Counted from the stretch's first letter, positions 1 to 64,000 are shown. The stretch: 64,000 nt of DNA from Verrucomicrobiales bacterium (GCA_002698785.1 PAAG01000053.1:248001-312000), one strand, 5' to 3'. Notes: a model not told the origin generated them from the letters alone. Made by a program: numbers and translations.

Positions 1-960
1 GGCGTCGAATTTTGCCTTTGCATCGGCGGCGGACATGACTCCGCCCGATCCGATAACAGGGATGGCGGGGTCCATTTCCTTTCGCAGCAAGGCCAGTATC
101 TCGGTCGATTTTTCCGTCAGGGGGGCTCCACTCAGTCCGCCGGCTTCTTTCGAGAGAGGGTTTTCTTTTACGGCCTCACGATCAATCGTTGTGTTGGTAG
201 TGATGACCCCGTCGATTTTGGTTTCGCTGAAAACTGAGGCGAGGGCTTTTACGGCATCATCAGCCAGATCCGGTGCGATCTTGATCACAATAGGCACATT
301 CTTTCCGCCATGAGATTCGCACAGTTCTTTGCGTTTTTCTTGAAGCTGGCTGATGAGGTTGCGAGTTGTCGCATCGTTCTGGAGATCGCGAAGGCCCTTG
401 GTGTTCGGAGAGGAGAGGTTGGCCGTTACGTAGTCCGCTTCACCGTAGACTCCTTCAAAGCACTTCAGATAGTCGTCGATGGCGTTTTCATTCGGGGTAT
501 CGAAGTTCTTTCCGATATTGATTCCCAGAACCCCGGAAAAGCGATTTCTTGAAACACGAACGTTTGCGAGAAGTCCATCGACACCGGGGTTGTTGAATCC
601 CATCCGGTTGATGACGGCGTGGTTTTCCTTCAGGCGAAAGAGGCGCGGCTTTTCATTCCCGGGTTGGGGGCGGGGGGTGACTGTGCCTACTTCCACGTGT
701 CCAAAGCCAATGCGACCAAAAGCACTGATGGCCGCACCCGTTTTATCGAGACCAGCAGCAAGTCCTACTTTGTTGGGAAATTTGAGCCCCATCAATTCGA
801 CTGAATTCGGACCGTCTGCGTCGGGGGCACGAGTCCCGGATAACAGCCCCAGAAGACCGAGTGACTCGGCGATATTCATCATCGAGAGCGTTACATGGTG
901 AGCCTTTTCTGCGTCGAGTGAGAAAAGGATCTGGCGTGCAAGCGGATAGAGGTCGGCCAT
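1..960 (-). CDS. pyrD: Dihydroorotate dehydrogenase (quinone), class 2, 3' end outside window
   Basis: Class 2 dihydroorotate dehydrogenase oxidises dihydroorotate to orotate in pyrimidine synthesis and passes electrons to membrane quinone. Translating the minus strand from the ATG at 960-958 gives MADLYPLARQILFSLDAEKAHH, the usual N-terminal membrane-associated helix. It continues with the FMN-barrel segments GLAAGLDKTGAAI, GTVTPRPQPGNEKPRLFRL, NRMGFNN, the catalytic-loop NLSSPNTKGLR and IKIAPDL, TTNTT and GSGGV. About 320 residues are in the window and no stop is reached, so the C-terminus is cut by the window edge. It is divergent from nadE, about 110 bases away. Identification is very secure. 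Confidence 0.95.
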   Translation of the reverse strand, partial: MADLYPLARQILFSLDAEKAHHVTLSMMNIAESLGLLGLLSGTRAPDADGPNSVELMGLKFPNKVGLAAGLDKTGAAISAFGRIGFGHVEVGTVTPRPQPGNEKPRLFRLKENHAVINRMGFNNPGVDGLLANVRVSRNRFSGVLGINIGKNFDTPNENAIDDYLKCFEGVYGEADYVTANLSSPNTKGLRDLQNDATTRNLISQLQEKRKELCESHGGKNVPIVIKIAPDLADDAVKALASVFSETKIDGVITTNTTIDREAVKENPLSKEAGGLSGAPLTEKSTEILALLRKEMDPAIPVIGSGGVMSAADAKAKFDA

Positions 961-1071
961 GGTCTATCGGTAGACCGGGTCGTGCGGTCGGGCAAGTGCG
1001 ACGGTAAAGGGAAAAACTGGCCGTTGCCGCAATCGGCTTTGTGAGGGAAATTACCATTTCAGGAACCCTCT

Positions 1072-3033
1072 ATGAACCGAATCGTAACCGGTGCAGCAGC
1101 TTTGAATCAGATCCCGCTCGATTGGGATGGAAACCGTCGTCGTGCCGTTGCGGCAGTCAAAGAAGCGAAAGAAAGCGGGGTGGGTTACCTTTGCCTGCCA
1201 GAACTCGCTTTGAGCGGATATGGCTGCGAAGATATGTTTCTCGCTCCGGAAGTTGGAGAGCGAGCGCTGGATTCCCTGGTGAAATTTGCCGCCGAATGTG
1301 AGGATATCGTTGTCGCCGTGGGTGTTCCCTTGTGGTTCGAGAGTTCTGTTTACAATGCGGTGGCCCTGATCGCCGACGGACAGATCGTCGGCGTAGTGGC
1401 CAAGCAGAATCTCGCGGGAGATGGGTTGCATTATGAACCGCGGTGGTTCAAACCTTGGACCGAAGGACAGGTCGAGTCGGTCAAGATAGCAGGGAAGAAA
1501 GTTCCCCTCGGCGATCTGGTTTTTGATATCGGTGGTGTCCGTCTCGGCTTCGAGATTTGTGAGGATGCATGGGTGGCAAATCGACCCGGAACTCGTCTCG
1601 CTCGGAGGGGAGTGGATTTGATCTTTAATCCCAGTGCCAGCCATTTTGCCTTTGGCAAACAGATAGTGAGGGAGCGATTTGTGCTTGAGGGTTCTCGTGC
1701 GTTTGCCTGCGGCTATGTGTATGCGAATTTGTTAGGGAACGAGGCGGGAAGAATCATCTACGACGGTGGAACGGTGATCGCCTGTGGCGGAGAGTATGTA
1801 GCGGAAGGGAGACGTTTTTCTTTTCACGACCATGTGCTCACTGCAGCGACGATTGACCTCAACCTCACGAGGCTTCATCAGGCGCGCCAGGTTAGCCATC
1901 GGCCGTTGCTTGGTGAGTCGGACGCCCTGACAGTGTCGTTGGATTTCGTGCCGGGATGGAAAGGGCCATTTACGACATCCGGGGCAGTGGCCGATCATGC
2001 AGAGGATTTGAAGGAAGAAGAGTTCACTCGAATCATGGCTCTGGGGCTCTTCGACTATCTGAGAAAGAGTTATTCGGGAGGTTTTGTTGTTTCGCTCAGT
2101 GGAGGAGCGGACTCTGCGGCGACTGCAGTGCTAGTAAAATTGATGATCGACCTGGCCTTGGATGACCTCGGGGAAGAACGCTTCCGAGAGAAGCTCGGGC
2201 ATATCCGATTCGACGAGCGTGCGTATCCGGAGCAACTGCTTTCCTGCGTGTATCAGGCAACACGCAACAGTTCGGAGACAACTCGCAGTGCTGCCGAAAC
2301 CGTCGCGAAAGCAATTGGTGCGGACTATCAGGAGTGGGATGTAGACTCACTGGTAGAAGGGTATCGAAAGATCGTAGAAGAAGGAATTGGTCGAGACCTT
2401 ACCTGGGAAGATGACGACATTGCTTTGCAGAATATTCAGGCACGTGTCAGGGCGCCCGGAGTATGGATGCTGACGAATATTCGAAATGCCCTGTTACTTT
2501 CGACCAGCAATCGTTCTGAAGCGGCAGTGGGCTATGCGACGATGGATGGAGATACCAGTGGCGGTTTGAGTCCAATTTCAGGAATCGACAAGGCCTTTTT
2601 GCGGCAATGGCTAACATGGATCGAGACCGAAGGGCGCAAGCCGGATATTGATCCGATTCCAGAACTCACTGTTATCAACGTCCAAGCACCGACGGCTGAG
2701 CTTCGTCCGACCGAAGAGAAACAGACGGATGAAACCGATCTCATGCCGTACCCCATTCTTGATGCGATCGAGCGACTGGCAATTCGAGACAAGAAATTGC
2801 CGGTCGAGGTCTGGGAGCGTATGTGTGAGAGTCTTCCGGATCACGATCCGCAGGTGATAAAGGGCTGGGTCACGAAATTCTTCCGTCTCTGGAGCCGTAA
2901 TCAGTGGAAGCGTGAGCGTTATGCACCTGGCTTTCACGTAGACGACAAGAATCTCGATCCAAAGACCTGGTGCCGATTCCCAATTCTGAGCAGCGGCTTC
3001 CGCGATGAACTTCGAGAACTGGATAGCTTATAG
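1072..3033 (+). CDS. nadE: Glutamine-dependent NAD+ synthetase
   Basis: Converts deamido-NAD to NAD with ATP, taking ammonia from glutamine; cytoplasmic last step of NAD synthesis. The 653 residues are a fusion of an N-terminal nitrilase-like glutaminase (about 1-290) and a C-terminal synthetase (about 320-653), the normal length for the two-domain form. The nitrilase triad is visible as Glu in CLPELALSGY, Lys in KQNLAGDG and Cys in GFEICEDAW. The synthetase ATP loop is SLSGGADSAAT, followed by STSNRSEAAVGY. The start at 1072 gives MNRIVTGAAALNQIPLDW, a normal start of the glutaminase domain. The 3' end overlaps the convergent tag gene by 6 bases. Confidence 0.96.
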   Translation: MNRIVTGAAALNQIPLDWDGNRRRAVAAVKEAKESGVGYLCLPELALSGYGCEDMFLAPEVGERALDSLVKFAAECEDIVVAVGVPLWFESSVYNAVALIADGQIVGVVAKQNLAGDGLHYEPRWFKPWTEGQVESVKIAGKKVPLGDLVFDIGGVRLGFEICEDAWVANRPGTRLARRGVDLIFNPSASHFAFGKQIVRERFVLEGSRAFACGYVYANLLGNEAGRIIYDGGTVIACGGEYVAEGRRFSFHDHVLTAATIDLNLTRLHQARQVSHRPLLGESDALTVSLDFVPGWKGPFTTSGAVADHAEDLKEEEFTRIMALGLFDYLRKSYSGGFVVSLSGGADSAATAVLVKLMIDLALDDLGEERFREKLGHIRFDERAYPEQLLSCVYQATRNSSETTRSAAETVAKAIGADYQEWDVDSLVEGYRKIVEEGIGRDLTWEDDDIALQNIQARVRAPGVWMLTNIRNALLLSTSNRSEAAVGYATMDGDTSGGLSPISGIDKAFLRQWLTWIETEGRKPDIDPIPELTVINVQAPTAELRPTEEKQTDETDLMPYPILDAIERLAIRDKKLPVEVWERMCESLPDHDPQVIKGWVTKFFRLWSRNQWKRERYAPGFHVDDKNLDPKTWCRFPILSSGFRDELRELDSL

Positions 3034-3642
3034 GGGAATTTCTTCCCTAACGGCACATCCTTCGATGTGATCGTTCACGAGTCCCATCGCCTGCATGAAG
3101 GCATAAGCTGTGGTCGGCCCCACAAAGCGCCAGCCACGTTTTTTCAGGTCTTTGCTCATCGCTTTTGACTCTGGCGACTGATTCATTTCTCGAAGCGCCT
3201 TCCAAGTCATGCGTTTGGGGCGCGTGGCGGGATCGGGTTTCCATTGCCAGAAGTATTCGGACAGTGACCCGAATTCGTCTTTCATCTCACAGGCTTGCTG
3301 AGCATTGTTCATCGTCGCTTCAATCTTGCCTCGGTGGCGAACGATTCCTGCATCGTCGAGAAGGCGCGCGAGATCTTTTTCGGTGAACTTGGCTACCTTA
3401 TGAAAATCGAAGTCTCGGAATGCCTTCCGAAAATTCTCCCTTTTTCGAAGAATTGTGAGCCAGCTTAATCCGGACTGAAATCCTTCGAGGCAGATCTTTT
3501 CGAAAAGGCGAAAGTCATCCGTTACCGGGCGTCCCCATTCGGTATCGTGATACGCCACATAATCGTCCGGTGCGGCTCCCCAGAAGCAGCGGGATTTCCC
3601 GTCGGGACCAAGGATGAGACCGTTTTCAGGAATATCTGACAT
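3028..3642 (-). CDS. tag: DNA-3-methyladenine glycosylase I
   Basis: Removes 3-methyladenine from alkylated DNA as the first step of base-excision repair. The 204-residue protein begins with SRCFWGAAPDDYVAYHDTEWGRP, which holds the conserved Cys and the HDTEWG signature of Tag, followed by LFEKICLEGFQSGLSWLTIL with the substrate-pocket aromatic residues. The conserved zinc-ligand region near the C-terminus is less complete than in E. coli: GCAVREEIPL ends the protein. It converges on nadE with a 6-base overlap and is divergent from the phosphoesterase gene. No regulatory site was recognised. Confidence 0.93.
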   Translation of the reverse strand: MSDIPENGLILGPDGKSRCFWGAAPDDYVAYHDTEWGRPVTDDFRLFEKICLEGFQSGLSWLTILRKRENFRKAFRDFDFHKVAKFTEKDLARLLDDAGIVRHRGKIEATMNNAQQACEMKDEFGSLSEYFWQWKPDPATRPKRMTWKALREMNQSPESKAMSKDLKKRGWRFVGPTTAYAFMQAMGLVNDHIEGCAVREEIPL

Positions 3643-3716
3643 AATTGCAGCATGGTAGGCGCTGTTTTACAGAATCAAAGCTTGTTTCCCATTGCTACTT
3701 CAGCACACTGACGGGA

Positions 3717-4460
3717 ATGAGGTTTCTCTCGGTGGCAGATTTTCACTACACTCTGAAGCAATGGGACTGGGTTGCTTCGGTAGCGAAGAATTATGATCTG
3801 CTCGTCATTCCGGGTGACCTTCTTGATATTGTCACTCCAGTCGACCTCGATGTTCAGATCCTGGTCGTAAAAAAATATCTTCGACGCATCGCGCAAGATA
3901 CACCGATCCTGGTGAGTTCCGGGAACCACGATGGAAACCAGCGCTCGGAATACGGTGAAAGCGTGGCTGAGTGGCTACAGGAGATCACGGATGACAACAT
4001 CTTTGTCGACGGGAAGAGCTACGAACAGAATGGAGTTCTTTTCACGATCTGCCCTTGGTGGGATGGAGACCACACGATGGCAAAAGTAGAAGAAATGCTG
4101 GTTCGCGATTCTTCGAGGGAGAAGGATCGTTGGGTCTGGCTTTACCATGCTCCCCCCACAGGATCGCCATTGGCCTGGGACGGTCGGCGCGAGTTCGGAG
4201 ACGACGAACTGCCCAGATGGATTGAGCGATTTCAGCCGAATCTCGTTCTCGCCGGGCATATTCACCAGGCACCATTTGTCCGAGACGGGCAATGGTATGA
4301 TCGGATAGGGGATGCGCTCGTTTTTAATGCTGGAAAGCAGATTGGAGAAATCCCGGCTCTCATCGAGTTTGATTTATCAGAGAACATTGCTACTTGGCGG
4401 TCTCTGGCTGGAGTTGAGACCCTTTCCCTCCAGACAGGAGAGATTCTCAGCGCCTGCTAG
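3717..4460 (+). CDS. Calcineurin-like metallophosphoesterase
   Basis: A cytoplasmic binuclear-metal phosphoesterase of unknown substrate. I start it at 3717 (MRFLSVADFHYTL), giving 247 residues, because the 24 codons before it lack family sequence and run into the tag promoter region. The metal motifs are clear: DFHY (atypical for D-x-H), GDLLD, GNHDG and GHIHQAPF near residue 185. The family includes YfcE-, SbcD- and nuclease-like members and nothing in the sequence picks one. No partner gene is fused or overlapping; the next gene is convergent with a 4-base overlap. Confidence 0.85.
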   Translation: MRFLSVADFHYTLKQWDWVASVAKNYDLLVIPGDLLDIVTPVDLDVQILVVKKYLRRIAQDTPILVSSGNHDGNQRSEYGESVAEWLQEITDDNIFVDGKSYEQNGVLFTICPWWDGDHTMAKVEEMLVRDSSREKDRWVWLYHAPPTGSPLAWDGRREFGDDELPRWIERFQPNLVLAGHIHQAPFVRDGQWYDRIGDALVFNAGKQIGEIPALIEFDLSENIATWRSLAGVETLSLQTGEILSAC

Positions 4461-4921
4461 CTGGATTTCTTTTTCGCCTGGTGGTTGAGCAGGCACTCTA
4501 AGACTTCGTCGACGATTCCCAGGTGGTCGTCATTGGCGGCATACTGCTTCCGAATGTCGACAAGGTAAGAGCTAACGAACGAGAGGCGGGTCGCAAGAAG
4601 GTGAGAGATGTAGTAGGTCAGCTCGGGATGCTTCTCCAGGATGTGGTTGCCATCCTCGGCAAAGTAAAACGTCGACTCACCAATCGAGCGGACCGTGGCT
4701 GAGTGTGGTTGATCCAAGATCACTGAAACCTCTCCAAAAATCGATCCGGGGGAGGAAATTCGGTTCAGCTCGACTCTTTCCTTACTGATCTCGGTGCTGC
4801 CTTCCTTGAGTATGAAAAGCGATCCGCTGGCGGGACTTCCCTCTTCGATGAGTGCTTCACCATCAGAGAACGTACGGATTGGTAGGTTGCATTTCTCGCA
4901 GATTTCCAGAATCGACTTCAT
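4457..4921 (-). CDS. Cyclic nucleotide-binding domain protein without DNA-binding domain
   Basis: The 154 residues form a single cNMP-binding beta-roll: LPIRTFSDGEALIEEGSPAS, then SLFILKEGSTEIS, then SSPGSIFGEVSVILDQPHSATVRS. The last stretch holds the phosphate-binding cassette with GE in place and HSATVRS where CRP has RSATV. A helical tail follows, without the helix-turn-helix of CRP/FNR regulators. It is therefore a sensor or adaptor rather than a transcription factor. Its 3' end overlaps the convergent phosphoesterase gene by 4 bases. Ligand and partner are unknown. Confidence 0.8.
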   Translation of the reverse strand: MKSILEICEKCNLPIRTFSDGEALIEEGSPASGSLFILKEGSTEISKERVELNRISSPGSIFGEVSVILDQPHSATVRSIGESTFYFAEDGNHILEKHPELTYYISHLLATRLSFVSSYLVDIRKQYAANDDHLGIVDEVLECLLNHQAKKKSS

Positions 4922-5057
4922 TCAAACACCAGCAAATACCCAAATCGCCGATCAGGAAAGGAAAACGACGTGTTTAGAGCGAATTCTTGGTTCTCGGGAT
5001 CCATACGGGAATGAGAGTTTTATGCGAAATGATTGTAATATTTATTTGTAAACATTA

Positions 5058-5079
5058 ATTATCACCATATTCTGATAAT
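5058..5079. promoter_or_regulatory. Inverted repeat ATTATCA-N8-TGATAAT directly before a start codon
   Basis: A perfect 7-base inverted repeat with an 8-base spacer ends one base before the ATG of the Wzz/BY-kinase-like gene. The same half-sites recur at 10788-10817 with a longer spacer. The position fits an operator or a start-proximal hairpin, but no regulator is identified. Confidence 0.3.
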
Positions 5080-5080
5080 T

Positions 5081-6766
5081 ATGAGTCCCGATCATAATAC
5101 GGTTCGCTATGGTTGGATTGACTGTCTCCATCTTCTAAAGTCGAGATGGCCTATTCTCTTCCTCGTATGCTCTCTAGTCCTCCTTCTGGGCGCTGCCATG
5201 CGTTCGCGTATTCCGCAATTATTTGAATCCACTACCGTCGTGGAACTTGCTCCCGGATGGAACGGTTTGGATCAGAAAATTCCTCAGCATTCTTCTACCG
5301 TCAGGTCTGTTCAGTCAGGAGGGGCTGAGGGGATTCGAGCGGAGATTGAGGCATACGTTTTTTTGAACTCAACCTTGGAGGACACTGAGCTTCAGAACCG
5401 ATTGAAAACTGAAGACGAGGCGGACGCCATATCTCTGCTTCGTTCAAGAATAGACGTCAAAGTGGGGCAGGGGAAAAAGCGGATTCAAATTCTGGCGAGA
5501 GACCGAAGTCCGGAGGCGGCTACCGAGTTGGCGAACTTGATTGCGAGCCGGTATGTCGATTGGAAGAATGCTCAAGAGAAAGCCCGGCTCGCAATGCGTG
5601 CTGAGAAATTTTCGGATGAAGTAGATCTACAGAACAAACGGATTTCTGATCTGGAGGATTCCCTTTTGGCTCTGAAAAAAGAGAGCACTGCAAGCGAGGA
5701 AGAATTGAAGACCATGCGGCGAGAGTTGATCATGGAAAGTCATCTTCTCCGATCACTTGAGGCCAAGAGTCAACTGGCAATGGTGGAGGTCAGGCAGGCC
5801 ATCCCGGTAGCCAATGTGGTAGAAGCAGCGGTAGAGGAGGATGCCGTTCGTGAAGGAAATCCAGCAGCATTTTTCTCCGGACTTTTCCTGTTGGGGATTT
5901 CTCTGGGAAGTATTGTGGTAGTTTTGACAGGGATTCGCAGGGCATCTGAGAAGGTTTCACGAAATCTCTCGCGTCAATTGGACATCCCCATTGTCGAAGT
6001 AGCCCCGGTCAACGGACTTTCCCTGATTGGTCAGGTCGATCCCGAGGCGAGATCGATTGAGCCATATCGCCTGATGAGGACTCGCATCCATCGATTGCAG
6101 GCACCCGATTGCATGATCGTGACCTGCCTGGCTGATGGCAAAACGCCAGACAGTGCGGAAGTAGTGACGAATCTCGCAGCCGTGTTTGCAGATGGTGGGC
6201 ATACCGTTTTAATCATCGACTCAGACTTCCGGTCTCCAAGAGTGCACTGCTTTTTTGAAGCAGCCAGTCAGCCCGGGCTTTCTGACTATCTGATGGGCGA
6301 AATGCGGATGGAGGAGACCGTCGTCAGGACCAAAAGGCCAAACCTGTGGTGCATGCCTTCTGGGCCGGTACCGCGTGACCCCTGCGGTCTTTTGACAGGG
6401 CGAAGAATGGACGACCTGCTCTGGAACATGAAGCAGCGCTTCGACTACATTTTCATGACGGCTCCACCGATACGAAAATTCTCGGATGGAAGCGCATTGG
6501 CATCGGTGTCTGATCACGTATTCCTGATCTGTGACTACCGGGACCTTTCCTCTTCTCGAATTCGCAGAGATCGTATTGCCGTTGAAGCTTCAGGCGGAAT
6601 TCTATCGACAGTCCTCCTTAGTCGCAGCGAAGGGCGTGTAAGGCAATCGAAGGGGAAGAAGGCTACGGCAGAGCAATCGGTGAAAGTTGACGTTCGTCCG
6701 GCCACGATCAAACCCGAAGATGACGATGCCGCGCCGCGTCGGATATCTTCGGCCAAGCAAGATTGA
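5081..6766 (+). CDS. Wzz-type chain-length regulator fused to a degenerate BY-kinase
   Basis: Resembles polysaccharide co-polymerase / tyrosine autokinase proteins of capsule and exopolysaccharide export. The first membrane segment (PILFLVCSLVLLLGAAM, about residues 24-40) is followed by a periplasmic part with coiled coil (about 165-230), a second membrane segment (FFSGLFLLGISLGSIVVVL, near 265-285) and a ParA-like cytoplasmic domain. That domain looks inactive. The Walker A region reads CLADGKTPDSAEVVTNLA instead of a GEGKS/T loop, and Walker B reads FMTAPP without Asp, although Walker A' (VLIIDSDFRSPR) is kept. No C-terminal Tyr cluster is seen. No wza, wzy or glycosyltransferase gene is nearby, so this is an orphan, probably structural pseudokinase. 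Confidence 0.75.
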   Translation: MSPDHNTVRYGWIDCLHLLKSRWPILFLVCSLVLLLGAAMRSRIPQLFESTTVVELAPGWNGLDQKIPQHSSTVRSVQSGGAEGIRAEIEAYVFLNSTLEDTELQNRLKTEDEADAISLLRSRIDVKVGQGKKRIQILARDRSPEAATELANLIASRYVDWKNAQEKARLAMRAEKFSDEVDLQNKRISDLEDSLLALKKESTASEEELKTMRRELIMESHLLRSLEAKSQLAMVEVRQAIPVANVVEAAVEEDAVREGNPAAFFSGLFLLGISLGSIVVVLTGIRRASEKVSRNLSRQLDIPIVEVAPVNGLSLIGQVDPEARSIEPYRLMRTRIHRLQAPDCMIVTCLADGKTPDSAEVVTNLAAVFADGGHTVLIIDSDFRSPRVHCFFEAASQPGLSDYLMGEMRMEETVVRTKRPNLWCMPSGPVPRDPCGLLTGRRMDDLLWNMKQRFDYIFMTAPPIRKFSDGSALASVSDHVFLICDYRDLSSSRIRRDRIAVEASGGILSTVLLSRSEGRVRQSKGKKATAEQSVKVDVRPATIKPEDDDAAPRRISSAKQD

Positions 6767-6776
6767 GCCTACTGCT

Positions 6777-8111
6777 TCAAGCAAGTGTATTACTTTCTGT
6801 CCCGGAAACGGATAGCAGGTATGGCTCGAATTTATGGCGGATGGGGTGCGGCACGATTGCACTCAGGATGATGTCATTGCCGTCGTAATCTTCTTTCAGG
6901 ATTTTTCCCTCCCGGTGCAGTAGTGCTACGAGGTCCTGACGTGCTTGCGGTATTCGCAACTGCAGTCTTGATACACGATCCACCATCATATCCGTGAGGC
7001 GGTCGGTAAGTCGATCCAGGCCTTCTCCGGTAGCGACGGAAATGAAAACAGAATTGTCGTCGAAGTGATTCTTCAGCTCGTGAATTCGATCTGGATCATC
7101 TGCGATCAGGTCCATTTTATTCAGCACGACGACGGTAGGTTTGTCGTCCGCATCAAGTTCTTTCAGGACCGCGCGAGTTGTTTCGTAGAAGGCAAAAATC
7201 TCAGGGGAACTCGCGTCGAGCACGTGGATCAGGAAGTCTGCGATAATCGCTTCTTCGAGAGTGGCTTTGAAAGCTTCGACCAGTCTATGCGGAAGATTTC
7301 TTACGAATCCAACAGTATCCGTGAGAAGAAGAGGTTGTCCGTCGGGAAGCTCAATCCTGCGAGTGGTCGGGTCGAGTGTGGCGAAAAGTTTGTCCTCAGC
7401 CAACACCTCAGCTCCAGCAAGAGAATTCAGCAGTGAACTCTTTCCGGCATTTGTGTAGCCGACGATGGATGCCTGACAGATCCCCTCATCGGAGCGCTGT
7501 TTACGTTGTGTCTGGCGAATCTGGCGGACGCTCTCAAGTTCAGTTTTGATGCGATCGATGCGCTGGCGGGCGAGTCGACGGTCCACCTCGATCTGCTGTT
7601 CACCCTCACCTCGAGCAGCGCCGCCTCCGCCTTTTCCTCCTCCGGAGGCTCCTCTTTGCCTGTCCAGGTGGGACCACATTCGAGCGAGCCGTGGCAAGGA
7701 ATACTGCATGCGCGCCAGTTCGACCTGCAGGCGTGCCTCTTTGGTCTGCGCGCGCATTTTGAAAATGTCGAGAATGACTTCTTCCCGATCTATCACCGTG
7801 ATATCGCCCTCGGTTTCCCACGTCCGCTGTTGGGACGGAGAAAGCTCATTGTCGAAGATGATGCAGTCTGCCTCGAGCGACTCGGCCTCGTCGATCAATT
7901 CTTCTGCCTTACCAGTCCCGGTTAGATAGCGTTTGCTTCTCGACCTTACAAACACACTGCGCTTGCCTACAATGCCGATTCCAAGGGTCGAGACGAGCTC
8001 CGCAAGTTCTTCAAGAAGGCTGTTTGCCACCTCTTCGTCTGCTCGATCAAAATAGGCACCTATCAAAAAGGCGCGCTCGACCATCTGTGGTTTGTCCCGG
8101 GTATCAAACAT
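6777..8111 (-). CDS. hflX: Ribosome-associated GTPase HflX
   Basis: HflX binds the large ribosomal subunit and splits stalled or idle ribosomes under stress. The 444 residues contain the N-terminal HflX domain (AYFDRADEEVANSLLEEL; YLTGTGKAEELIDEAES; DNELSPSQQRTWE), a glycine-rich coiled linker (GASGGGKGGGGAARGEGEQQ) and the GTPase domain. The GTPase motifs are G1 GYTNAGKSS, G2 with TLDPTTR, G3 DTVGF and G4 NKMD. The start ATG overlaps the stop of the upstream isomerase gene by one base, so the two are co-transcribed. The reading direction converges with the BY-kinase-like gene. Confidence 0.96.
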   Translation of the reverse strand: MFDTRDKPQMVERAFLIGAYFDRADEEVANSLLEELAELVSTLGIGIVGKRSVFVRSRSKRYLTGTGKAEELIDEAESLEADCIIFDNELSPSQQRTWETEGDITVIDREEVILDIFKMRAQTKEARLQVELARMQYSLPRLARMWSHLDRQRGASGGGKGGGGAARGEGEQQIEVDRRLARQRIDRIKTELESVRQIRQTQRKQRSDEGICQASIVGYTNAGKSSLLNSLAGAEVLAEDKLFATLDPTTRRIELPDGQPLLLTDTVGFVRNLPHRLVEAFKATLEEAIIADFLIHVLDASSPEIFAFYETTRAVLKELDADDKPTVVVLNKMDLIADDPDRIHELKNHFDDNSVFISVATGEGLDRLTDRLTDMMVDRVSRLQLRIPQARQDLVALLHREGKILKEDYDGNDIILSAIVPHPIRHKFEPYLLSVSGTESNTLA

Positions 8112-9022
8112 CAGGCAAGAAGTGATTTCAGCGTCGCAAAATCTTTGCCGATTGCTTCGAGAACTGTCGGCACCATAGCGGGATCTTTGTGGCCCAGGTA
8201 TTCGACGTGGAGGCTGATCGGCCCAGTGAAGTCACTGCTCTTCAGCGTTTTGTAGAATCCCTTGTCTACTGCTCCTTCTCCCAGAGGTCCCCAGGAAAGT
8301 TCGTTGTCATCCCACGCTGGCTCTTTCACGTACACGGTATCGATGTAAGGGCGAATCATGGCGAAATTCAGCGGCCATGCCTTTGCTCCTTCAACGGTGG
8401 CGTGTCCGATGTCGAAGGCGACACCGATTTCCTCAGGTTTGTAATTTTCGAATGCCTCACCCAGATCCCAGAGGGGCGCCCCAAAGTAATTTTTTCCAGA
8501 GTGGTTCTGATAGATCGGCTTGATACCAATTTCGTTTGTCAGGGCAACCAGATCCTTGAGCTTGGCTTTGAATTCCGGGATCTGCTCACGGATAGGCTTG
8601 TTCAGATCGTATCTGAAATAGGACATTCGAAATCGCTTGATGCCCAGGCCCGCCGCCGTGCGCAGCACTTTCTCTGTAAATTGCTCATCGCTGACTTCGT
8701 TAATTCCAGAGGTCAGTACTGTGCACTTCAGATCTTTTGCCTTCAAAGCATCCATCATGGCTGGCAGGTCGTCTTCGACTTTCTCTGGTAAGACGTGGCC
8801 TCCTGGGCGAACGGGTGCTTCAACACCGTCGAAACCGAGCTTCGCCATCTCCTCTGCCATTTCGGGATATGAGAGATGCTGGAGTGGTTTCGTGAAAGTG
8901 CAGAATTCGAAGCGGCTCTTGTCGGCTGCGCAAATTGGTAGCTGGTTCAGAGAGCCTATTCCCAGTCCCATCGCGGAAAGCTTGAGAAAGTTGCGTCTCG
9001 AAGAAAAATCGGATTGCCTCAT
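8111..9022 (-). CDS. Secreted sugar phosphate isomerase/epimerase-like TIM-barrel protein
   Basis: Belongs to the xylose isomerase-like TIM-barrel family (AP endonuclease 2 superfamily), members of which act on sugars or inositols. I start it at 9022 (MRQSDFSSRRNFLKLSAMGLG) because this yields a Tat-like signal with SRRNFLK; the longer upstream frame adds 28 unrelated residues. Barrel residues visible include GFDGVEAPVRPGGHVLPE, QNHSG, DIGHATVEG and HVEYLGH, compatible with metal-binding Glu/Asp/His. It lies upstream of hflX with a 1-base overlap and is divergent from the DUF6807 gene. A paralogue sits at 46135-47061. The substrate is unknown. Confidence 0.8.
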   Translation of the reverse strand: MRQSDFSSRRNFLKLSAMGLGIGSLNQLPICAADKSRFEFCTFTKPLQHLSYPEMAEEMAKLGFDGVEAPVRPGGHVLPEKVEDDLPAMMDALKAKDLKCTVLTSGINEVSDEQFTEKVLRTAAGLGIKRFRMSYFRYDLNKPIREQIPEFKAKLKDLVALTNEIGIKPIYQNHSGKNYFGAPLWDLGEAFENYKPEEIGVAFDIGHATVEGAKAWPLNFAMIRPYIDTVYVKEPAWDDNELSWGPLGEGAVDKGFYKTLKSSDFTGPISLHVEYLGHKDPAMVPTVLEAIGKDFATLKSLLA

Positions 9023-9096
9023 AAACGTATCGTATCGGCGCTTGCCGCTGGGAGCAAGAGTTGAGATACTCGCGCAAATCCTCTGACAAACCTGAA

Positions 9097-10098
9097 ATGA
9101 AGACATTCAGCTCACTTTTTCTTTCTACCACTCTAATTTTTAGCGCAGCCGTGGCGCATTCCCAGGGCATCGGTCACTCTGGCGCAGGCTGGCGTATCAC
9201 CGGAACGGACCCGATTGAGATCTACTACGGGGACCAGCATGTCACCAGCTACAATGCGGGCGTGGAAGAGGGGAAACCCTTTTTCTACCCTCTGATTGGT
9301 CCGACCGGAGAAAACATGACTCGTCACTGGCCGATGAAAGAAGGCTTCGATGACGAAGCTACCGATCACATTCACCATCGTGGTATGTGGTACGGTCTGG
9401 GAAAGGTGAATGGCCTCGATTTCTGGCACTTTCACGGAGATGACTCGAAGAAGGACAAGACATTCGGCATCATTCGTCACAAGGGAATGAACGGCGTTCA
9501 GATGTCGAGTGACGATATCATCTTCAAGACGAAGTCGGAGTGGCTCTCATACGATGATCAAGAGAAGAGAATCATGTCGGATCGCCGGGAATTCGAAATC
9601 TCTTACCGGGAAGACGGAGCACTGGTCATTGATACAAAAATCACGCTGATCGCTGATGCGGGAGACGTGACGATTCACGACGATAAAGAAGGTGCTTGGT
9701 CGATTCGGACAATCCCAACCCTTCGTCTGGAGGGGGATCATGCCAAAGGCAACATCGTGAACAGCGACGATATAGAAGGAAAGGAAGCTTGGGGTAAGCG
9801 AGCCAAGTGGGTCGACTACTACGGCACCGATCGTGCCGGTAACCCTGTTGGGATCGCCATTTTCGACAATCCGGAGAATCCAAGATACCCTACCTGGTGG
9901 CACGCTCGCCACTACGGTCTATTTACGGCAAACCCATTTGGGCAAGGGCATTTTGAAAAGGAAACGCCTGAGGACGCCGGGAATTTCACCATCAAAAACG
10001 GCGAGGAAGTTACTTTTCAATATCGCACCATTTTTCATAAGGGAACCCCTGAGGAAGCCAGCATCGCTGAGTCATTCAAAGAATATTCGGGCGAGTAG
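9097..10098 (+). CDS. DUF6807 (PmoA-like) secreted protein
   Basis: A 333-residue protein of the DUF6807/PmoA family, common in PVC bacteria near sugar isomerases and dehydrogenases; the role is not established. The start at 9097 gives a normal Sec signal, MKTFSSLFLSTTLIFSAAVAHSQ. The body shows family hallmarks TDHIHHRGMWYG, FWHFHG, GNPVGIAIFDNPENPRYPTWWHARHYGLFTANPFG and a final TFQYRTIFHKG. The two His-rich stretches suggest a metal or sugar site. It is transcribed away from the sugar isomerase gene, with which it probably shares a promoter region. Confidence 0.8.
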   Translation: MKTFSSLFLSTTLIFSAAVAHSQGIGHSGAGWRITGTDPIEIYYGDQHVTSYNAGVEEGKPFFYPLIGPTGENMTRHWPMKEGFDDEATDHIHHRGMWYGLGKVNGLDFWHFHGDDSKKDKTFGIIRHKGMNGVQMSSDDIIFKTKSEWLSYDDQEKRIMSDRREFEISYREDGALVIDTKITLIADAGDVTIHDDKEGAWSIRTIPTLRLEGDHAKGNIVNSDDIEGKEAWGKRAKWVDYYGTDRAGNPVGIAIFDNPENPRYPTWWHARHYGLFTANPFGQGHFEKETPEDAGNFTIKNGEEVTFQYRTIFHKGTPEEASIAESFKEYSGE

Positions 10099-10107
10099 TG
10101 CAAAAGA

Positions 10108-10130
10108 AAGCCGGAGATGATCTCCGGCTT
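10108..10130. terminator. Perfect 10-bp hairpin between converging genes
   Basis: AAGCCGGAGA and TCTCCGGCTT pair perfectly around a 3-base loop, between the DUF6807 gene and the convergent L,D-transpeptidase gene. It can serve as a bidirectional terminator. The T run is weak on both strands. Confidence 0.6.
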
Positions 10131-10163
10131 CTACGACACTGATGTGGATCTCCGTGGGGCTGT

Positions 10164-10727
10164 TCAGGCCCCGCCCCAACTGCTGTAGACGTTCACACGA
10201 GTTCCGTAGCTCGTGTTGTCATAGATGACTTGAGCAGCACTCGAAGGAAGTCGAATGCAGCCAGCAGAAGCTGGATATCCGGGCAGGTGACCTGCGTGAA
10301 CCCCGTAGGCGCTTCCGCTGAGACGCATCCAGTAGGGCATCTCTACACCGTAAATGGTGGACACCTTGCCGGAACGGACCTTCTCGGAAATACTGAAACT
10401 CCCGCGAGGAGTCCATTTGCCCGGGCGTGCGGTGGAGACTGGAGTGTCTACCGCGATCTTCCCATCTACGAGCAAGTAGCCTCTCTGGTCGGCCACGTCG
10501 ATGACGACGCGAGTATTTCTGCCAGTGCTCTGTGATAGAATGGCAGGATTAATTCGAGCTCCGCTATTATGCCGTTCAATGGACGGTTTCGTGCGTAGCC
10601 CGCGCTGAAACGTGCTTCCGTTTCGCGTGGAACTGGCCTGATCACTCGAAGGAGTGCAGGACGTGATAAACGATGCCCCTAATGCTAGAGACAACGAGAG
10701 TACAACAGAGAGGACTCTTCTCTTCAT
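10164..10727 (-). CDS. L,D-transpeptidase (YkuD) lipoprotein
   Basis: YkuD enzymes make 3-3 peptidoglycan cross-links or attach proteins to peptidoglycan. The 187-residue protein starts with a lipoprotein signal, MKRRVLSVVLSLSLALGASFITSC, with Cys as lipidation site. The catalytic domain spans about 70-187: TRVVIDVADQRGYLLVDG, VSTARPGKWTPRGSFSI, then GVHAGHLPGYPASAGCIRLP. The nucleophile Cys and the Arg of GCIR are present, but the usual SHGC reads SAGC, so the His directly before the Gly is replaced. A long low-pI linker lies between lipidation site and domain. Confidence 0.88.
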   Translation of the reverse strand: MKRRVLSVVLSLSLALGASFITSCTPSSDQASSTRNGSTFQRGLRTKPSIERHNSGARINPAILSQSTGRNTRVVIDVADQRGYLLVDGKIAVDTPVSTARPGKWTPRGSFSISEKVRSGKVSTIYGVEMPYWMRLSGSAYGVHAGHLPGYPASAGCIRLPSSAAQVIYDNTSYGTRVNVYSSWGGA

Positions 10728-10787
10728 GGACTGTCTGGTTTGTGTGTTTACGGTTGTGTCGTGTGTGTGCCACTACCGTAAACTGAA

Positions 10788-10817
10788 ATTATCAAAAATA
10801 CAAATATTTATGATAAT
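10788..10817. promoter_or_regulatory. Inverted repeat ATTATCA-N16-TGATAAT
   Basis: The same half-sites as at 5058-5079, here upstream of the L,D-transpeptidase gene and just past the fabV stop. It may be an operator or a weak hairpin. Two occurrences are too few to decide. Confidence 0.25.
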
Positions 10818-10838
10818 TTTACAACCAGCCATCCGTTA

Positions 10839-12023
10839 TTACTCAGAAGGTAGAGGTCTTTCAGGATTGGTTTCTGCCTCGTAGTCAACGCCTTCGAGTC
10901 CGAATCCGAAGAGCTTGAGGAATTCACTTTTGTATCCTGAAAAATCAGAAAGCTCGGAAAGGTTCTCAGTGTCGACTTTTTCCCAGGCTTCTGCTACAGC
11001 CGCCTGGACATCGTCGCGCATCTCCCAATCGTCGATTCGGATCCTGTTGCGATCGTCCAGTGTGGGAGCCGAGCCGCTGGCGAGGTGGTCGGCAAAGAGG
11101 CGCTCGATCTGCTCGATGCACCCCTCATGGAGATCGGCCTCTTTCATCACCTTGTAGAGAAGGGAAATATAGAGCGGAACGACCGGTATCGCCGAGCTGG
11201 CCTGGGTCACAAGTGCTTTGTTCACAGATACGTAGGCAGTGCCATCTCCGAATGACTCATTCATTCGGGATGCAGAGTCCTCAAGATGTTCTTTGGCCTT
11301 GCCAATAGTTCCGTTTGTATAGATCGGGAAGGTCAACTCGGGTCCGATGTAGGAGTATGCGACCGTTGTGAACCCATCGGCGAGAACTCCGGCTTCTTTC
11401 AGTGCGTCAATCCACAGTTCCCAGTCTTCGCCACCCATTACCTTCACGGTGTTGGTGATTTCCTCGTCCTCTGCAGGTTCGATCGTTACGGAATCAACCT
11501 CACCGGTGTCTGTGTTCAGATTCTTCTGAGAATAAGGAGCGCCTATCGGCTTCAATACCGAGCGGTAGGTCTCTCCCGTCTTCGGGTCTGTTCGGCGGGG
11601 AGAAGCGAGGCTGTAAACAATACAGTCGATTTCCCCGAGATCGGCTTTGATCGCTTCGATGACTTGCTCCTTCATTTCGTCGGAGAAGGCATCGCCGTTG
11701 AAGCTGCGTGCGTAGAGGCCGGCTTCTTTTGCGGCATTCTCGAAAGCTACCGAATTGTACCAACCTGCGCTCCCGGTTTTTCTTTCCGTTCCTGGTTTCT
11801 CGAAGAAAACACCGATGGTTGAGGCGCCGCCTCCGAAAGCAGGAACGATTCGCGAGGCGAGTCCGTATCCCGTGGAAGCACCGATCACGAGGACCTTCTT
11901 CGGAGAATCCTCAAGTGGCCCTTTGGATTTCACATAGTCAATCTGGGACTGCACATTCGCGGCACAACCTTCAGGGTGTGCAGTGGTGCAGATGAAACCT
12001 CGAATCTTCGGAGCAATAATCAT
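10839..12023 (-). CDS. fabV: Enoyl-ACP reductase FabV
   Basis: Catalyses the last reduction of the fatty acid elongation cycle with NADH; FabV replaces FabI in many bacteria and is insensitive to triclosan. The 394-residue length matches the family. Typical segments are [20 protein letters not shown], the nucleotide-binding [35 protein letters not shown] and [20 protein letters not shown]. The catalytic stretch is [20 protein letters not shown], where the Tyr and Lys have the Y-x8-K spacing. No fatty-acid genes adjoin it, and no other enoyl reductase occurs in the window. Confidence 0.96.
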
Positions 12024-12129
12024 GGGGTCTTTCGTGATTTTAGACTTTCGGCAGGAATACCAGTGCTGTGGGCAAAAAACAACCGCTTTGTCGACCTGGG
12101 TTGTCCAGAAAAAGCGAAAGCCAAAAGAA

Positions 12130-12160
12130 AACCCGCTGCCAGCGTAACCGGCAGCGGGTT
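12130..12160 (-). terminator. Rho-independent terminator downstream of the DUF5069 gene
   Basis: An 11-bp stem (AACCCGCTGCC with GGCAGCGGGTT) is followed on the minus strand by TTTTCTTTT. It lies about 30 bases past the DUF5069 stop and would separate that gene from fabV. Confidence 0.8.
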
Positions 12161-12191
12161 CTTGAAAACAGTCAGCTAAGCGAGATGTCGC

Positions 12192-12632
12192 TTACTTGAG
12201 TTCCTGAGCGTAAAAGATCGCCCAGTCATCGAGATTGTTCAGGTTTACGGCATCTTTGATCGTGCCGTCATCCTCTTTGCCTGCGGCATCGAGGATTTCC
12301 TTACGAGTGTCGTCGTCGTGGATGTATCCTGTAATCGCTGCGTTCAGCTTATCAACGGCATCCTGATCAAGGGAGCCGCCCTTTTGTTGGAGAATCCAGT
12401 TTTCGAGTTCGATGTAGGAAGGCTTGGAGTCAGCGATAAAAGCTTCGAAGTCAGCTTTGTCGATTCCAAGGCCGTCGAGAACCATCTGGTCGTATCCGGC
12501 TCCGATAGCAGGATAGTCAGGATGAAGTTTCCCGGTAGCGCCAAGGGAAGCCTTGAGCCAGAGACGAGGAAGATGAAGAACTCCGAGAGGGCCCTTAGTT
12601 CCAGAACTAATAAGAGGGACAATGTTGCTCAT
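12192..12632 (-). CDS. DUF5069 domain protein
   Basis: A 146-residue protein of the DUF5069 family, common in Verrucomicrobiota and cyanobacteria and without known function. The family pattern is visible in GPLGVLHLPRLWLKASLGATGKL, GYDQMVLDGLGID, SYIELENWI and DDDTRKEILDA. It has no signal peptide or membrane segment, so it is cytoplasmic. It is followed by its own terminator and appears monocistronic. Confidence 0.8.
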   Translation of the reverse strand: MSNIVPLISSGTKGPLGVLHLPRLWLKASLGATGKLHPDYPAIGAGYDQMVLDGLGIDKADFEAFIADSKPSYIELENWILQQKGGSLDQDAVDKLNAAITGYIHDDDTRKEILDAAGKEDDGTIKDAVNLNNLDDWAIFYAQELK

Positions 12633-12817
12633 TGGTATCTGTAGGTCGGTTCAATAGGTTTTTGTGGCAGCATTCTTCTGCCGTTTGGTGGAGGGAGACT
12701 ATGAGTTGGCAGATTTCACTTCAATCAAATTCCGCACCTGATCCCGTGCCGTAATTGCCCCAAAAGGCGCGTAAGATGCCCTTGCACCTTCTTAGCGGTT
12801 GAGACTATCATTGCCGC

Positions 12818-13567
12818 ATGAAGATCGACTTCGGTGCCGCTTGTAAGGATCTGTTCTCGACGGAGAAAAAATGGAATACCATTCTCGGATTGGCTGTGTG
12901 TACGATCATTCCGGTCGTCGGTCCTCTGGTGGCACTTGGATATCTGTTTCGACGATTTTCACGTGAGCGCAGTGGGTTAGGCAAAGATGATTTCGATTTC
13001 AGCTACTTTAGCAACTATTTGACGGCTGGAGTCTGGCCATTTGTCTCAACATTGGTGCTGACGTTCTGCGTCATGCCCTTGGTATTCTTAGCTGAGATTC
13101 CGATTTTCGGTGCTGTATTCGTTGCTGAGGAGAATGAAGTGCTAGCCATCATTCTCGGGGTGGTTGGGTTCATTCTCTATATTGCCGTCCTGATTCTCAT
13201 AACATTGCTGACCTATCCCGTGATGCTTCGCTCCGGTTTGATGATGGATTTCAAAGCCGGTTTTTCCAAGTCGTTCATTTTGGGGTTTATAAAGAAGGTG
13301 GGGGGAAGCCTTCTCCTGTGGATCTTTGTGATCGCATTACTTGCATATCCAGCAATGATCATGGGAGTTCTCGCATTTTTTGTCGGCGTATTTGTTGTGG
13401 CTGTATGGATCCAGTTTGCGATGTTCCACCTCCTGTTCCAGCACTACGATTTATATCTGCATCGCGGCGGGGAACCCATCGAGATTAATCCTGAGTTAAT
13501 TCAGGATATTGGGAATCCACCTCTTCCGCAAACGTCGCTGCCGACGAGTCCTGAGCTACCTCAGTAG
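12818..13567 (+). CDS. DUF4013 membrane protein
   Basis: A 249-residue integral membrane protein with about five or six hydrophobic segments, including TILGLAVCTIIPVVGPLVALGYL (split around the Pro), WPFVSTLVLTFCVMPLVFL, AIILGVVGFILYIAVLILI and AMIMGVLAFFVGVFVVAV. The GY-FRR-F start and the repeated amphipathic layout match DUF4013, a family of unknown role. The C-terminus is Pro-rich. The preceding 185 bases hold no other gene. Confidence 0.7.
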   Translation: MKIDFGAACKDLFSTEKKWNTILGLAVCTIIPVVGPLVALGYLFRRFSRERSGLGKDDFDFSYFSNYLTAGVWPFVSTLVLTFCVMPLVFLAEIPIFGAVFVAEENEVLAIILGVVGFILYIAVLILITLLTYPVMLRSGLMMDFKAGFSKSFILGFIKKVGGSLLLWIFVIALLAYPAMIMGVLAFFVGVFVVAVWIQFAMFHLLFQHYDLYLHRGGEPIEINPELIQDIGNPPLPQTSLPTSPELPQ

Positions 13568-13585
13568 GGCTGCTTTGTCGGAGTT

Positions 13586-14746
13586 TCAGCGAGGGACTTC
13601 TTTGATGAAATCCTTTGCGGCCACTCCGAGTTCAGTACGAAAGTGGGCATTCATTTGTCTCGTACCGCTGTAGCCGCAGCGCTTAGCTACATCGCCCGGA
13701 GTAAGGTCAGGCTCCTCAGTGAGAAGGCGTTTTGCTTCACGGATTCGCAGACGAAAAATAAAAGAGCGAGGGGTGCAACCCAGCTGTTCCAGAAAGGCAT
13801 CTTCCAGCCATCGCCGGGAGCGGGAATTGGAGTCAACCATATCAGAAACACCGACGGGCTCACGGTAGTTTTCCCGAACCCATTCGACCGCTGTCAAGAG
13901 GTCGGGGTGATCCACGGCGAGGCTGTCGGTCGATGATCGCTCACGGAGTGCGCCGGGCTCGACGATGCGTTCTTCAGGGGGAATTGGTTTATTCTGAATC
14001 AGTCGATCCAGCAATCGAGCTGCCTGGGTGCCGATTTCAGTGTCGTTTCTTTCGATGCTTGTCAGGGGAGGGCGGCAGGATTCGCAGGCTGTGGTGTCGT
14101 TGTTGACTCCGATCACCGCAATGTCTTCCGGAACACGAAGGCCTACCCTCTCGCACGCACGGATGACCATGGCGGCTCGTGGGTCGTGCGCAGCCATCAC
14201 CGCAAAAGGAGGCTTAAGCGTTCCCAGCCAAAGTTCCAGTTCGCCCTGACCAGTATCCCAACGGGTCTTCTGGCCAAAGGTGGCAGGCACATGCAGAACC
14301 GAACAATCCAGTCCACGAGCTTCGAGTTCATTGCGAAACCCTGACTCATAACAACTCGAATACCATACGTCAGTGACTCCGTAGAACCCGAACCTCCGGT
14401 ATCCTCGGTCAAGCAGATGCCAGGCTGCCATTTGGCCGATGCGCTGGTAATCCGGGCGCACCCTGGGAAACACAGGGTCCTCTGCTGCTCCTGACAGATT
14501 CACCACAGGGCATTTCAAGGATCGCAAAACGCGAATGTCTTCCGCACTGTTCGCGAGACAAATCACTCCATCGCCGTCCCATCCCTCTAACGCAGTAGGC
14601 GGAAGATAGTGGGTTTCCGGACTGATGAGAAATCTCCAGTTGGTGTGCCGCTCTGCATAATCGCGAATGCCTCGAACGACTCGTTCGAGGTGGGTGATTC
14701 CTACGTTGATCGCAAGTGCGATCTCTAATGGGGCGCGACGGCTCAT
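13586..14746 (-). CDS. XylR-type AraC family transcriptional regulator
   Basis: A 386-residue regulator with an N-terminal periplasmic-binding-like sugar sensor (about 1-275; GDGVICLANSAEDIRVL, GQMAAWHLLDRGYRRFGFYG, VIGVNNDTTACESCRPPLTSIERND) and a C-terminal AraC double helix-turn-helix (about 285-386; SRSRRWLEDAFLEQLGCTPRSF, DVAKRCGYSGTRQMNAHFR). This is the XylR/D-xylose regulator architecture widespread in Verrucomicrobiota. It is divergent from the cytochrome c / beta-propeller operon, which it may control. The inducer cannot be read from sequence. Confidence 0.88.
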   Translation of the reverse strand: MSRRAPLEIALAINVGITHLERVVRGIRDYAERHTNWRFLISPETHYLPPTALEGWDGDGVICLANSAEDIRVLRSLKCPVVNLSGAAEDPVFPRVRPDYQRIGQMAAWHLLDRGYRRFGFYGVTDVWYSSCYESGFRNELEARGLDCSVLHVPATFGQKTRWDTGQGELELWLGTLKPPFAVMAAHDPRAAMVIRACERVGLRVPEDIAVIGVNNDTTACESCRPPLTSIERNDTEIGTQAARLLDRLIQNKPIPPEERIVEPGALRERSSTDSLAVDHPDLLTAVEWVRENYREPVGVSDMVDSNSRSRRWLEDAFLEQLGCTPRSFIFRLRIREAKRLLTEEPDLTPGDVAKRCGYSGTRQMNAHFRTELGVAAKDFIKEVPR

Positions 14747-14827
14747 AAGTAACTGTTGCGCAAATCTGCACTTTTTTGCAGAAATTGTCCATTGTGCGTT
14801 TTATTTCTTCAGCAGATTGTTGGAACG

Positions 14828-15901
14828 ATGAACTCCCGAAACCTCCTCTTCCTTCTGGGGCTACTGTCCCTCGTTGCGTTTCCCGTGGCCGGGGAAGACC
14901 GATTTATCACCCTGAGCAATTTGCCCATGGGGACTCGTGAGAAGCCTCTCGTGCTCCGCACCTATTTTCCTGATCCAGGCCTCACCCGCGAAGTTCTTTC
15001 CAATCATGACTTGGGATATCGGGCTCGCAAATACTCTCCGGGAAAAGGGGACGTAGATGGATTTGTCGATCCGATATTGGGAATTCCTGGCGCAATAGGC
15101 GTCAATTTCGGCCCTGATCTTTCCATTTGTTGGGATGCCACGGAATGCAGGCTTCTCTATGCCTGGCGGGGGGGATTCCTTGATATGACGAACTACTGGG
15201 GAGAGCCTGAGAGTGGTCGGCGGAAAGGGTTTGGCTACATTCCCGAGCTCGTGGGGGAATTGATATTTGTCGCGAAGGGATCGCACCCTCTTGGCATTTT
15301 CGATCAATACACCGAAATTCTCGCCCCGGAATTCAAGGGCTATCGAGTCATCGATGGAGTTCCGGAATTCCATTACACTGTTGGTGAAGCGGACGTCCGA
15401 GTGAAGATTGAACCGGGCACTGAGCCGATGAGCATCGTGAAACATTACACAGTCAAAGCGCCTGGAGAGGTCGGCTACTACGAGACAGGCTACAAAATCA
15501 AAAAGACTGATGACAAAGACGGAACGTTTTCCGTCACCATCCAGGGTAAGCCTGTTGTAGGAATGGGGGGCGCGGCAGAGGAGCAAGAGTATTCCACAGA
15601 GAAACCAAATGTGGAATGGGGAGCTGCTCTATACACGAACCTCGGATGCTTGGCCTGTCACAGCACCGATGGGACCCGCGGGCATGGGCCGACTTTTGCC
15701 GGGCTGTATGGTGAAGAAGTTCCGATTACTGGAATGGACGAGAAGGTAATTGCTGACGATGCCTACATTGAGGAATCGATTGTGAATCCTACCGCAAAAG
15801 TCGTGGAGTCCTATCCGCCTGGATACATGCCTCCTTACCCAATCGGGAAGAAAGAAATCAAATCGCTGACAATGTTCATCAAAACCCTCGCGAACGAATG
15901 A
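14828..15901 (+). CDS. Secreted protein with C-terminal cytochrome c domain
   Basis: A 357-residue periplasmic electron carrier. The start at 14828 gives the signal peptide MNSRNLLFLLGLLSLVAFPVAG. Residues about 25-250 form a beta-rich domain without recognised function. The C-terminal cytochrome c domain has the haem site CLACH (in TNLGCLACHSTDG) and a likely axial Met in YMPPYP. The stop overlaps the next start (ATGA), so it is co-translated with the beta-propeller protein. The pair resembles cytochrome / sorbosone-dehydrogenase-like units of PVC bacteria, in which the propeller protein is oxidised through the cytochrome. Confidence 0.8.
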   Translation: MNSRNLLFLLGLLSLVAFPVAGEDRFITLSNLPMGTREKPLVLRTYFPDPGLTREVLSNHDLGYRARKYSPGKGDVDGFVDPILGIPGAIGVNFGPDLSICWDATECRLLYAWRGGFLDMTNYWGEPESGRRKGFGYIPELVGELIFVAKGSHPLGIFDQYTEILAPEFKGYRVIDGVPEFHYTVGEADVRVKIEPGTEPMSIVKHYTVKAPGEVGYYETGYKIKKTDDKDGTFSVTIQGKPVVGMGGAAEEQEYSTEKPNVEWGAALYTNLGCLACHSTDGTRGHGPTFAGLYGEEVPITGMDEKVIADDAYIEESIVNPTAKVVESYPPGYMPPYPIGKKEIKSLTMFIKTLANE

Positions 15902-17367
15902 AGTCATTTCCTCTCTTAGTAGCCTGTTTGTTAGTTGGCTCCGCTGCGGTGGCGCAGGATGCCTCCTATAAGCTCGAAACCATTCCTTTCCCTGAAGGGG
16001 TTCCGCCCGAGGTAGGAGCTGTCGGCTTCACTCCATCGGGGAAAATTGTGGTCGCATTGCGCCGCAGCGATGTGCTGATCGCAACTCCAACGGAAGATCC
16101 GAAGAAATTTGAATGGAGTCTGTTCGCCAGTGGCCTGCACAACGCCTGCGGAATGCACATTGTCAGCGATAAAGAGATTCTCATCAGCCAGATGCCAGAG
16201 CTGACCCGCTTAATTGATGAAGACGGCGATGGTAGCGCTGACATATACGAGAATGTCGCCTCCCCGTGGGGCATGAGTGGGAACTACCACGAAACGAATC
16301 ACATGGTCCCGGACGGGAAGGGTGGTTATTTCGTCGCGGTAGGTACGGCTTCACACAACGGTCCGGTTTTCTACAACGTTCGTGGAGAATATTCCAAAGT
16401 CGGTCGACGAGGCCGAAACTTTTCGGCGGCCTCCTGGAAGGGGTGGATTCTCCACATCGACGCCGAAGGGAACATGACGCCTTGGGCGAGCGGTTTCCGG
16501 ATGCACAACGGGATCTATCTCGACAGCAAAGGGAACCTCTGGGCTGGTGACAACCAGGGTGACTGGAAAGGGACGACTCCTTTTTACCATGTCGAGAAAG
16601 GGAATTTTTATGGTCATGTCAGTAGTCTGGTGTGGGACCCCGAGTGGAATCCTGAGATCGACCCGCTGACATTGCCATTGGAGGAAATCAACGAGATGAA
16701 GACGGATGCAGCCATTCTCCTCCCTCACGAAATGAATCGCTCCGCATCCGAGCCGATCGAGATTCCAGAAGGGGATGTCTTTGGGCCGTATGCAGGACAG
16801 ATCTTACTACCCGACAATAATGGGGAAAGGATCGCCCGCCTCATGTTGGAGAAAGTCGACGGAGTCTTCCAAGGTGCCTGCACCCAGTTCTATGAGGCAG
16901 AGGGGCTGCACATGGGGAATAACCGAGTCGTATTTAGTCCTGACAATACCACGCTTTATGTCGGGCAGACATCCCGGGGGTGGGGACCGGTTGCTGAAGG
17001 TCTGCAGCGCTTGACTTACACCGGCGAGGCTCCATTTGATATTCATACTATGAGTCTCACGAAAACCGGTTTTCGTCTGACATACACCGGCGAGCTTGGC
17101 GAAGGTGCTGAGAAAGTGGAAAACTTTTCATTTCGTCGATTCCGTTATGAAGACACTTCTCTCTATGGTGGCGATCCTCTCGATGTGAGCGAAATCAAAG
17201 TCACTGACATCCGAAAAGTAGACGGAAAGACATTGGAACTTGATGTGGAGAATCTCGAGCCCGGCGGATGGGTTTACGAGATGACCATGAAGAATGTCGC
17301 TTCAGCAGATGGTAGGTCGCAGCGCACTGGGCTCTTCTGCTACACTGTGAATAAGCTCAAGAAGTAG
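15898..17367 (+). CDS. Secreted beta-propeller protein (sorbosone dehydrogenase-like)
   Basis: A 489-residue protein with signal peptide MKSFPLLVACLLVGSAAVAQ. Repeats such as GAVGFTPSGKIVVALRR, GLHNACGMHIVSDKEILISQ, RLIDEDGDGSADIYENV, GGYFVAVGTASHNGP and GNLWAGDNQGDW fit the propeller of PQQ-like / membrane-bound dehydrogenase proteins. DEDGDG is a typical calcium loop. It has no haem motif of its own. The 4-base overlap with the preceding cytochrome gene suggests an electron-transfer pair. The substrate is unknown, though the divergent sugar-sensing regulator points to carbohydrate. Confidence 0.75.
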   Translation: MKSFPLLVACLLVGSAAVAQDASYKLETIPFPEGVPPEVGAVGFTPSGKIVVALRRSDVLIATPTEDPKKFEWSLFASGLHNACGMHIVSDKEILISQMPELTRLIDEDGDGSADIYENVASPWGMSGNYHETNHMVPDGKGGYFVAVGTASHNGPVFYNVRGEYSKVGRRGRNFSAASWKGWILHIDAEGNMTPWASGFRMHNGIYLDSKGNLWAGDNQGDWKGTTPFYHVEKGNFYGHVSSLVWDPEWNPEIDPLTLPLEEINEMKTDAAILLPHEMNRSASEPIEIPEGDVFGPYAGQILLPDNNGERIARLMLEKVDGVFQGACTQFYEAEGLHMGNNRVVFSPDNTTLYVGQTSRGWGPVAEGLQRLTYTGEAPFDIHTMSLTKTGFRLTYTGELGEGAEKVENFSFRRFRYEDTSLYGGDPLDVSEIKVTDIRKVDGKTLELDVENLEPGGWVYEMTMKNVASADGRSQRTGLFCYTVNKLKK

Positions 17368-17371
17368 AAGG

Positions 17372-19777
17372 TTAGCCTCCCAAGCTTTGCACCAACTGCT
17401 GCAACTGCGGATTCTCAGGCTGAATACGCAGGGCTTCGCTCGCGTATTTTCTGGCGAGGTCGAGCTTTCCAGCGTCGCGACAGACCGTCGCTAATCCCAC
17501 AAGGTATTCCACATTGTAGGGATCGATCCGGTGGGCTTGCTCGAGTTCTGCGATGCCCTCTTCCGGCCGTCCCAGAGAGTTTAAGGCAACACCGTAGAAA
17601 TACCTCGTCTGGGCGTGATTTGGCATTAGCTCAGTAGCGCGTTTCAGCTCAACTAAACCTTCATCGTATCGTTTCATCCGAATCAGGAATCGGGCCAAGG
17701 CGTCATGAGCCAGACCTTCCTCACCTTCAATCATCGCCGCATCCACAGCCTCTCGGAATTCCTTCTCGGCTTCCTGTGGGCGGTTCTGACTGAACAACAA
17801 CTCGGCGAGGTTGATTCTTGCGGGGACGAACTCCGGCTCAACCTTTTTCGCCATGCGATAGGCTTCGATAGCTTTGTCCATTTGCCCGATATCATTGTAG
17901 TAGAGCGCCAGTCCCATATGGCCGGCGGCGCGATCGGAAATGGCCATCTGCTTTTGAATAAATTCCTCCGAGCCTTTCTCAAAAGACGCCCGCTGGTTTT
18001 CATTCATCGTTTGATATGCCGGAGCGAGAATGCGGACCGCCTCCGTTCGAACTGATCGCGTCGGATCGTCCAGTAGATTTCCCGCTGCAGCGAGACGCTG
18101 GGCGGGCGGAAACGGCTGCAGCGCGGCGAGAGCCTGAACTCGAACAGCGGCATCAGGATCGGAAAGGCGGTTTTGAATCGCACTCGCCGATGAGGCATCG
18201 AGTGATTGCTGCCCTAACGTTTCTACTGCAGCGGCGCGGACAATGCCCGGGCGATCCATGTCATTTGCCAGCGCAATCAATCGGTCGAGGGAACCCGGTT
18301 CGCCTTGGCGGGCAGAGGACAGAATTTCTCCATAGTGAACATTACGAGGTCCTGCGCCCCACCATTCTTTGAATTTCTCTGCCGCCCAGTCCTGCGTCTG
18401 ATCCGTGTGGCAATTCGTGCATGCGTCAGGCGTTCCCATTTTCTTCGCCAAATCCGGGCGGGGGATGCGCAGGCTATGGTCACGTCGTGCGTCGACAACC
18501 ATGAAGTTTTTTGTAGGCATGTGACACTCCACACAACTGGCACCAGTGCTTTCCATGGGATGAAAATGGTGGGCTGGAGTATTGAGTTCCCCCTGGTGGC
18601 ATTGGAGGCAGAGTGCATTGCCCGGGAGCTTCAGCTTCATGGTGTGCGGATTATGGCAGTCCGTGCATCGAACCCCTGCGTGAAACATTTTGCTCTGGAC
18701 GAAAGAGCCATAGACGTAAACCTCCTCATCGATCTGCCCGTCGTGGTGGTAGAGTGGGTCGGAGATGATGGATGGCGTGTGTGTATCGTGAAAACTCTGG
18801 CCGGCGGTGAATACGGGTTCGTTCAGCGTGCGGTGGGCGTGGCAGCGGGCACAGGATTCCACCTGAACGTTCGATGCGAGCGGCGTGGTTCGCATTGGGA
18901 GATTGGTCTCGGGATTAATTGTCCAACCTGCTTCCTCCGGCTCCTTCAAAGTGACAACGAGCCCCTTGGAGTCCAGATATTGTTTCAAGTCGCTGTAGTC
19001 GACTGATTCAGATTTGCCATCGGCCTTCATCTGTTCTGCCTCCGCCCATTTCACATGCTCAGAGCCGGGTCCGTGGCATGCTTCACAGCTGACGTTCATA
19101 TCCGTCCAGGTGGTATGATATGAGAGTGTGTCAGGATCGAAGTTCTTATCGAGATTCGTGGAGTGGCAGTCGGCACACATGTAGTTCCAGTTGAAGTGCC
19201 TACGAGTCCAGTGGAGCACATCCGTTGGTGGAACTGGTTCGTCCGGGTAAAGGTGATACCAGCGTTGTCCGCCTTCTTCTTTCGGGCGGGAGTCCCAGCA
19301 AACTTGTAGCGCCTGATAGCGGCCGCCGGGAAAGGCAATGAGGTACTGCTGGAGTGGTTCGTGACCGAAAGTGTATTCGATCTTCATGTCTTTCACGACA
19401 CCTTCGGAATCGGGAGCATTGACCCAGTATTCATCGCCCTTTCGGTGAAAGAAAAATTTCTGCCCATAGTGATCGAACTCGACATCGTTGAAGTCGCCGA
19501 GGACGAATTCTTCCATCGCAGGATTCATTGCGAGATGGTGGTCGCTCTTCATCCAGTCAGTGAACTGCTCTTCGTGACAGGATTTACACGAGGCTCCCCC
19601 CACGTATTCGGCGTCAGGTATCGAGTGATAAGGGGTGTAAGTTTCCTTGGCTTTTGTCTCGACAGTAGGCTTCTCAGAATTGCAGGAAACAAATATTCCA
19701 ATAAAAGTGACTACGACCGATACTTTTGCGGCGTGAGCGATAACTCGACGGAAATACATCAAAAGGAGAAGTTTCAC
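17372..19777 (-). CDS. Octahaem cytochrome c with HEAT and TPR repeats
   Basis: An 801-residue lipoprotein-like secreted protein (signal ending FVSCNSE). The N-terminal half carries eight CxxCH haem sites: CKSCH, CADCH, CEACH, CARCH, CTDCH, CLQCH, CVECH and CTNCH. The arrangement is like multihaem c-type cytochromes of the c554/NrfA-related group. A HEAT-like segment follows (about 490-590; IVRAAAVETLGQQ, AAVRVQALAALQP), then TPR repeats (about 625-800; ALYYNDIGQMDKAIEAYRMAKK). Such haem-TPR fusions are frequent in PVC genomes; the electron partner is unknown. It converges on the beta-propeller gene with only 4 bases between. Confidence 0.85.
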   Translation of the reverse strand: MKLLLLMYFRRVIAHAAKVSVVVTFIGIFVSCNSEKPTVETKAKETYTPYHSIPDAEYVGGASCKSCHEEQFTDWMKSDHHLAMNPAMEEFVLGDFNDVEFDHYGQKFFFHRKGDEYWVNAPDSEGVVKDMKIEYTFGHEPLQQYLIAFPGGRYQALQVCWDSRPKEEGGQRWYHLYPDEPVPPTDVLHWTRRHFNWNYMCADCHSTNLDKNFDPDTLSYHTTWTDMNVSCEACHGPGSEHVKWAEAEQMKADGKSESVDYSDLKQYLDSKGLVVTLKEPEEAGWTINPETNLPMRTTPLASNVQVESCARCHAHRTLNEPVFTAGQSFHDTHTPSIISDPLYHHDGQIDEEVYVYGSFVQSKMFHAGVRCTDCHNPHTMKLKLPGNALCLQCHQGELNTPAHHFHPMESTGASCVECHMPTKNFMVVDARRDHSLRIPRPDLAKKMGTPDACTNCHTDQTQDWAAEKFKEWWGAGPRNVHYGEILSSARQGEPGSLDRLIALANDMDRPGIVRAAAVETLGQQSLDASSASAIQNRLSDPDAAVRVQALAALQPFPPAQRLAAAGNLLDDPTRSVRTEAVRILAPAYQTMNENQRASFEKGSEEFIQKQMAISDRAAGHMGLALYYNDIGQMDKAIEAYRMAKKVEPEFVPARINLAELLFSQNRPQEAEKEFREAVDAAMIEGEEGLAHDALARFLIRMKRYDEGLVELKRATELMPNHAQTRYFYGVALNSLGRPEEGIAELEQAHRIDPYNVEYLVGLATVCRDAGKLDLARKYASEALRIQPENPQLQQLVQSLGG

Positions 19778-19783
19778 TGAAAC

Positions 19784-19951
19784 TCAGGAGGCCGTGAGTT
19801 TTTCCCTTACAGTGCTCCACTTTACAAATTCTTCCGAATCGGATTCGTCCGATTCTTCATCAATCCGCAGAAACGTCAAGAACGCGGCCAGTCGATCCTG
19901 ATCGGAGCGGGATAGCTGGCGAATCTCTTGTTCAAGTTCTTGAATGCTCAT
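19784..19951 (-). CDS. Small hypothetical protein, antitoxin-like
   Basis: I choose the start at 19951 (MSIQELEQEIRQLSRSDQDRL), giving 55 residues. The 26 extra upstream codons would run into the next gene on the other strand. The helix followed by an acidic tail (EESDESDSEEF) resembles short addiction-module components, but no toxin gene lies beside it, so the assignment is weak. It lies just upstream of the octahaem cytochrome gene with 6 bases between and may be its operon leader. Confidence 0.45.
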   Translation of the reverse strand: MSIQELEQEIRQLSRSDQDRLAAFLTFLRIDEESDESDSEEFVKWSTVREKLTAS

Positions 19952-19999
19952 TTTCGAAGTATAATCGATTAGTTTCGGATTTCCCACCAGTTTCAATTC

Positions 20000-21028
20000 A
20001 TGCCGGATATACGCTCCTACCTCCAACAAACCTTTGAGAGAGCTGGGGGTGCAATTTCGTTCGAAGATTTTATGGCGCTCGCGCTCTACGATCCTGAGAT
20101 CGGATACTACTCCGCCCAGATCAAGGAAGTCGGGGGGAGCCGAGGCGACTTTGCGACCTCAGCGACACTTACAAATGCTCTTGGGAAAGCGATTGCCGAG
20201 TGGATCACGGAAGAAGCTTCGCTCTACCAATGGGATCGCAAAATCGAAGTGATCGAGATCGGTGCAGGAAACGGTGCTCTGGCGGAAACCATACTGAAGG
20301 AAACTGGATTCTGGAGGAGAAAAAAAATCCGATATCACATCGTCGATGTTTCCGGGCCACTGCGGACTTTGCAGCAGAAGAGGCTCAAGCGCTTCGGGGT
20401 GACCTGGCACGAGAATATCAGTGCAGCGCTGAAGCAGACGAAAGGGACGGCGATTCTGTTTTCGAATGAGTTAGTCGATGCCTTTCCTGCCAAATGGCTT
20501 TGCTGGAATGAAGCCATGTGGAACGAAGTCTGGGTAGCATTCGATTCGAACACGGGACTACGGGAGGAATTCCGATCGTTTGAATCCCAGCCGGAAGTCT
20601 ATTCGGCCCTCAATATCGGCGAACCCACCAAAGGCCAAAGGATCGAGATACAGCTTTCCTATCGGGAATGGCTCAACGAGCTGGACAGCAATTGGAAGAA
20701 CGGCTCGATGCTGACAATCGATTACGGCGGAGCTCCGGAAGAAATCTATCACCGGCGCCCTGGGGGATCTGTGCGCGGATATTACCGACAGGATCGAGTA
20801 GAAGGCGGTGCCGTCTACCAGCGAATCGGCAAGCAGGATCTTACGGTTGATGTCAATTTCACCGACCTTCAAAACTGGGGCGAGGAACTCAAATGGGCGA
20901 CGATCGGGCAGGGGACGCAGCAGCAATTCCTGGCGCAGGCCGGACAGGGAATGGATGAAATGGCTGGCCATGGAGTGGGCGAAGCATTCCGCTTCCTGCA
21001 CCAGCGAAAAGCCGCGAAGGCAGATTGA
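20000..21028 (+). CDS. SAM-dependent methyltransferase, MidA/NDUFAF7 type
   Basis: A 342-residue class I methyltransferase of the MidA family (Methyltransf_28), whose mitochondrial member NDUFAF7 methylates an arginine in complex I. The hallmark N-terminus is present: GAISFEDFMALALYDPEIGYYS. It is followed by GDFATSATLTNALGKAIAEWI, the SAM loop VIEIGAGNGALAETIL, and SNELVDAFPAKW. MLTIDYGG and RGYYRQDRV complete the family pattern. The bacterial substrate is not certain. It is divergent from the small antitoxin-like gene. Confidence 0.88.
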   Translation: MPDIRSYLQQTFERAGGAISFEDFMALALYDPEIGYYSAQIKEVGGSRGDFATSATLTNALGKAIAEWITEEASLYQWDRKIEVIEIGAGNGALAETILKETGFWRRKKIRYHIVDVSGPLRTLQQKRLKRFGVTWHENISAALKQTKGTAILFSNELVDAFPAKWLCWNEAMWNEVWVAFDSNTGLREEFRSFESQPEVYSALNIGEPTKGQRIEIQLSYREWLNELDSNWKNGSMLTIDYGGAPEEIYHRRPGGSVRGYYRQDRVEGGAVYQRIGKQDLTVDVNFTDLQNWGEELKWATIGQGTQQQFLAQAGQGMDEMAGHGVGEAFRFLHQRKAAKAD

Positions 21029-21073
21029 GGCTGGACAGACCGGCGATTCGATCTACCTTTTCGCACTGACTTG

Positions 21074-21145
21074 ATGAAAATCACGACACTCAGCACCAAA
21101 ATTCTCGTTCTCCCGCTCTCTCTTGAGCTGGTGCTACTGGGCTGA
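21074..21145 (+). promoter_or_regulatory. Leucine-rich leader peptide of leuA (putative attenuator)
   Basis: An ATG at 21074 opens a 23-codon frame ending in TGA at 21143-21145. Eight of 23 residues are Leu, with Ile and Val also present: MKITTLSTKILV then LPLSLELVLLG. It lies about 100 bases before leuA. Between them ACCCGT and ACGGGT can form a hairpin (about 21181-21196) followed by ATTTTG. Leader peptide plus hairpin is the arrangement of branched-chain amino acid attenuators. This assignment is my inference from composition and position. Confidence 0.65.
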
Positions 21146-21246
21146 TCTGCCCTGTCCTTTTTGATTTTCCCAACTCCTGTGACCCGTTACCACGGGTATT
21201 TTGTGCCCTGATTTGATTGACCTTTTTGTTAAAAACCTAAGAACCC

Positions 21247-22947
21247 ATGAAACCTGAATCCACCCAGAAGTACCGACCGTTTCCAGCGGTCGAGTTACCG
21301 GATCGGCAATGGCCGGACCGGATGATTACGAGCGCTCCCATTTGGTGCAGCGTTGACCTTCGCGACGGGAATCAGGCGCTACCGATCCCGATGACGGTGG
21401 AGGAAAAGCTGCGCTTTTTTGATGAGTTGGTTCGGATCGGCTTCAAACAGATCGAGGTCGGATTTCCTTCAGCTGCTGACACGGAGTTCAACTTCTTGCG
21501 AGCTCTCGTCGATCAGAACCGCATTCCCGACGATGTGACCGTGCAGGTTCTCGTCCAGGCTCGCGAACATTTGATCCGGCGGACGTTTGAAAGTTTGGTC
21601 GGTGTGAAGAAAGCGATCGTGCATTTGTACAACTCGACGTCTGCATTGCAGCGACGCGTTACCTTTGCAGATGCATCGAAAGAGAAGATCAAGCAAATCG
21701 CAGTCGACGGCGCGAAATTGATCAAGGAGCTGGTCCCGACTGTCCCGGATACCGAGATCACATTGCAGTATTCGCCGGAGAGTTTTTCCGACACCGAGTT
21801 GGACTACGCATTGGAGGTCTGTAATGAGGTCTCTGCTGTCTGGGAGTCAACACCGGAGAAGAAAATCATTTTGAATCTTCCTGCGACTGTCGAGTGGACA
21901 ACACCGAACGTTCACGCGGATCAGATCGAATGGTTCTGTCGCAATGTCGACAATCGGGAAAATACGATCATCAGTCTGCACACCCACAATGATAGGGGGA
22001 CGGGGGTCGCCGCGACCGAGCTTGGCTTGTTGGCCGGAGCCGATCGTGTCGAAGGCACCTTGTTCGGAAACGGTGAGCGTACCGGAAACCTCGACATCGT
22101 GATCGTGGCCTTGAACATGAACAGCCACGGTATCGAAACCGGTTTGGACTTTTCTGACCTGTCATCGATTCGCAGCGTCTATGAAGAAGTCACTCGATTG
22201 ACCGTCCCGGAACGCCAACCCTATGCTGGCGAGCTCGTGTTTACTGCTTTTTCCGGCAGTCATCAGGACGCGATCAAGAAAGGCTTCGATCGTCGCAAAC
22301 GCGACCTCGACGAGGCTGGTGGGGAAAATGTCTACTGGGGTGTTCCTTATCTGACGATCGATCCACAGGACATCGGTCGTAGCTACGAGGCGATTATTCG
22401 TATCAATAGCCAGAGTGGAAAAGGAGGCGTTGCTTACGTGCTCGATCGTGAGCACGGATTCGATCTGCCCAAGACGATGCACCCGCAGGTCGGAAAATAC
22501 GTCTACGACCAGGCCGATTCCGAAGGACGCGAATTGGGCAACGATGAAATTGGAGATCTATTCTTCGAGAACTTCGTAAATGTCGAATCGCCGATGAGCT
22601 TAAGAGAGTTCGAACTCGATCACACGAACATCGCCGGCGGCTCCGTCGTCTGCCATGCCACCGTGCAGATTGGAGACGAAATCGTCAAAGGCGACGGAAG
22701 CGGAAACGGACCGATCAACGCATTTGTTCACATGCTGGAAGGCGCGGGACATAAAGACTTCAAAGTGACCGACTATCGCAGCCAGGCTCTTCGTGGAGGT
22801 TCTGACGCGGACTCCGCTGCCTACGTGCAGATCCAGAGCGAGACCACCGGTCAATTGCTTTGGGGATGCGGAGTTGATCCCTCCATCGAAATGGCAGGCC
22901 TCAAAGCTTTGATCTGCGCATGGAACCTGCTTCGCGACCAAGGATGA
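21247..22947 (+). CDS. leuA: 2-isopropylmalate synthase (long form)
   Basis: Condenses acetyl-CoA with 2-oxoisovalerate, the first committed step of leucine synthesis. The 566 residues match the long (LeuA2, actinobacterial/yeast-like) form. Catalytic barrel motifs are SVDLRDGNQAL (usually CDLRDGNQ), EVGFPSAADTEF and the metal-binding HTHNDRG (residues near 240). The C-terminal regulatory domain (about 435-566) includes the leucine-binding region GNGPINAF. The start follows a 100-base leader region with a Leu-rich peptide, consistent with attenuation control. The stop overlaps the next gene's ATG (ATGA). Confidence 0.95.
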   Translation: MKPESTQKYRPFPAVELPDRQWPDRMITSAPIWCSVDLRDGNQALPIPMTVEEKLRFFDELVRIGFKQIEVGFPSAADTEFNFLRALVDQNRIPDDVTVQVLVQAREHLIRRTFESLVGVKKAIVHLYNSTSALQRRVTFADASKEKIKQIAVDGAKLIKELVPTVPDTEITLQYSPESFSDTELDYALEVCNEVSAVWESTPEKKIILNLPATVEWTTPNVHADQIEWFCRNVDNRENTIISLHTHNDRGTGVAATELGLLAGADRVEGTLFGNGERTGNLDIVIVALNMNSHGIETGLDFSDLSSIRSVYEEVTRLTVPERQPYAGELVFTAFSGSHQDAIKKGFDRRKRDLDEAGGENVYWGVPYLTIDPQDIGRSYEAIIRINSQSGKGGVAYVLDREHGFDLPKTMHPQVGKYVYDQADSEGRELGNDEIGDLFFENFVNVESPMSLREFELDHTNIAGGSVVCHATVQIGDEIVKGDGSGNGPINAFVHMLEGAGHKDFKVTDYRSQALRGGSDADSAAYVQIQSETTGQLLWGCGVDPSIEMAGLKALICAWNLLRDQG

Positions 22948-23603
22948 GCGACCAAAAAGCAGTCATCTTCGATTTAGACGGCACACTCCTCGATACCCTT
23001 CAGGATCTGGCGGATTCGGGGAATGCCGTTCTCGAAGCGCGTGGGTTTCCCACACATTCGAAAGATGACTATCGGACTTTCATTGGAAATGGAATGATCA
23101 ATCTCGTCCGGGATATTTTCCCGGGCGAGCATCGTCCAGCAGAGGGAGAAGAAACGGAGATCGTCCTTGAAGAATACCGGGCGGCCTACGGTCGCAACTG
23201 GCAGAATACGACAGTTCTGTTTCCGGGAATCGCGGAACTTCTTGAATCCCTGACTGAGCAACAAATTCCCATCGGCGTATTGTCGAACAAAGCTCACGAT
23301 TTCACGCTCAAGTGCGTCGAGGCATTCCTTGGCGATTGGGAATGGAGTGTTATTCTCGGTGCGAGGGATGGGATTCCCAAGAAGCCAGATCCGGCAGGAG
23401 CGGTGGAAGCTGCTGCTTCGATGGGCGTGGATCTAGGAAATATCTGGTACCTCGGAGATTCGGACGTGGACATGTTTACTGCCAAAAACTCCGGCATGCA
23501 CGCCGTCGGCGTAAGCTGGGGATTTCGCCCCGTCGAAGAACTCCGAGAATGCGGAGCGGAGGTGATTTTGGAACAGCCGGGTGACCTGTTGAATTTGCTC
23601 TAA
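22944..23603 (+). CDS. gph: Phosphoglycolate phosphatase-like HAD hydrolase
   Basis: A 219-residue HAD phosphatase. Starting at 22944 (MSDQKAVIFDLDGTLLDTL) places the nucleophile motif DLDGT at the N-terminus and makes a 4-base overlap with leuA. Other motifs are GVLSNKAHDFT (motif II/III region) and GDSDVDMFTAKNSGMHAVGVSWGF (motif IV), as in Gph. The cap domain sequence fits subclass IA. The phosphoglycolate substrate is the usual one for this subgroup but is not proven by sequence. Confidence 0.85.
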   Translation: MSDQKAVIFDLDGTLLDTLQDLADSGNAVLEARGFPTHSKDDYRTFIGNGMINLVRDIFPGEHRPAEGEETEIVLEEYRAAYGRNWQNTTVLFPGIAELLESLTEQQIPIGVLSNKAHDFTLKCVEAFLGDWEWSVILGARDGIPKKPDPAGAVEAAASMGVDLGNIWYLGDSDVDMFTAKNSGMHAVGVSWGFRPVEELRECGAEVILEQPGDLLNLL

Positions 23604-23608
23604 CGAGC

Positions 23609-24406
23609 CTAAACCTCTCCCATTGCTGGAACTGCTCGCTCCAGTAGTCGAAATAAATCCTTGGCTGCCTGCATTCCTACCTCGACCACTTCGTCGTGGC
23701 TGAGGGGTTGTCCTGACAGACCCGCACCATAGTTCGTCAAACACGACAACCCAATGACACGCATGCCCAAGGCACGCGCCTGGATCGCTTCCGGAACGGT
23801 CGACATTCCAACCGCGTCGGCTCCCAACGTGCGCAGCATTCTTACTTCGGCAGGAGTCTCGTACTCCGGTCCGTTCACCCAGGCATAGACCCCTTCACTG
23901 AGCCGGAAATCCTCCATCTCCGATGCCTCGGCTTTTAGGAACTCCCGCAGGCTTCGGGAATACACATCTGTCTGGTCGATGAAAGTAGCGGCTCCTGTCA
24001 GGGGCGATTGTCGAGCAAGGTTAAGGTGGTCTGAAATCAGCATCCAGCGCCCCGGCTTCAGGTTGGCATTCACGATTCCTGCTGCATTTGTCAGGATAAT
24101 GGTGCGCACTCCGATTTGGTGAAAAAGCCTCACCGTGGAGGCAACTTCCTTCGCTGACCAGCCTTCGTAAATATGAACGCGTCCCTGAGCTGCGACGATC
24201 TCAGATCCGGCGAGCGTTCCAAAATGAAGCTGACCTGCATGGCCCGGTGCTCCACTTTCTGGAAGCCCTTCGATATCGCTATACGGAATAGAAAGGGAAT
24301 CGGATAAAGAGTCGGTGAAACCTCCCAGGCCAGATCCCAGCACCAGTCCAATCTTCGGTGAGAAGGAGTCGGTTTCTGAGGGCAATGCAAATTCGGCTTC
24401 TTCCAT
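23609..24406 (-). CDS. Purine nucleoside phosphorylase (trimeric type)
   Basis: Cleaves inosine/guanosine with phosphate in purine salvage. The 265-residue sequence has the family signatures GLVLGSGLGGF (phosphate loop), EGLPESGAPGHAG, GRVHIYEGW, ILTNAAGIVN, VNGPEYETPAEVRML and GMSTVPEAIQARALGM, plus the C-terminal LSHDEVVEVG with base-contact residues. It converges on gph and lies 4 bases from the preceding panE gene, so the two are probably one operon. Confidence 0.92.
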   Translation of the reverse strand: MEEAEFALPSETDSFSPKIGLVLGSGLGGFTDSLSDSLSIPYSDIEGLPESGAPGHAGQLHFGTLAGSEIVAAQGRVHIYEGWSAKEVASTVRLFHQIGVRTIILTNAAGIVNANLKPGRWMLISDHLNLARQSPLTGAATFIDQTDVYSRSLREFLKAEASEMEDFRLSEGVYAWVNGPEYETPAEVRMLRTLGADAVGMSTVPEAIQARALGMRVIGLSCLTNYGAGLSGQPLSHDEVVEVGMQAAKDLFRLLERAVPAMGEV

Positions 24407-24409
24407 GTC

Positions 24410-25330
24410 TCAGTTCGTTCTGTTGGCTACGGCATCACAGATTTCATGATAAAGCCGCTCCAGTTCAGGAGTCTCGACTCCTTTTTCTTGAGATCGCCTC
24501 AAGGGTTCTCCCCAGATTGATTCCACTTCGACCTCACGGCCGGCAAGAAAATCGATCAGGCTGGATGGCTGGTAGGGGCCCATGCTCTGTGTTCTTTCAA
24601 TGTTAGCGTCGACAAAGCTCTCGTCGATCTCAAACTCATGTGCTGCCGCTGACCGTATGATCTCGTGCATCAGGTTTTTGGTTCGTTCAAAAAGTTCAGG
24701 ATTCGCCAGGATTTGCTGAGTATCGATTCCGCCCGCAGCAATGGAAAGACCATTGAACGGCACGTTCCAGACCAACTTTCGCCAGCGGGCGAGCCCCAGG
24801 TCGGGCCAGAGCTGTGTATGAATCCCGCATTCCTGAAAGAGATTGAATACGGTCTCGGCTACTCCCATGTCGGTGTATTCTCCCATCTCCACTTTGCCAT
24901 GCGCCAGGTGCTTTATCGTTCCTGGTTCACCACGATTGATGCAGACAAAACAAAGTCCTCCCATCAGTGGTTGATCCGGAAAAAGTCCGTGGAGTAGCTC
25001 TTCGTTCCCGAGTCCATTCTGGAGCGTGACCAGGATAGTATCGGGCTTTAAAAGCGGCGGGATCAGATTTGCAATCACGTCGTTCGAAGTCGTCTTGATT
25101 GCGATCAGGACCAGATCCACAGGTCCGATTTCATCCGTTGTCGCGAAAGCCTTGGCTTCGGGTAATTCAAAATCGCCATCGCAGCTTTCCACCTTCAATC
25201 CTTTAGCCTGTACAGCCTCTAGGTCGCGACGCATGAGAAAAGAGACGTCATACTTGAGCGCGATTTTGGCGCCGTAGAATCCACCCACTGCTCCCGAACC
25301 CACTACGGCAATTTTGCTGATTTCACCCAT
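24410..25330 (-). CDS. panE: 2-dehydropantoate 2-reductase
   Basis: NADPH-dependent reductase making pantoate for coenzyme A. I start at 25330 (MGEISKIAVVGSGAVGGFYG), which puts the Rossmann GxGAxG motif near the N-terminus; the longer frame adds 13 residues without family sequence. The 306 residues show LVLIAIKTTSN, TLQNGLGNEELL, the catalytic Lys region LARWRKLVWNVPFNGLS and the substrate stretch PSSLIDFLAGREVEVESIWGE. It is upstream of the nucleoside phosphorylase and divergent from the uracil glycosylase gene. Confidence 0.92.
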   Translation of the reverse strand: MGEISKIAVVGSGAVGGFYGAKIALKYDVSFLMRRDLEAVQAKGLKVESCDGDFELPEAKAFATTDEIGPVDLVLIAIKTTSNDVIANLIPPLLKPDTILVTLQNGLGNEELLHGLFPDQPLMGGLCFVCINRGEPGTIKHLAHGKVEMGEYTDMGVAETVFNLFQECGIHTQLWPDLGLARWRKLVWNVPFNGLSIAAGGIDTQQILANPELFERTKNLMHEIIRSAAAHEFEIDESFVDANIERTQSMGPYQPSSLIDFLAGREVEVESIWGEPLRRSQEKGVETPELERLYHEICDAVANRTN

Positions 25331-25409
25331 CTGCTTTGAGATACGATTCCCGACGCGACTTCGCAACACCTCCTTCTTGACGAATCCTCCCGACGTCCTT
25401 CAATGGGGC

Positions 25410-26141
25410 ATGTCGATTGCGAAAGAACTCCTCTCTGCGACGGATGAACTGGTATCAGCCTTACGGGGCCTCTCGTTTCAGCCTCCGGTCAGCTATGTCT
25501 ACAACCCGTTGGAGTATGCCCGCGAAACGCACGAGCAATACGTGAGCCGATTTGCGAACTCGAAAAAGAAGGTGATTTTCATGGGGATGAACCCCGGCCC
25601 GTGGGGGATGGCCCAGACAGGAGTCCCCTTTGGAGAGATCCCGTCCGTCCGCGACTGGATGGGGATTTCTGGAGATGTGAAAAAGCCAGATCCCGAACAT
25701 CCCAAGCGCCCGATTGTAGGATTCGACTGCGAAAAGTCCGAAGTCAGCGGAAAGCGTCTCTGGGGATACTTTTCTGCCGCCTATCCGAACGCCGAGGATT
25801 TCTTTTCCGGCTACTATGTGGTGAACTACTGCCCTCTCGTCTGGATGGAAGAGACCGGCAGGAACCGCACCCCAGACAAACTTCCCGTCGCTGAGATGGA
25901 GCCTGTTGTCGCGGCGTGCGATACGTATGTCGCCCGGCACCTCGAACTCCTGCAACCCGAGTACGCCATTGGAGTGGGGGCCTGGGCCGAAAAGTGCCTC
26001 GAGCGAATCAGTGACTCTATCGGTGCTACGCCAAAGCTGGGGCGCATCCTCCACCCCAGCCCCGCAAGCCCCGCAGCGAACCGCGACTGGGCGGGAACGG
26101 CAGAGAAGCAATTGCTCGCTCTCGGTTGCTGGGAAAAGTGA
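25410..26141 (+). CDS. SMUG-type uracil-DNA glycosylase
   Basis: Removes uracil and oxidised pyrimidines from DNA. The start at 25410 (MSIAKELLSATDELVSAL) gives 243 residues, close to SMUG1 length. Diagnostic motifs are the active-site GMNPGPWGMAQTGVPFG (motif 1) and ILHPSPASPAANRDW (motif 2 region with the His). FFSGYYVVNYCPLVWM contains the uracil-contact Asn. The first 32 codons of the longer frame overlap panE and look unrelated. No repair operon is apparent. Confidence 0.9.
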   Translation: MSIAKELLSATDELVSALRGLSFQPPVSYVYNPLEYARETHEQYVSRFANSKKKVIFMGMNPGPWGMAQTGVPFGEIPSVRDWMGISGDVKKPDPEHPKRPIVGFDCEKSEVSGKRLWGYFSAAYPNAEDFFSGYYVVNYCPLVWMEETGRNRTPDKLPVAEMEPVVAACDTYVARHLELLQPEYAIGVGAWAEKCLERISDSIGATPKLGRILHPSPASPAANRDWAGTAEKQLLALGCWEK

Positions 26142-26187
26142 GGGATTCTTTTACGGATCGAACCTGCTGCATTAGGGTAAAGGCAGC

Positions 26188-27744
26188 ATGGATCCGAAAC
26201 GAATCGAGCAACTTCGCGATCCTTCGGTGTTTCCCGGAGCGGCGGACACGGTTGATCTGATCCAGACACATCTTTCGGTGGTCTGCGTCGTTGGAGATTT
26301 CGCCTACAAGTTCAAGAAAGCTATCGAGCTGCCCTTCGTAGATTTCAGCTCGCTCGAAAACCGAAAGCGGTTTTGCGAAGAAGAGCTTCGCTTGAATCGC
26401 CGCCTTTGCCCTTCCGAGTATCTGAGCGTCGAAAAATTACGTGAAAGTCCTGAGGGAAAGATAGCATTGGGAGCTGAATCAGGTGAGATCATCGACTACG
26501 CGGTAAAGATGCGGCGTCTGCCAGCCGACCGAATGATGGACGTGCTCCTGGAGGACGACGCAGTCTCCGAGAAGGATATCGTCGATCTGGCAAAAGAGGT
26601 GGTTGCCTTTCACAACCACGCGGAGCGTGGTCAGGAAATCGACTCGTTCGGCGATCCTGAAAAGCTGGCTCAATTCGCGATCAAGAATTTTGAAGAATCG
26701 GAGAAATACGTCGACAAGATCCTTTCTGCTTCTCTCCACGAAGAACTATTCGCCCACACGAAACGAGATTTCAAAAAATGGATGCCGATTCTGCAGGAGA
26801 GACTCCGAGAAGGAAAAATCGTTGATGGCCACGGCGATCTGCACGCCAGAAATATCTGTCTCACCGATCCTATTGCCATTTACGACTGCATTGAATTTGA
26901 ACCTGCCTTTCGCTGTGGGGATGTCGCTTTGGAGCATGCCTTCCTTCTCATGGATCTCCGTTTTCGTGGCCATTCCGAGTTGGCGAAAGCATACCTGGAA
27001 GCCGTGAAGGCAGAAACAGGAGATGGCGAGCTGAAGGATATTCTTCCGTTGTTCATGCAATACCGGGCCATGGTCAGGTGCAAAGTTTCTGCAATCACCG
27101 CCAGCGAACAAGAAATCGATCCGGAGACTCGGGACAATGCCAAATCTGAAGCGAGACGATACATGAGACTCGCTGCAGGACTGGTTGTAGAAGAACGGCG
27201 GCCAATTTGGATCATGCTGTGCGGACTGCCTGGATCCGGAAAGTCGACTATTGCCGGCCTCTTCGCAGAAGAACTCGGTTGGAATATTTTTTCCAGCGAC
27301 CGAATAAGAAAAGAGTTGGCGGGATTTACTCCCACGGATCGATTGCCAGAAGAATTCTATTCCTCTGAAATTTCGAATAGGACGTATCGAGAGATGATTG
27401 AACGGGCGACTGGTTCGAGTTCCGGCATCAGCATCCTGGACGCAAACTATCGAACCGCTGTCGAGCGCGCCAAGGTGAAGCTGGCAGCAGCAGAAGCGCG
27501 TTCGTCCCTCGTGATAATCCACCTTTCCCCTGGCGACGAAGAACTCCAACGGCGGCTGGTGGAGAGGTCAGAAGATCCAGAATCCGTGAGCGATGCGGAT
27601 GTCGAAGTACTCGAGAAATTAGCCTCACAATTCGAGGCACCCCATCCCGACGAGTGCGATCTGCTACTTGAGGCATCATCCCTCGGAAGCCCCGAAACGG
27701 CAGCAGAAGAAATTCTCTCACAAATGTGCCGCGGCATTGAATAG
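26188..27744 (+). CDS. APH-like kinase fused to a zeta-toxin-like P-loop kinase
   Basis: A 518-residue fusion common in bacteria and without known substrate. The N-terminal part (about 1-330) is an aminoglycoside phosphotransferase-like kinase fold: FAYKFKKAIELPF with the ATP Lys, DGHGDLHARNICL as catalytic loop, and YDCIEFEPAFRCGDVALE. The C-terminal part (about 345-518) is a P-loop kinase with MLCGLPGSGKSTIAGLFAEELG, SSDRIRKELAG and a Walker-B-like SILDANYR. It stands alone as the last gene before the RNA island. Confidence 0.85.
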   Translation: MDPKRIEQLRDPSVFPGAADTVDLIQTHLSVVCVVGDFAYKFKKAIELPFVDFSSLENRKRFCEEELRLNRRLCPSEYLSVEKLRESPEGKIALGAESGEIIDYAVKMRRLPADRMMDVLLEDDAVSEKDIVDLAKEVVAFHNHAERGQEIDSFGDPEKLAQFAIKNFEESEKYVDKILSASLHEELFAHTKRDFKKWMPILQERLREGKIVDGHGDLHARNICLTDPIAIYDCIEFEPAFRCGDVALEHAFLLMDLRFRGHSELAKAYLEAVKAETGDGELKDILPLFMQYRAMVRCKVSAITASEQEIDPETRDNAKSEARRYMRLAAGLVVEERRPIWIMLCGLPGSGKSTIAGLFAEELGWNIFSSDRIRKELAGFTPTDRLPEEFYSSEISNRTYREMIERATGSSSGISILDANYRTAVERAKVKLAAAEARSSLVIIHLSPGDEELQRRLVERSEDPESVSDADVEVLEKLASQFEAPHPDECDLLLEASSLGSPETAAEEILSQMCRGIE

Positions 27745-27809
27745 CAGGCGTTATCGAATCGTCTTTCCCGAAAGCCTGCGCAGAAAATGCCAACTAGGCA
27801 AAACTGCGC

Positions 27810-27837
27810 TTGACTTTGACTAAATATAGGATATACT
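27810..27837 (+). promoter_or_regulatory. Sigma-70-like promoter at the island's left edge
   Basis: TTGACT at 27810-27815 and TATACT at 27832-27837 are separated by 16 bases, a near-consensus housekeeping promoter. It precedes the 63-codon frame at 27868 and then a terminator at 28089, so it drives that unit rather than obviously the tRNA array. Confidence 0.65.
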
Positions 27838-27867
27838 CCCATCACCAAATTTATATAACACTTTCAA

Positions 27868-28059
27868 ATGGCAAAGCCCGGAAACATATCTCCCATCACA
27901 ACCCGACTTACGAGTCGGTGGGAGAAGCCACATACCCTGAGCTACTGCCCGGATTATTTCGGACAAGATTCAGAAAAGGCCCCGATGTGCCTCAGTGGCG
28001 GTATCTTAGCGATTGCCGATTTGGGTGTAAATGAGGAAGGGAGGCCGAGGTTCGCGTAA
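27868..28059 (+). CDS. Small hypothetical protein (63 residues)
   Basis: A 63-codon frame (MAKPGNISPITTRLTSRWEK at the N-terminus; CPDYFGQDSEKAPMC in the middle, with two Cys). It lies between a good promoter and a strong terminator, which argues for a real transcript. The ribosome binding site is poor, so the transcript may instead be a small RNA. I do not recognise the protein. It lies at the left edge of the tRNA/Ro island. Confidence 0.4.
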   Translation: MAKPGNISPITTRLTSRWEKPHTLSYCPDYFGQDSEKAPMCLSGGILAIADLGVNEEGRPRFA

Positions 28060-28088
28060 AAAACGAAGAATAGTAGACGTTTTACGTG

Positions 28089-28124
28089 AACCTCGCTCTC
28101 CGGAAAGGAAGCGAGGTTTTTTTG
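28089..28124 (+). terminator. Rho-independent terminator
   Basis: A 9-bp stem AACCTCGCT / AGCGAGGTT is followed by seven T. A second short inverted repeat (CGTAAAA / TTTTACG) precedes it. It ends the unit starting at 27868. Confidence 0.85.
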
Positions 28125-28728
28125 TGTAACAAACTAAAGATTAACCAATAAGGAAAACATAACTTGGCCAAAAGAGGCCGAGAAAAACGAAAAGAAAGAA
28201 GAATAAACGAAAGAGGCCCGTCGCCAGCGGCAACTGACGACGAGCCCAGATGAAAGCAAAGGATCGACGAATGTGATCGCAGTGCTCGCACAGCAAAAGA
28301 TAGCGGTCAATTCCGAAACGGTCAAGGAAGGGAGCTGAATCAGCACTCAACGCAACCGCTGTTTCTATATAGAGATATATAGTTGAATCCTGAAGCTTTC
28401 GATAATGAGGAAAAAACATTTTTACTATCACGAAAGGCTTTTTGGGATGTGTGCCTGCAAACACTGAAACGTCCGCCGAGAAAACCTGCGGCTTCCTCAA
28501 AAGAGAGGAAGCGGTGTTCGTTCTTTAAAAAAGAAAAGGAACAGGCTGGGCCGGATAGGAAAGAGTCAAAGACGACTCGATTAGCTCCAAACCCCACCAC
28601 CCGCCAAAAGCGACCTTAAAAGAAAAAAGCAGGACTGGTCTCCTGAGGCAAAAAGGGTCGGATGTGGAACGGAGTGTTTCTCAATCTATCCGCGAAAAGA
28701 CTGTTCTTCTTCAAATTTCAAATCAAGC
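28125..28728. other. 600-base stretch before the array without a supported gene
   Basis: I see no convincing gene. The plus strand is purine-rich. The minus strand holds a 119-codon frame (28141-28500) whose end is hydrophobic (LFFFLFVFLGLFW) and that contains a CxxC, but it has no clear start signal. A small GC-rich hairpin-like stretch lies near 28222-28250. The sequence ends with TTCAAATTTCAAATC, similar to the spacers of the array. Confidence 0.5.
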
Positions 28729-28801
28729 ACGTCGCGCACCAGCTGTGCACGCAGGTCTCCAAAACCAGCGATGCCTGGGGCGGCACCAGGGCGGCGTGCC
28801 A
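28729..28801 (+). tRNA. tRNA-Trp(CCA), altered elbow
   Basis: First tRNA of the array, with encoded CCA. The 7-bp acceptor is ACGTCGC / GCGGCGT. Anticodon CCA lies at 28759-28761 in loop CTCCAAA; the anticodon stem has one A-A mismatch. The D arm is short, GCAC-CAGCT-GTGC, with AG in the 5-base loop. The T loop is GGCGGCA (G54, G55, C56, G58) instead of TTCRAAT. Confidence 0.75.
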
Positions 28802-28808
28802 TTTCTTT

Positions 28809-28920
28809 GATCGGAGTCAGATATCAGAGGTCAGGAGTCAGCGAAGAGTGTTTTGTAGGTAACAGATGCGAGACAATCCAAACTGGCTTCTGACTTCTGA
28901 TCTCAGGCTTCTGAGAAATC
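28809..28920. repeat. Dispersed palindromic repeat, family 2
   Basis: Contains GGTCAGGAGTCAG and, 60 bases on, CTGACTTCTGATCTC in inverted orientation. Related copies occur at 30635-30712 and 31827-31911. The imperfect palindromic arms suggest a REP-like or miniature mobile element sitting in gaps of the array. Confidence 0.6.
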
Positions 28921-28921
28921 T

Positions 28922-28996
28922 GGGGGCGCATGTGCCACAGGGGCGATGCTGTCTTGCAAACAGCGTGGGCGGGTGCAAGTCCCGTCGCTTCCACCA
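28922..28996 (+). tRNA. tRNA-Ala(TGC), altered elbow, copy 1
   Basis: Acceptor GGGGGCG / CGCTTCC, discriminator A, CCA encoded. Anticodon TGC at 28955-28957 in loop CTTGCAA with a 5-bp stem. The D arm is reduced (TGCC-ACAGG-GGCG). The T arm is GCGGG-TGCAAGT-CCCGT, so position 55 is G and 56 is C. The spacer after it is AATTTCAAATC. Confidence 0.75.
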
Positions 28997-29009
28997 ATTT
29001 CAAATCAAA

Positions 29010-29081
29010 GGGGGAGCATGTCCATAGAGGCGATGCTGCCTTGCAAGCAGCGTGTGGCGGGTGCAAGTCCCGTTTCCTCCA
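29010..29081 (+). tRNA. tRNA-Ala(TGC), altered elbow, copy 2
   Basis: Acceptor GGGGGAG / TTCCTCC, discriminator A, no encoded CCA. Anticodon TGC at 29042-29044 with stem GCTGC / GCAGC. The D arm is degenerate (GTCC-ATAGA-GGCG). T loop TGCAAGT. It is clearly related to the copy before it. Confidence 0.7.
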
Positions 29082-29090
29082 CTTACTTTT

Positions 29091-29160
29091 GAGTGATTAG
29101 TAATCGGTAATCAGTAGGTCAGTAAAACTGGCGTATCGATCACTGATAACTGATTACTCC
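29091..29160. repeat. Dispersed palindromic repeat, family 1
   Basis: GTGATTAGTAATCGGTAATC on the left and ATCACTGATAACTGATTAC on the right form an imperfect palindrome. Related copies are at 30042-30117 and 39031-39107, all within the island. Confidence 0.6.
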
Positions 29161-29603
29161 CACTTTGGCGGCCTGGCGTCGTTAGATGATCCTGTTGTGA
29201 AGCAGGGAAAAGGAGAGTCCGTCCGGGCTCTCCGCCTCAGCCTTCGGGTTGGGGACAGCCAGGCAGACCCAGTCCTGTGAGCTTCGCGGAGTCAAATCCC
29301 GCGGAGCTATGCTGGAAGATGGGAGATGCTACCACTGCTGATGGCAAATGCTCAAGCAGTGGGCGGGTCTAGCACCCCGCAGAGTCTCTACGCAAACATC
29401 GACAGCTAAGGACGAAGGGCAGTCACATCGTGCAAGGCAGTTTTGCCGCCGAGAGCGATGGGGCAGTTGACTGGTGACGGATCGCGAGCTCCGAAGTCGG
29501 GTAGACCGTTCGAGATCCGTGGCAACGGGCCGGGCAAGAGGCGTGTGAGATTCGGTTGCTCAAAAAGCAATGGACTCGCAGGACGTGCACGTCTCTCAGG
29601 GCA

Positions 29604-29675
29604 AAGCAATTAGCCAAATGGTAAAGGCAATAGACTGTAAATCTATGATTGTGGGTTCAATTCCTGCATTGTTTG
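29604..29675 (+). tRNA. tRNA-Tyr(GTA), canonical elbow, short variable loop
   Basis: Acceptor AAGCAAT / ATTGTTT, D loop with GG (AAATGGTAAA), anticodon GTA at 29637-29639 with a perfect 5-bp stem, T arm GTGGG-TTCAATT-CCTGC. The variable loop has only 4 bases, whereas bacterial tRNA-Tyr normally has a long variable arm. No CCA is encoded. It lies inside the large structured RNA. Confidence 0.75.
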
Positions 29676-30006
29676 ACAAAAACGCAAAGTCGCGTCCACG
29701 ACAGTTGTGAGAATGGCTTAATCCCCGACCGACATTGTCGGAATCGGGGTCCGAAAGAGCTCGCAAGGCTCTTGAGGATTGATTGGAAGTCGCACGGTGA
29801 GGTTCGCGCCTCTTTGCGGCCCGGCAGGGTCGACGGTAGACGGAAAGTCGAGTAGCAATTGTCGAATGGGTCTAACGCCAGATCCTTAACAAAGGCAGCC
29901 ATGTAGAGTTACAGCATGTGGGGCCCATAGTCCCCTGTGTTGTGGAACGACTCGGGAAGGTGAGCCCTAGCAGGCTCGCGATAATCCGGAGCAAGACTCT
30001 ATGAGA

Positions 30007-30037
30007 GCAGGTGTCCTTCTCAGCCTGCCCTTTTTTT
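30007..30037 (+). terminator. Terminator of the large structured RNA
   Basis: Stem GCAGG / CCTGC, then CC and seven T. It separates the structured RNA from the next tRNA block. Confidence 0.7.
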
Positions 30038-30041
30038 CCAG

Positions 30042-30117
30042 AAATCGGTAATCAGTAACCGGTGATCAGATTCAGAGCATCTGACTGACCACTGTTTACG
30101 GATCACTGATTACTGAA
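30042..30117. repeat. Dispersed palindromic repeat, family 1
   Basis: ATCGGTAATCAGTAACCGG and CGGATCACTGATTACTGA form the two arms. Same family as 29091-29160 and 39031-39107. It lies between the structured RNA and tRNA-Pro. Confidence 0.6.
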
Positions 30118-30121
30118 CCAA

Positions 30122-30195
30122 CGTGGTGAGGTCGAAGTAGTCGAGATACCGGTCTTGGAAACCGGAGTAAGCAGGTGCAAGTCCTGTCACCGCGA
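30122..30195 (+). tRNA. tRNA-Pro(TGG), altered elbow, copy 1
   Basis: Acceptor CGTGGTG / CACCGCG with C1-G72 and discriminator A, as in bacterial tRNA-Pro. Anticodon TGG at 30156-30158, stem CCGGT / ACCGG. D arm TCGA-AGTAG-TCGA. T loop TGCAAGT. Confidence 0.75.
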
Positions 30196-30203
30196 TTACC
30201 AAA

Positions 30204-30280
30204 CGTGATGATACCGAAGCAGACGAGGTGCGTGTCTTGGAAACACGTTCAAGCAGGGGCAGGTCCTGCCATCGCGACCA
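30204..30280 (+). tRNA. tRNA-Pro(TGG), altered elbow, copy 2
   Basis: Acceptor CGTGATG / CATCGCG, discriminator A, CCA encoded. Anticodon TGG at 30238-30240. T arm GCAGG-GGCAGGT-CCTGC, so G54, G55, C56 and G58. The D region CGAAGCAGACGA resembles copy 1. Confidence 0.75.
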
Positions 30281-30290
30281 ATTTATTATA

Positions 30291-30361
30291 CCAGGGAAGA
30301 TGCTGGTTTTCTTGTTAGGTCTCATAAGCCTGACTACGCGAGTTCGATTCTCGCCCCTGGA
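30291..30361 (+). tRNA. tRNA-Met(CAT), canonical T loop
   Basis: Acceptor CCAGGGA / CCCCTGG (six pairs plus A-C). Anticodon CAT at 30323-30325, stem TAGGT / GCCTG. T arm GCGAG-TTCGATT-CTCGC is canonical, and CTGG in the D region supplies GG. The D stem is weak. No C1-A72 initiator feature is seen; CAT could also be a lysidine-modified Ile tRNA. Confidence 0.65.
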
Positions 30362-30373
30362 ACCAATTTCAAA

Positions 30374-30463
30374 AGGTGCTGTTCCCGTCAGTGGTCTGTA
30401 AAACCACCGTCAAAAAACAAGTCGGGAAGGCGACGAGTGGAGCGTTACCACCAGCACCTACCA
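30374..30463 (+). tRNA. tRNA-Tyr(GTA) without D hairpin, long variable arm
   Basis: Perfect acceptor AGGTGCT / AGCACCT, discriminator A, CCA encoded. Anticodon GTA at 30398-30400 with stem GTGGT / ACCAC. Only 10 bases (GTTCCCGTCA) lie between acceptor and anticodon stem, so no D hairpin can form. The variable arm is 29 bases (CGTC...GACG), and its loop contains CGGGAA, complementary to TTCCCG of the D segment. T loop AGCGTTA (A54, G55, C56, T58). The same design recurs at 32641. Confidence 0.7.
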
Positions 30464-30473
30464 TTTAGCCAAG

Positions 30474-30544
30474 TGGCTCATAGTGAAACAGTATCACGCC
30501 GGATTGTTAACCCGGAATTCATGGGGCGGAACCATGTGGGCCAG
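30474..30544 (+). tRNA. tRNA-Asn(GTT), altered elbow
   Basis: Acceptor TGGCTCA / TGGGCCA. D arm GTGA-AACAGTA-TCAC with AG at 18-19. Anticodon GTT at 30506-30508. T arm CATGG-GGCGGAA-CCATG (G54, G55, C56, G58). Confidence 0.8.
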
Positions 30545-30554
30545 TAATTTCAAA

Positions 30555-30625
30555 CGCTCTGTAGCTCAATAGTAGAGCACCCGGCTGATAACCGGAAGAC
30601 GTTGGAGCATAACCATCCAGAGCGA
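30555..30625 (+). tRNA. tRNA-Ile(GAT), altered elbow
   Basis: Acceptor CGCTCTG / CAGAGCG, discriminator A. D arm GCTC-AATAGTA-GAGC, exactly the canonical sequence except AG for GG. Anticodon GAT at 30587-30589. T loop AGCATAA (A54, G55, C56, T58). Confidence 0.8.
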
Positions 30626-30634
30626 CTCTTTTAG

Positions 30635-30712
30635 CCAGAAGTCAGATGATGGAGGTCAGAGGTCGGCGAGCAAAAGCCAGATCTCTGGCCTCCGGTTTCG
30701 GACTTCTGAAAC
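30635..30712. repeat. Dispersed palindromic repeat, family 2
   Basis: AGAAGTCAGATGATGGAGGTC on the left is inverted against GGACTTCTGAAAC on the right. Same family as 28809-28920 and 31827-31911. It separates tRNA-Ile from tRNA-Phe. Confidence 0.55.
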
Positions 30713-30716
30713 CCAC

Positions 30717-30788
30717 GGCTGGGTAGCTGAGACAGATTAGCGAACCGTTGAAGGCGGTGAGAGATCGGAGCGTTACCGATACCAGCCA
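30717..30788 (+). tRNA. tRNA-Phe(GAA), altered elbow
   Basis: Acceptor GGCTGGG / ACCAGCC with one mismatch at the seventh pair. Anticodon GAA at 30750-30752. The D loop contains ACAGAT. T arm ATCGG-AGCGTTA-CCGAT (A54, G55, C56, T58). Confidence 0.7.
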
Positions 30789-30806
30789 TAACCTTTCTAA
30801 AAAAGG

Positions 30807-30880
30807 GCCCCATTGATGTAATAGTAGCCTGCCTGTCTGTCGAACAGGTTGAGTCGGAGCATAACCGGCATGGGGCGCCA
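30807..30880 (+). tRNA. tRNA-Asp(GTC), altered elbow, copy 1
   Basis: Acceptor GCCCCAT / ATGGGGC, discriminator G as expected for Asp, CCA encoded. Anticodon GTC at 30839-30841, stem CCTGT / ACAGG. D loop AATAGTA. T loop AGCATAA. Confidence 0.8.
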
Positions 30881-30888
30881 TTTTCAAA

Positions 30889-30959
30889 GTCTCTGTAGTG
30901 TAACAGCAGCATGGCACACTTCCACTGTGGCGGTCCGGGTGCGAATCCCGGCAGGGGCT
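30889..30959 (+). tRNA. tRNA-Gly(TCC), altered elbow, copy 1
   Basis: Acceptor GTCTCTG / CAGGGGC. D arm GTGT-AACAGCA-GCAT with AG. Anticodon TCC at 30921-30923 with a 4-bp stem. T arm CCGGG-TGCGAAT-CCCGG. Confidence 0.75.
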
Positions 30960-30974
30960 CTTTCATTCTAACAT

Positions 30975-31048
30975 TCCTCCGAAGCATTAAAGTGATGCAG
31001 TGGTCTTTTAAACCACTGAAGAAGGGGCAGTACCTTCCGGGGGAACCA
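30975..31048 (+). tRNA. tRNA-Lys(TTT), altered elbow
   Basis: Acceptor TCCTCCG / CGGGGGA, discriminator A, CCA encoded. D arm GCAT-TAAAGTG-ATGC with AG. Anticodon TTT at 31007-31009. T loop GGCAGTA (G54, G55, C56, G58). Confidence 0.8.
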
Positions 31049-31058
31049 ATTTCACCAT

Positions 31059-31129
31059 GTCTCCGTGGTGTAGTAGACGCATAACGTCGTGCGAAGGCGT
31101 AGGATCAGGTGCGATTCCTGGCGGGGATA
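31059..31129 (+). tRNA. tRNA-Arg(GCG), altered elbow
   Basis: Acceptor GTCTCCG / CGGGGAT. D arm GTGT-AGTAGAC-GCAT with AG. Anticodon GCG at 31091-31093; bacteria normally use ACG for these codons. T arm TCAGG-TGCGATT-CCTGG. Confidence 0.75.
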
Positions 31130-31144
31130 TATTTTTCTAACAAA

Positions 31145-31216
31145 GCCTCTGTAGTGTAATAGGCAGCATGTCGCTCTTGTAAAGCGGTGGTCTGGGTGCA
31201 AATCCTGGCAGGGGCT
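31145..31216 (+). tRNA. tRNA-Thr(TGT), altered elbow
   Basis: Acceptor GCCTCTG / CAGGGGC. D loop AATAGGCA. Anticodon TGT at 31178-31180, stem TCGCT / AGCGG. T loop TGCAAAT. Confidence 0.8.
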
Positions 31217-31231
31217 CTTCCAGAATGATTT

Positions 31232-31301
31232 GTCGCCGTAGTGTAACACCAGCACATCGCCACTCAAAGGGGGTGTCCGGGTGAAAATCCCGGCGGCGAT
31301 C
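31232..31301 (+). tRNA. tRNA-like element, probable anticodon TCA, both 19 and 56 altered
   Basis: Acceptor GTCGCCG / CGGCGAT pairs fully and the T arm CCGGG / CCCGG is perfect. The T loop is TGAAAAT (G55 but A56) and the D loop AACACCA has AC where others have AG. The best anticodon loop is ACTCAAA with stem TCGCC / GGGGG (one mismatch), giving TCA at 31264-31266. A shifted reading gives CAA with a poor stem. It is too short for a selenocysteine tRNA. Confidence 0.5.
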
Positions 31302-31314
31302 GATCTTCTCAAAA

Positions 31315-31388
31315 GCCTCATTGATATAATAGCAACATGCCTGTCTGTCGAACAGGTCCCGCCGGAGCGTAACCGGCATGAGGCGCCA
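31315..31388 (+). tRNA. tRNA-Asp(GTC), altered elbow, copy 2
   Basis: Acceptor GCCTCAT / ATGAGGC, discriminator G, CCA encoded. Anticodon GTC at 31347-31349. D loop AATAGCA. T arm GCCGG-AGCGTAA-CCGGC (A54, G55, C56, T58). Confidence 0.8.
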
Positions 31389-31409
31389 TTTTTCAAAAAG
31401 AACAAGATC

Positions 31410-31481
31410 CCGGTCGTGGTGTAACTAGCAGCATACCACAGTGTGATTGTGAGGGAACGGGTGCAAATCCCGTCGACCGGT
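31410..31481 (+). tRNA. tRNA-His(GTG), altered elbow
   Basis: Acceptor CCGGTCG / CGACCGG. D loop AACTAGCA. Anticodon GTG at 31443-31445 with four stem pairs. T loop TGCAAAT. Confidence 0.7.
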
Positions 31482-31494
31482 TGACCATTTTCAT

Positions 31495-31571
31495 GATGTC
31501 GTGGTCCAAACGAGTAAGGCGCGAGACTGCAAATCTCGAGACTGCGGGTGCAAGTCCCGCCGACATCTCCA
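31495..31571 (+). tRNA. tRNA-Cys(GCA), altered elbow
   Basis: Acceptor GATGTCG / CGACATC, CCA encoded. The D loop contains CGAGTA. Anticodon GCA at 31529-31531, stem CGAGA / TCTCG. T arm GCGGG-TGCAAGT-CCCGC. Confidence 0.8.
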
Positions 31572-31579
31572 TTTTCTAA

Positions 31580-31654
31580 GCGTCATTCGTCTACCAGCTA
31601 GGACCCCTGCCTTCCAAGCAGAAAGACCCGGGGCAGCACCGGGATGACGCTCCA
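31580..31654 (+). tRNA. tRNA-Gly(TCC), altered elbow, copy 2
   Basis: Acceptor GCGTCAT / ATGACGC, CCA encoded. D arm GTCT-ACCAGCTA-GGAC with AG. Anticodon TCC at 31613-31615. T arm CCCGG-GGCAGCA-CCGGG (G54, G55, C56, G58). Confidence 0.8.
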
Positions 31655-31666
31655 ATTTCTAACAAC

Positions 31667-31737
31667 GGGAACTTAGTTTAAAAGAAGAACTCCTCTCTTA
31701 CAAAGAGGCGGCGGGGGAGCGTTACCTCCAGTTCCTA
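31667..31737 (+). tRNA. tRNA-Val(TAC), altered elbow
   Basis: Acceptor GGGAACT / AGTTCCT, discriminator A. D arm GTTT-AAAAGAA-GAAC with AG. Anticodon TAC at 31699-31701, stem CCTCT / AGAGG. T loop AGCGTTA. Confidence 0.8.
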
Positions 31738-31752
31738 TTTCAATTTTCAAAA

Positions 31753-31823
31753 GGGGGCTTAGTTCAAAAGTAGAACGTCTCTCTCATAAGGAGAAAAAGG
31801 AGGAGCATTACCTCCAGCCCCTA
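31753..31823 (+). tRNA. tRNA-Met(CAT), altered elbow
   Basis: Acceptor GGGGGCT / AGCCCCT, discriminator A. D arm GTTC-AAAAGTA-GAAC with AG. Anticodon CAT at 31785-31787. T arm GGAGG-AGCATTA-CCTCC (A54, G55, C56, T58). It could also be Ile-CAT before lysidine modification. Confidence 0.8.
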
Positions 31824-31826
31824 TTT

Positions 31827-31911
31827 CTTTCAGAGGTCCGAAGTCAGAGACCAGAGGTCGGACGGAAGCACAGGCTCTGACTTCTGATGTCAGTCATCTG
31901 ATCTCTGTCCC
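31827..31911. repeat. Dispersed palindromic repeat, family 2
   Basis: CCGAAGTCAGAGACCAGAGG on the left is inverted against CTCTGACTTCTGATG on the right. Same family as 28809-28920 and 30635-30712. It lies between tRNA-Met and tRNA-Glu. Confidence 0.55.
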
Positions 31912-31915
31912 AAAC

Positions 31916-31989
31916 GGGGAATTCGTCCAAAAGTAGGACGCCTCGCTTTCACCGAGGAAACAGGGGAGCGTTACCCCTATTCCCTGCCA
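31916..31989 (+). tRNA. tRNA-Glu(TTC), altered elbow
   Basis: Acceptor GGGGAAT / ATTCCCT, discriminator G, CCA encoded. D arm GTCC-AAAAGTA-GGAC with AG. Anticodon TTC at 31948-31950, stem CCTCG / CGAGG. T arm AGGGG-AGCGTTA-CCCCT. Confidence 0.8.
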
Positions 31990-31999
31990 CTTTCAGAGC

Positions 32000-32089
32000 C
32001 GGAGTGTAGCTCAATTGGTAGAGCGGCCGAGTTATATTCGGTAAGTGCTAGATAAGCCGCTGATACAGGTTCAAGTCCTGTCACTCCGA
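32000..32089 (+). tRNA. tRNA-Ile(TAT)-like, canonical elbow, enlarged variable region
   Basis: Acceptor CGGAGTG / CACTCCG, D arm GCTC-AATTGGTA-GAGC and T arm ACAGG-TTCAAGT-CCTGT are all canonical. The best anticodon arm is GCCGA-GTTATAT-TCGGT, giving TAT at 32033-32035, rare in bacteria. The variable region is 22 bases with no strong stem. An alternative is an insertion in the anticodon region, since GGC and GCC flank a larger loop. The last 9 bases overlap the stop end of the opposite-strand gene. Confidence 0.6.
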
Positions 32090-32503
32090 TCGTGTATCGA
32101 GAGTCGATTCGACAATTGGGCTTTCGAAATCAATCCTGGCGTCAGGACCAACGATGATTCCTGCCGGGTTGATGACCTTGATGCTACCGTCACTCGAAAG
32201 TTTCCCAAGAATCCTCGAAGGAATTCCACTCTCATCTATGATCAGAGTCGTGGCATCTGGATGATCCGTCGTGATATGTAGTTTTGTCGGATCGACAACA
32301 AATCCAGACGAGGTTCTGAGGATGGCTCTTCTAGTCGACTGGTGAATCGTTAAGGTGCGCTCTGAATGGTCTTCTGAAATTTCTGCGTCACCTTGAATCA
32401 CATCCCAATCTCTCTCAGGAACTGATGACCTCTGCAAAAGCAGGGCAATTACCCCGATGCAGGCAATCAGCACTCCGAGGCCGATAAAGTGATAGCGGTT
32501 CAT
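32081..32503 (-). CDS. Small membrane-anchored protein with a filamentous haemagglutinin-like motif
   Basis: A 140-residue protein inside the tRNA array, on the opposite strand. It starts with a membrane anchor (FIGLGVLIACIGVIALLL). The C-terminal half, GSIKVINPAGIIVGPDARID, resembles the haemagglutination-activity (TpsA secretion) motif, in which NPNG-x-x-x-G-x-x-A is conserved. A full TPS domain is about 250 residues, so this is a fragment or minimal version. Its stop end overlaps the 3' end of the Ile-like tRNA by 9 bases. It may be cargo of the island or a decayed remnant; no TpsB partner is seen. Confidence 0.6.
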   Translation of the reverse strand: MNRYHFIGLGVLIACIGVIALLLQRSSVPERDWDVIQGDAEISEDHSERTLTIHQSTRRAILRTSSGFVVDPTKLHITTDHPDATTLIIDESGIPSRILGKLSSDGSIKVINPAGIIVGPDARIDFESPIVESTLDTRSE

Positions 32504-32555
32504 CTTTAGGGAAGCGTCTACTCATACGAGCTTCGTCTAAAAACAATTTTCTAAA

Positions 32556-32629
32556 GCGACATTGGTCCAAAAGTAAGATGCGGGCGTGCCAAGTCTGCGA
32601 ACCCGGGGCAGTACCGGGATGTCGCACCA
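32556..32629 (+). tRNA. tRNA-Gly(GCC), altered elbow
   Basis: Acceptor GCGACAT / ATGTCGC, discriminator A, CCA encoded. D loop AAAAGTA. Anticodon GCC at 32588-32590, stem CGGGC / GTCTG. T arm CCCGG-GGCAGTA-CCGGG (G54, G55, C56, G58). Confidence 0.8.
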
Positions 32630-32640
32630 ATTTCCAAATG

Positions 32641-32727
32641 CCCGATGTTCCCCTCGTGGTGTTCTAAGCCACAGGCATAAAACAAGGGGGGTAGAGCCAA
32701 GGGGTGCAACTCCTCCATCGGGTTCCA
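32641..32727 (+). tRNA. tRNA-Arg(TCT) without D hairpin, long variable arm
   Basis: Acceptor CCCGATG / CATCGGG is perfect. Only 8 bases (TTCCCCTC) separate it from the anticodon stem GTGGT / GCCAC, so there is no D hairpin. Anticodon TCT at 32663-32665. The variable arm (GGC...GCC) has a loop with AAAACAAG and GGGGGG, able to pair with CCCCTC of the D segment. T loop TGCAACT with a 4-bp stem. The design matches the tRNA-Tyr at 30374. Confidence 0.65.
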
Positions 32728-32732
32728 TTTCT

Positions 32733-32955
32733 AGAATCTATCCCAGAACCTAGAATGCTTCCGCGATAAAGGATTTCGACCTTAGGTAAGGCGTGTCGAG
32801 AAAGCGGGTATTCACCCGCGACCGAGGCGCAACGCAAGCTGAGGGTGAAAGACTTATCGCCCGTAGGGCCTTCTTGCGGCAATCCGGCAAAGCCGCTAGC
32901 CACTACCCCCTGAAAGAACACAGGCGGGAGCGTTCAAGGTTTTGGGATAGGTTCT
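32733..32955 (+). ncRNA. Structured RNA closed by a very long terminal helix
   Basis: Bases 32733-32764 pair with 32924-32955: 31 pairs (Watson-Crick and G-U) interrupted by a single A-A mismatch. The enclosed 159 bases contain hairpins GCGGGT-ATTC-ACCCGC (about 32804-32819) and AAGG / CCTT (32769-32783), and paired GCGG / CCGC around 32876-32895. No tRNA cloverleaf fits and no coding frame is convincing. A long end-to-end helix with a structured loop resembles Y RNAs, the partners of Ro proteins, and a Ro gene lies 2.5 kb downstream. That link is inference. Confidence 0.55.
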
Positions 32956-32961
32956 AATAAC

Positions 32962-33033
32962 ACTCTCGTAGCTCAGCGGAAGAGCGAGGGTCTTCGAAAC
33001 CCGAGGTCGTGGGTTCAAATCCTACCGGGAGTA
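32962..33033 (+). tRNA. tRNA-Arg(TCG), canonical elbow
   Basis: Acceptor ACTCTCG / CGGGAGT. D arm GCTC-AGCGGAA-GAGC with GG. Anticodon TCG at 32994-32996. T arm GTGGG-TTCAAAT-CCTAC. A normal bacterial-type tRNA inside the altered array. Confidence 0.8.
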
Positions 33034-33047
33034 TTTATTTTTCCAAA

Positions 33048-33124
33048 AGCTGCGTAGCCCAATCAGCAGAGGCATCCGGCTCAAACCCGGAACAGTGCAG
33101 GTGCAAGTCCTGTCGCAGCTACCA
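33048..33124 (+). tRNA. tRNA-Leu(CAA), altered elbow, short variable loop
   Basis: Acceptor AGCTGCG / CGCAGCT, discriminator A, CCA encoded. D loop AATCAGCA. Anticodon CAA at 33082-33084, stem TCCGG / CCGGA. The variable loop is 5 bases, unlike the long arm of bacterial tRNA-Leu. T loop TGCAAGT. Confidence 0.8.
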
Positions 33125-33132
33125 ATTTTCAA

Positions 33133-33225
33133 GGAGCCTTCAACCAGACAAGCGTGCTGGCACCGTCTCGAAAACGGTCGGTCCCGTGTCCGCGGGATTG
33201 GGTGCAAGTCCCAGGAGCTCCGCCA
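33133..33225 (+). tRNA. tRNA-Ser(CGA), altered elbow
   Basis: Acceptor GGAGCCT / GAGCTCC with one mismatch, discriminator G, CCA encoded. D arm CCAG-ACAAGCGTG-CTGG with AG. Anticodon CGA at 33169-33171. Long variable arm with CCCG / CGGG, as normal for Ser. T loop TGCAAGT. Confidence 0.8.
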
Positions 33226-33233
33226 TTTTTCAG

Positions 33234-33326
33234 GGAACTCTCAACCAGGCAAGCGAACTGGCGCCGTCTTGAAAACGGTCGGTTCCGCGTGAGCGGGATG
33301 AGGTGCAAGTCCTCGGGGTTCCGCCA
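33234..33326 (+). tRNA. tRNA-Ser(TGA), altered elbow
   Basis: Acceptor GGAACTC / GGGTTCC, discriminator G, CCA encoded. D arm CCAG-GCAAGCGAA-CTGG. Anticodon TGA at 33270-33272. Long variable arm. T arm TGAGG-TGCAAGT-CCTCG. Confidence 0.8.
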
Positions 33327-33339
33327 AATTTTAAGTAAA

Positions 33340-33416
33340 GCCCACGTAGCCCAATTAGCAGAGGCGCCGTGTTGAGTGCGCGGAGGTTGCAGGTGCAAGT
33401 CCTGCCGTGGGTACCA
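33340..33416 (+). tRNA. tRNA-Leu(GAG), altered elbow, short variable loop
   Basis: Acceptor GCCCACG / CGTGGGT, discriminator A, CCA encoded. D loop AATTAGCA. Anticodon GAG at 33374-33376, stem CCGTG / CGCGG. Variable loop of 5 bases. T loop TGCAAGT. Confidence 0.8.
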
Positions 33417-33425
33417 ATTTTCAAA

Positions 33426-33518
33426 GGAGCTTTCAACCAGACGAGCGTGCTGGCACCGCCTGGAAAGCGGTCGGCTCCGCATTCGCGGGGTGGGGTGCAA
33501 GTCCCCGGAGTTCCTCCA
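33426..33518 (+). tRNA. tRNA-Ser(GGA), altered elbow
   Basis: Acceptor GGAGCTT / GAGTTCC, CCA encoded. D arm CCAG-ACGAGCGTG-CTGG. Anticodon GGA at 33462-33464, stem ACCGC / GCGGT. Long variable arm. T arm TGGGG-TGCAAGT-CCCCG. Confidence 0.8.
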
Positions 33519-33532
33519 TTTTCAATAGTCAC

Positions 33533-33606
33533 GGTCGCGTGGCCCAACTAGCAGAGGCATTCGACTTAAAATCGAAGAGATGCGGGTGCAAATCCTGCCG
33601 CGACCA
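33533..33606 (+). tRNA. tRNA-Leu(TAA), altered elbow, short variable loop
   Basis: Acceptor GGTCGCG / CGCGACC, discriminator A. D loop AACTAGCA. Anticodon TAA at 33567-33569, stem TTCGA / TCGAA. Variable loop of 5 bases. T loop TGCAAAT. Confidence 0.8.
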
Positions 33607-33627
33607 TTTCTCAAATCAATTTCAAAA

Positions 33628-33703
33628 GCCCATGTAGCCCAACAGCAGAGGCGCTGGTCTCAGAAGCCAGAGGTTGCAGGTGCAAATCCTGCCATGGGTA
33701 CCA
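33628..33703 (+). tRNA. tRNA-Leu(CAG), altered elbow, short variable loop
   Basis: Acceptor GCCCATG / CATGGGT, discriminator A, CCA encoded. D loop AACAGCA. Anticodon CAG at 33661-33663, stem CTGGT / GCCAG. T loop TGCAAAT. Close relative of the GAG copy at 33340. Confidence 0.8.
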
Positions 33704-33711
33704 ATTTACAA

Positions 33712-33803
33712 GGAATCTCAACCGGACAAGCGTGCCGGGGGCGTTTGCTAAACGTCAGGATCTGCGGGAGCAGATTGGGGTGCAAGTCCTCGGGGTTCCG
33801 CCA
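33712..33803 (+). tRNA. tRNA-Ser(GCT), altered elbow
   Basis: Acceptor GGAATCT / GGGTTCC, discriminator G, CCA encoded. D arm CCGG-ACAAGCGTG-CCGG. Anticodon GCT at 33747-33749. Long variable arm. T arm TGGGG-TGCAAGT-CCTCG. Confidence 0.8.
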
Positions 33804-33813
33804 TTTTCAAAAC

Positions 33814-33890
33814 GCTCGTGTAGCCCAACTAGCAGAGGCGCCGGTCTTAGAAACCGGAGGTTGGGGGTGCAAATCCCTCCACGAGTACCA
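33814..33890 (+). tRNA. tRNA-Leu(TAG), altered elbow, short variable loop
   Basis: Acceptor GCTCGTG / CACGAGT, discriminator A, CCA encoded. D loop AACTAGCA. Anticodon TAG at 33848-33850, stem CCGGT / ACCGG. T arm GGGGG-TGCAAAT-CCCTC. It completes the five-member Leu set. Confidence 0.8.
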
Positions 33891-33899
33891 CTTTCAAAA

Positions 33900-33972
33900 T
33901 CCTCTGTGGCAGAGCCAGCAATGCACTCCTCTCGTAAAGGAGATCATGTCGGTGCGACTCCGACCGGAGGAA
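33900..33972 (+). tRNA. tRNA-Thr(CGT), altered elbow
   Basis: Acceptor TCCTCTG / CGGAGGA. D loop AGCCAGCA. Anticodon CGT at 33933-33935, stem CTCCT / AGGAG. T arm GTCGG-TGCGACT-CCGAC. Confidence 0.8.
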
Positions 33973-33982
33973 TCATTTCAAT

Positions 33983-34137
33983 GTCCCTGTAGTGTAGTGG
34001 CCGAGCACAACCGGCTTTCGCCCGGTTAGAGCGTGGGTTCGACTGCTGCGGCGCGATAGCGCTTATCATATCGCTCGCTTGGCGAGCCATGGCGCAGAGC
34101 GGTTGGCGGGACGCCGACCGATAATCCCGACCGGGAT
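33983..34137 (+). tRNA. tRNA-Glu(TTC) copy interrupted by a structured insertion in the T loop
   Basis: Bases 33979-34029 repeat the intact tRNA-Glu at 34158 (flank included) and carry anticodon TTC at 34017-34019. After GTGGGTTCGA the sequence departs for about 80 bases and then resumes as AATCCCGACCGGGAT. The insertion thus lies between T-loop bases 58 and 59. It folds well: GCGATA / TATCGC, CTCGC / GCGAG, and a 9-bp hairpin CGGTTGGCG-GGA-CGCCGACCG. Two extra bases sit in the variable loop. It is either a disrupted copy or an intron-like tRNA. Confidence 0.6.
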
Positions 34138-34157
34138 TCTGCGAATTACTTTTCAAT

Positions 34158-34233
34158 GTCCCTGTAGTGTAGTGGCCGAGCACAACCGGCTTTCGCCCGG
34201 TTAGCGTGGGTTCGAATCCCGCCAGGGATGCCA
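34158..34233 (+). tRNA. tRNA-Glu(TTC), canonical elbow
   Basis: Acceptor GTCCCTG / CAGGGAT, discriminator G, CCA encoded. D loop with GG (AGTGGCCGA). Anticodon TTC at 34192-34194, stem ACCGG / CCGGT. T loop TTCGAAT. A normal bacterial-type tRNA. Confidence 0.85.
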
Positions 34234-34255
34234 TTTCTTCATCCAGATTTCAATT

Positions 34256-34333
34256 GGTCCTCGTGGTGTAGTGGTAACACGGCTTGCCCTTACGTATGGC
34301 CAGCCGCCGCGGGTTCGATCCCCGCCGAGGCCA
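34256..34333 (+). tRNA. tRNA-like, extended anticodon arm, possible anticodon ACG
   Basis: D arm GTGT-AGTGGTA-ACAC and T arm GCGGG-TTCGATC-CCCGC are canonical. The acceptor GTCCTCG / CGAGGCC has one mismatch. The anticodon arm is stretched: GGCT / AGCC, a mismatch, GCC / GGC, a mismatch, then loop TTACGTA with ACG at 34292-34294. The arm is four to five pairs longer than normal. Identity is uncertain. Confidence 0.5.
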
Positions 34334-34348
34334 CCTTGAATTTCTAAT

Positions 34349-34421
34349 TCCCGAGTAGCATAATAGTTAGTGCGTCGGCCTTTGAAGCCGGGAGGTCACG
34401 GTGCAAATCCGTGCTCGGGTG
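34349..34421 (+). tRNA. tRNA-Gln(TTG), altered elbow
   Basis: Acceptor TCCCGAG / CTCGGGT (first pair T-T, otherwise complete). D arm GCAT-AATAGTTA-GTGC with AG. Anticodon TTG at 34382-34384. T arm CACGG-TGCAAAT-CCGTG. Confidence 0.75.
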
Positions 34422-34439
34422 CTAGAAGCCAACTCTTGA

Positions 34440-34518
34440 ACTCTGATGTGCCGCGCGCTTGGTAAAACGCCCGAGTGACAAGGCGAGGCGAGCGGCGATG
34501 ATGGGTTCATCACAGAGT
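34440..34518 (+). ncRNA. tRNA-like or cruciform structured element
   Basis: ACTCTG / CAGAGT closes the element like an acceptor stem. Inside, GCCGC / GCGGC encloses two small hairpins, one with a D-loop-like GCG-CTTGGTAAAA-CGC. TGAT / ATCA flanks GGGTTC. No anticodon arm fits, so it is not a normal tRNA. Confidence 0.35.
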
Positions 34519-34700
34519 GAGCCTCAACACGGTCAGACGGGCGTTCTGCCAGCACCCGAAAGGGTTGCTTTTGTATTCGCCTCCGATCTTCGTTGCTTTT
34601 TCGTCAGCTATTTAAAGATAGCCTCCTCAAAAGCGCCTCGCCGGGTCTCGAAGACAAATCGGAAACGCGGTTCACCAGAGTTCAAGAGCTGGCTTCTAAT
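34519..34700. other. Gap in the array with weak tRNA-like traces
   Basis: No gene is supported. A GNRA-type hairpin GCACCC-GAAA-GGGTTGC lies at 34551-34567, and a T-arm-like CCAG...GTTCAAG...CTGG near 34671-34692. These look like remnants of tRNA-like units. Confidence 0.3.
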
Positions 34701-34710
34701 TTGAGAGGCA

Positions 34711-34796
34711 GTAAGAGATCGAGATACTTCGGTAAAAGCGCCAGCCATAGTGCTGGTTTGCATGCGGGTTCAAATCCTGTAGCCGATCGGGTGATA
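34711..34796 (+). ncRNA. tRNA-like element with GAGATACTTCGG motif, copy 1
   Basis: GAGATACTTCGG at 34721-34732 is followed by a hairpin CCAGC-CATAGT-GCTGG and a canonical T arm GCGGG-TTCAAAT-CCTGT. GATCG / CGATC can close it. The motif recurs at 34875, 35117 and 35223, always ahead of the Ro gene. Confidence 0.4.
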
Positions 34797-34858
34797 CTCC
34801 TGATCGTCTCACGCTCGACTCACCGTTCTCCTCTCATTCCATTTTTTTGAATTTGATC

Positions 34859-34975
34859 CAGCAGTGAGGCTATGGAGATACTTCGGCTTATAACCGCGTT
34901 GTCGCGGGTTCAAATCCCGCCCTCCCGACTCCGGGAGGTAGCTCAGTCAGGTAGAGCACGTACACTCTCCCGCCA
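34859..34975 (+). ncRNA. tRNA-like element, motif copy 2, with inverted order of acceptor strands
   Basis: GCAGTGAGG, then GAGATACTTCGG (34875-34886), then a canonical T arm (34904-34920), then CCTCCCG-ACTC-CGGGAGG (34921-34938), followed by a perfect canonical D arm (GCTC-AGTCAGGTA-GAGC) and CTCCCG with CCA. The acceptor 3' strand thus precedes the 5' strand, as in a permuted tRNA, but no anticodon stem pairs across the halves. Fused tRNA fragments are the simpler view. Confidence 0.4.
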
Positions 34976-35004
34976 TGTGTTCTCTGGATCATGTCTTTCA
35001 CAAT

Positions 35005-35079
35005 TCCCGGATGGTCTAACAGTTATGATGTCGCTCTCTGAAAGCGAAGATCACGGTGCGATTCCGTGTCCGGGTGCCA
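35005..35079 (+). tRNA. tRNA-Gln(CTG), altered elbow
   Basis: Acceptor TCCCGGA / TCCGGGT (first pair T-T), discriminator G, CCA encoded. D loop AACAGTTA. Anticodon CTG at 35038-35040, stem TCGCT / AGCGA. T arm CACGG-TGCGATT-CCGTG. Confidence 0.8.
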
Positions 35080-35101
35080 ATTCCTAACCGAAACACTTTC
35101 G

Positions 35102-35190
35102 AAGCAGTGAGGAGCGGGGATACTTCGTATGGAAACGAAACTACCCTATCATGGTAGTCCTCGAAAGAGGACCCACCCCCGTCCATTTTT
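35102..35190 (+). ncRNA. tRNA-like element with GNRA loop in place of the T loop, motif copy 3
   Basis: GCAGTGAGG and GGGATACTTCG open the element. GCGGGG / CCCCGT forms the closing stem. A D-like hairpin TTCGT-ATGGAA-ACGAA is followed by an anticodon-like arm CTACC-CTATCAT-GGTAG and then GTCCTC-GAAA-GAGGAC where the T arm would be. The three-arm layout mimics a tRNA, but the T loop is a GAAA tetraloop. Candidate Y RNA by position and tRNA mimicry. Confidence 0.45.
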
Positions 35191-35208
35191 CTCTTCGAAT
35201 CTACTTTG

Positions 35209-35355
35209 GGGAAGCGAGCAGCGAGATACTTCTGCCTACGGTAGAGGCTCCACGCTATGCCGTAAAACCCGGTGCCTACTGGCAAAGCACCAAAAGTGAG
35301 GAACCCAGCGGAAGCTGAGGAATGGGTTCGACTCCCATCGTTGCGCTCGATGCAT
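35209..35355 (+). ncRNA. Long tRNA-like element, motif copy 4, next to the Ro gene
   Basis: GAGATACTTCTG at 35223-35234. GCAGCG / CGTTGC can close it, and a canonical T arm ATGGG-TTCGACT-CCCAT lies at its 3' end. In between are TACGG / CCGTA, TGCC-TACT-GGCA and CAGC-GGAA-GCTG. At about 145 bases it is a tRNA with a large insertion or a Y-RNA-like molecule. It ends about 90 bases before the TROVE start. Confidence 0.4.
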
Positions 35356-35447
35356 TTTTCTCCCCGAAATCTTTCCACGCGAAAGTGGAAGCCGCGTTAG
35401 CGGAAAACCAAAACCAAAACAACGAAAGGAGGTGACGAGATCACATC

Positions 35448-36887
35448 ATGAAATTTAATAAACTACTCAAACGAAAAGCAACCAAGCCGAATACCATTAA
35501 CCTTGCTGGCGGACAGGCCCACGCACAGTCCGATAAGCTCGAACTCGTCACGATCCTGTTGACGAGCTTCCTCGGTGATCAGTTTTATCGCAAAGGCGAT
35601 GAAACGGCAAAGCGCCTTGCTACTCTCGTGGCAAAGGTCTCCGATAAAGAGTTCGTCGCCAAGGCAGCTCTCTACGCTCGTCGCGAAGCTGGTATGCGCT
35701 CCGCTTCTCACCTCGTCGCTGGCGAACTCGCCCACTTGGTGAAAGGCGAAGCATGGACGAAGAGCTTCTTCGACCGTGTTGTATACCGTGTCGATGACGC
35801 GCTCGAAATCCTCGCCTACTGCATGGCCGTCTACGGAAAGCCTCTACCTAACGCCTTGAAAAAAGGTCTTGGTCAGGCTCTTACCCGTTTCGATGCCTAC
35901 CAATTGGCGAAATACCGCCGAGCATCTGCCGAGCTGAAACTCGTCGATGCCGTGAACCTCGTTCACCCACCTCACACAGAGGCACTGGCTCAGCTGGTGA
36001 GTGGTGAACTCGCTCCGGCATCTACGTGGGAAACCAAGCTCACCCAGGCAGGTCAGACAGCCGAATCCGACAAGGATAAGGAAGTCCAGAAGGCCGCCGT
36101 CTGGAAGGAACTCATCGAGTCCCGCAAGATCGGCTACTTTGCCCTTCTGCGTAACCTGCGCAACATCGTGGAACAGGCGCCAGACATGACGGACCAGGCA
36201 GTCGAGCTACTGGTCGACAAAGCGTTGATCCGTAAATCTCTCGTCATGCCATTCCGTTACCGTACGGCGCTGGATGCCATCGAAGCTGCGGATATGCCTC
36301 GCGACTCTCGTCAGAAAGTGGTGAGCGCACTTAGCCGCGCTGTCGACCTGTCCCTTGCGAACGTGCCTCGCTTCGGCGGACGTACACTCATCGCGATGGA
36401 CTGCTCCGGTTCCATGATCGGGAAGCCGATGAAAGTCGGTTCGCTCTTTGCGGCCGTTCTATACAAAGCGAACGATGCCGACCTCATGCTCTTCAGTGGA
36501 GATGCGAGATACGTCTCCCTCAACGCTGATGACGCTACCCTCAGCATCGCGCAGCGTATCGAAGAAAAGGCCGAATGGAGTGGCACAAACTTCCGCGCTG
36601 TTTTCCAGCGCGCGAATCAGGCATACGATCGCATCGTGATCTTGTCCGATATGCAGGCCTGGATGGGGCACTGGACTCCGAAAGAACAGTTTGATCGTTA
36701 CGTTGATAAAGTCGGCAAACGCCCACGCATCTACTCATTCGATCTCGCTGGCTACGGATCGCTTCAGTTCCCAGAGCGCGAAGTATACGCACTTGCCGGT
36801 TTCTCCGACAAGACGATGGACACAATGCGTTTCCTCGAAGAAGACAAGAACGCGCTTCTGAGAGAAATCGAACGCATCGAATTCTAA
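35448..36887 (+). CDS. rsr: Ro60/TROVE-domain RNA-binding protein
   Basis: Ro proteins bind Y RNAs and misfolded RNAs and, in bacteria, work with exoribonucleases in RNA quality control. The 479 residues show the HEAT-like TROVE ring (about 20-320; GDQFYRKGDETAKRLATLVAKVSDKEFVAKAALYARRE with the typical A-L-Y-ARR-xGMR) and a vWA domain (about 325-479). That domain has an intact MIDAS motif DCSGSM and later SGT and D residues. A strong Shine-Dalgarno, AAAGGAGGTGA, at 35425-35435 fixes the start. Codon use is strongly biased, as in highly expressed genes. It directly follows the tRNA/Y-RNA-like array and is followed by its own terminator. Confidence 0.92.
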   Translation: MKFNKLLKRKATKPNTINLAGGQAHAQSDKLELVTILLTSFLGDQFYRKGDETAKRLATLVAKVSDKEFVAKAALYARREAGMRSASHLVAGELAHLVKGEAWTKSFFDRVVYRVDDALEILAYCMAVYGKPLPNALKKGLGQALTRFDAYQLAKYRRASAELKLVDAVNLVHPPHTEALAQLVSGELAPASTWETKLTQAGQTAESDKDKEVQKAAVWKELIESRKIGYFALLRNLRNIVEQAPDMTDQAVELLVDKALIRKSLVMPFRYRTALDAIEAADMPRDSRQKVVSALSRAVDLSLANVPRFGGRTLIAMDCSGSMIGKPMKVGSLFAAVLYKANDADLMLFSGDARYVSLNADDATLSIAQRIEEKAEWSGTNFRAVFQRANQAYDRIVILSDMQAWMGHWTPKEQFDRYVDKVGKRPRIYSFDLAGYGSLQFPEREVYALAGFSDKTMDTMRFLEEDKNALLREIERIEF

Positions 36888-36890
36888 ATC

Positions 36891-36920
36891 GCACCTCTCT
36901 CGAAAGGGAAAGGTGCGTTT
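36891..36920 (+). terminator. Terminator of the Ro gene
   Basis: CGCACCT / AGGTGCG stem with a 14-base loop, followed by TTTT. It lies directly after the TROVE stop. Confidence 0.7.
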
Positions 36921-37195
36921 TCACTCAACGGGCGGTGGCTCTGTCAGGGCCGCCGCCATTCAACGAGACCTGTTGCCAAAATTGTTTGCCGAAATCTTGA
37001 GAGTGGAATCGGGCCTGGCGAGGCGCTCGCGACAGAGTTGGGTTTCCCCAACGACGGAGTGAGGAACGAAGCCAGGCTTGATTTCAGTCCAAGGCTTAGA
37101 TTTCACATCCGAGCAAAGCGAGGCTGATTTTAAAGCCCAAAAAAATTCCATTTCGGTAAAGAATTTTGGCAATAGGTCGAATCCAATCATTCGAG
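36921..37195. other. 275-base gap after the Ro terminator
   Basis: I see no gene or recognisable RNA here. The stretch has several small GC-rich inverted segments but no clear promoter; the next frame opens at 37196 with only a weak GAG as ribosome site. Confidence 0.4.
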
Positions 37196-38035
37196 ATGAA
37201 TATCAACTCACTGGAAAAGCACTTTGCTCGAATGGGGGCACGCATCAAAACCGTGCGCCACGAACCGGTCCAGAGCCGGTGGGGCTGGAACAGCCGCGCA
37301 TTTACTGGAAACTTCTCCGTGGATGTTCGTCAGGACCGGCAGGGGGAGCATTTTGTTTTTAACGTCTCAACATTGGTGGAAGATCGCCTCGACTTGGAGA
37401 TCCTCCAGGTAGCACCGAAAGATCGTCACCTGCTCCTGCTGGTGAAGGATTTCGAAAATCTCCACAACCCTACGAAGGATCGCTTTCTCTGCGGTCACGA
37501 CGAGCGGGAGTGGTTTGTTGCTGCCGTGCCGGGAGCTGTTTCAACGGTTGTCTCGGCCATGGAATCTCTGAAGCCACCCAAGGTGCAAATGGTTCAGGGC
37601 CGCAAAGGTCTCAACCAGAAGCAGCGCAACAAGCGTCGAAACAAAGCGTTTCGCCGTCAGGGAGAGTGGTTCTTCGTTCCTGTGCCAAACGCAGACATCG
37701 ATGAATCTCTCATTCTGCACAACGAGCCGATTGCTCGATCCGGTGGAAAGCCGCATATGGTCGAGTTCCTGTATCGCCAGGGAGGACAAACTCTCTATGT
37801 CTCCTCGAATCGTCCCGACGGACTTTTCGAAAACGACTACAAGAAGCTAATCCTCAAAAAACCGAAGGCGAAAAACTGGAACTGGTCCACGCGTCGAATC
37901 AATCCTCGTGTCTATGCACGCGGCGAGGTCCGCCACCCGGATCACAAGACGATCACGCTACATGAATGGCACGAAGTTCTCATGAATCAAGAGAACCAGA
38001 GCCGCACCATGCAGCACGTCGCTTTCATTGATTGA
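37196..38035 (+). CDS. Unknown protein of the Ro/RNA-repair island
   Basis: I do not recognise this 279-residue protein. The start at 37196 (MNINSLEKHFARMGARIKTVRHEP) seems best; an in-frame ATG ten codons upstream is possible. It is soluble and basic in the middle (RKGLNQKQRNKRRNKAFRRQGEW), which suggests RNA binding. The flanking parts are beta-rich (HLLLLVKDFENLHNPTKDRFLCGHDEREWFVA; TITLHEWHEVLMN). Conserved-looking His and Trp are frequent, but no catalytic motif stands out. It lies between the TROVE and HNH genes and has its own hairpin after the stop, so an accessory role in the Ro system is plausible. Confidence 0.75.
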   Translation: MNINSLEKHFARMGARIKTVRHEPVQSRWGWNSRAFTGNFSVDVRQDRQGEHFVFNVSTLVEDRLDLEILQVAPKDRHLLLLVKDFENLHNPTKDRFLCGHDEREWFVAAVPGAVSTVVSAMESLKPPKVQMVQGRKGLNQKQRNKRRNKAFRRQGEWFFVPVPNADIDESLILHNEPIARSGGKPHMVEFLYRQGGQTLYVSSNRPDGLFENDYKKLILKKPKAKNWNWSTRRINPRVYARGEVRHPDHKTITLHEWHEVLMNQENQSRTMQHVAFID

Positions 38036-38056
38036 GAGGCGCCACTTCTATTAGCG

Positions 38057-38088
38057 CCGAGAGCCCGGAGAGATCTGGGCTCTCGGCG
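38057..38088 (+). terminator. Hairpin after the unknown island gene
   Basis: An 11-bp perfect stem, GCCGAGAGCCC / GGGCTCTCGGC. No T run follows, so it may be a processing or stability element rather than a terminator. Confidence 0.5.
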
Positions 38089-38349
38089 GACTCTTATCGG
38101 ATGGGACCGCAAGGTCTGGTCATTCACGAAGTACCGAGATTCGGTCTGAGTGGAATACCCTGAAGGAGGGATGCCGTTCCATCAATGGCACCATTTCATC
38201 CGAAATCGGGCAGGTTGGTTCGACGACGTCGTTGCTCGCCTGTTCCCCGCCTCATCCGCATGGAGTCAATGTAACCAAATCTTTGCCATAGCGTGCGCCA
38301 ATGGCAGGTCAAACCGGCGCACATTCTGAAAAGAAAAAGGAGGACACTG
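38089..38349. other. 260-base stretch with hairpins, no gene
   Basis: No coding frame is supported. TGGAA / TTCCA (about 38138-38182) and a 7-bp hairpin GTGCGCC / GGCGCAC (about 38300-38329) suggest further structured RNA. Near 38188 GGCACCATTTC resembles the 3' ends and spacers of the tRNA array. Confidence 0.4.
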
Positions 38350-38380
38350 CAGCCCGGTCGTTCAGTCGACCGGGCTGCAT
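38350..38380 (+). terminator. Strong hairpin before the HNH gene
   Basis: GCAGCCCGGTCG pairs with CGACCGGGCTGC (12 bp), followed by ATTTT. It ends whatever is transcribed upstream and isolates the HNH gene. Confidence 0.75.
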
Positions 38381-38436
38381 TTTCACATTTTTGAACCAAA
38401 TACAATTCTAACAATCCAATACCGGAGGTCATTCTC

Positions 38437-39027
38437 ATGAGCCAATCAATCCTACATCAAAACATCGTTCTGGTTCTGAACCGGAACTGGCAGGCGATTA
38501 ACACACGTACGCCTGCAGAGGCATTTTGCCAGATGGCGACCGATGTGGCTACGGCCCTCGACATCCAGGGGAAAGACTGGATGGTGCCGACGAAATGGGA
38601 TGACTGGCAGCAGCTTCCCGTTCGCGAAGGTGACGCCAGCATCGGAACGGCCAGCGGCCGTATCCGTGTGCCGACAGTCATCGTCGTTTCCAACTTCGCC
38701 CGCGTTCCCATGAAGCGTCCCAAGTTCAACTCCCGCAACCTGTGGGTGCGTGACGGTGGAAAATGCCAGTACACGGGTCGCGACCTCAAACCGGGAGAAG
38801 GGAATATCGACCATGTCGTGCCTCGCTCCCGCGGCGGAGCGACCACGTGGGACAACTGCGTTCTCGCAGCTTGTGATGTGAACTCTCGCAAAGCCGACCG
38901 GACTCCCGAAGAAGCCGGTCTGAAACTGCAGAAAGTTCCTTCCACCCCACGCGAACTGCCCGTAACGGCCCTTCTCCGGAATATCCACGGAATTCCGGAC
39001 TGGGACCCGTTCCTGGTGCAGAAATGA
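38437..39027 (+). CDS. HNH endonuclease family protein
   Basis: A 196-residue protein with a C-terminal HNH nuclease domain: WVRDGGKCQYTGRDLKPGEGNIDHVVPRSRGGATTWDNCVLAACDVNSRKADRT. I read GNIDHVVP as the first His, DN as the Asn and CVLAACDVNSRK as the last element, with an incomplete zinc knuckle (CQYTG). The N-terminal half (VLVLNRNWQAINTRTPAEAF) is typical of HNH proteins of this subgroup. Shine-Dalgarno GGAGG at 38424-38428 supports the start. HNH proteins recur in RNA-repair loci; the target here (RNA or DNA) is unknown. Confidence 0.85.
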   Translation: MSQSILHQNIVLVLNRNWQAINTRTPAEAFCQMATDVATALDIQGKDWMVPTKWDDWQQLPVREGDASIGTASGRIRVPTVIVVSNFARVPMKRPKFNSRNLWVRDGGKCQYTGRDLKPGEGNIDHVVPRSRGGATTWDNCVLAACDVNSRKADRTPEEAGLKLQKVPSTPRELPVTALLRNIHGIPDWDPFLVQK

Positions 39028-39030
39028 ATC

Positions 39031-39107
39031 AAGTAATCAGTGATCGGTAACCGGCGGCCAGTACCCCGGTTACTGACTCACTGATTACAGATTACCGATC
39101 ACTTTCT
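39031..39107. repeat. Dispersed palindromic repeat, family 1
   Basis: AGTAATCAGTGATCGGTAAC and CACTGATTACAGATTACCG form the arms. Third copy of the family also seen at 29091 and 30042. Confidence 0.6.
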
Positions 39108-39153
39108 TGATCGTGCGGTCTCGAAGGGCATCCCATAGAGATTCCGCCCATAG

Positions 39154-39237
39154 GTCAAAAAACTAGCTCAATAGGATAGAGCGTCAGACTGATAATCTGA
39201 AGGTTGCTGGTTCAAATCCGGCATTTCCGTTTTGGCA
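39154..39237 (+). tRNA. tRNA-Ile(GAT)-like with displaced acceptor strands
   Basis: D arm GCTC-AATAGGATA-GAGC, anticodon GAT at 39191-39193 (stem TCAGA / TCTGA) and T arm GCTGG-TTCAAAT-CCGGC are canonical. The expected acceptor does not pair. Instead GTCAAAA / TTTTGGC pairs further out, leaving unpaired AAC and ATTTCCG. Probably a degenerate or insertion-bearing copy. Confidence 0.5.
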
Positions 39238-39487
39238 GAAAACCAAACCGACCATGTAAACCGACCTCCCTCGTGTCAGCCTCATCTGCGGATGCGGCAG
39301 CCATCGACGAACTTTGCGAAGGCGATCCCTCCCTGACGACCGAAGTTGCGCTTCGGCGCCACTTTGCTCGCCATTGAAATCGTCCTCCCGTTCCGAAATG
39401 GTGATGCGAAGGAGCGAGGCAAATTACGATAAAGAACGAACACCGCTTCCTCTTGGTTTGAGGTTATTTCCTAACCAACCAAGAAAC
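39238..39487. other. 250-base gap before the slipin gene
   Basis: I see no supported gene. CGAAG / CTTCG and CGCTTCGGCG-like short hairpins occur. No clear promoter is seen. Confidence 0.4.
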
Positions 39488-40264
39488 ATGAACGAAATCC
39501 TCCTGACCATCGCAGCCCTTGTGGTAGTGATCATCGTAGTATCCACCGTGGTGCGTTTTGTGAAAGATCACATCACCACGCACACCGTTTGGGATTACCA
39601 GACCGGTCTGCACTACCGCTACGGTCGCTTCATCGAAAACCTCGAAGCGGGTCGTCACCGGTTCTGGGGAGCAGGTCACTCCGTGATCGTTCTCGACAAT
39701 CGCATCGCCGAACTCGTCGTGCAGGGGCAGGAACTGATCACCGCCGACAGCGCTACGGTGAAACTCACCGCGGTGGCTCAGTGGAAAATCGCCGACCCAA
39801 AGTACTACACCGACGCGAGCGATAACCCTAACCAGGCTCTCTACACTCGCGTGCAGCTAGCGCTGCGAAAAGTAGTGACCGGTCTCGAACTCGACGAAGT
39901 CATGGAGCAGAAAGCCGCATTCGGTGAGACACTGCTTGGCCTCGTTAAGGAAAGCGCTCGGGTCGAACTCGGTATCGAAGTGCTGACCGTCGAAATTCGC
40001 GATGTCATGCTCGCTGGTGAAGTGAAAAACGCATTCTCCAGTGTTCTTCTTGCGAAAAAAGAAGCCCAGGCCAAACAGGAAAGAGCACGCGGTGAGGCCG
40101 CTGCGCTACGCACCATGGCCAACGCAGCACGAGCATTCGAGAACAATCCCGAACTCTTCCGTCTCCGATACCTGGAGACCCTCAAAGAGGCAAGTGCCGG
40201 CTACGGTAACCAACTCATCATCGGTGTCCCTGACGAACTCATGGCATTGGTGAAAAAAGAATAA
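39488..40264 (+). CDS. Slipin / band 7 (SPFH) membrane protein
   Basis: A 258-residue slipin. The start at 39488 (MNEILLTIAALVVVIIVVSTV) gives a single N-terminal membrane anchor; the longer upstream frame lacks family sequence. The SPFH domain follows (about 30-190; QTGLHYRYGRFIENLEAGRH, QELITADSATVKLTAVAQWKIADP, ALYTRVQLALRKVV). The C-terminal helix EAQAKQERARGEAAALRTMANAARAFENNPELFRLRYLE is typical. Slipins occur in RtcB/Ro RNA-repair operons, so this is consistent with the island. Codon use is strongly biased, as in the Ro gene. Confidence 0.9.
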   Translation: MNEILLTIAALVVVIIVVSTVVRFVKDHITTHTVWDYQTGLHYRYGRFIENLEAGRHRFWGAGHSVIVLDNRIAELVVQGQELITADSATVKLTAVAQWKIADPKYYTDASDNPNQALYTRVQLALRKVVTGLELDEVMEQKAAFGETLLGLVKESARVELGIEVLTVEIRDVMLAGEVKNAFSSVLLAKKEAQAKQERARGEAAALRTMANAARAFENNPELFRLRYLETLKEASAGYGNQLIIGVPDELMALVKKE

Positions 40265-40273
40265 CAAATCTCA

Positions 40274-40301
40274 TGCGACCGGACCAGAAATGGTCCGGTC
40301 G
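40274..40301 (+). terminator. Terminator of the slipin gene
   Basis: GCGACCGGACCA pairs with TGGTCCGGTCGC (12 bp) around a GAAA loop, followed by TTTCCCTTT. Confidence 0.8.
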
Positions 40302-40356
40302 CTTTCCCTTTACCTAAGAACGAACACCAGAAGGAAAAACCAAAACACCGAACCAG

Positions 40357-41175
40357 ATGATCCCAAAACGCGACATTTCCGAACTTCGCCGACGCGAACG
40401 CCGTCGGCGGAAAGACCGGGAAGATCGAGAGCTGAGAAAGATGGCCGAAGAGTCCCGTCGTCTAGGTCACGCTCGTTTCACCGCCGACCTGGTTCCCTTG
40501 GAAAAACCCTATCAGCGTGGCTGGGTCCGTTTCTTCAAACTCACCGATCGAGCCGCCCGCCGCCCCGATGCGGAACTACTCGAAGAACTCCTGACCTATG
40601 TGAACAACGTCCAGTACTGCCGGAAGCGACTGTTTCTTGAGTGGAACGCGGAGAAAAAGAAGCAGGTTCCAGGCAGGCATCTCCCGAAGCAGTTGCGAGC
40701 AGATCGAATCGCCTCGTTGAAGATTCCCGAAAGACTCTACAAATACTTCGTTTACAAAGGAGGCTACAAACGGCTCGATGGAGACTATCTGCGTTTTCTT
40801 CTTGAGCGGAGTCGGCTCTCGATGTTCGAGGTAGATTGCACTCACCTTTTCCGAACTGTGGTTGCTCCTCACATTGTCACCCACCAGCGCAAGGAACTCC
40901 CCGAGGTTCGACAGCGCGAAGACGAGATCGACGCCTGGATGGAAGCCAACAACGGATGGAAGCGACACACTCGTCTGAACGGTCACCGAGTCCGAAAATG
41001 TAAAGACGGCCGCAAGCATCTACGGAAAAATGAAGCAAAACGGCAAATGAGAGATGCCTTTCTCGAATTCAACGATCGATGTAGATCGAAACCCAAATCC
41101 ACCGAAACCAAAGAAGGCACGATCAACATCGTGCCTTTTGATTTTTATCGTCTAGTATCCCGACAAGCAGCATGA
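40357..41175 (+). CDS. Unknown highly basic protein of the island
   Basis: I do not recognise this 272-residue protein. The N-terminus is an Arg/Glu-rich helix (DISELRRRERRRRKDREDREL), and the rest is rich in Lys, Arg and aromatic residues (LYKYFVYKGGYKRLDGDYLRFLLERSRLS; HTRLNGHRVRKCKDGRKHLRK), as expected for a nucleic-acid-binding protein. No catalytic motif is evident. Its 3' part contains a 10-bp hairpin at 41113-41136 followed by a T-rich stretch. The stop overlaps the next gene start by 4 bases (ATGA), so it is probably co-translated with the RlaP-type protein. Confidence 0.7.
   Translation: MIPKRDISELRRRERRRRKDREDRELRKMAEESRRLGHARFTADLVPLEKPYQRGWVRFFKLTDRAARRPDAELLEELLTYVNNVQYCRKRLFLEWNAEKKKQVPGRHLPKQLRADRIASLKIPERLYKYFVYKGGYKRLDGDYLRFLLERSRLSMFEVDCTHLFRTVVAPHIVTHQRKELPEVRQREDEIDAWMEANNGWKRHTRLNGHRVRKCKDGRKHLRKNEAKRQMRDAFLEFNDRCRSKPKSTETKEGTINIVPFDFYRLVSRQAA
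41113..41142 (+). terminator. Hairpin within the 3' end of the basic-protein gene
   Basis: AAGGCACGAT and ATCGTGCCTT form a 10-bp stem with loop CAAC, followed by TTGATTTTTA. It lies inside the coding region and ahead of the RlaP genes, so it may attenuate their transcription. Confidence 0.5.
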
Positions 41176-41930
41176 AAGAGCGAATTCAACAACGTCTCCG
41201 CGAAGTCGAAGCCGAGCACGGGTTTCGCATTCTCTACGCCTGCGAATCAGGGAGCCGAGCATGGGGCTTTGCGTCGGAGGACAGCGACTACGACATCCGT
41301 GTTCTCTACGCATGGCCGCAGGAGGAGTATCTCAAGGTTTTCGAACCAGAGGCAATGTTCGACTACGGCGTCGACGAAGAAACACTCGATCTTACCGGTT
41401 GGGATATTCGAAAGGCTCTACCCTTGTTTTGGAAAGCCAACGGATCTCTGATGGAGTGGCTCTTCTCTCCTGTTGTCTATTTTGAGGATGTGCAAGTCAT
41501 GTCCGAATGGCGATCTCTCGTCCCTGAATTCTTTGTCCCGAAAAGGTCTGCCGCGCACTACCTTGGATTGTCGCGCAAGATATGGGGTGGGATCGAGAAT
41601 GCGGAAGCAGCGACGGCGAAAAAATACCTCTACGTGTTACGCGCCCTGCTAGCCTCCCGACATATCGTCGAGAGATCCGAACGCATTCCCGTCCTTTTCG
41701 ACGAACTCCGTAAAGCGGTGGAAATCTCAACAGAAGTAGCGGAAGCAATCGATTCTATGATTGCCGAAAAATCCGGCGGAAATGAAAGCGACCGGATTGA
41801 AAGGGTGCAATGCCTCGATGAATTCATTGTTTCAGAACAGGAAAGGCTCGACCCCTTGATCGGAGAATTATCTTCGGAGCAGGGCTCCGTGGAAACGCTG
41901 AACCAATTCTTTCGAAAAGTGATTGAATGA
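41172..41930 (+). CDS. RlaP-type nucleotidyltransferase (RNA-repair associated), copy 1
   Basis: A 252-residue DNA polymerase beta-superfamily nucleotidyltransferase of the RlaP/YcgL group (PF10127), a family named for its link to RNA repair. The catalytic core is CESGSRAWGFASEDSDYDIRVLY (GSR-x-WG and DSDYD, two metal-binding Asp) within residues 22-45, followed by the helical region VVYFEDVQVMSEW and KRSAAHYLGLSRK. The exact reaction is unproven; a role in modifying RNA ends is usually proposed. ATGA overlaps join it to the basic-protein gene before and to a second RlaP gene after. Confidence 0.85.
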   Translation: MKERIQQRLREVEAEHGFRILYACESGSRAWGFASEDSDYDIRVLYAWPQEEYLKVFEPEAMFDYGVDEETLDLTGWDIRKALPLFWKANGSLMEWLFSPVVYFEDVQVMSEWRSLVPEFFVPKRSAAHYLGLSRKIWGGIENAEAATAKKYLYVLRALLASRHIVERSERIPVLFDELRKAVEISTEVAEAIDSMIAEKSGGNESDRIERVQCLDEFIVSEQERLDPLIGELSSEQGSVETLNQFFRKVIE

Positions 41931-42997
41931 CCTCACTGACACTCGCCGAAGCCCGATCGGAAGAATGCCTCCTCTTTGAGTGCATCACGGGTAGCCGTGC
42001 CTATGGGACGAACACCCCCGAGTCGGACACCGACTTGCGGGGCGTCTTCGTGATGCCACGCCGGCAATTCTACGGAACGGGTCGGATCGAACAGGTCAGT
42101 GACGAAACAAATGACGAAACCTATTACGAAATCGGGCGCTTCATCGAGTTGCTGAAAAAGAACAATCCGAACATCCTCGAGATCCTCTATTCCGAATCGG
42201 ACATGGTCCGTTTCCGCCATCCATTGATGGATCTCATAAAGCCGGAATGGGTCTTATCGAAGCTCTGCGAGTCCTCCTTCGCTGGATATGCCATGACACA
42301 GGTTCGCAAAGCGCGTGGGCTGAATAAAAAGATCGTCAATCCGATGGAGGGCCCGAGAAAGTCAGTGTTAGAGTTCTGCTACGTCGTGGAAGGGCAAGGA
42401 GCAACCCCACTGCAAGATTGGCTTGAGACGATGGGACTTTCACAAGAGCAATGTGGTCTTGTGAAGATTACTCATGCTCGAGATCTCTACGGCATCTACA
42501 TCGCAAAAGGCGAACTCGAATACCGAGGTGTGATCCGAAACGAAGAATCCACGGAACTCAATCTCAGCAGCATTCCAAAAGGGGAACGCCCTGTTGGGTG
42601 GATGAACTTCAACAAGGACGGCTTCAAAAAATATTGCAAAGAATATCGAGAGTACCAGGCGTGGTTGAAGGAAAGAAACGAATCTCGCTTTGCCACCAAC
42701 GTCGAGCACGGAAAGAACTACGATTCCAAGAACCTTATGCACACCTTCCGACTTCTTGATATGGCGGAGGAAATTGCAAAAGAGGCAAGGATCACCGTTC
42801 GTCGTCCAAACCGCGACTTTCTCATGAAGATTCGGGCAGGAGACTTCACCTATGATGATTTGATCGCTCAAGCAGAAGAAAAGATCGAAGCGATCAAAAA
42901 AGCTTTCGCCGAAAGCACACTCCCAGAAGAACCTGATTCGGAAGCATTAGAGAATGCACTGATCGAAATCCGGAATAATTGGTATACCCCACTATGA
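41927..42997 (+). CDS. RlaP-type nucleotidyltransferase, copy 2
   Basis: A 356-residue paralogue of the preceding gene. The core is CITGSRAYGTNTPESDTDLRGVFV, with GSRAYG and DTD metal residues, and VMPRRQFYGTGR. The middle has KLCESSFAGYAMTQVRKARGLNKK, typical of this family, and the C-terminus is longer (MHTFRLLDMAEEIAKEARITV). Two non-identical RlaP proteins in tandem may act on different RNAs or ends. It overlaps copy 1 by 4 bases and the threonine aldolase start by 4 bases. Confidence 0.85.
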   Translation: MTSLTLAEARSEECLLFECITGSRAYGTNTPESDTDLRGVFVMPRRQFYGTGRIEQVSDETNDETYYEIGRFIELLKKNNPNILEILYSESDMVRFRHPLMDLIKPEWVLSKLCESSFAGYAMTQVRKARGLNKKIVNPMEGPRKSVLEFCYVVEGQGATPLQDWLETMGLSQEQCGLVKITHARDLYGIYIAKGELEYRGVIRNEESTELNLSSIPKGERPVGWMNFNKDGFKKYCKEYREYQAWLKERNESRFATNVEHGKNYDSKNLMHTFRLLDMAEEIAKEARITVRRPNRDFLMKIRAGDFTYDDLIAQAEEKIEAIKKAFAESTLPEEPDSEALENALIEIRNNWYTPL

Positions 42998-44001
42998 TCG
43001 ACCTCCGCTCCGACACCGTCACTCGCCCCACTCCCGCCATGCGCAATGCCATGGCAGAAGCCGAAGTCGGCGACGACGTATTCGACGGCGACCCGACCGT
43101 CGTCCGACTCGAACAGCACGCTGCCGAACGTTTCGGAAAAGAGGCCGCCCTTTTCGCACCCAGCTCCACCCAGAGCAATCTCATCGCCTTGCTCACACAT
43201 TGCGGACGAGGCGACGAGTACATAGTCGGGCAGGAAGCTCACAACTACCTTTTCGAAGGCGGCGGCGGAGCAGCCCTCGGCGGTCTCCAGCCCCAGCCCA
43301 TTCACCAGGAAGACGACGGCACCCTCGACTTTGGAAAAGTCGCCTCACTCATCAAGCCCGACGATTTCCACTTCGCCCGCACCCGCCTGCTTTCCCTCGA
43401 AAACACCACTTGGGGAAAAGTCCTTCCTGCGTCCTATCTGCCCAAGGCAAAAGCACTCGCAGATGCACATGGCCTCAGCCTTCACCTCGACGGAGCCCGC
43501 ATCTTCAATGCCTCCGTCGCTTCCGACGCCGAAGTGAAAACCCTCACCTCCGAAGCCGACTCCATATCGGTCTGCCTCTCGAAAGGCCTTGGTGCACCAG
43601 TCGGCTCGCTTCTCATCGGAAGCGCCGATTTCATTAGAGAAGGAAAACGCTGGCGCAAAATGCTCGGCGGGGGAATGCGACAGTCCGGCATCATCGCCGC
43701 AGCGGGACTCTACGCCTTGGAAAACCACGTCGAACGCCTCGCCGAAGACCACGAAAATGCCCACAGCCTCGCAGACGGGCTAAAGCAGATCTTCGACTGG
43801 GAAATCGAACCCGTTCAGACCAACATGGTGTTCGTTTCCGTCCCGCCGCAGAAAATGCAGGACCTCGTCTCCCATTGTAAGCAGAACGGGCTCTTGGTAG
43901 GAGGCTATTCTCCGGAAAAGATCCGCTTGGTCACCCACCTCGACATCTCCGCCGAAGATATCGAAACTGTCTTGGGTGTTTTCCAAAGCTTTGACACCTA
44001 G
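42994..44001 (+). CDS. ltaE: Low-specificity L-threonine aldolase
   Basis: A PLP enzyme splitting threonine/allo-threonine to glycine and acetaldehyde. I start at 42994 (MIDLRSDTVTRPTPAMRNAM), giving 335 residues. Motifs are GDDVFDGDPTV, ENTTWGKVLPASYL, HLDGARIFNAS and the PLP-lysine region SVCLSKGLGAPVGSLLIGS. Codons end in C far more often than in neighbouring genes, so it may have a different origin. The 4-base overlap with the RlaP gene is probably incidental to the island's function. Confidence 0.92.
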   Translation: MIDLRSDTVTRPTPAMRNAMAEAEVGDDVFDGDPTVVRLEQHAAERFGKEAALFAPSSTQSNLIALLTHCGRGDEYIVGQEAHNYLFEGGGGAALGGLQPQPIHQEDDGTLDFGKVASLIKPDDFHFARTRLLSLENTTWGKVLPASYLPKAKALADAHGLSLHLDGARIFNASVASDAEVKTLTSEADSISVCLSKGLGAPVGSLLIGSADFIREGKRWRKMLGGGMRQSGIIAAAGLYALENHVERLAEDHENAHSLADGLKQIFDWEIEPVQTNMVFVSVPPQKMQDLVSHCKQNGLLVGGYSPEKIRLVTHLDISAEDIETVLGVFQSFDT

Positions 44002-44026
44002 GTTGATAACTGATTGTGGTTTTTCT

Positions 44027-44272
44027 ATGGAATTCGACGAAGAGAAAAGAAAGAATCGAAACCACTGGGTGGTGGGGAAGTTCGAGTCTCTCGATGATAT
44101 GAGAAAACAACATGTCACCAATTGGCAGGCCGTTTCAGGAGCCGAGAGGAGAAGGGCGGCATGGGAGTTGGCGGTTCACTACTGGGTTGTCGAAGAAGGA
44201 AGACCGGAAGAAGACCTCCAACTTCAAAAGGATGTCGGAAGTGCTCGGTCAGGATGGTCCAAACAAACATAA
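44027..44272 (+). CDS. Small hypothetical protein
   Basis: An 81-residue acidic/basic helical protein (MEFDEEKRKNRNHWVVGKFE; AAWELAVHYWVVEEGRPEED). I start at 44027 because the longer frame overlaps ltaE. The AWELAVHYW-like segment suggests a conserved small helical protein, but I cannot name a family. Confidence 0.55.
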   Translation: MEFDEEKRKNRNHWVVGKFESLDDMRKQHVTNWQAVSGAERRRAAWELAVHYWVVEEGRPEEDLQLQKDVGSARSGWSKQT

Positions 44273-44447
44273 GTCTCCAAGGAGAGAGGTCTTCGCGTTG
44301 GTCACCGGTCCAACCCTCGGCGGAGATGCGAGAAGCAGAGTGCGAGCGATTTCCTAAAACTCCCTCCATCGCGGCATCGACATTTTCCGCGTCCATGTTC
44401 AAAATGACCCGGATTCGAATCTCACGATTCGATGACATTTACCCACT

Positions 44448-44972
44448 ATGAAACAAGCACTCCTGGCCACAGCTCTCCTTTTCGGAATGGCTGCTCTGGC
44501 TACAAACGCCCGGGCCGACCTTGCGGTTGGCGACGATGCACCGGACTTCTCTCTGAAGGGAAGCGACGGCAAAACCTACAAACTCTCCGATTTTAAAGGC
44601 AAACAGGCCGTCGTCGTGGCGTGGTATCCCAAGGCCTTTACCGGGGGATGAACGGCCGAATGCAAGTCGCTCCGTGAGAGTGGCGAAGAAATTCGGAAAT
44701 TCGATGTCGCATATTTTACCGCAAGCTGCGACGACGAAGAGACTAACGAGAAATTTGCGGAAGAACTCGAACTCGACTACCCGATCCTGAGTGATCCCGA
44801 TTGCGAGACCGCTGCAGACTATGGCATTTCCAATGGCAAACGCTCTGGTCGTGCGACCTTCTACATTGGGAAAGATGGGAAACTCCTTCACATCGAAACA
44901 TCGGTGAAAGCGGGAGCCCACGGCACACAGATCGCAGAGACTCTCAAAGAACTGGGCGTCGACGAGAGGTAG
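44448..44972 (+). CDS. Peroxiredoxin with in-frame TGA read as selenocysteine
   Basis: A secreted peroxiredoxin of the AhpC/TSA-BCP type (signal ending [24 protein letters not shown]). The frame stops at TGA (44649-44651, codon 68), exactly where the peroxidatic Cys belongs: [19 protein letters not shown]. The same frame continues through a complete peroxiredoxin to TAG at 44970-44972 ([19 protein letters not shown]). Downstream of the TGA, ACGG...CCGT enclosing CGA / TCG forms a short hairpin in the position of a bacterial SECIS. I therefore read 174 residues with Sec68. A nonsense mutation precisely at the catalytic codon is the less likely alternative. selA, selB and selC are not in the window. 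Confidence 0.85.
44653..44680 (+). promoter_or_regulatory. Putative bacterial SECIS hairpin
   Basis: Immediately after the in-frame TGA, ACGG and CCGT pair outside and CGA / TCG inside, with apical loop ATGCAAG. Position and G-containing loop fit a bacterial SECIS, although the stem is short and interrupted. Confidence 0.5.
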
Positions 44973-45006
44973 AACACCTCTCCCAATCATACCTTTAACT
45001 CAGAAT

Positions 45007-45055
45007 TGTCCCGGGCATTCGTCGATTCATATCTCGGCGAACCCGGGACACTCGT
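45007..45055. terminator. Inverted repeat after the peroxiredoxin gene
   Basis: GTCCCGGG and CCCGGGAC form an 8-bp stem with a long loop, 35 bases past the peroxiredoxin stop. The T run is weak. Confidence 0.45.
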
Positions 45056-45076
45056 TTCATAAATTCACCCACCAAA

Positions 45077-46114
45077 ATGCGAATAACCCTCGTTCTGTTG
45101 ATTGCGATGTCGTTTGTGAAAACAGCCCTGTCACAAGTGAAAGGCTATCCTGAAGGCGTCGAAGAAATGTCCTACGTTTCCAGTGCGGATGATACCGAGC
45201 AACCGACACTCTTCTGGGCCCCGGAAAAAAGCGACGGACCTCTCCCTTTGCTCGTGGCTCTGCACACTTGGTCGTGTGATTACACCCAAGCAGGAGGGGA
45301 AGCGGTCTATGCCCGATGGTGTCAGCAGGAAAACTGGGTTTTTATCCATCCCAACTTCCGCGGCCCGAACCGAAAGCCGCAGGCCCTGGGTTCCAACCTT
45401 GCTGTAGGCGATGTCCTCAGTGCGATCGAGTTCGCCAAGAAGAAAGCGAACATCGACCCGGAACGAATCTACTGCATTGGCGTTTCAGGCGGCGGCCACA
45501 TGTCGTTGTTGATGGCTGGTCGCGCGCCCGAAATTTGGGCCGGTGTGTCGGCATGGTGTGGCATTTCAGACATCGCCGCATGGCATCAGCAATGTTCGGA
45601 GAATGAGAGATTCGCTCACTACGCAGGTCACATTGAGAAAGCCCTCGGTGCTCCTCCTGAAAAAGGGAGTGATGCCCTGGAGTCAGCGAACCATCGCTCT
45701 CCAGTTTCTTGGCTGAACGCAGCGCAGGCAGTCAATCTCGACATCAACCACGGAGTCAAAGACGGGCGAATTGGTAGCGTTCCGTTTTCCCATTCCTTGC
45801 ACGCCTGGAATGCAGTCGTAGAGGGAGAAGAAGAATTCCCAGACGATTGGATCGACAGTTCCTATCAAAGCCAGACATTTTCTGAATCTGGGAACGAAGC
45901 AAACCCTGACCCACTATACGGAGAGCATCAGCCTGTCTTTCGCAAGACGGCGGAGAACACACGAATTACGATTTTCGACGGCGGTCACCAGATCGTCCAC
46001 AATGCCGCATTGAACTGGCTGGCTGCTCAGAGAAAAGGGGCACCGGCTGTCTGGGAACTCAAAAATACGGTCACCCTGAAAACCGGAAAAGAAGAGTCCG
46101 AGAGCGGAAAGTAA
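45077..46114 (+). CDS. Secreted alpha/beta hydrolase (prolyl oligopeptidase-like)
   Basis: A 345-residue exported serine hydrolase. Signal peptide MRITLVLLIAMSFVKTALS. The hydrolase fold shows LPLLVALHTWSCD (oxyanion region), WVFIHPNFRGPN, the nucleophile elbow GVSGGGHMS and the final DGGHQIVHN with the catalytic His. It resembles PHB-depolymerase / prolyl-oligopeptidase-like esterases; the substrate is unknown. It lies 20 bases before the secreted sugar isomerase gene and is probably in one operon. Confidence 0.8.
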   Translation: MRITLVLLIAMSFVKTALSQVKGYPEGVEEMSYVSSADDTEQPTLFWAPEKSDGPLPLLVALHTWSCDYTQAGGEAVYARWCQQENWVFIHPNFRGPNRKPQALGSNLAVGDVLSAIEFAKKKANIDPERIYCIGVSGGGHMSLLMAGRAPEIWAGVSAWCGISDIAAWHQQCSENERFAHYAGHIEKALGAPPEKGSDALESANHRSPVSWLNAAQAVNLDINHGVKDGRIGSVPFSHSLHAWNAVVEGEEEFPDDWIDSSYQSQTFSESGNEANPDPLYGEHQPVFRKTAENTRITIFDGGHQIVHNAALNWLAAQRKGAPAVWELKNTVTLKTGKEESESGK

Positions 46115-46134
46115 AACTCTGGGAAAACACGAAA

Positions 46135-47061
46135 ATGAAAACCGACTCCCGCCGACAGTTCCTAACACGCAGCACTTTGATGGCTGGAAGCTCACTAGCA
46201 GCCCTTCGATCTCTCGAACATTCAGCCTTCGCTGAGAGTTCGCCAGCCACGGACATCTGCGTGTTCAATAAGCCCCTGCAGCATCTCGACTACGAGGCTC
46301 AGGCAAAGCTCGTCGCAGAGATGGGATTCGTTGGGATCGAAGGAACCGTCCGCAAAGGCGGTCACGTCTTGCCAGAAAAAGTGAAAGAGGACCTCCCCAA
46401 ACAAATCAAAGCCCTAAAAGAACACGGTCTCGAAATGACGGTGATGACGACCGACGTGGACAACATAGATTCTCCAATTCATCGAACCGTCCTCGAGACA
46501 GCTGCCGAGCTCGGGGTTCAGCGCTTTCGTATGGGAGGCATCAAATACCACTACGACCGACCCATTCCAGAGCAGCTGGAAGAGATTCGTAATTCATTGC
46601 AAAAACTTAACAAATTCTGCAAACCGCTGGGGATTCAGCCTCTTTATCAGAACCACGCAGGTGCTGGTCGCTTTGGTGCCGCGCTGTGGGATCTGTATGA
46701 AGTCCTCAAGGATTTCGATCCTGCCGATCTGGGAGTTGCGTTCGATATTCGGCACGCCACCGTCGAGGGCGGGCAGTCGTGGCCCACCGAGTTCCATCTT
46801 CTTCGGCCGTGGTTTGGGACCGTTTACTGCAAAGACTTTGTCTGGAAAGATGGCGTCGCTCGCCCGACAAATGTGCCGCTGGGAACCGGCCGGGTCGATT
46901 ATTCGGCGTTCATCAAGATGCTTCGCAAGTCAGATTACAACGGTCCCATCTCGCTCCACATGGAATACAAGGATCACCGAGATCCAGCTCTCTTGGAGGA
47001 TTCCATCGCCGCAATTCGAGCCGACAAGACGTCTTTGGATGAACTCTTGGAGGGCGCGTGA
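46135..47061 (+). CDS. Secreted sugar phosphate isomerase/epimerase-like protein (paralogue)
   Basis: A 308-residue TIM-barrel protein closely related to the one at 8111-9022. The N-terminus is a Tat-like signal (MKTDSRRQFLTRSTLMAGSSL with SRRQFL). Shared motifs are FNKPLQHLDYEAQAKLVAEMGF, GHVLPEKVKEDLP, QNHAG, DIRHATVEGGQSWP and HMEYKDHRDP. The paralogue has DIGH where this one has DIRH. It follows the hydrolase gene and its 3' end touches the convergent membrane-protein gene. Confidence 0.8.
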   Translation: MKTDSRRQFLTRSTLMAGSSLAALRSLEHSAFAESSPATDICVFNKPLQHLDYEAQAKLVAEMGFVGIEGTVRKGGHVLPEKVKEDLPKQIKALKEHGLEMTVMTTDVDNIDSPIHRTVLETAAELGVQRFRMGGIKYHYDRPIPEQLEEIRNSLQKLNKFCKPLGIQPLYQNHAGAGRFGAALWDLYEVLKDFDPADLGVAFDIRHATVEGGQSWPTEFHLLRPWFGTVYCKDFVWKDGVARPTNVPLGTGRVDYSAFIKMLRKSDYNGPISLHMEYKDHRDPALLEDSIAAIRADKTSLDELLEGA

Positions 47062-47781
47062 CTACAGTTGCTCTTCCGCAGTGGGTAGCGAGGCAAGATC
47101 GGCCCCTTCGCGAAAACTCTCAGCAACCTTCCGAAAAATGGGAAAGGCCTTCTCTTCTTTCGAAGGAAGTGTCCACATCATCAGCTGGTAGAAATCCTTT
47201 TCTCCTTCCAGATAGACGATCAGGTAAACGATTCGGATTCCCTCGATCGTTCCTTCAATTCTACATTCGCGAGCAGGGTATAGGGGATGCACCGAGGAGT
47301 TGATGTCTCCTTTCTCCAGCTTTTCCATTCCCTCAGAAGATAATCCGGAAAGCAGCTCGGCATATTTATCGAGATCGAAGCTCTCATCGAAGTCGACGAT
47401 TGGTTCGGAAATCGTGGCGAGATATTCTTCCCGAAATAAATTACCCCACTGGACATCTGCTTCTGACGCTCCGAGGCTCTGCTTGGACCAATGGGATGGC
47501 CCCCTCAGTGCGTAGGAGACTCCCGCTGAGCTGACCGCTTCGATTTTCTCTCCTTCTTTAACGCTCTTCGCATTCTCTCTGATCGCAAAAAAGACACTTA
47601 GGCCGACAAATCCAAGACCGATCAAAAACGTAATGACGGCAACGATTGACCAGCCTGCTGACTTCTTCACGATGGCGAAGACAACGGAGAGTATGAATAG
47701 AATTGGCAGCAGGATCATCAGGAAGCACCCCAGAACGCCTCCGATCATGTATCCCATCTGGTATGCCTCGCTTTGCTCCAT
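47062..47781 (-). CDS. Hypothetical membrane protein
   Basis: A 239-residue protein with two N-terminal membrane helices (GGVLGCFLMILLPILFILSVVFAI and WSIVAVITFLIGLGFVGLSVFF). A soluble domain follows (about 85-239; VSYALRGPSHWSKQSLGASEADVQWG, IRIVYLIVYLEGEKDFYQLMMWTLP). The soluble part looks like the DcrB/PsbP-like fold of small exported proteins, which is a guess. No partner is indicated by context. Confidence 0.6.
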   Translation of the reverse strand: MEQSEAYQMGYMIGGVLGCFLMILLPILFILSVVFAIVKKSAGWSIVAVITFLIGLGFVGLSVFFAIRENAKSVKEGEKIEAVSSAGVSYALRGPSHWSKQSLGASEADVQWGNLFREEYLATISEPIVDFDESFDLDKYAELLSGLSSEGMEKLEKGDINSSVHPLYPARECRIEGTIEGIRIVYLIVYLEGEKDFYQLMMWTLPSKEEKAFPIFRKVAESFREGADLASLPTAEEQL

Positions 47782-47855
47782 GGTGCAGGTTGATCTACCC
47801 TAACCGTCCTTCTTGCCTCAAGAAGGTCAAAGAAAAGTTTTCGAGCCTTAGTCTC

Positions 47856-48746
47856 TCAATAATCGCGATCGAGAAGATAATCGACGAGTTCTTTCAACCG
47901 CAGCCCGTTCTTTCCAAATGGTTTCAGAGCTTCGTGAGCTTTTTTGGTCAGGCGGGCCGCTTCTTTTCTACTCTTTTCTAGGCCAAACAGCGCAGGGTAG
48001 GTGGATTTGTTAGACGCTTCATCCTTTCCTGCGCTCTTCCCAAGCTTTTCACTTGTCTGGGTGACATCGAGAATGTCATCGATCACTTGGAAAGCGAGTC
48101 CGAGAGACTGACCGTATATGGTGAGTGCTTCGAGTTTTTTTGGGGTGGCATTAGCGGACATCGCTCCGAGACGAATGGAAGCCGTCAGCAATGCCGCTGT
48201 CTTGCTCTGGTGGATGAATTTCAATTGAGCAGGGCTTAACAGCACGTCGCTACCTTCTCCTTCAAGATCGAGGATCTGGCCGCCGATCAGATGACGGCTG
48301 CCTGAGGAAACGGCCAGCTCAGTTACGTATGCACCTACATCATATCGCTTGGTAGGTGGTGTTTGTGCCAGGATCTCAAAAGCAACCGTGAGAAGTGCGT
48401 CGCCGGCCAGAACAGCGACGCCTTCGCCATACTTCACATGGCTTGTTGGCATACCCCTGCGCAGGTCGTCATCATCCATGCAGGGAAGATCGTCATGAAT
48501 CAGCGAGTAAGTGTGGATGCACTCAACAGCCGAGGCTGGAGCCAGCGCCTTCTCAAAATCCCCGCCGCAAGCTTCGGCAGCTGCCAGACACAGAATCGGG
48601 CGCAACCGTTTGCCGCCGGCGAACAGGCTGTACCGCATGGCCTCATGGACCGTTGCTGGACGGACTCGTGCTTTTGGCAAAAAGGCATCCAGAGCCTTAT
48701 CGACAATCTTCGAACGTTCCTTCAGATACGGCTTCAGCTCTTCCAT
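47856..48746 (-). CDS. ispA: Farnesyl/geranyl diphosphate synthase (short-chain polyprenyl synthetase)
   Basis: Condenses isopentenyl diphosphate with allylic diphosphates to make farnesyl diphosphate. The 296 residues contain the first Asp-rich motif DDLPCMDDDDLRRGMPTSH (DDxxxxD, the bacterial FPP synthase form) and the second DDILDVTQ, plus LFAGGKRLRPIL and GKSAGKDEASNKSTYP. Chain length cannot be fixed from sequence but fits IspA. It is followed upstream on the same strand by asd, with 24 bases between. Confidence 0.92.
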   Translation of the reverse strand: MEELKPYLKERSKIVDKALDAFLPKARVRPATVHEAMRYSLFAGGKRLRPILCLAAAEACGGDFEKALAPASAVECIHTYSLIHDDLPCMDDDDLRRGMPTSHVKYGEGVAVLAGDALLTVAFEILAQTPPTKRYDVGAYVTELAVSSGSRHLIGGQILDLEGEGSDVLLSPAQLKFIHQSKTAALLTASIRLGAMSANATPKKLEALTIYGQSLGLAFQVIDDILDVTQTSEKLGKSAGKDEASNKSTYPALFGLEKSRKEAARLTKKAHEALKPFGKNGLRLKELVDYLLDRDY

Positions 48747-48770
48747 GCGATTCGCTTAGTGTTGAATTTT

Positions 48771-49784
48771 CTAGAGTAGCTCGGCGATTTGCACCGCGTT
48801 CAATGCTGCACCTTTGCGTACCTGATCTCCCACTACCCAGAAAGTAAGCGCATTATCGAGAACCAGATCTTCGCGGATCCGGCCGACGAGACAGTCGTCT
48901 CCATCAGTACAGTCGAGTGGAGTGGGGAATTGAGGAGGTGATGCAAAAGGATCGTCAACGACCCGCACCCCTATGGCGGAGGAAACCGCTTCTCTTGCTG
49001 CAGCAACAGACGGCTTGTCATTGAAAACAGCGGTGACTGCTACGGCGTGAGAACGGAAAACCGGAACACGTACACAAGTGACCGATGCCTTCAACTCAGG
49101 AGCATGAAGGATCTTCTGCCCTTCGAAATGCATCTTCATCTCCTCCTTCGTGTATCCATTTTCCTGGAAGACGTCTACCTGAGGAATCACGTTAAAAGCG
49201 ATCTGGCAGGGATACACCGAGAGTTCTGGGAGAGGCTCTCCTTTGGCGAGACAATCTACCTGTCCCTCCAGTTCCGCGATTCCCTGGGCACCACTTCCTG
49301 ACACAGCCTGATAACTGGATGCAATGATGCTCTTCACACCTCCAAATGCTTCATGCATTGGATTGAGAGCCATCAAGGTCACGATAGTGGTGCAGTTAGG
49401 GTTTGCGATGATCCCGTTGTTCGAGGAAACGTCATCAGGATTGATTTCGGGAACAACGAGCGGAACTCCTTCGTCCATGCGAAAGGCAGAGGAGTTATCG
49501 ACAACCACAGCTCCGGCTTTCACCGCGTGAGGCGCAAACTCTTTCGAGATTCCTCCGCCTGCGCTGAAGAGTGCGACGTCGATTCCTTCAAATGAATCAG
49601 GTGTGAGCTCTTTCACCTCGATCTCCTGACCACGGAACGTGAGTTTCTTGCCAGCAGAACGTGCGGAAGCAAGAAGGGTCAGTTCGCTCACGGGAAAATC
49701 GCGTTGTTCGAGGCACTTGAGGATTTCGATCCCCACGGCCCCGGTCGCGCCCACGACGGCGAGATGCTTGGGAGTTTGGCTCAT
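48771..49784 (-). CDS. asd: Aspartate-semialdehyde dehydrogenase
   Basis: Makes aspartate semialdehyde for lysine, threonine, methionine and diaminopimelate. The 337 residues show the NADP loop VVGATGAVGIEILKCL, the active-site Cys in IIANPNCTTIVTLM, SSYQAVSGSGAQGI and the catalytic His region VTCVRVPVFRSHAVAV. Length and motifs match the bacterial family. Same strand as ispA, likely co-transcribed. Confidence 0.95.
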   Translation of the reverse strand: MSQTPKHLAVVGATGAVGIEILKCLEQRDFPVSELTLLASARSAGKKLTFRGQEIEVKELTPDSFEGIDVALFSAGGGISKEFAPHAVKAGAVVVDNSSAFRMDEGVPLVVPEINPDDVSSNNGIIANPNCTTIVTLMALNPMHEAFGGVKSIIASSYQAVSGSGAQGIAELEGQVDCLAKGEPLPELSVYPCQIAFNVIPQVDVFQENGYTKEEMKMHFEGQKILHAPELKASVTCVRVPVFRSHAVAVTAVFNDKPSVAAAREAVSSAIGVRVVDDPFASPPQFPTPLDCTDGDDCLVGRIREDLVLDNALTFWVVGDQVRKGAALNAVQIAELL

Positions 49785-49924
49785 TTTCGTAATTTATTTG
49801 AAAGAAGGGGTGCGATTTTACGTATTCTCGTCTCGAATGCAACAGATTGACGACCTGACGATTGACGGTTACATTTCGTTAAGTTGTCTTAAAAGACATC
49901 TACTCAACCACATCCAACATATCT

Positions 49925-50050
49925 ATGAAGCGTTTGTTTTACATCGTACTCCTTGCCGCAGCATGCCTTTCTCTTGGTTCTTGCGGTTTCAAGAAAGCTT
50001 GTGACAGCGGCAAGAGCTGCTGCGCGACGAAAGCTGCATGCTGCAAGTAA
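49925..50050 (+). CDS. Tiny Cys-rich lipoprotein
   Basis: A 41-residue frame with a lipoprotein signal (MKRLFYIVLLAAACLSLGSC) and a Cys-rich tail (CGFKKACDSGKSCCATKA). Six further Cys in 22 residues suggest metal binding. A strong terminator follows 20 bases on, which supports a real transcript. Too short for family assignment. Confidence 0.65.
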   Translation: MKRLFYIVLLAAACLSLGSCGFKKACDSGKSCCATKAACCK

Positions 50051-50069
50051 TTGCATCAGAATTCACAAG

Positions 50070-50102
50070 AACGGCCATCCTTTCCGGGGTGGCCGTTTTT
50101 TT
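50070..50102. terminator. Bidirectional terminator
   Basis: AACGGCCA / TGGCCGTT stem (8 bp) followed by a T run, between the lipoprotein gene and the convergent psd gene. Confidence 0.8.
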
Positions 50103-51006
50103 ATGTACTGATCGTTCCCATCTTGTCGCCCATTCGAGCATAGATTTCGACTCCCTCGAGTGACTTCGCGGACAGATCTTCAGCAGGGCAGATTCGCCCT
50201 TTTTGGAAGACTGTGATCACCATCGAGCCACCGAATCGAAAATATCCCTTCTCCTCTCCTTTCGAGACTATTTCACCTGATTGCGCTGTATCTACGATAC
50301 TTCCAACATTGGTGGCTCCAATTTCAAGAAAGAGGTAGTCGCCGACAGGGCTATCGGAAATTAGGGAAACTCTTCTTTTATTCTCCAATAGGTAAGAAAT
50401 TCGCCGCTTCAATGCGATCGGGTTCACAGAATAGAGCGACCCTTGGATCAGTTTAGGCTCTCCTGATCGCCCGCCTGCCGGGAAATGAAATCGATGGTAA
50501 TCGGTGGGGCACAACCGCGAAAGCACTGCCATACCATCGGAAAAGCGATCGGCTAGCTCGTCGTCTCCAATCAGCTCCGCCAGATCCATCTTTCGACCTT
50601 TCGCATAAATGTGGGATTCGCGGGAAAGATCGTGAATGAGCAAATGGCGGCCGTCGGCGGGGAAACAGACTGAATTCTCAGCGTCATCAATCGGGCGTGC
50701 CTCCGGCTTCAGCTTTCGGTAAAAGAATTCATTAAACGTCCGAAACTCATCTGGTGAACTCAGGAACTCGTTAGGATCGACGTCGAAACGCTCCAGAAAT
50801 CGAGGTATCTCCTTCGCTGAACTCGGAAGGTCGGCCCACCAGCCATAGAGAGCGGAGAACCATTTGCGCTTAATGAAAGCCTCGAGGCAAACTCGTCCGG
50901 CGAGCGTTTCATAGGCCCACCGTAGTGGTTTTTCGCCAAAAATTCCTTCGGGTTTGGTTTTCCCCGCGTAGCGGTCGTAATAAACGATGTCTTGCCTCTC
51001 CTGCAC
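50101..51006 (-). CDS. psd: Phosphatidylserine decarboxylase
   Basis: Converts phosphatidylserine to phosphatidylethanolamine at the inner membrane. The 301 residues contain the PSD barrel segments FRTFNEFFYRKLKPEARP, VCFPADGR, LCPTDYHRFHFPAGG with the catalytic His, and the C-terminal FGGSMVITVFQKG. In that segment the Gly-Ser pair is the self-cleavage site that forms the pyruvoyl group (usually LGST). The length fits the PSD-II (clostridial-like) form. It converges on the small lipoprotein gene and is divergent from surE. Confidence 0.9.
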   Translation of the reverse strand: MQERQDIVYYDRYAGKTKPEGIFGEKPLRWAYETLAGRVCLEAFIKRKWFSALYGWWADLPSSAKEIPRFLERFDVDPNEFLSSPDEFRTFNEFFYRKLKPEARPIDDAENSVCFPADGRHLLIHDLSRESHIYAKGRKMDLAELIGDDELADRFSDGMAVLSRLCPTDYHRFHFPAGGRSGEPKLIQGSLYSVNPIALKRRISYLLENKRRVSLISDSPVGDYLFLEIGATNVGSIVDTAQSGEIVSKGEEKGYFRFGGSMVITVFQKGRICPAEDLSAKSLEGVEIYARMGDKMGTIST

Positions 51007-51068
51007 AGGTGAGAGATAGACGAAGAGAATTACTTCATCAATTCCCGAAAACTCTCCCCCTGAAAACT

Positions 51069-51764
51069 ATGTTAGCCCTGATTACAAACGATGATGGAAT
51101 CGACGCCGAAGGCTTGGCCGCGTTGGAACAACTCGCGAGCCACTTATTCGACGAAGTCTGGACAGTAGCACCAGCGCAACAAGCTTCAGAGATCGGCCAC
51201 CGGGTGACAACGAAAGGAGCGATCCGTGTTGAGGAACAGGGATACAACCGCTATGCCATTCACGGGACTCCCGCAGACTGTACTCGCCTAGCTCTTTCGA
51301 GAATTCTGCCGGCGAAGCCGGACTGGATTCTTTCGGGAATCAATCACGGGGGGAATCTCGGGAGACACGATTTTGTGATTTCGGGCACGGTTGCAGCGGT
51401 TCGGGAAGCTGCATTTGCAGGAATCCCAGGCGTAGCCGTATCCCATTTTATTCGACGTGGACTTCCGTTGGATTGGGATGCTGCCTCTTCTCGTGCCCTT
51501 TCTGCCTTGGAACTGGTTATGGGAGAGCAGGCAGAAACTGGGGAATTCTGGTGCATAAACCTTCCTCACCCAGAGAACGAAGAAACAAAACCCCAAGTGG
51601 TCTTTTGCGAGCAAGAGCATAAGCCGTTGATCGTCGAGTATTCCGAGGTGGAACCCGGGCATTGGCAGTATTCGGGAGATTACCATAGTCGCCCCCGCAC
51701 TCCCGGGAGCGATGTGGACGTTTGTTTTCGGGGAGATATCGCCGTATCGCGGGTTTCAGTGTAA
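51069..51764 (+). CDS. surE: 5'/3'-nucleotidase SurE
   Basis: A metal-dependent nucleotidase acting on nucleoside monophosphates, linked to stationary-phase survival. Starting at 51069 (MLALITNDDGIDAEGLAALE) puts the metal motif NDDG at the N-terminus as in all SurE proteins; the longer frame overlaps psd. Other motifs are VAPAQQASEIGHRVT, GTPADCTRLAL and LSGINHGGNLGRHDFVISGTVAAVREAAF. The 231 residues are slightly short of average but complete. Confidence 0.93.
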   Translation: MLALITNDDGIDAEGLAALEQLASHLFDEVWTVAPAQQASEIGHRVTTKGAIRVEEQGYNRYAIHGTPADCTRLALSRILPAKPDWILSGINHGGNLGRHDFVISGTVAAVREAAFAGIPGVAVSHFIRRGLPLDWDAASSRALSALELVMGEQAETGEFWCINLPHPENEETKPQVVFCEQEHKPLIVEYSEVEPGHWQYSGDYHSRPRTPGSDVDVCFRGDIAVSRVSV

Positions 51765-51780
51765 ACTTCGATTCGACTGA

Positions 51781-52746
51781 ATGAAGCGAATCGAGACTAT
51801 CACAACGGAGATCCGTCAGAAAATTGAACGGAATCTCTCCGAGTGGGAAAGTCTCTTCGCCGTCGATACCGATCCACGTTTCTTCGAAGGATGGGAGGCG
51901 ATGCCTGATTTCAATTTCGATTGGAATTCCTTCGACCCGAATACAGCATGGTGGCTTGGCGAATTAAGCCGCGTGGTCTACACTCCTGATCATAAGGAAG
52001 AGCCTCGTGACAAGGACGGGTTGCTTCCTCGCAGGAAGCCCATGCTGTTGGAAAGGTCGCCGTTCGAGGAAATTCTTTCTATCCACAAAACAGGAAATCA
52101 CGCTGCGATCTATCGACGAAGGGACGGCAAGGGCGGAACCATTGTCTCGTTCCGAGGCTCGAGCAAAACCCGCCAGTGGATCATGAATGCTGTGGTCGCA
52201 CCTCATGGCTGGCGACGATTTCGGTTGGAAGACGATCCCGAGGATGCCTACGTGCATTCGGGCTTTTATGTCTTCTTCAAACGAATCTGGCCTAAGATTA
52301 AGGACACTCTTGAGGCTCTTCCTCGCCCGTGGATATTTACCGGACACTCTCTGGGTGGGGCTCTGGCCACTCTAGCCGGCGTGCTTGCTGAACCAGATTT
52401 GGTCTGCACTTTCGGGGCTCCAAAGGTCGGGAATAGCGGTTTTCAGCGTCTCCGCAACGGTCGAGATACGTGGCGAATCGTAAATCATATCGACATTGTT
52501 CCTCGATTACCTCTTCCTGATAAGGCCCTTAAGGACAAGCAATGGATACATGGGCCAGAGGCGATTTGGCTGAGTAGGGAGGGGATTCCAGGAAAATTTG
52601 CTTCCTGGGACGAAGAGTGCGCGCTGCCTTTCCCCTTGAGTTCCCTGGCCAGAGAACTCAAAACTCCTCCTGATTGGATCCGAGATCATCGAATTGGAGA
52701 ATATTGCAGAAAATTGCGCCAGATTGGTCCAGACGCGGATGTATGA
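51781..52746 (+). CDS. Class 3 lipase family protein
   Basis: A 321-residue alpha/beta hydrolase of the lipase class 3 family. The nucleophile elbow is FTGHSLGGALATLAGVL, preceded by VSFRGSSKTRQW and followed by CTFGAPKVGN and HIDIVPRLP with the catalytic Asp. No signal peptide is present, so it is probably cytoplasmic or membrane-associated. It starts 17 bases after surE and may share its transcript. Confidence 0.85.
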   Translation: MKRIETITTEIRQKIERNLSEWESLFAVDTDPRFFEGWEAMPDFNFDWNSFDPNTAWWLGELSRVVYTPDHKEEPRDKDGLLPRRKPMLLERSPFEEILSIHKTGNHAAIYRRRDGKGGTIVSFRGSSKTRQWIMNAVVAPHGWRRFRLEDDPEDAYVHSGFYVFFKRIWPKIKDTLEALPRPWIFTGHSLGGALATLAGVLAEPDLVCTFGAPKVGNSGFQRLRNGRDTWRIVNHIDIVPRLPLPDKALKDKQWIHGPEAIWLSREGIPGKFASWDEECALPFPLSSLARELKTPPDWIRDHRIGEYCRKLRQIGPDADV

Positions 52747-52788
52747 TTGATCCCGGCTGTATTTCTGCGATATTTTAGGGCTCTCTCT

Positions 52789-53640
52789 ATGATTCATAAA
52801 CACCCCAACCGGGCTGCGATTTTCGGATCGGCATTGGCTTCTCTTTTCTGGGTTTCTTCGGTGCTTGCCCAAGAGGACGATGTTCCCGAAAAAATCGACC
52901 TATCCAATTTCCCCGGGGAAATTGTTGAACAAGTGGTGGTGCCTATCCCGGCTGAGATTTTTGCGGTTCTGGACAAGCTCGACGAACCGGACTGGGGTAG
53001 CGGCATTGCGATCCCGGAGGATACCCAACAGAATCGCGAGCGCGCCGTGCTTGCGCTGACCTTTGGATCACTTGTTGGTGAAGGGTTTATTGCAGTTCAG
53101 GCGGAAGATTCTGACGAGATCATGCAGATCGGAAAGAAGGTTCTGACGATGTCCGAGTCTCTCGGGATTGCGAAAGCCGTCCGGCCACACAGTCTCAGTA
53201 TAATTGAGGCTGCTGGTGATAGGGACTGGGCAAGAGTTCGGGACGAACTGGACAGCACGCAGCAGACAGTGCGTATGGAAATGGAGTTGCTGCGCGACGA
53301 CGAAATTTCTAACCTTGTCAGTCTGGGCGGCTGGCTGCGGGGAACGAATGTAGTGACATCCTTCATCAGTGAGTCGTTCAGCGAAGATAAAGCAGAGCTC
53401 CTGAACCAACCCGGCCTGGTTGCTCATTTTCGCGAGATTCTGGCTTCGATGAAGGGGCCGGCAGCGAATACTCCGCAAATTAGAGCCATTTCGACCGGGC
53501 TGGCTCGACTGGAAGCAATCATCAAAGAAAACGAAACAATTTCCGAGGATGGCGTGAACGAGTTGAATGAAATCAGCCGATCCATGCTTGAGGAATATTA
53601 CTTTGAAAAGGAGACTACGGCTGGAAATGCCGCCAACTAA
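52789..53640 (+). CDS. Secreted hypothetical protein
   Basis: I start at 52789 (MIHKHPNRAAIFGSALASLF), giving a signal peptide ending VLAQ and 283 residues. The mature part is helical and acidic (DEIMQIGKKVLTMSESLGIAK; RDELDSTQQTVRMEMELLRD), with no recognised domain. It is followed by a small membrane-anchored protein 6 bases on, probably in one operon. Confidence 0.6.
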   Translation: MIHKHPNRAAIFGSALASLFWVSSVLAQEDDVPEKIDLSNFPGEIVEQVVVPIPAEIFAVLDKLDEPDWGSGIAIPEDTQQNRERAVLALTFGSLVGEGFIAVQAEDSDEIMQIGKKVLTMSESLGIAKAVRPHSLSIIEAAGDRDWARVRDELDSTQQTVRMEMELLRDDEISNLVSLGGWLRGTNVVTSFISESFSEDKAELLNQPGLVAHFREILASMKGPAANTPQIRAISTGLARLEAIIKENETISEDGVNELNEISRSMLEEYYFEKETTAGNAAN

Positions 53641-53646
53641 GCACCC

Positions 53647-54168
53647 ATGATTGAAAAAGAATCCCATTTTCCAATTTCGAGACGAGCTCTGACGATCGGA
53701 GTTGTCGGCTGCCTTGTTGGTGTGTTAGGAACTGCTCTTGCATTTGTGAATGAGGCGATCTCACTTGCTTACGAGGCTGCAACACCATATGTCGAGCAGG
53801 GCTTCGAAGTCAGGGAAGACAGTTGGTCAGGCGAGGTAGAGCCTGGTAAGCCGCTCTTGGTGCGTCACCAGTTGTTTCGAGGAAACGAGTACTGGTTCTG
53901 GGCTGGAACGAGTTGGCCGGGAGCGAGTGTGAAGGTCGACATCTTTGATAGTGAGGGTAACTCCATTGGGCTTGAATCGTTTGCAGAAGGTCACAACGCT
54001 GGAGTCCGCGCACTTCCCGAAAAGACAGGAACTTATTTTATTCGAGTGATTACCGATTACGATCCTGAAAAGAGTGCTGAAGAACTCGAAGGTGTTCCGC
54101 CTGCGGTTGACGGTGTGGGAGAGTTTACCGGAACGGTCGATTGGGGGCTGGTTTACGGCTATCGCTAG
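53647..54168 (+). CDS. Hypothetical protein with N-terminal membrane anchor
   Basis: A 173-residue protein with one membrane segment (VVGCLVGVLGTALAFVNEAI) and a beta-rich exported domain (LLVRHQLFRGNEYWFWAGTSWPGASVKVDIFDSEGNS; TGTYFIRVITDY). The exported domain looks like an Ig-like or jelly-roll fold of unknown function. It lies between the secreted protein and phoH. Confidence 0.6.
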   Translation: MIEKESHFPISRRALTIGVVGCLVGVLGTALAFVNEAISLAYEAATPYVEQGFEVREDSWSGEVEPGKPLLVRHQLFRGNEYWFWAGTSWPGASVKVDIFDSEGNSIGLESFAEGHNAGVRALPEKTGTYFIRVITDYDPEKSAEELEGVPPAVDGVGEFTGTVDWGLVYGYR

Positions 54169-54207
54169 GATTCCAGCAAAGGTATCACTTGTCGGTTTTA
54201 ATATCCT

Positions 54208-55209
54208 ATGGCCGAAGAAACGCTCGAATTTGAGAGCCCTCATTTCCTGCACAGCTTGTTTGCAGACGATCTCTCCCTGCTTAAGGAGATGGGAGAGCAT
54301 CTACAAATACTGGTAACCAGTCGTGATGCCTGGGTGAAACTGCAGGGGGAAGATGATCGCGTGCGGGCAGGCGTTTCTGTCCTGGCTGATCTCGAGAAGG
54401 CAAGGCGAAGTGGTGGGACTATCAACCACCACTCTTTCCGATATGCCCTGACAAATGCTGTCGAGTCCCTCAGTGTTGTGGAAGACGCCGATTTCGAGTC
54501 GGTTTCACAATTGTTCGAATGCCAGTTGCTTGGATCAGGTTCGAAACCCGCTGTCACACCCAGGACCAGGAATCAGCTCAGCTATGTTCAAGCTCTGGAC
54601 TCCCACGAAGTAGTGTTTGGGATAGGGCCTGCCGGAACGGGGAAAACCTTTCTGGCAATGGCATATGCTCTGGATCTTTTAAAGAGTCGGCAGATCGATC
54701 GAATTATCCTGACACGGCCAGCAGTAGAAGCGGGTGAAGCGTTAGGATTTCTACCAGGAGCGCTTGAAGAAAAAGTCCTTCCCTACCTTCGTCCGCTGTA
54801 TGACGCGATGAACGAGATGTTAGACCCGGCGGAGTCGCTGAAGTTTGCGGAGAAAAACCTCATCGAAATCGCGCCCCTAGCTTACATGCGGGGACGAACA
54901 CTGAATCATGCCTGTGTGATTCTGGATGAGGCCCAGAATTCGAGCAGAGAACAGATGTTCATGTTCCTGACGCGCCTCGGAGAGGGTTCGAAGTGCATTG
55001 TTACTGGCGACCCCTCGCAAATTGATTTGCGGCCAAGAAATAAGTCAGGCTTGCTAGAGGCAATGAAGCTTCTGCGAGGTGTGGAGGGAATCGCTTTCAC
55101 CGAATTCAAAGGACAGGATGTCGTTCGACATCCCGTGGTTGCCAGAATCATCGAGGCCTACGATTCTGGTCGCTCCTCGGGCGAGGGTGCCGAGCCTGAC
55201 AACAATTAG
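54208..55209 (+). CDS. phoH: PhoH family ATPase
   Basis: A 333-residue P-loop ATPase of the PhoH/YbeZ family, linked to RNA metabolism and ribosome maturation together with YbeY. The N-terminal part (about 1-120) is the usual leader domain, and the helicase-like core has ALDSHEVVFGIGPAGTGKTFLAMAYALDLL (Walker A), LTRPAVEAGE, AYMRGRTLNHACVILDEAQNS (Walker B DEAQ) and TGDPSQIDL. The ybeY gene is not adjacent. It converges with glnD, overlapping by 4 bases. Confidence 0.95.
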   Translation: MAEETLEFESPHFLHSLFADDLSLLKEMGEHLQILVTSRDAWVKLQGEDDRVRAGVSVLADLEKARRSGGTINHHSFRYALTNAVESLSVVEDADFESVSQLFECQLLGSGSKPAVTPRTRNQLSYVQALDSHEVVFGIGPAGTGKTFLAMAYALDLLKSRQIDRIILTRPAVEAGEALGFLPGALEEKVLPYLRPLYDAMNEMLDPAESLKFAEKNLIEIAPLAYMRGRTLNHACVILDEAQNSSREQMFMFLTRLGEGSKCIVTGDPSQIDLRPRNKSGLLEAMKLLRGVEGIAFTEFKGQDVVRHPVVARIIEAYDSGRSSGEGAEPDNN

Positions 55210-58007
55210 GCTACTTCTCCACTGGCCTTGGCCAGGCAGTTCGCAATCGCTTCTTCAATTTGGGAAAGGCGACCGGGATCGAGAATTTTTGACTCTACCG
55301 ACGAGTCGACGAGATAAAAGCGGTCGATAGCTGCGCCGGCCTGTGTACTGATCCGTGCGTTGAGCACTTCTGCATCAAAATCTCCTAACACAGTAAAAAT
55401 ATCGTAGAGGAGCCCAATTCGATCCTGCGCCTGGATCTCCATCACGGTAGCGACATCGTTGTCTTCGTTGGAGATGTAGACGCGCTGAGGAATATCGAAA
55501 TTCGGTGGCTCCTCTTGGAGAACAGAGGGAGCAGCCTGTTTTGAGATTAGGGCGTGGAAATTGACGTCTTCGTCTCCGACTCCGAACTCTGCTGCCATCA
55601 GGTTCTCGATACGTTCGATCTCTCTTGGAGAAGTCACAGGGTTGAATGTGGGGGTGCAGATACGGAAAATATCCAGCACCAAGTCATCGGCTCGTGTGAA
55701 CACATCAGCAGATAGAATATTCAAATTCCGAGATGCGAGCGCCCCGGCGACTTTCGCCAGCAGGTAGTGTCGATTCCATCCTGCCACCTCGAGTAGGCTG
55801 TAGCCTTCGGCAGGGCGGGCCTCCCAGCCTAGTATTGGTATCAGGCTCTCGCACGTCGTCTTTCTTGTTTGCCGGAAGAACTGGTGAAACAGCTTTACGT
55901 GACGAGAGATGCTCGTGGACCCCCTGTGTCGGAAATACCGCTTCGGCATGGTGGAGAAGTGAGCATCCACTTCTTCCGAATAAGAAGCGGAAAGCTTCGC
56001 CATGACTTTCTCTTTCGTCTCGCTGAGAGGTTTGGTGAACTCTTCTCGATACTTCTTTCGGTCTTCAAAATAGCCTGCCGTGCGCCTGTGGAGTTGCTGC
56101 ATCAATGAAGCTTTCCAGTCATTCCAGGCATCTTCGTTGGTTCCTTTGGAATCGACGTAGGTGAAAAGGTGAAGCACTTCCATCCATTCACGGCTTTTCA
56201 CTGCTCCAGCGAACTCCGTGATTGTTTCCAGATCAGTAATGTCTTTCGTGGTGGCCGTTCTCCAGAAGGTGAGATGATGGTCTACCAGAAACATAATCAA
56301 CCGCAGTCGATCCCCCGTGTAACGAAAGCGGCTGCAAACGGCGCTGGCTAGAATGGCGCTCGCATCTTCATGCTGTCGCACATCTTCGGCTCGTCCTGTA
56401 TCGTGCATCAGCAGGGCTACGTAGAGGGCGACGGGGTCCTCCATATTCTGAAAGCTGCGCCGGAAATGCTGAAGCTTGGGGTCTTCCGTGTGCACCAGGC
56501 TGTCGAGCACTTCGATACAGCGCAGTGTGTGTTCGTCCGCAGAATATCGATGAAAGAATTCGTGCTGAACCAGGTCGGTCAGTTTTCCGAACTCAGGAAT
56601 ATAGCGTCCCAGAAAGCCCACTCGGTGCATTCGCCGAAGAATGTGAGCGACCTGTCCCCGGTTTTGTAGAATCTCCTCCCACGTTTCACGGTTTGCCCGG
56701 TTGCGCCGAAAGTTACCGTCGACCAAGTCCCAGTTGAGTTTGAAGAGCCTCCGGATTTCCGGACTCGTACGCAAATGACGCCGTTGTGAATGAAGGAAAA
56801 ACCGCATCATTCGCTGTGGATCTTCCTCAAAAATCTGGTCGTTCTCCGGATAGATCAGCCCATTCTTCGAAAAGAATCCGTCGAAGAAATCCTCGCCAGT
56901 CGTTTGGCGTGCCAGGAAATTCATCATCGGCACGCGGCGCGTATCGTCGCCCACGACCTCAAGCTCGAAGCTCTGCATCAGAGACGTGCTGTGCTGGAAC
57001 AGATTTCTCGTATGGCGGTAATACTCCCGCATGAAAGATTCACTTCGTCTCAGGATATTCTTTCCGGGAAACTGCAGGTTCGTAGCCACGATTCCCTGTA
57101 GCCGCAGTGTCAGGATGTCTGTCGGGGAGCCTTTCTGGCTGTAGTGAAGTTCGGTGCGAACGCGAAGAAGGAATTCGAACGCCTCCTCTATCTCCCGGTA
57201 GGCCATCTGCGTGAGGCGCTTCTCCTTAACAAGCGCGGTCAGGTCGCGGGATTTTCTCAGCACCCAGATCACCCAGGTAAGGTTGTGGTAGTCACGAAGT
57301 CCTCCGCATCCTTCTTTCACATTGGGCTCCTGCAAATGAACGGTGCGTCCGTATTTTTGATGTCGGTTGCGGATGTCGCGGCTTCGCTCGCCAAGATAAC
57401 TTTTCTCGTGTCCTCGGATGCAGTTCTCAAAGAATGCTTCTTCAAATTCGTCGAAGAGATCTTGGTCTCCGGTGACCAGGCGGGCATCGAGGAGAGTTGT
57501 CTTTGTCTCGTGGTCTTTGTTGGCGAATTTACAGGCCTCCTTGATGGAGCGAACCGGGTAGCTGACGGTAAACCCGAGATCGAAAAGGAGCGTCGAGATC
57601 TGATTGATCATCTCCTTCACGACCTCTGGCAGGCGATGGCTTGAACCCGGAACCAGAAACTGAAGGTCGATGTCGCTCCCCGGATTCAGTTCGCCTCGAC
57701 CGTAGCCGCCACTCGCGACAATCGTTATCGGGTGTTCCTGCTTGGTCTTCTTTGCCGCACCGCTCTCTTTCAGGAATAAATGGAAAATGTCGTCGAGAAG
57801 TACGTCGATCAGTGTTGATCGACGACGTGAAATTTCGATTCCGTCTCCACCATTTCGATGCGCCTCGAGAATTGCTTTCTTCTCTCCTTTTAGGAATTCT
57901 CGATAGATAGTTAACGGAGTACGTCGTTCCCCTGACTCAGCCTTGATCGTAGCGAGTCTTTCCTTGGCTTGCTCAAGCAATTTAGGAGTGGGGCGGGGGA
58001 CCGACAT
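55206..58007 (-). CDS. glnD: Bifunctional PII uridylyltransferase/uridylyl-removing enzyme
   Basis: Signals nitrogen status by uridylylating PII under glutamine shortage and reversing it. The 933 residues have the standard order: nucleotidyltransferase domain (about 60-190; VASGGYGRGELNPGSDIDLQF with the catalytic GSDID), helical domain, HD domain (about 470-620; YSADEHTLRCIEVLD, ALLMHDTGR) and two ACT domains (about 745-830 and 855-930; VAGWNRHYLLAKVAGALASRNLNI and IQAQDRIGLLYDIFTVLG). Length and layout are normal. No glnB is in the window. Confidence 0.95.
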   Translation of the reverse strand: MSVPRPTPKLLEQAKERLATIKAESGERRTPLTIYREFLKGEKKAILEAHRNGGDGIEISRRRSTLIDVLLDDIFHLFLKESGAAKKTKQEHPITIVASGGYGRGELNPGSDIDLQFLVPGSSHRLPEVVKEMINQISTLLFDLGFTVSYPVRSIKEACKFANKDHETKTTLLDARLVTGDQDLFDEFEEAFFENCIRGHEKSYLGERSRDIRNRHQKYGRTVHLQEPNVKEGCGGLRDYHNLTWVIWVLRKSRDLTALVKEKRLTQMAYREIEEAFEFLLRVRTELHYSQKGSPTDILTLRLQGIVATNLQFPGKNILRRSESFMREYYRHTRNLFQHSTSLMQSFELEVVGDDTRRVPMMNFLARQTTGEDFFDGFFSKNGLIYPENDQIFEEDPQRMMRFFLHSQRRHLRTSPEIRRLFKLNWDLVDGNFRRNRANRETWEEILQNRGQVAHILRRMHRVGFLGRYIPEFGKLTDLVQHEFFHRYSADEHTLRCIEVLDSLVHTEDPKLQHFRRSFQNMEDPVALYVALLMHDTGRAEDVRQHEDASAILASAVCSRFRYTGDRLRLIMFLVDHHLTFWRTATTKDITDLETITEFAGAVKSREWMEVLHLFTYVDSKGTNEDAWNDWKASLMQQLHRRTAGYFEDRKKYREEFTKPLSETKEKVMAKLSASYSEEVDAHFSTMPKRYFRHRGSTSISRHVKLFHQFFRQTRKTTCESLIPILGWEARPAEGYSLLEVAGWNRHYLLAKVAGALASRNLNILSADVFTRADDLVLDIFRICTPTFNPVTSPREIERIENLMAAEFGVGDEDVNFHALISKQAAPSVLQEEPPNFDIPQRVYISNEDNDVATVMEIQAQDRIGLLYDIFTVLGDFDAEVLNARISTQAGAAIDRFYLVDSSVESKILDPGRLSQIEEAIANCLAKASGEVA

Positions 58008-58142
58008 GGGGCGCTGAATAAAAGCGAATCCGCGTCGATTGCGAAGACAAATTCAGACAGTTTGAGGTGATGAGCAGCATTTGTCGCTCTTGCGAGGGGA
58101 GCCGGCTCGATTACTCGTTCACCGTAAGTTTGTTATTCTGGT

Positions 58143-58883
58143 TCAGTATCGGGGGAGTGGCTGCACTTGACGCGGCTGCGGTGACTTGATGGGCACTTCC
58201 GGCGGAGGAATTCGGTAATCCGATTGCGATGTCGAAGAAGGAGCTGAAAGAGGTTGAGTCAGTGCAGCAGGTGCGACGTTTTGTGTCTCTGCGGGCTTTG
58301 GTTTCGTTTCAGATTTCTGAGACTTAGCCTTCGGCGGCGGGGCTGGGATCGATGTCGCTACCTTTTTATCGTCTATTGGTGCTTCATGAACCTTCAGGTT
58401 TGGGTGGTAAGCAATGGCATCCTGATAATTCAGCCACATTGCATTCTTCATAGCCAACAGCCCCAGGAGAGCGGTGGCGACGGATAATCCGAATCCGATC
58501 TTGTTTCGCTGCACACCGATCATGATTGTCGCTGTGGCGAGGCAGATGAGAAGCCTGAATTGCCAGGAGTGTGAAACCCATTCCTTTGTGTTTTCGTTGA
58601 AGCCTTCCACTCTGGGGGGAGAGCTGATCTTATAAATTTCCTCCATCCTCGGTTGAGCCGCGACCCGGGCGTCTTTGTAGGGAATGTGGGTCAAGGCGGC
58701 GAGGCCTATCACGACAATTGCGGCAGTCTTTAGCTTGGGAGCCTTAAAGAAAAAGCCCGCAACAAGCATCCCGATCCCAAAGAGAAGACCATATGATATC
58801 AGGGGTTCAAGTAGCAGGAATCGATATTCCGGGTCTCCGATAGCGGAGAACAGTTTTTCGATTTGAAGTATGAATTCGCTCAT
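58143..58883 (-). CDS. Hypothetical membrane protein with Pro-rich tail
   Basis: A 246-residue protein with four hydrophobic helices (LLEPLISYGLLFGIGMLVAGFFF; TAAIVVIGLAALTHI; FRLLICLATATIMIGV; GFGLSVATALLGLLAM) and a Pro/Lys/Ser-rich soluble tail (IPAPPPKAKSQKSETKPKPAE). The layout suggests an envelope protein with a disordered periplasmic tail. No family is recognised. It lies between glnD and ruvB, all on the minus strand. Confidence 0.6.
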   Translation of the reverse strand: MSEFILQIEKLFSAIGDPEYRFLLLEPLISYGLLFGIGMLVAGFFFKAPKLKTAAIVVIGLAALTHIPYKDARVAAQPRMEEIYKISSPPRVEGFNENTKEWVSHSWQFRLLICLATATIMIGVQRNKIGFGLSVATALLGLLAMKNAMWLNYQDAIAYHPNLKVHEAPIDDKKVATSIPAPPPKAKSQKSETKPKPAETQNVAPAALTQPLSAPSSTSQSDYRIPPPEVPIKSPQPRQVQPLPRY

Positions 58884-58925
58884 AGCTGAACAGAGTGGTT
58901 TTGCTGTTACTGCGTAGGGATGGAA

Positions 58926-59951
58926 TCAAAACAGGTCCGGTTGTTCTTCCGGAGAGGATGGTGGGTTCAGTCCGAGCTTCGTGTAGGCGAGAGGCATCGC
59001 AGAGCGCCCGCGGGGAGTGCGTTTCAGATAGCCTTTCAAAATGAGATAGGGCTCGTAGACTTCGTTGATGGTTGCTTCGTCCTCGCCGACCGCCACTGCT
59101 ATCGAGTTCAGACCTACCGGGCCACCGTTGTATTTGTAAACGACGGCTTCGAGAATGCGTTTGTCCATCTCGTCGAGACCATCCTCATCAATCTCGAGCA
59201 TTGAAAGAGCGGATCTCGCAACATCCTTGGTGATCACATTATCGGCCCGCACCTGTGCGTAGTCGCGAACCCATCGTAAGAGACCGTTGGCAATTCGCGG
59301 GGTGCCTCGACTTCGAGCGCCGATTTCGAGGGCTCCTTCCTCTTCGATAGGGATTCCAATAAGATGGGCGGATCGTTTTAAAATGGTGACCAGTTCCTCT
59401 GGTGAATAATAATCGAGGCGGTTCGTGATTCCGAACCGGGAAAGAAGTGGGCGAGTCAGCATGCCTGCTTTCGTTGTTGCCCCTACAAGGGTAAACTTCG
59501 GCAGGCTCAGGGCGATCGAACGCGCATTAGGGCCTTGGTCGATCATGATATCGAGTTTGAAGTCCTCCATCGCCGGGTAGAGGTATTCCTCGATTGCAGG
59601 ATGGAGGCGATGGATTTCGTCGATAAAGAGGAAGTCGCCGTGCGCCAGGTTGGTGAGGACGCCAGCTAGATCGCCAGCTTTTTCGATCTGAGGACCACTG
59701 GTAATGTGGATTTCACTGCCAAATGCACGGGCCAGAATGTGAGCTAGCGTCGTTTTGCCCAATCCCGGCGGGCCACATAGCAATACGTGATCAAGTGCAT
59801 CTCCACGTTGCTTTGCTGCCTCCACCATCAGCATAAGGCGCTCTTTTACTTTTGCTTGCCCACAGAATTCGTCGAAATCGGGCGGGCGCAGGCTTCGCTC
59901 GAATTCCTGTGTAGGAACCTCAGACGGGCTGTTCTGGAAGGGGTCAGGCAC
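58926..59951 (-). CDS. ruvB: Holliday junction DNA helicase RuvB
   Basis: The ATPase motor of RuvAB branch migration in recombination repair. The 341 residues are nearly identical in layout to other Ruv[30 protein letters not shown] (Walker A), [26 protein letters not shown] (Walker B), [19 protein letters not shown] (sensor 1) and the C-terminal winged helix ([16 protein letters not shown]). ruvA and ruvC are elsewhere. Confidence 0.97.
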
Positions 59952-60272
59952 GGTGAAATAAGGGCGGAGATGCGATTCTGCCGAGGCCGGAGCAGTTTTT
60001 AGCTTAATTTATATTTACGAATATTTAAGATATCCTGAAAATTATAAAAGTCGATATGTTTCGCTTGCGTAATTTTCCTTTTGAGATAAACGATTGCGAA
60101 GTGCCTCTTTCATCGTTAGATTGGCGTGGATTATGCCGTGTAACAACCTTGCAAGGCGGGAAATATCAGCTTGACGATGAGCCACGAGGTTCTATCTAAG
60201 GAGGGTTTCCCGAGGGAACTTAGAAACCGCTTTCCCCACGACCACATCCACAACGGAACACAGCACCTATAC
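59952..60272. promoter_or_regulatory. 320-base region upstream of bamA
   Basis: AT-rich stretch between divergent ruvB and bamA, with AT-rich patches at 60005-60050 and a possible -10 element TATCCT. An upstream in-frame extension of bamA from 60171 adds 34 codons without a signal peptide and is probably not translated. No clear regulator site is seen. Confidence 0.4.
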
Positions 60273-62585
60273 ATGAATTTACTGAGACGAATTCGAACGC
60301 GACTCCTGGCCCAGTCTGCACTGACTTTTGCCGGGGGAATGCTTCTAGCTCTGGCCACACCTGGAAGCTCCTATGCGCAGGAGGGTTCGACTGTTAAATC
60401 GATTGATGTCCAATATGTCGGAAACCAGACCGTGTCTCCTGACCGGATCCGGTCGAGCATGTCTACACGGGTTGGGGATAAGTTCTCTTATGCCAAGATT
60501 GATGAAGATGTGAAGAGCCTCTATGCGAGTGGCGACATCGAGAAAGTCAAGATGCTCACAGATTCCGTTTCCGGCGGCGTAGCATTGATCGTGGTTGTTC
60601 AAACCCGCGCACTTTACGGTGGGACTGAGATTACTGGGAATACCCTCATCGATGACAACAAGCTTGCGAAGAAGGTAGACCTCAGTGTGAACAAGCCTAT
60701 CGATGCCGGGGCACTTGAGACGGCACGGACCGAAATGCAGGAGATGTATCGTAAGAAGGGTTTCTCCGAGGCAACTGTAACTTACCGTATCGGTGCACCG
60801 ACTGCGGAAGGGTATTCCAAGGTTTATTACATGGTCGACGAGGGAACGCAGGGAGTTCTCCGCGATGTTCAGTTTGTAGGAAATACTGCATTCAGCTCCG
60901 CTGAGTTGAAGGAGGAGATGACTCAGAAGGAGAAAGGTTTTAAATCGCTCTTCGGCAACGGAGGTTCTACCGACCCTGAAAGTCTTGCCCAGGATGTTCG
61001 TTCGATTGAGGACAAGTATCGTGACAACGGTTATCTCAACGCACGGGTGGTCAATGTTTCCCGTATGCGTGTCGACGCGAAGTATGTCGACGTTATTATC
61101 ACGATTGATGAGGGCGAAACCTACATGGTGGACAGCCTTGTGATCAACGGGGTTTCCACTCTTTCTCTTCAGGAAGACATTCTTCCCTATTTGAAGACCA
61201 AGGCGGGCGAGACATTCGCTGGAAATAAGCTGAAGGATGATATCAAGCTCATCGATGATCAGTATGGAAGTCGCGGTTATGTTGAAGCTCGTGTCGACCC
61301 TCGGTTGGAAGACGCTGGAAATGGTGCCGTGAAGGTGATTCTCGATGTCACCGAAGGTCAGTTCTTCCGTGTTGGGCAGATCCACATTGAAGGTAACGAA
61401 AAGACCAAGGATAAGGTTATTCGTCGTGAGCTTCCGCTCGAGCCCGGACAGCCATTCGACACGACCAAGACAGATGTTACTGAGCGTCGCCTCAATAACA
61501 TGAACTACTTTGCGAATGTTGAAGTGTTGCCTTACGACACCTCTTACCTCGACGAGAAGGATCTTCTTATCCGTGTTGTTGAGAAGCCTACCGGTTCAAT
61601 CAACTTCGGTGCTGGATTCAGTTCGATTGATAGTTTGACTGGTTTCGTCGAAGTGCAGCAGACAAACTTCGATATCGGAAACTGGAAGAATTTCACCGGT
61701 GCCGGTCAGCGTTTTCGCTTCAGTGCACGAGTTGGTTCGGAGCGCAAAGATATCAGCGTTTCTATTACCGAGCCATGGTTCCTTGGGAATCGACTCGCTC
61801 TTACAGTTGAGGGTTATTACCGCGACTTGCTCTTCCTCAGTGATCAGTATGATCAGTCCGAAGTTGGCGCAGCAGTTTCTCTCCGGAAGTCTGTGGGTGA
61901 GTTCACCTACGTGCAGGGAGAGGTTCGTGGCGAGCAGATTACGGTTGATGCAGCTCCGAACGCTTCACCTGCATTCCTCGCGGAAGATGGCGAGTTCATG
62001 AAGAATACTTTCGGCCTGACGGCTGTTCGTGACACGAGGGACAATCTCTTCCTCCCACGCGAAGGTAGTAAGATTTCTGCAGGCTTTGAGTTTGTCGGGC
62101 TCGGAGGAGATGTTGATGATTCAATCTTCTCGGCCAGTGCTTCTCAATACTTCGACCTTCCTTACGATGCGATCGTGAGCTTGAACGCTCGTTTTGCTCG
62201 CTCGTCCGATGGCGACAACATCTTTACACGTCACTTCCTCGGTGGTGCGAACACTCTCCGTGGTTACGACTATCGTGACGTCGGTCCTCGTGATCCGGTC
62301 AGTGGCGAAGTTATCGGTGGTAAGCAGTCTTGGAATGCAACCGCAGAGGTTTCCGTTCCGGTCGTGGAGAAGATCCGCGTGGCTACCTTCTACGATGTGG
62401 GTGAAGTCACTGATGGGCCTACAGGATCCATCCCTGGCGGTGTAAACTCCGACTGGGGTCTTGGTCTCCGTCTCTTTATTCTCGGAAATGCGCCAGTTCG
62501 ATTGGATTACGCTTTCCCGATCCAGAGCGACGGTTTCAACGACGATGGTGGACGCTTCCAGTTCACCATGGGAGCCAACTTCTAA
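60273..62585 (+). CDS. bamA: Outer membrane protein assembly factor BamA
   Basis: Folds and inserts beta-barrel proteins in the outer membrane. I start at 60273 (MNLLRRIRTRLLAQSALTFAGG), which gives a signal peptide ending SSYAQ and 770 residues. Five POTRA domains span about 30-420 (STVKSIDVQYVGNQTVSPDRI; GTEITGNTLIDDNKL; VLRDVQFVGNTAFSSAEL; MVDSLVINGVSTL; FRVGQIHIEGNEKTKD). The beta-barrel of about 380 residues ends in GRFQFTMGANF with a C-terminal Phe, as expected. Barrel repeats include FGAGFSSIDSLTGFVEVQQTNFDIGNW and HFLGGANTLRGYDYRDVGP. It is followed by skp and lpxD, the usual cluster. Confidence 0.95.
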   Translation: MNLLRRIRTRLLAQSALTFAGGMLLALATPGSSYAQEGSTVKSIDVQYVGNQTVSPDRIRSSMSTRVGDKFSYAKIDEDVKSLYASGDIEKVKMLTDSVSGGVALIVVVQTRALYGGTEITGNTLIDDNKLAKKVDLSVNKPIDAGALETARTEMQEMYRKKGFSEATVTYRIGAPTAEGYSKVYYMVDEGTQGVLRDVQFVGNTAFSSAELKEEMTQKEKGFKSLFGNGGSTDPESLAQDVRSIEDKYRDNGYLNARVVNVSRMRVDAKYVDVIITIDEGETYMVDSLVINGVSTLSLQEDILPYLKTKAGETFAGNKLKDDIKLIDDQYGSRGYVEARVDPRLEDAGNGAVKVILDVTEGQFFRVGQIHIEGNEKTKDKVIRRELPLEPGQPFDTTKTDVTERRLNNMNYFANVEVLPYDTSYLDEKDLLIRVVEKPTGSINFGAGFSSIDSLTGFVEVQQTNFDIGNWKNFTGAGQRFRFSARVGSERKDISVSITEPWFLGNRLALTVEGYYRDLLFLSDQYDQSEVGAAVSLRKSVGEFTYVQGEVRGEQITVDAAPNASPAFLAEDGEFMKNTFGLTAVRDTRDNLFLPREGSKISAGFEFVGLGGDVDDSIFSASASQYFDLPYDAIVSLNARFARSSDGDNIFTRHFLGGANTLRGYDYRDVGPRDPVSGEVIGGKQSWNATAEVSVPVVEKIRVATFYDVGEVTDGPTGSIPGGVNSDWGLGLRLFILGNAPVRLDYAFPIQSDGFNDDGGRFQFTMGANF

Positions 62586-62705
62586 TCGCCTGATTCGCGA
62601 AAATCCCTAAGAAATACCGGTCCTGCACCGTCTGTTGAAAAGCCGACTGGTTACCCGCTGATACGGCATTCCAACCTTAAAGAATTTTCAGTCCTACACC
62701 GAAAT

Positions 62706-63305
62706 ATGAAGTTCAACCTGCCCTTACTCACAAAGACTCTCGTTCTTGCGACTTGTTTCCTCGGTCTCAACGCGTCAGCACAAGATTTGCAGATCGCTGT
62801 TGTCGATATGCAGACCGCCCTCAACGACTATTACAAGACCGACATTGAGGTAAAGAAAATCAACGAACTTGCCGATGAGAAGCGCAAGAACCTCGACGAG
62901 CGTGAAGCAGCCTATCAGCAGATGACTAGCCAGATGGCAGAGCTCGATAAAGTCGTTCGCGATACCTCTCTGGCAGAGGAGCCTCGCAAAGAAGCCATGG
63001 AGAAGCTTCAGGCGCTTGCTCAAGAGAGAAGTGCAAAGGGTAAAGAGATTGCTGATGCTCAACGTAAGGCATCAGCCGAGGTCATGAAGGCACGCTCTGA
63101 AATGGAAGCGACTCTTGTTGGTGAAATTAAGGAAACCGTGAACACCATAGTGGAATCCCAGGGGCTGGACCTTGTTTTCGACAAGTCATTCCTTCCGAAG
63201 GCGAACAAAGCGATCCTCTACACATCTCAGAATGTGAAAGACCTGACTGCGGAAGTGGTTTCCACACTGAACGCGGGAGCTCCAGCTACGACCTCATCAA
63301 ACTGA
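62706..63305 (+). CDS. skp: OmpH/Skp-like periplasmic chaperone
   Basis: Holds unfolded outer membrane proteins on their way to BamA. The 199 residues have a signal peptide (LVLATCFLGLNASAQ) and the OmpH pattern DLQIAVVDMQTALNDYYKTD. A long coiled coil follows (about 55-150; DEKRKNLDEREAAYQQM, AEVMKARSEMEATLVGEIKETVNTIVESQGLDLVFDKSFL). Position between bamA and lpxD confirms it. Confidence 0.93.
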   Translation: MKFNLPLLTKTLVLATCFLGLNASAQDLQIAVVDMQTALNDYYKTDIEVKKINELADEKRKNLDEREAAYQQMTSQMAELDKVVRDTSLAEEPRKEAMEKLQALAQERSAKGKEIADAQRKASAEVMKARSEMEATLVGEIKETVNTIVESQGLDLVFDKSFLPKANKAILYTSQNVKDLTAEVVSTLNAGAPATTSSN

Positions 63306-63351
63306 ATCGATAGAAGAGCCATTCTGATGGCTTCGATATGATTTGAGAAGG

Positions 63352-63379
63352 AGCGGCGGATTTTCCCGCCGCTTTTTTA
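63352..63379 (+). terminator. Terminator between skp and lpxD
   Basis: AGCGGCGG / CCGCCGCT stem (8 bp), loop ATTTTC, followed by six T. It lies 13 bases before the lpxD start, so lpxD needs read-through or its own promoter. Confidence 0.8.
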
Positions 63380-63391
63380 TTTCAGGAACCT

Positions 63392-64000
63392 ATGAAAACC
63401 ACGATTGGAGAAATTGCCGAGCTGGTGGGAGGGGAATTGGTCCGGGGAAGTGCGGAAGCGGAAATGAGTAATTTTGCTGCGCTCGATCAGGCAGATTCTT
63501 CCTGCGTCAGCTTTTACGGAAATCCAAAGTACAAGGATCAACTGGCTGAGACGAAGGCCGGTCTCGTTCTTTCCCCTTCTGCTGAAGTGGAGGCTCCTGA
63601 AGCGGTGGCCCTTGTCGTGGTAGAGAATCCTATCTTGGCTTTCGATACAGTCATCCGTGCGTATGGAGTAAAGCCTCCTGAATTTGTTCCGGGTATTTCG
63701 GAATCGTCCTACGTGGCTCCCGATGTGGAACTCGATCCTTCGAAGGTAAGTGTCTTGCCTAACGCCACGGTGTCCTCCAGGGCTAAGGTGGGCAACGGCA
63801 CTCGCATCGGCTCAGGATCAGTGATCGGGGAAGGCGTAGTTATCGGGGAAAATGCTGAAATTGGAGCAAATGTCACGATCCGCGAAGGGTGCATCATTGG
63901 GGATCGCGTGATCCTTCATCCGGGGGTTGTTGTGGGTGCCGATGGATTTGGCTTTGAGTTTGTCGAAGGGAGACACCAGAAAATTGAGCAGCTCGGAATT
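63392..64000 (+). CDS. lpxD: UDP-3-O-acylglucosamine N-acyltransferase, 3' end outside window
   Basis: Adds the second acyl chain in lipid A synthesis. From ATG at 63392 the 203 visible residues show the N-terminal uridine-binding domain (MKTTIGEIAELVGGELVRGS; FYGNPKYKDQLAETKAGLVL; NPILAFDTVIRAYG). The left-handed parallel beta-helix of hexapeptide repeats follows (SSRAKVGNGTRIGSGSVIGE; IGENAEIGANVTIREGCIIG), then GADGFGFEF near the catalytic His region. The gene runs off the window end. Confidence 0.95.
   Translation, partial: MKTTIGEIAELVGGELVRGSAEAEMSNFAALDQADSSCVSFYGNPKYKDQLAETKAGLVLSPSAEVEAPEAVALVVVENPILAFDTVIRAYGVKPPEFVPGISESSYVAPDVELDPSKVSVLPNATVSSRAKVGNGTRIGSGSVIGEGVVIGENAEIGANVTIREGCIIGDRVILHPGVVVGADGFGFEFVEGRHQKIEQLGI

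Follow-up and report, generated by a model that had tools for sequence, protein, structure and literature searches.

A tRNA array with a coupled exchange of elbow bases 18 and 55 in a Verrucomicrobiales genome and related arrays

The array and its neighbours

The window analysed here is a stretch of 64,000 nucleotides from a Verrucomicrobiales bacterium, which carries a tRNA array and a downstream module of protein genes (Table 1). We used a structural scanner that scores stems, U8, A14, U33, pyrimidine 32, purine 37 and loop sizes and ignores positions 18, 19 and 54-58. Between positions 28000 and 40000 it found 31 tRNAs at a score of at least 20 (27 with G55, 4 with U55), none at this score on the reverse strand, and none, even at a score of at least 19, in three first-order Markov shuffles of the region. 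The tRNAs have stems of 7/4/5/5 bp and anticodon and T loops of 7 nt, but the shuffle control is the sole informative part of this test, because the scanner itself demands a cloverleaf. A relaxed scan ignoring the D arm gave 41 candidates in the array, of which 39 were kept (34 G55, including one G55-A56 element at 31232, and 5 U55); those at 29717 and 31831 were judged spurious and removed.

With the U55 element at 34257 and two G55-C56 elements found by eye (Tyr 30375 and Arg-TCT 32640, both without a clear D arm), the array comprises 42 tRNA elements, 35 being G55-C56, the same number as in the original prediction, and 6 U55. The D loop carries AG in 33 of the 35, as had been claimed, although a few of these read AGG (Ala 28922, Thr 31145) and are ambiguous. 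All six U55 elements (Tyr 29604, Met 30290, Ile-TAT 32000, Arg-TCG 32962, Glu 34158 and 34257) keep GG, and the extension of this rule to the Ile-like copy at 39156 is less secure, since its D loop AATAGGATA is readable as GG and also as AG. The G55 class of one array, counted from the relaxed scan and the by-eye Tyr, represents 20 of 20 amino acids. Tandem sets of this kind are recognized as tRNA arrays by at least 20 clustered genes beside a dispersed normal set; here 42 elements stand against canonical tRNAs elsewhere, and all 27 tRNAs parsed on the host's other contigs have GG and TTC. Near 33983 there is also a broken copy of tRNA-Glu.

Table 1. Features of the array region, all on the + strand, in window coordinates. 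Paired entries give D-loop and T-loop bases.
Feature	Position	Elbow or remark	Support
tRNA-Trp(CCA)	28729..28797	T loop GGCGGCA (G55), D loop CAGCT	relaxed scan, sequence
tRNA-Ala(TGC)	28922..28992	T loop TGCAAGT (G55)	relaxed scan
tRNA-Ala(TGC)	29010..29080	T loop TGCAAGT (G55)	relaxed scan
GOLLD-like RNA	29536..30026	encloses canonical tRNA-Tyr	RF02032, 142.4 bits, E 1.8e-38
tRNA-Tyr(GTA)	29604..29674	canonical GG + TTC, within GOLLD	scanner
tRNA-Pro(TGG)	30122..30194	AG + TGC	scanner
tRNA-Pro(TGG)	30204..30276	AG + GGC	scanner
tRNA-Met(CAT)	30290..30361	unusual D arm with GG, T loop TTCGATT	relaxed scan
tRNA-Tyr(GTA)-like	30375..30458	T loop AGCGTTA (G55), no clear D arm	by eye; missed by scans
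tRNA-Asn(GTT)	30474..30543	AG + GGC	scanner
tRNA-Ile(GAT)	30555..30624	AG + AGC	scanner
tRNA-Phe(GAA)	30717..30787	AG + AGC	scanner
tRNA-Asp(GTC)	30807..30876	AG + AGC	scanner
tRNA-Gly(TCC)	30889..30958	AG + TGC	scanner
tRNA-Lys(TTT)	30975..31044	AG + GGC	scanner
tRNA-Arg(GCG)	31059..31128	AG + TGC	scanner
tRNA-Thr(TGT)	31145..31215	AGG (register ambiguous) + TGC	scanner
tRNA-like, apparent anticodon TCA	31232..31300	D loop AACACCA, T loop TGAAAAT (G55-A56)	scanner
tRNA-Asp(GTC)	31315..31384	AG + AGC	scanner
tRNA-His(GTG)	31410..31480	AG + TGC	scanner
tRNA-Cys(GCA)	31495..31567	AG + TGC	scanner
tRNA-Gly(TCC)	31580..31650	AG + GGC	scanner
tRNA-Val(TAC)	31667..31736	AG + AGC	scanner
tRNA-Met(CAT)	31753..31822	AG + AGC	scanner
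tRNA-Glu(TTC)	31916..31985	AG + AGC	scanner
tRNA-Ile(TAT)	32000..32088	canonical GG + TTC, 22-nt variable region	scanner
tRNA-Gly(GCC)	32556..32625	AG + GGC	scanner
tRNA-Arg(TCT)-like	32640..32723	T loop TGCAACT (G55), no clear D arm	by eye; missed by scans
tRNA-Arg(TCG)	32962..33032	canonical GG + TTC	scanner
tRNA-Leu(CAA)	33048..33120	AG + TGC	scanner
tRNA-Ser(CGA)	33133..33221	T loop TGCAAGT (G55)	relaxed scan
tRNA-Ser(TGA)	33234..33322	T loop TGCAAGT (G55)	relaxed scan
tRNA-Leu(GAG)	33340..33412	AG + TGC	scanner
tRNA-Ser(GGA)	33426..33514	T loop TGCAAGT (G55)	relaxed scan
tRNA-Leu(TAA)	33533..33605	AG + TGC	scanner
tRNA-Leu(CAG)	33628..33699	AG + TGC	scanner
tRNA-Ser(GCT)	33712..33799	T loop TGCAAGT (G55)	relaxed scan
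tRNA-Leu(TAG)	33814..33886	AG + TGC	scanner
tRNA-Thr(CGT)	33900..33971	AG + TGC	scanner
tRNA-Glu(TTC)	34158..34229	canonical GG + TTC	scanner
tRNA element (ARAGORN: Arg ACG)	34257..34335	canonical GG + TTC	ARAGORN
tRNA-Gln(TTG)	34349..34420	AG + TGC	scanner
Y RNA-like (YrlA) element	34872..34990		RF02553, 45.5 bits, E 1.2e-7
tRNA-Gln(CTG)	35005..35075	AG + TGC	scanner
TROVE (Ro60/Rsr-like) protein gene	35448..36887		PF05731, E 1.5e-19
Conserved protein gene	37166..38035	no Pfam match	homologues in L054, L059, L060, L153
Array-associated HNH protein gene	38437..39027		PF13395, PF01844; homologues in arrays
Ile-like tRNA element	39156..39230	T loop TTCAAAT (U55), D loop AATAGGATA; upstream of band-7	
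SPFH/band-7 (slipin-like) gene	39314..40264		PF01145, E 1.4e-25
Conserved protein gene	40357..41175	no Pfam match	homologues in L056-L058, L061, L149, L150, L154; weak in phage L092
RlaP nucleotidyltransferase gene	41172..41930		PF10127, E 5.8e-70
Second RlaP-like gene	41927..42997		PF10127, E 4.3e-21

Both the HNH gene and the GOLLD RNA, known array companions, are present in the window, the GOLLD match being under the gathering score of 150, like its homologues in loci L054 (123.9) and L061 (129.9). The YrlA match is likewise under its gathering score (69), and those in L054, L060 and L061 are sub-threshold too; further YrlA-similar elements were seen by eye near 34713, 35115 and 35213. In related arrays RtcB was confirmed in all four proteins tested, with a further homologue in L151, and rtcB of the window's genome lies on a different contig from the array. 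RlaP, TROVE/LigT and band-7 genes were found alongside phage arrays. Taken together, chromosomal and phage arrays of the G55 class repeatedly have HNH genes and RNA-repair functions (TROVE/Y RNA, RtcB, RlaP, band-7) as neighbours. Arrays with canonical elbows also carry HNH (L108-L110, L115) and TROVE (L110) genes. Thus, the companion module alone is insufficient to explain the elbow, because HNH, TROVE and GOLLD also accompany other tRNA arrays.

Covariation and predicted geometry of the elbow

The original prediction held that bases 18 and 55 change together as a compensated pair, which random combinations of GG or AG with TTC or GC in homologous arrays would contradict. The comparison set comprised 876 parsed tRNAs, taken from arrays of related Verrucomicrobiota, from phage contigs, from arrays with canonical elbows and from the chromosome of the host. 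Of these tRNAs, 292 have 7-nt D loops, where positions 18-19 are assigned without choice. Among these, 155 are A18-G19/G55-C56, 119 GG/UC, 4 GG/CC and 14 others. Concordance (A18 with G55, or neither) was 283/292, compared with a mean of 240 and a maximum of 257 in 2000 within-locus shuffles, and within 18 mixed loci it was 133/134 for such D loops. In the window and the loci found through the TROVE protein (134 tRNAs), 101 are AG/G55, 22 GG/U55 and 11 ambiguous or neither, with zero each of AG/U55 and GG/G55. Random combinations are not what homologous arrays show, and the compensated change holds in related bacterial and phage arrays. The coupling, proposed as a feature of the locus, is real but wider (11 genomes, and phages), and it is strong but not absolute: AG occurs in 397 of 431 G55 tRNAs, plus 10 ambiguous, 24 lack it (in 4 cases the D loop is too short for a reading), and 5 of 433 U55 tRNAs have AG without GG.

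In the G55 class, positions 54 and 58 also covary (U-A, G-G, A-U, C-A), with a mutual information of 0.908, where no shuffle exceeded 0.041. The class departs from the standard G18-Psi55 plus T54-A58 elbow. On the other hand, 19-56 is nearly always preserved and so is the rest of the tRNA: among G55 (n=315) and U55 (n=390) array tRNAs, respectively, G53-C61 is found in 98% and 99%, C56 in 98% and 99%, and encoded CCA in 61% and 48%. U33 (91% and 94%) and purine 37 (99% and 98%) contribute to the scanner score, with both classes parsed identically. This sequence evidence argues strongly for a compensated tertiary rewiring, G18-U55 to A18-G55, in tRNAs that are very probably functional.

Drift of the elbow under relaxed selection, in a mobile tRNA island that is decaying, might be suggested by the encoded CCA, present in 13 and lacking in 14 of the 27 window G55 tRNAs, by the elements without a clear D arm and by the broken Glu copy. 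This explanation is highly improbable, being contradicted by the 18-55 and 54-58 covariation. Moreover, CCA is encoded in nearly all G55 tRNAs of L149 (27/28), L150 (26/27) and L156 (12/12), and the upstream chromosomal neighbours are homologous in L054, L061 and the window.

A UGNRA lonepair triloop takes up an outside A to give a composite GNRA fold (PMC2258182). At the sequence level the G55 class has the same U-G-N-R-A series and an outside A to meet the G, with a purine at 57 in 429/431 and U54-A58 in 289/431, though the published motif was described in a riboswitch context and ours would be a tRNA elbow. We therefore read U54-G55-N56-R57-A58 as probably such a triloop, making a composite GNRA with A18. 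A18 would insert between 57 and 58 and form a sheared GNRA-type pair with G55, and G19-C56 would still close the flat outer face that the ribosome and RNase P use.

Bacterial tRNAs can bear Gm18, m5U54, Psi55 and m1A58. TruB and TrmA are described as tRNA modification enzymes (PMC12503941), and TruB was found in the host genome. The elbow could conceivably be adapted to fold and work without host modification enzymes, which would make a tRNase unnecessary; we regard this as rather unlikely. G55 cannot become Psi55, A18 would escape Gm18 methylation and 54 and 58 would be freed; the changed positions are indeed 18, 54, 55 and 58, with 53, 56 and 61 hardly changing, and pairs other than U54-A58 occur in 142/431 G55 but 18/433 U55 tRNAs. 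However, the majority of G55 tRNAs retain U54-A58, the host evidence for m5U54, from the TrmFO model alone, is two matches below cut-off, and G55 was found in 0 of 190 tRNAs from named plasmid and phage regions, so that mobile tRNAs do well without it. The earlier claim that these T loops should escape Psi55 and m5U54 enzymes follows at G55 and where U54 is replaced, but U54 is kept in 295/431.

Distribution and known tRNA arrays

In a survey of the phylum, 12 of 387 genomes passed the model threshold and 11, including the window's genome, had such arrays on inspection. The G55 class recurs in phage tRNA clusters, several of which hold both elbow classes together. When the elbow and anticodon loops were masked, the nearest U55 relative belonged to the same amino acid for 101/315 G55 tRNAs, far above the shuffles (mean 20.5, maximum 37); the corresponding figure between U55 tRNAs of different loci was 211/417. 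Moreover, when the tRNAs were clustered at 70% identity, 43 of the 533 clusters contained both AG-G55 and GG-U55 members, and closely similar pairs are separated by the double exchange. This likeness by amino acid and these pairs indicate that the exchange arose many times, not once.

The trn array of Anabaena PCC 7120 consists of 26 plasmid tRNAs repressed by TrcR and induced by translational stress, and deletion of TrcR raises the array together with rtcB and with genes for an HNH protein and a slipin (PMC10272220). Our locus resembles it as a clustered second tRNA set in a genome with dispersed housekeeping tRNAs, and rtcB, slipin and HNH genes are present across the G55 loci. In this comparison of gene content and induction, our locus stands apart in having the genes together in one locus except rtcB, and its exchanged elbow would be a further difference. 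Another cyanobacterial plasmid array, of Kovacikia (L109), has normal elbows. Mycobacterial and phage tRNA array units share the dense cluster, the tRNA-containing GOLLD and the HNH gene with ours (PMC6582537, taken for gene content). Unlike ours, L108, a plasmid array of M. intracellulare, has GG and TTC almost throughout, as do the sampled phage records.

Possible function

The array is a second, near-complete set of tRNA genes with a coupled two-base corner exchange beside the normal genes, and it recurs in relatives and phages. The retained decoding features, the companions and the Anabaena precedent make it somewhat favoured, in our judgement, that the set is a stress reserve used in translation. 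Elongator tRNAs with a rebuilt elbow would be held beside the normal set and serve when canonical tRNAs are damaged, by translational stress, tRNA-cutting defence or toxins, with repair supplied by RtcB or by RlaP, TROVE/Y RNA and band-7. Points that weigh against this reading are the uneven encoding of CCA in the G55 class (13/27 in the window, 0/22 in L069, 0/15 in L079), the phage arrays that hold both elbow classes, and the 24 of 431 G55 tRNAs without AG.

Use in translation is not guaranteed, because the non-proteogenic tRNA-Gly variants of S. aureus, natural bacterial tRNAs altered in the D and T loops, are charged and poorly recognised by EF-Tu (PMC8007984). By analogy, G55 tRNAs might donate amino acids elsewhere, but this seems improbable. 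The S. aureus variants serve one amino acid in cell-wall synthesis, whereas the G55 class has a paired exchange, spans 20 amino acids in one array, which a non-ribosomal pathway would not need, and retains U33 and purine 37. Decoys that soak up tRNA-cutting enzymes or tRNA-binding factors would fit the RNA-repair genes and Y RNA that accompany the array; we give this little credence, as a decoy should mimic its target and G55 tRNAs depart from it at the elbow yet retain decoding features.

For the stress reserve, a tentative specific cause of the exchange is evasion of a tRNase that reads the elbow. The new elbow would hide the reserve from enzymes reading the canonical one. The damaging enzymes are the likeliest candidates, and those that make Psi55, m5U54 and Gm18 are the alternative. 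PADLOC, run on the downstream module proteins, identified no elbow-specific tRNase and matched HNH alone, with models for Cas9, PtuB and restriction enzymes (best E 1.2e-8). Phage tRNAs are reported to evade anticodon nucleases through anticodon-loop mutations, and phage tRNA sets of this kind may outlast a defence that depletes tRNAs (PMC10264068). The arrays here may be comparable sets, but it is their elbow and not their anticodon loop that is altered, and the alteration extends to nearly all isoacceptors.

Joint exchange of tRNA positions 18 and 55

In cytosolic tRNAs, the G18-Psi55 and T54-A58 contacts of the elbow are generally regarded as near-universal. The tRNA array of the window contains about 42 tRNA elements according to our scans, two of them being read by eye. 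Using reading by eye and a tRNA scanner with zero weight on positions 18, 19 and 54-58 to avoid bias, we counted G55-C56 in 35 of these elements, the same number as in the original prediction, and all 20 amino acids are specified among the 35. The window lies within contig 56 of a 7.0-Mb genome (95.9% complete), whose ordinary tRNAs are on other contigs. All 27 host chromosomal tRNAs parsed, which came from the loci of the best 30 of 63 tRNA matches with three array loci excluded, carry GG and TTC. We call this elbow canonical, or the U55 class, and the elbow with A18-G19 and G55-C56 the AG-GC, or G55, class. ARAGORN detected 19 of the about 42 array tRNAs, plus an element at 39156; thus, tRNA finders miss AG-GC genes.

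In D loops of seven nucleotides, counting alone identifies positions 18 and 19, and no motif has to be chosen. The 292 such tRNAs from all sources comprise 155 with A18-G19/G55-C56, 119 with G18-G19/U55-C56, four with GG and CC, and 14 others, one of which combines GG with GC. Concordance (A18 with G55, or neither) was found in 283 of the 292, compared with a maximum of 257 in within-locus shuffles, and in 133 of 134 tRNAs in the 18 loci holding both classes. It is evident that positions 18 and 55 change together as a compensated pair, as had been proposed, and this covariation rules out decay or drift of the elbow. When D loops of all sizes were included, with the 18-19 register being uncertain beyond seven nucleotides, the G55 class (n = 431) showed AG in 397 and was ambiguous in 10, while the U55 class (n = 433) showed GG in 385, was ambiguous in 30 and had AG alone in five. 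An AG/U55 exception at 10299 of L151, a region found by a covariance model of the AG-GC class, is apparently a mis-registration by the scanner but was kept in the counts. Duplicate sequences and loci L026, L027, L030 (array), L031-L053 and L119-L148 (small loci) were left out, and stem statistics were not taken as evidence because the tRNAs had been chosen by their stems.

Arrays and companion genes in other genomes and phages

A search of genome_contigs with the TROVE protein encoded downstream of the array gave eight loci. TROVE matches were present in 17 of 387 genomes of the phylum, including the window's own, two of them with a close relative (G181 and G080). In the window and the TROVE-found loci (nine with parsed tRNAs), for which tRNA played no part in selection, the 134 tRNAs were AG/G55 in 101 cases and GG/U55 in 22, with neither AG/U55 nor GG/G55 in any and 11 ambiguous or neither, so the covariation expected in homologous arrays elsewhere was borne out.

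The covariance model of the AG-GC class matched 12 of the 387 sampled genomes at E 1e-17. Regions were read in ten further model-matched genomes (L149-L158): nine are G55-majority arrays, ranging from 5/8 to 28/28, and that of G084 has two canonical tRNAs. The highest value comes from a one-contig genome, in which 27 of the 28 parsed tRNAs have an encoded CCA end. Class frequencies in these regions are not population frequencies, because the model was built partly on tRNAs of the window and of the related arrays L054, L060 and L062.

Two DNA patterns retrieved 42 IMG/VR loci, a set biased towards the class from the outset, since the patterns require one AG-GC tRNA. Seven of the 42 have no tRNA by the scanner, and 30 contribute once duplicates are removed. 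At least five distinct tRNAs were found in 20 loci, of which nine have a G55 majority, for example 30 of 31 in L076 and 16 of 16 in L096. Without the pattern-matched elements, 368 tRNAs remained: 167 AG/G55, 157 GG/U55, one AG/U55 and no GG/G55, the rest being ambiguous, C55 or neither. Two of the viral loci (L092 and L093) are phage, as judged from terminase and portal genes. The same class in phage contigs rules out a Verrucomicrobial curiosity. None of 190 tRNAs in eleven known plasmid and phage array regions (L108-L118, of which L111 and L112 have only three tRNAs each) carries G55, which rules out the exchange as a trait of all tRNA arrays. Viral_contigs contained no relative of the window TROVE protein and no match to a Gln pattern. 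When two phage arrays were compared with named phages by megablast, one gave a single 53-base match and the other none. Searches of open-access literature showed no described A18-G55 tRNA class, nor is one known to us.

Downstream of the window array are genes for TROVE, an unknown protein and HNH, an Ile-like tRNA, and genes for band-7, an unknown protein and two RlaP proteins, in this order. A Y RNA-like element lies inside the array, immediately 5' of the TROVE gene. Members of the HNH family were found in each of the ten TROVE loci, in eight of nine new AG-GC arrays and also in canonical arrays; homing and RNA cutting are candidate roles. RlaP and band-7 recur in bacterial arrays and also lie near phage AG-GC arrays (L092 and L089), and the phage array L069 has TROVE alongside a LigT-type protein. 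RtcB was confirmed for all four proteins tested, with an additional homologue in L151. The window genome encodes TruB, and RtcB on another contig. No homologue of the window TROVE was found in L149-L158, and a PADLOC run on the module proteins led nowhere. An NAR 2016 review of RNA-repair systems reportedly covers TROVE/Y RNA and band-7/tRNA-like pairs.

A GOLLD-like RNA with an internal tRNA-Tyr lies inside the window array, and two related arrays (L054 and L061) have GOLLD-like RNAs with an embedded tRNA-Arg(TCT). Since the embedded tRNAs carry GG and TTC in three of three loci despite their differing identity, this suggests that the elbow type is determined by what must bind each RNA.

Proposed structure of the rebuilt elbow

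In the canonical elbow, residue 18 pairs with 55 by inserting itself between 57 and 58, and the 19-56 pair makes a flat outer face used by the ribosome, RNase P and others (PMC4810234). In the G55 class, position 57 is a purine in 429 of 431 tRNAs. Judging from sequence, U54-G55-C56-R57-A58 together with A18 fits the UGNRA lonepair triloop, a known motif that takes an outside A to form a composite GNRA fold, and A18-G55 would then be a GNRA-like pair.

The 54-58 pair of the 431 G55 tRNAs is U-A in 289, G-G in 55, A-U in 46, C-A in 22, A-A in seven, C-C in five, U-U in four and others in three, with mutual information of 0.908 (shuffle maximum, 0.041), and A54-U58 is accompanied by A60 in all 46 cases. 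The U55 class has U-A in 415 of 433. Decoding features of G55 tRNAs are retained at levels similar to those of U55 array tRNAs. The outer 19-56 pair is almost always G-C. C56 is absent in 16 tRNAs, some of which show apparent swaps to C19-G56 (L066, L081, L100, L149 Arg-TCG) or U19-A56 (L062 and L092 Arg-TCG), the 18-19 register being our own reading; the remainder lack an evident partner or were misread. Among the swaps, Arg-TCG stands out repeatedly.

The shares of structure, of ribosome and EF-Tu, and of modification enzymes in elbow conservation are hard to tell apart. In the AG-GC class the exchange has occurred naturally, across hundreds of tRNAs and every one of the 20 amino acids: 18-55 and often 54-58 are altered while 56 and 53-61 are retained, making the cause of this conservation directly testable. 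The AG-GC elbow also offers a rule that can be applied directly in designing orthogonal tRNAs.

Origin and predicted function

The two classes were compared with elbow and anticodon loops masked. For 101 of 315 G55 tRNAs, the closest U55 relative shared their amino acid (shuffle mean 20.5, maximum 37), and the same measure among U55 tRNAs across loci gave 211 of 417. This likeness across classes rules out a single acquired tRNA lineage. Clear same-anticodon pairs differing by the double exchange include Leu-GAG of the window and the related array L055, and Leu-TAG of the window and a cyanobacterial plasmid. Moreover, 43 of 533 clusters at 70% identity hold both elbow states. Taken together, these sequence comparisons argue that the exchange has been made, or unmade, many times.

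In Anabaena, a plasmid array of 26 tRNAs is kept silent by a repressor, in whose absence rtcB rises as well, together with one HNH and one slipin gene; the array is induced by translation-targeting antibiotics (PMC10272220). Among experimental precedents for this gene set, it is the closest. Because of this precedent and the companion genes, we read the array as a predicted reserve tRNA set for times of tRNA damage. The exchanged elbow would be unreadable to enzymes acting on the canonical elbow; candidates are modification enzymes, which fit the changed positions (modifications of AG-GC tRNAs being deduced from sequence), or tRNases, which fit the context. The class points to undescribed elbow-reading enzymes in phage-bacteria conflict. 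It is rather improbable that the elbow is a self mark, such that a nuclease or modifier destroys all canonical G18-Psi55 tRNAs and translation switches to the AG-GC set. Cells and phages with these modules would then run, or survive, such an enzyme, for which the HNH protein would be a candidate, with RtcB or RlaP/TROVE as healing arm, and a complete AG-GC set would be an orthogonal tRNA population that nothing but its tertiary structure sets apart from host tRNAs.

Coordinates of features in the window and other loci (L054-L062, related arrays; L066-L100, a range including IMG/VR phage loci; L117, phage LR745206; L149, a region found by the covariance model). For the 19-56 swaps, minus-strand starts are in reverse-complement coordinates.
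Feature	Locus	Position	Remark
tRNA array	window	28.7-35.1 kb
GOLLD-like RNA	window	29536-30026
GOLLD-like RNA	L054	5342-5831
GOLLD-like RNA	L061	5786-6281
HNH gene	window	38437-39027	Homologues beside nearly all chromosomal arrays seen and several phage/plasmid arrays
Apparent 19-56 swap	L066	97 and 7089
Apparent 19-56 swap	L081	797
Apparent 19-56 swap	L100	991
Apparent 19-56 swap	L149	9875
Apparent 19-56 swap	L062	17732
Apparent 19-56 swap	L092	11032
Several GG/U55 tRNAs	L117	14670-15660	T loops ATCGTAA or ATCGTTA; apparent A54-U58 exchange without 18-55 exchange
tRNA-like element	window	31232-31300	Apparent anticodon TCA, D loop AACACCA, T loop TGAAAAT; perhaps a suppressor or degenerate gene
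Interrupted second copy of tRNA-Glu 34158	window	near 33983-34066	End is unrelated sequence (by eye)
tRNA-Ile(TAT)	window	32000-32088	22-nt variable region identical to that in L057; it contains GCCGC, a possible pairing partner of a GCGGC at the D/anticodon junction
tRNA-Ile(TAT)	L057	3315-3403
Spacer repeats	window	28820-28900, 29090-29160, 30040-30115, 30630-30710, 31830-31910	Recurring diverged repeats between tRNAs, of kinds GATCAGTAATCAGTGATC and GGTCAGAAGTCAGAGG (by eye)
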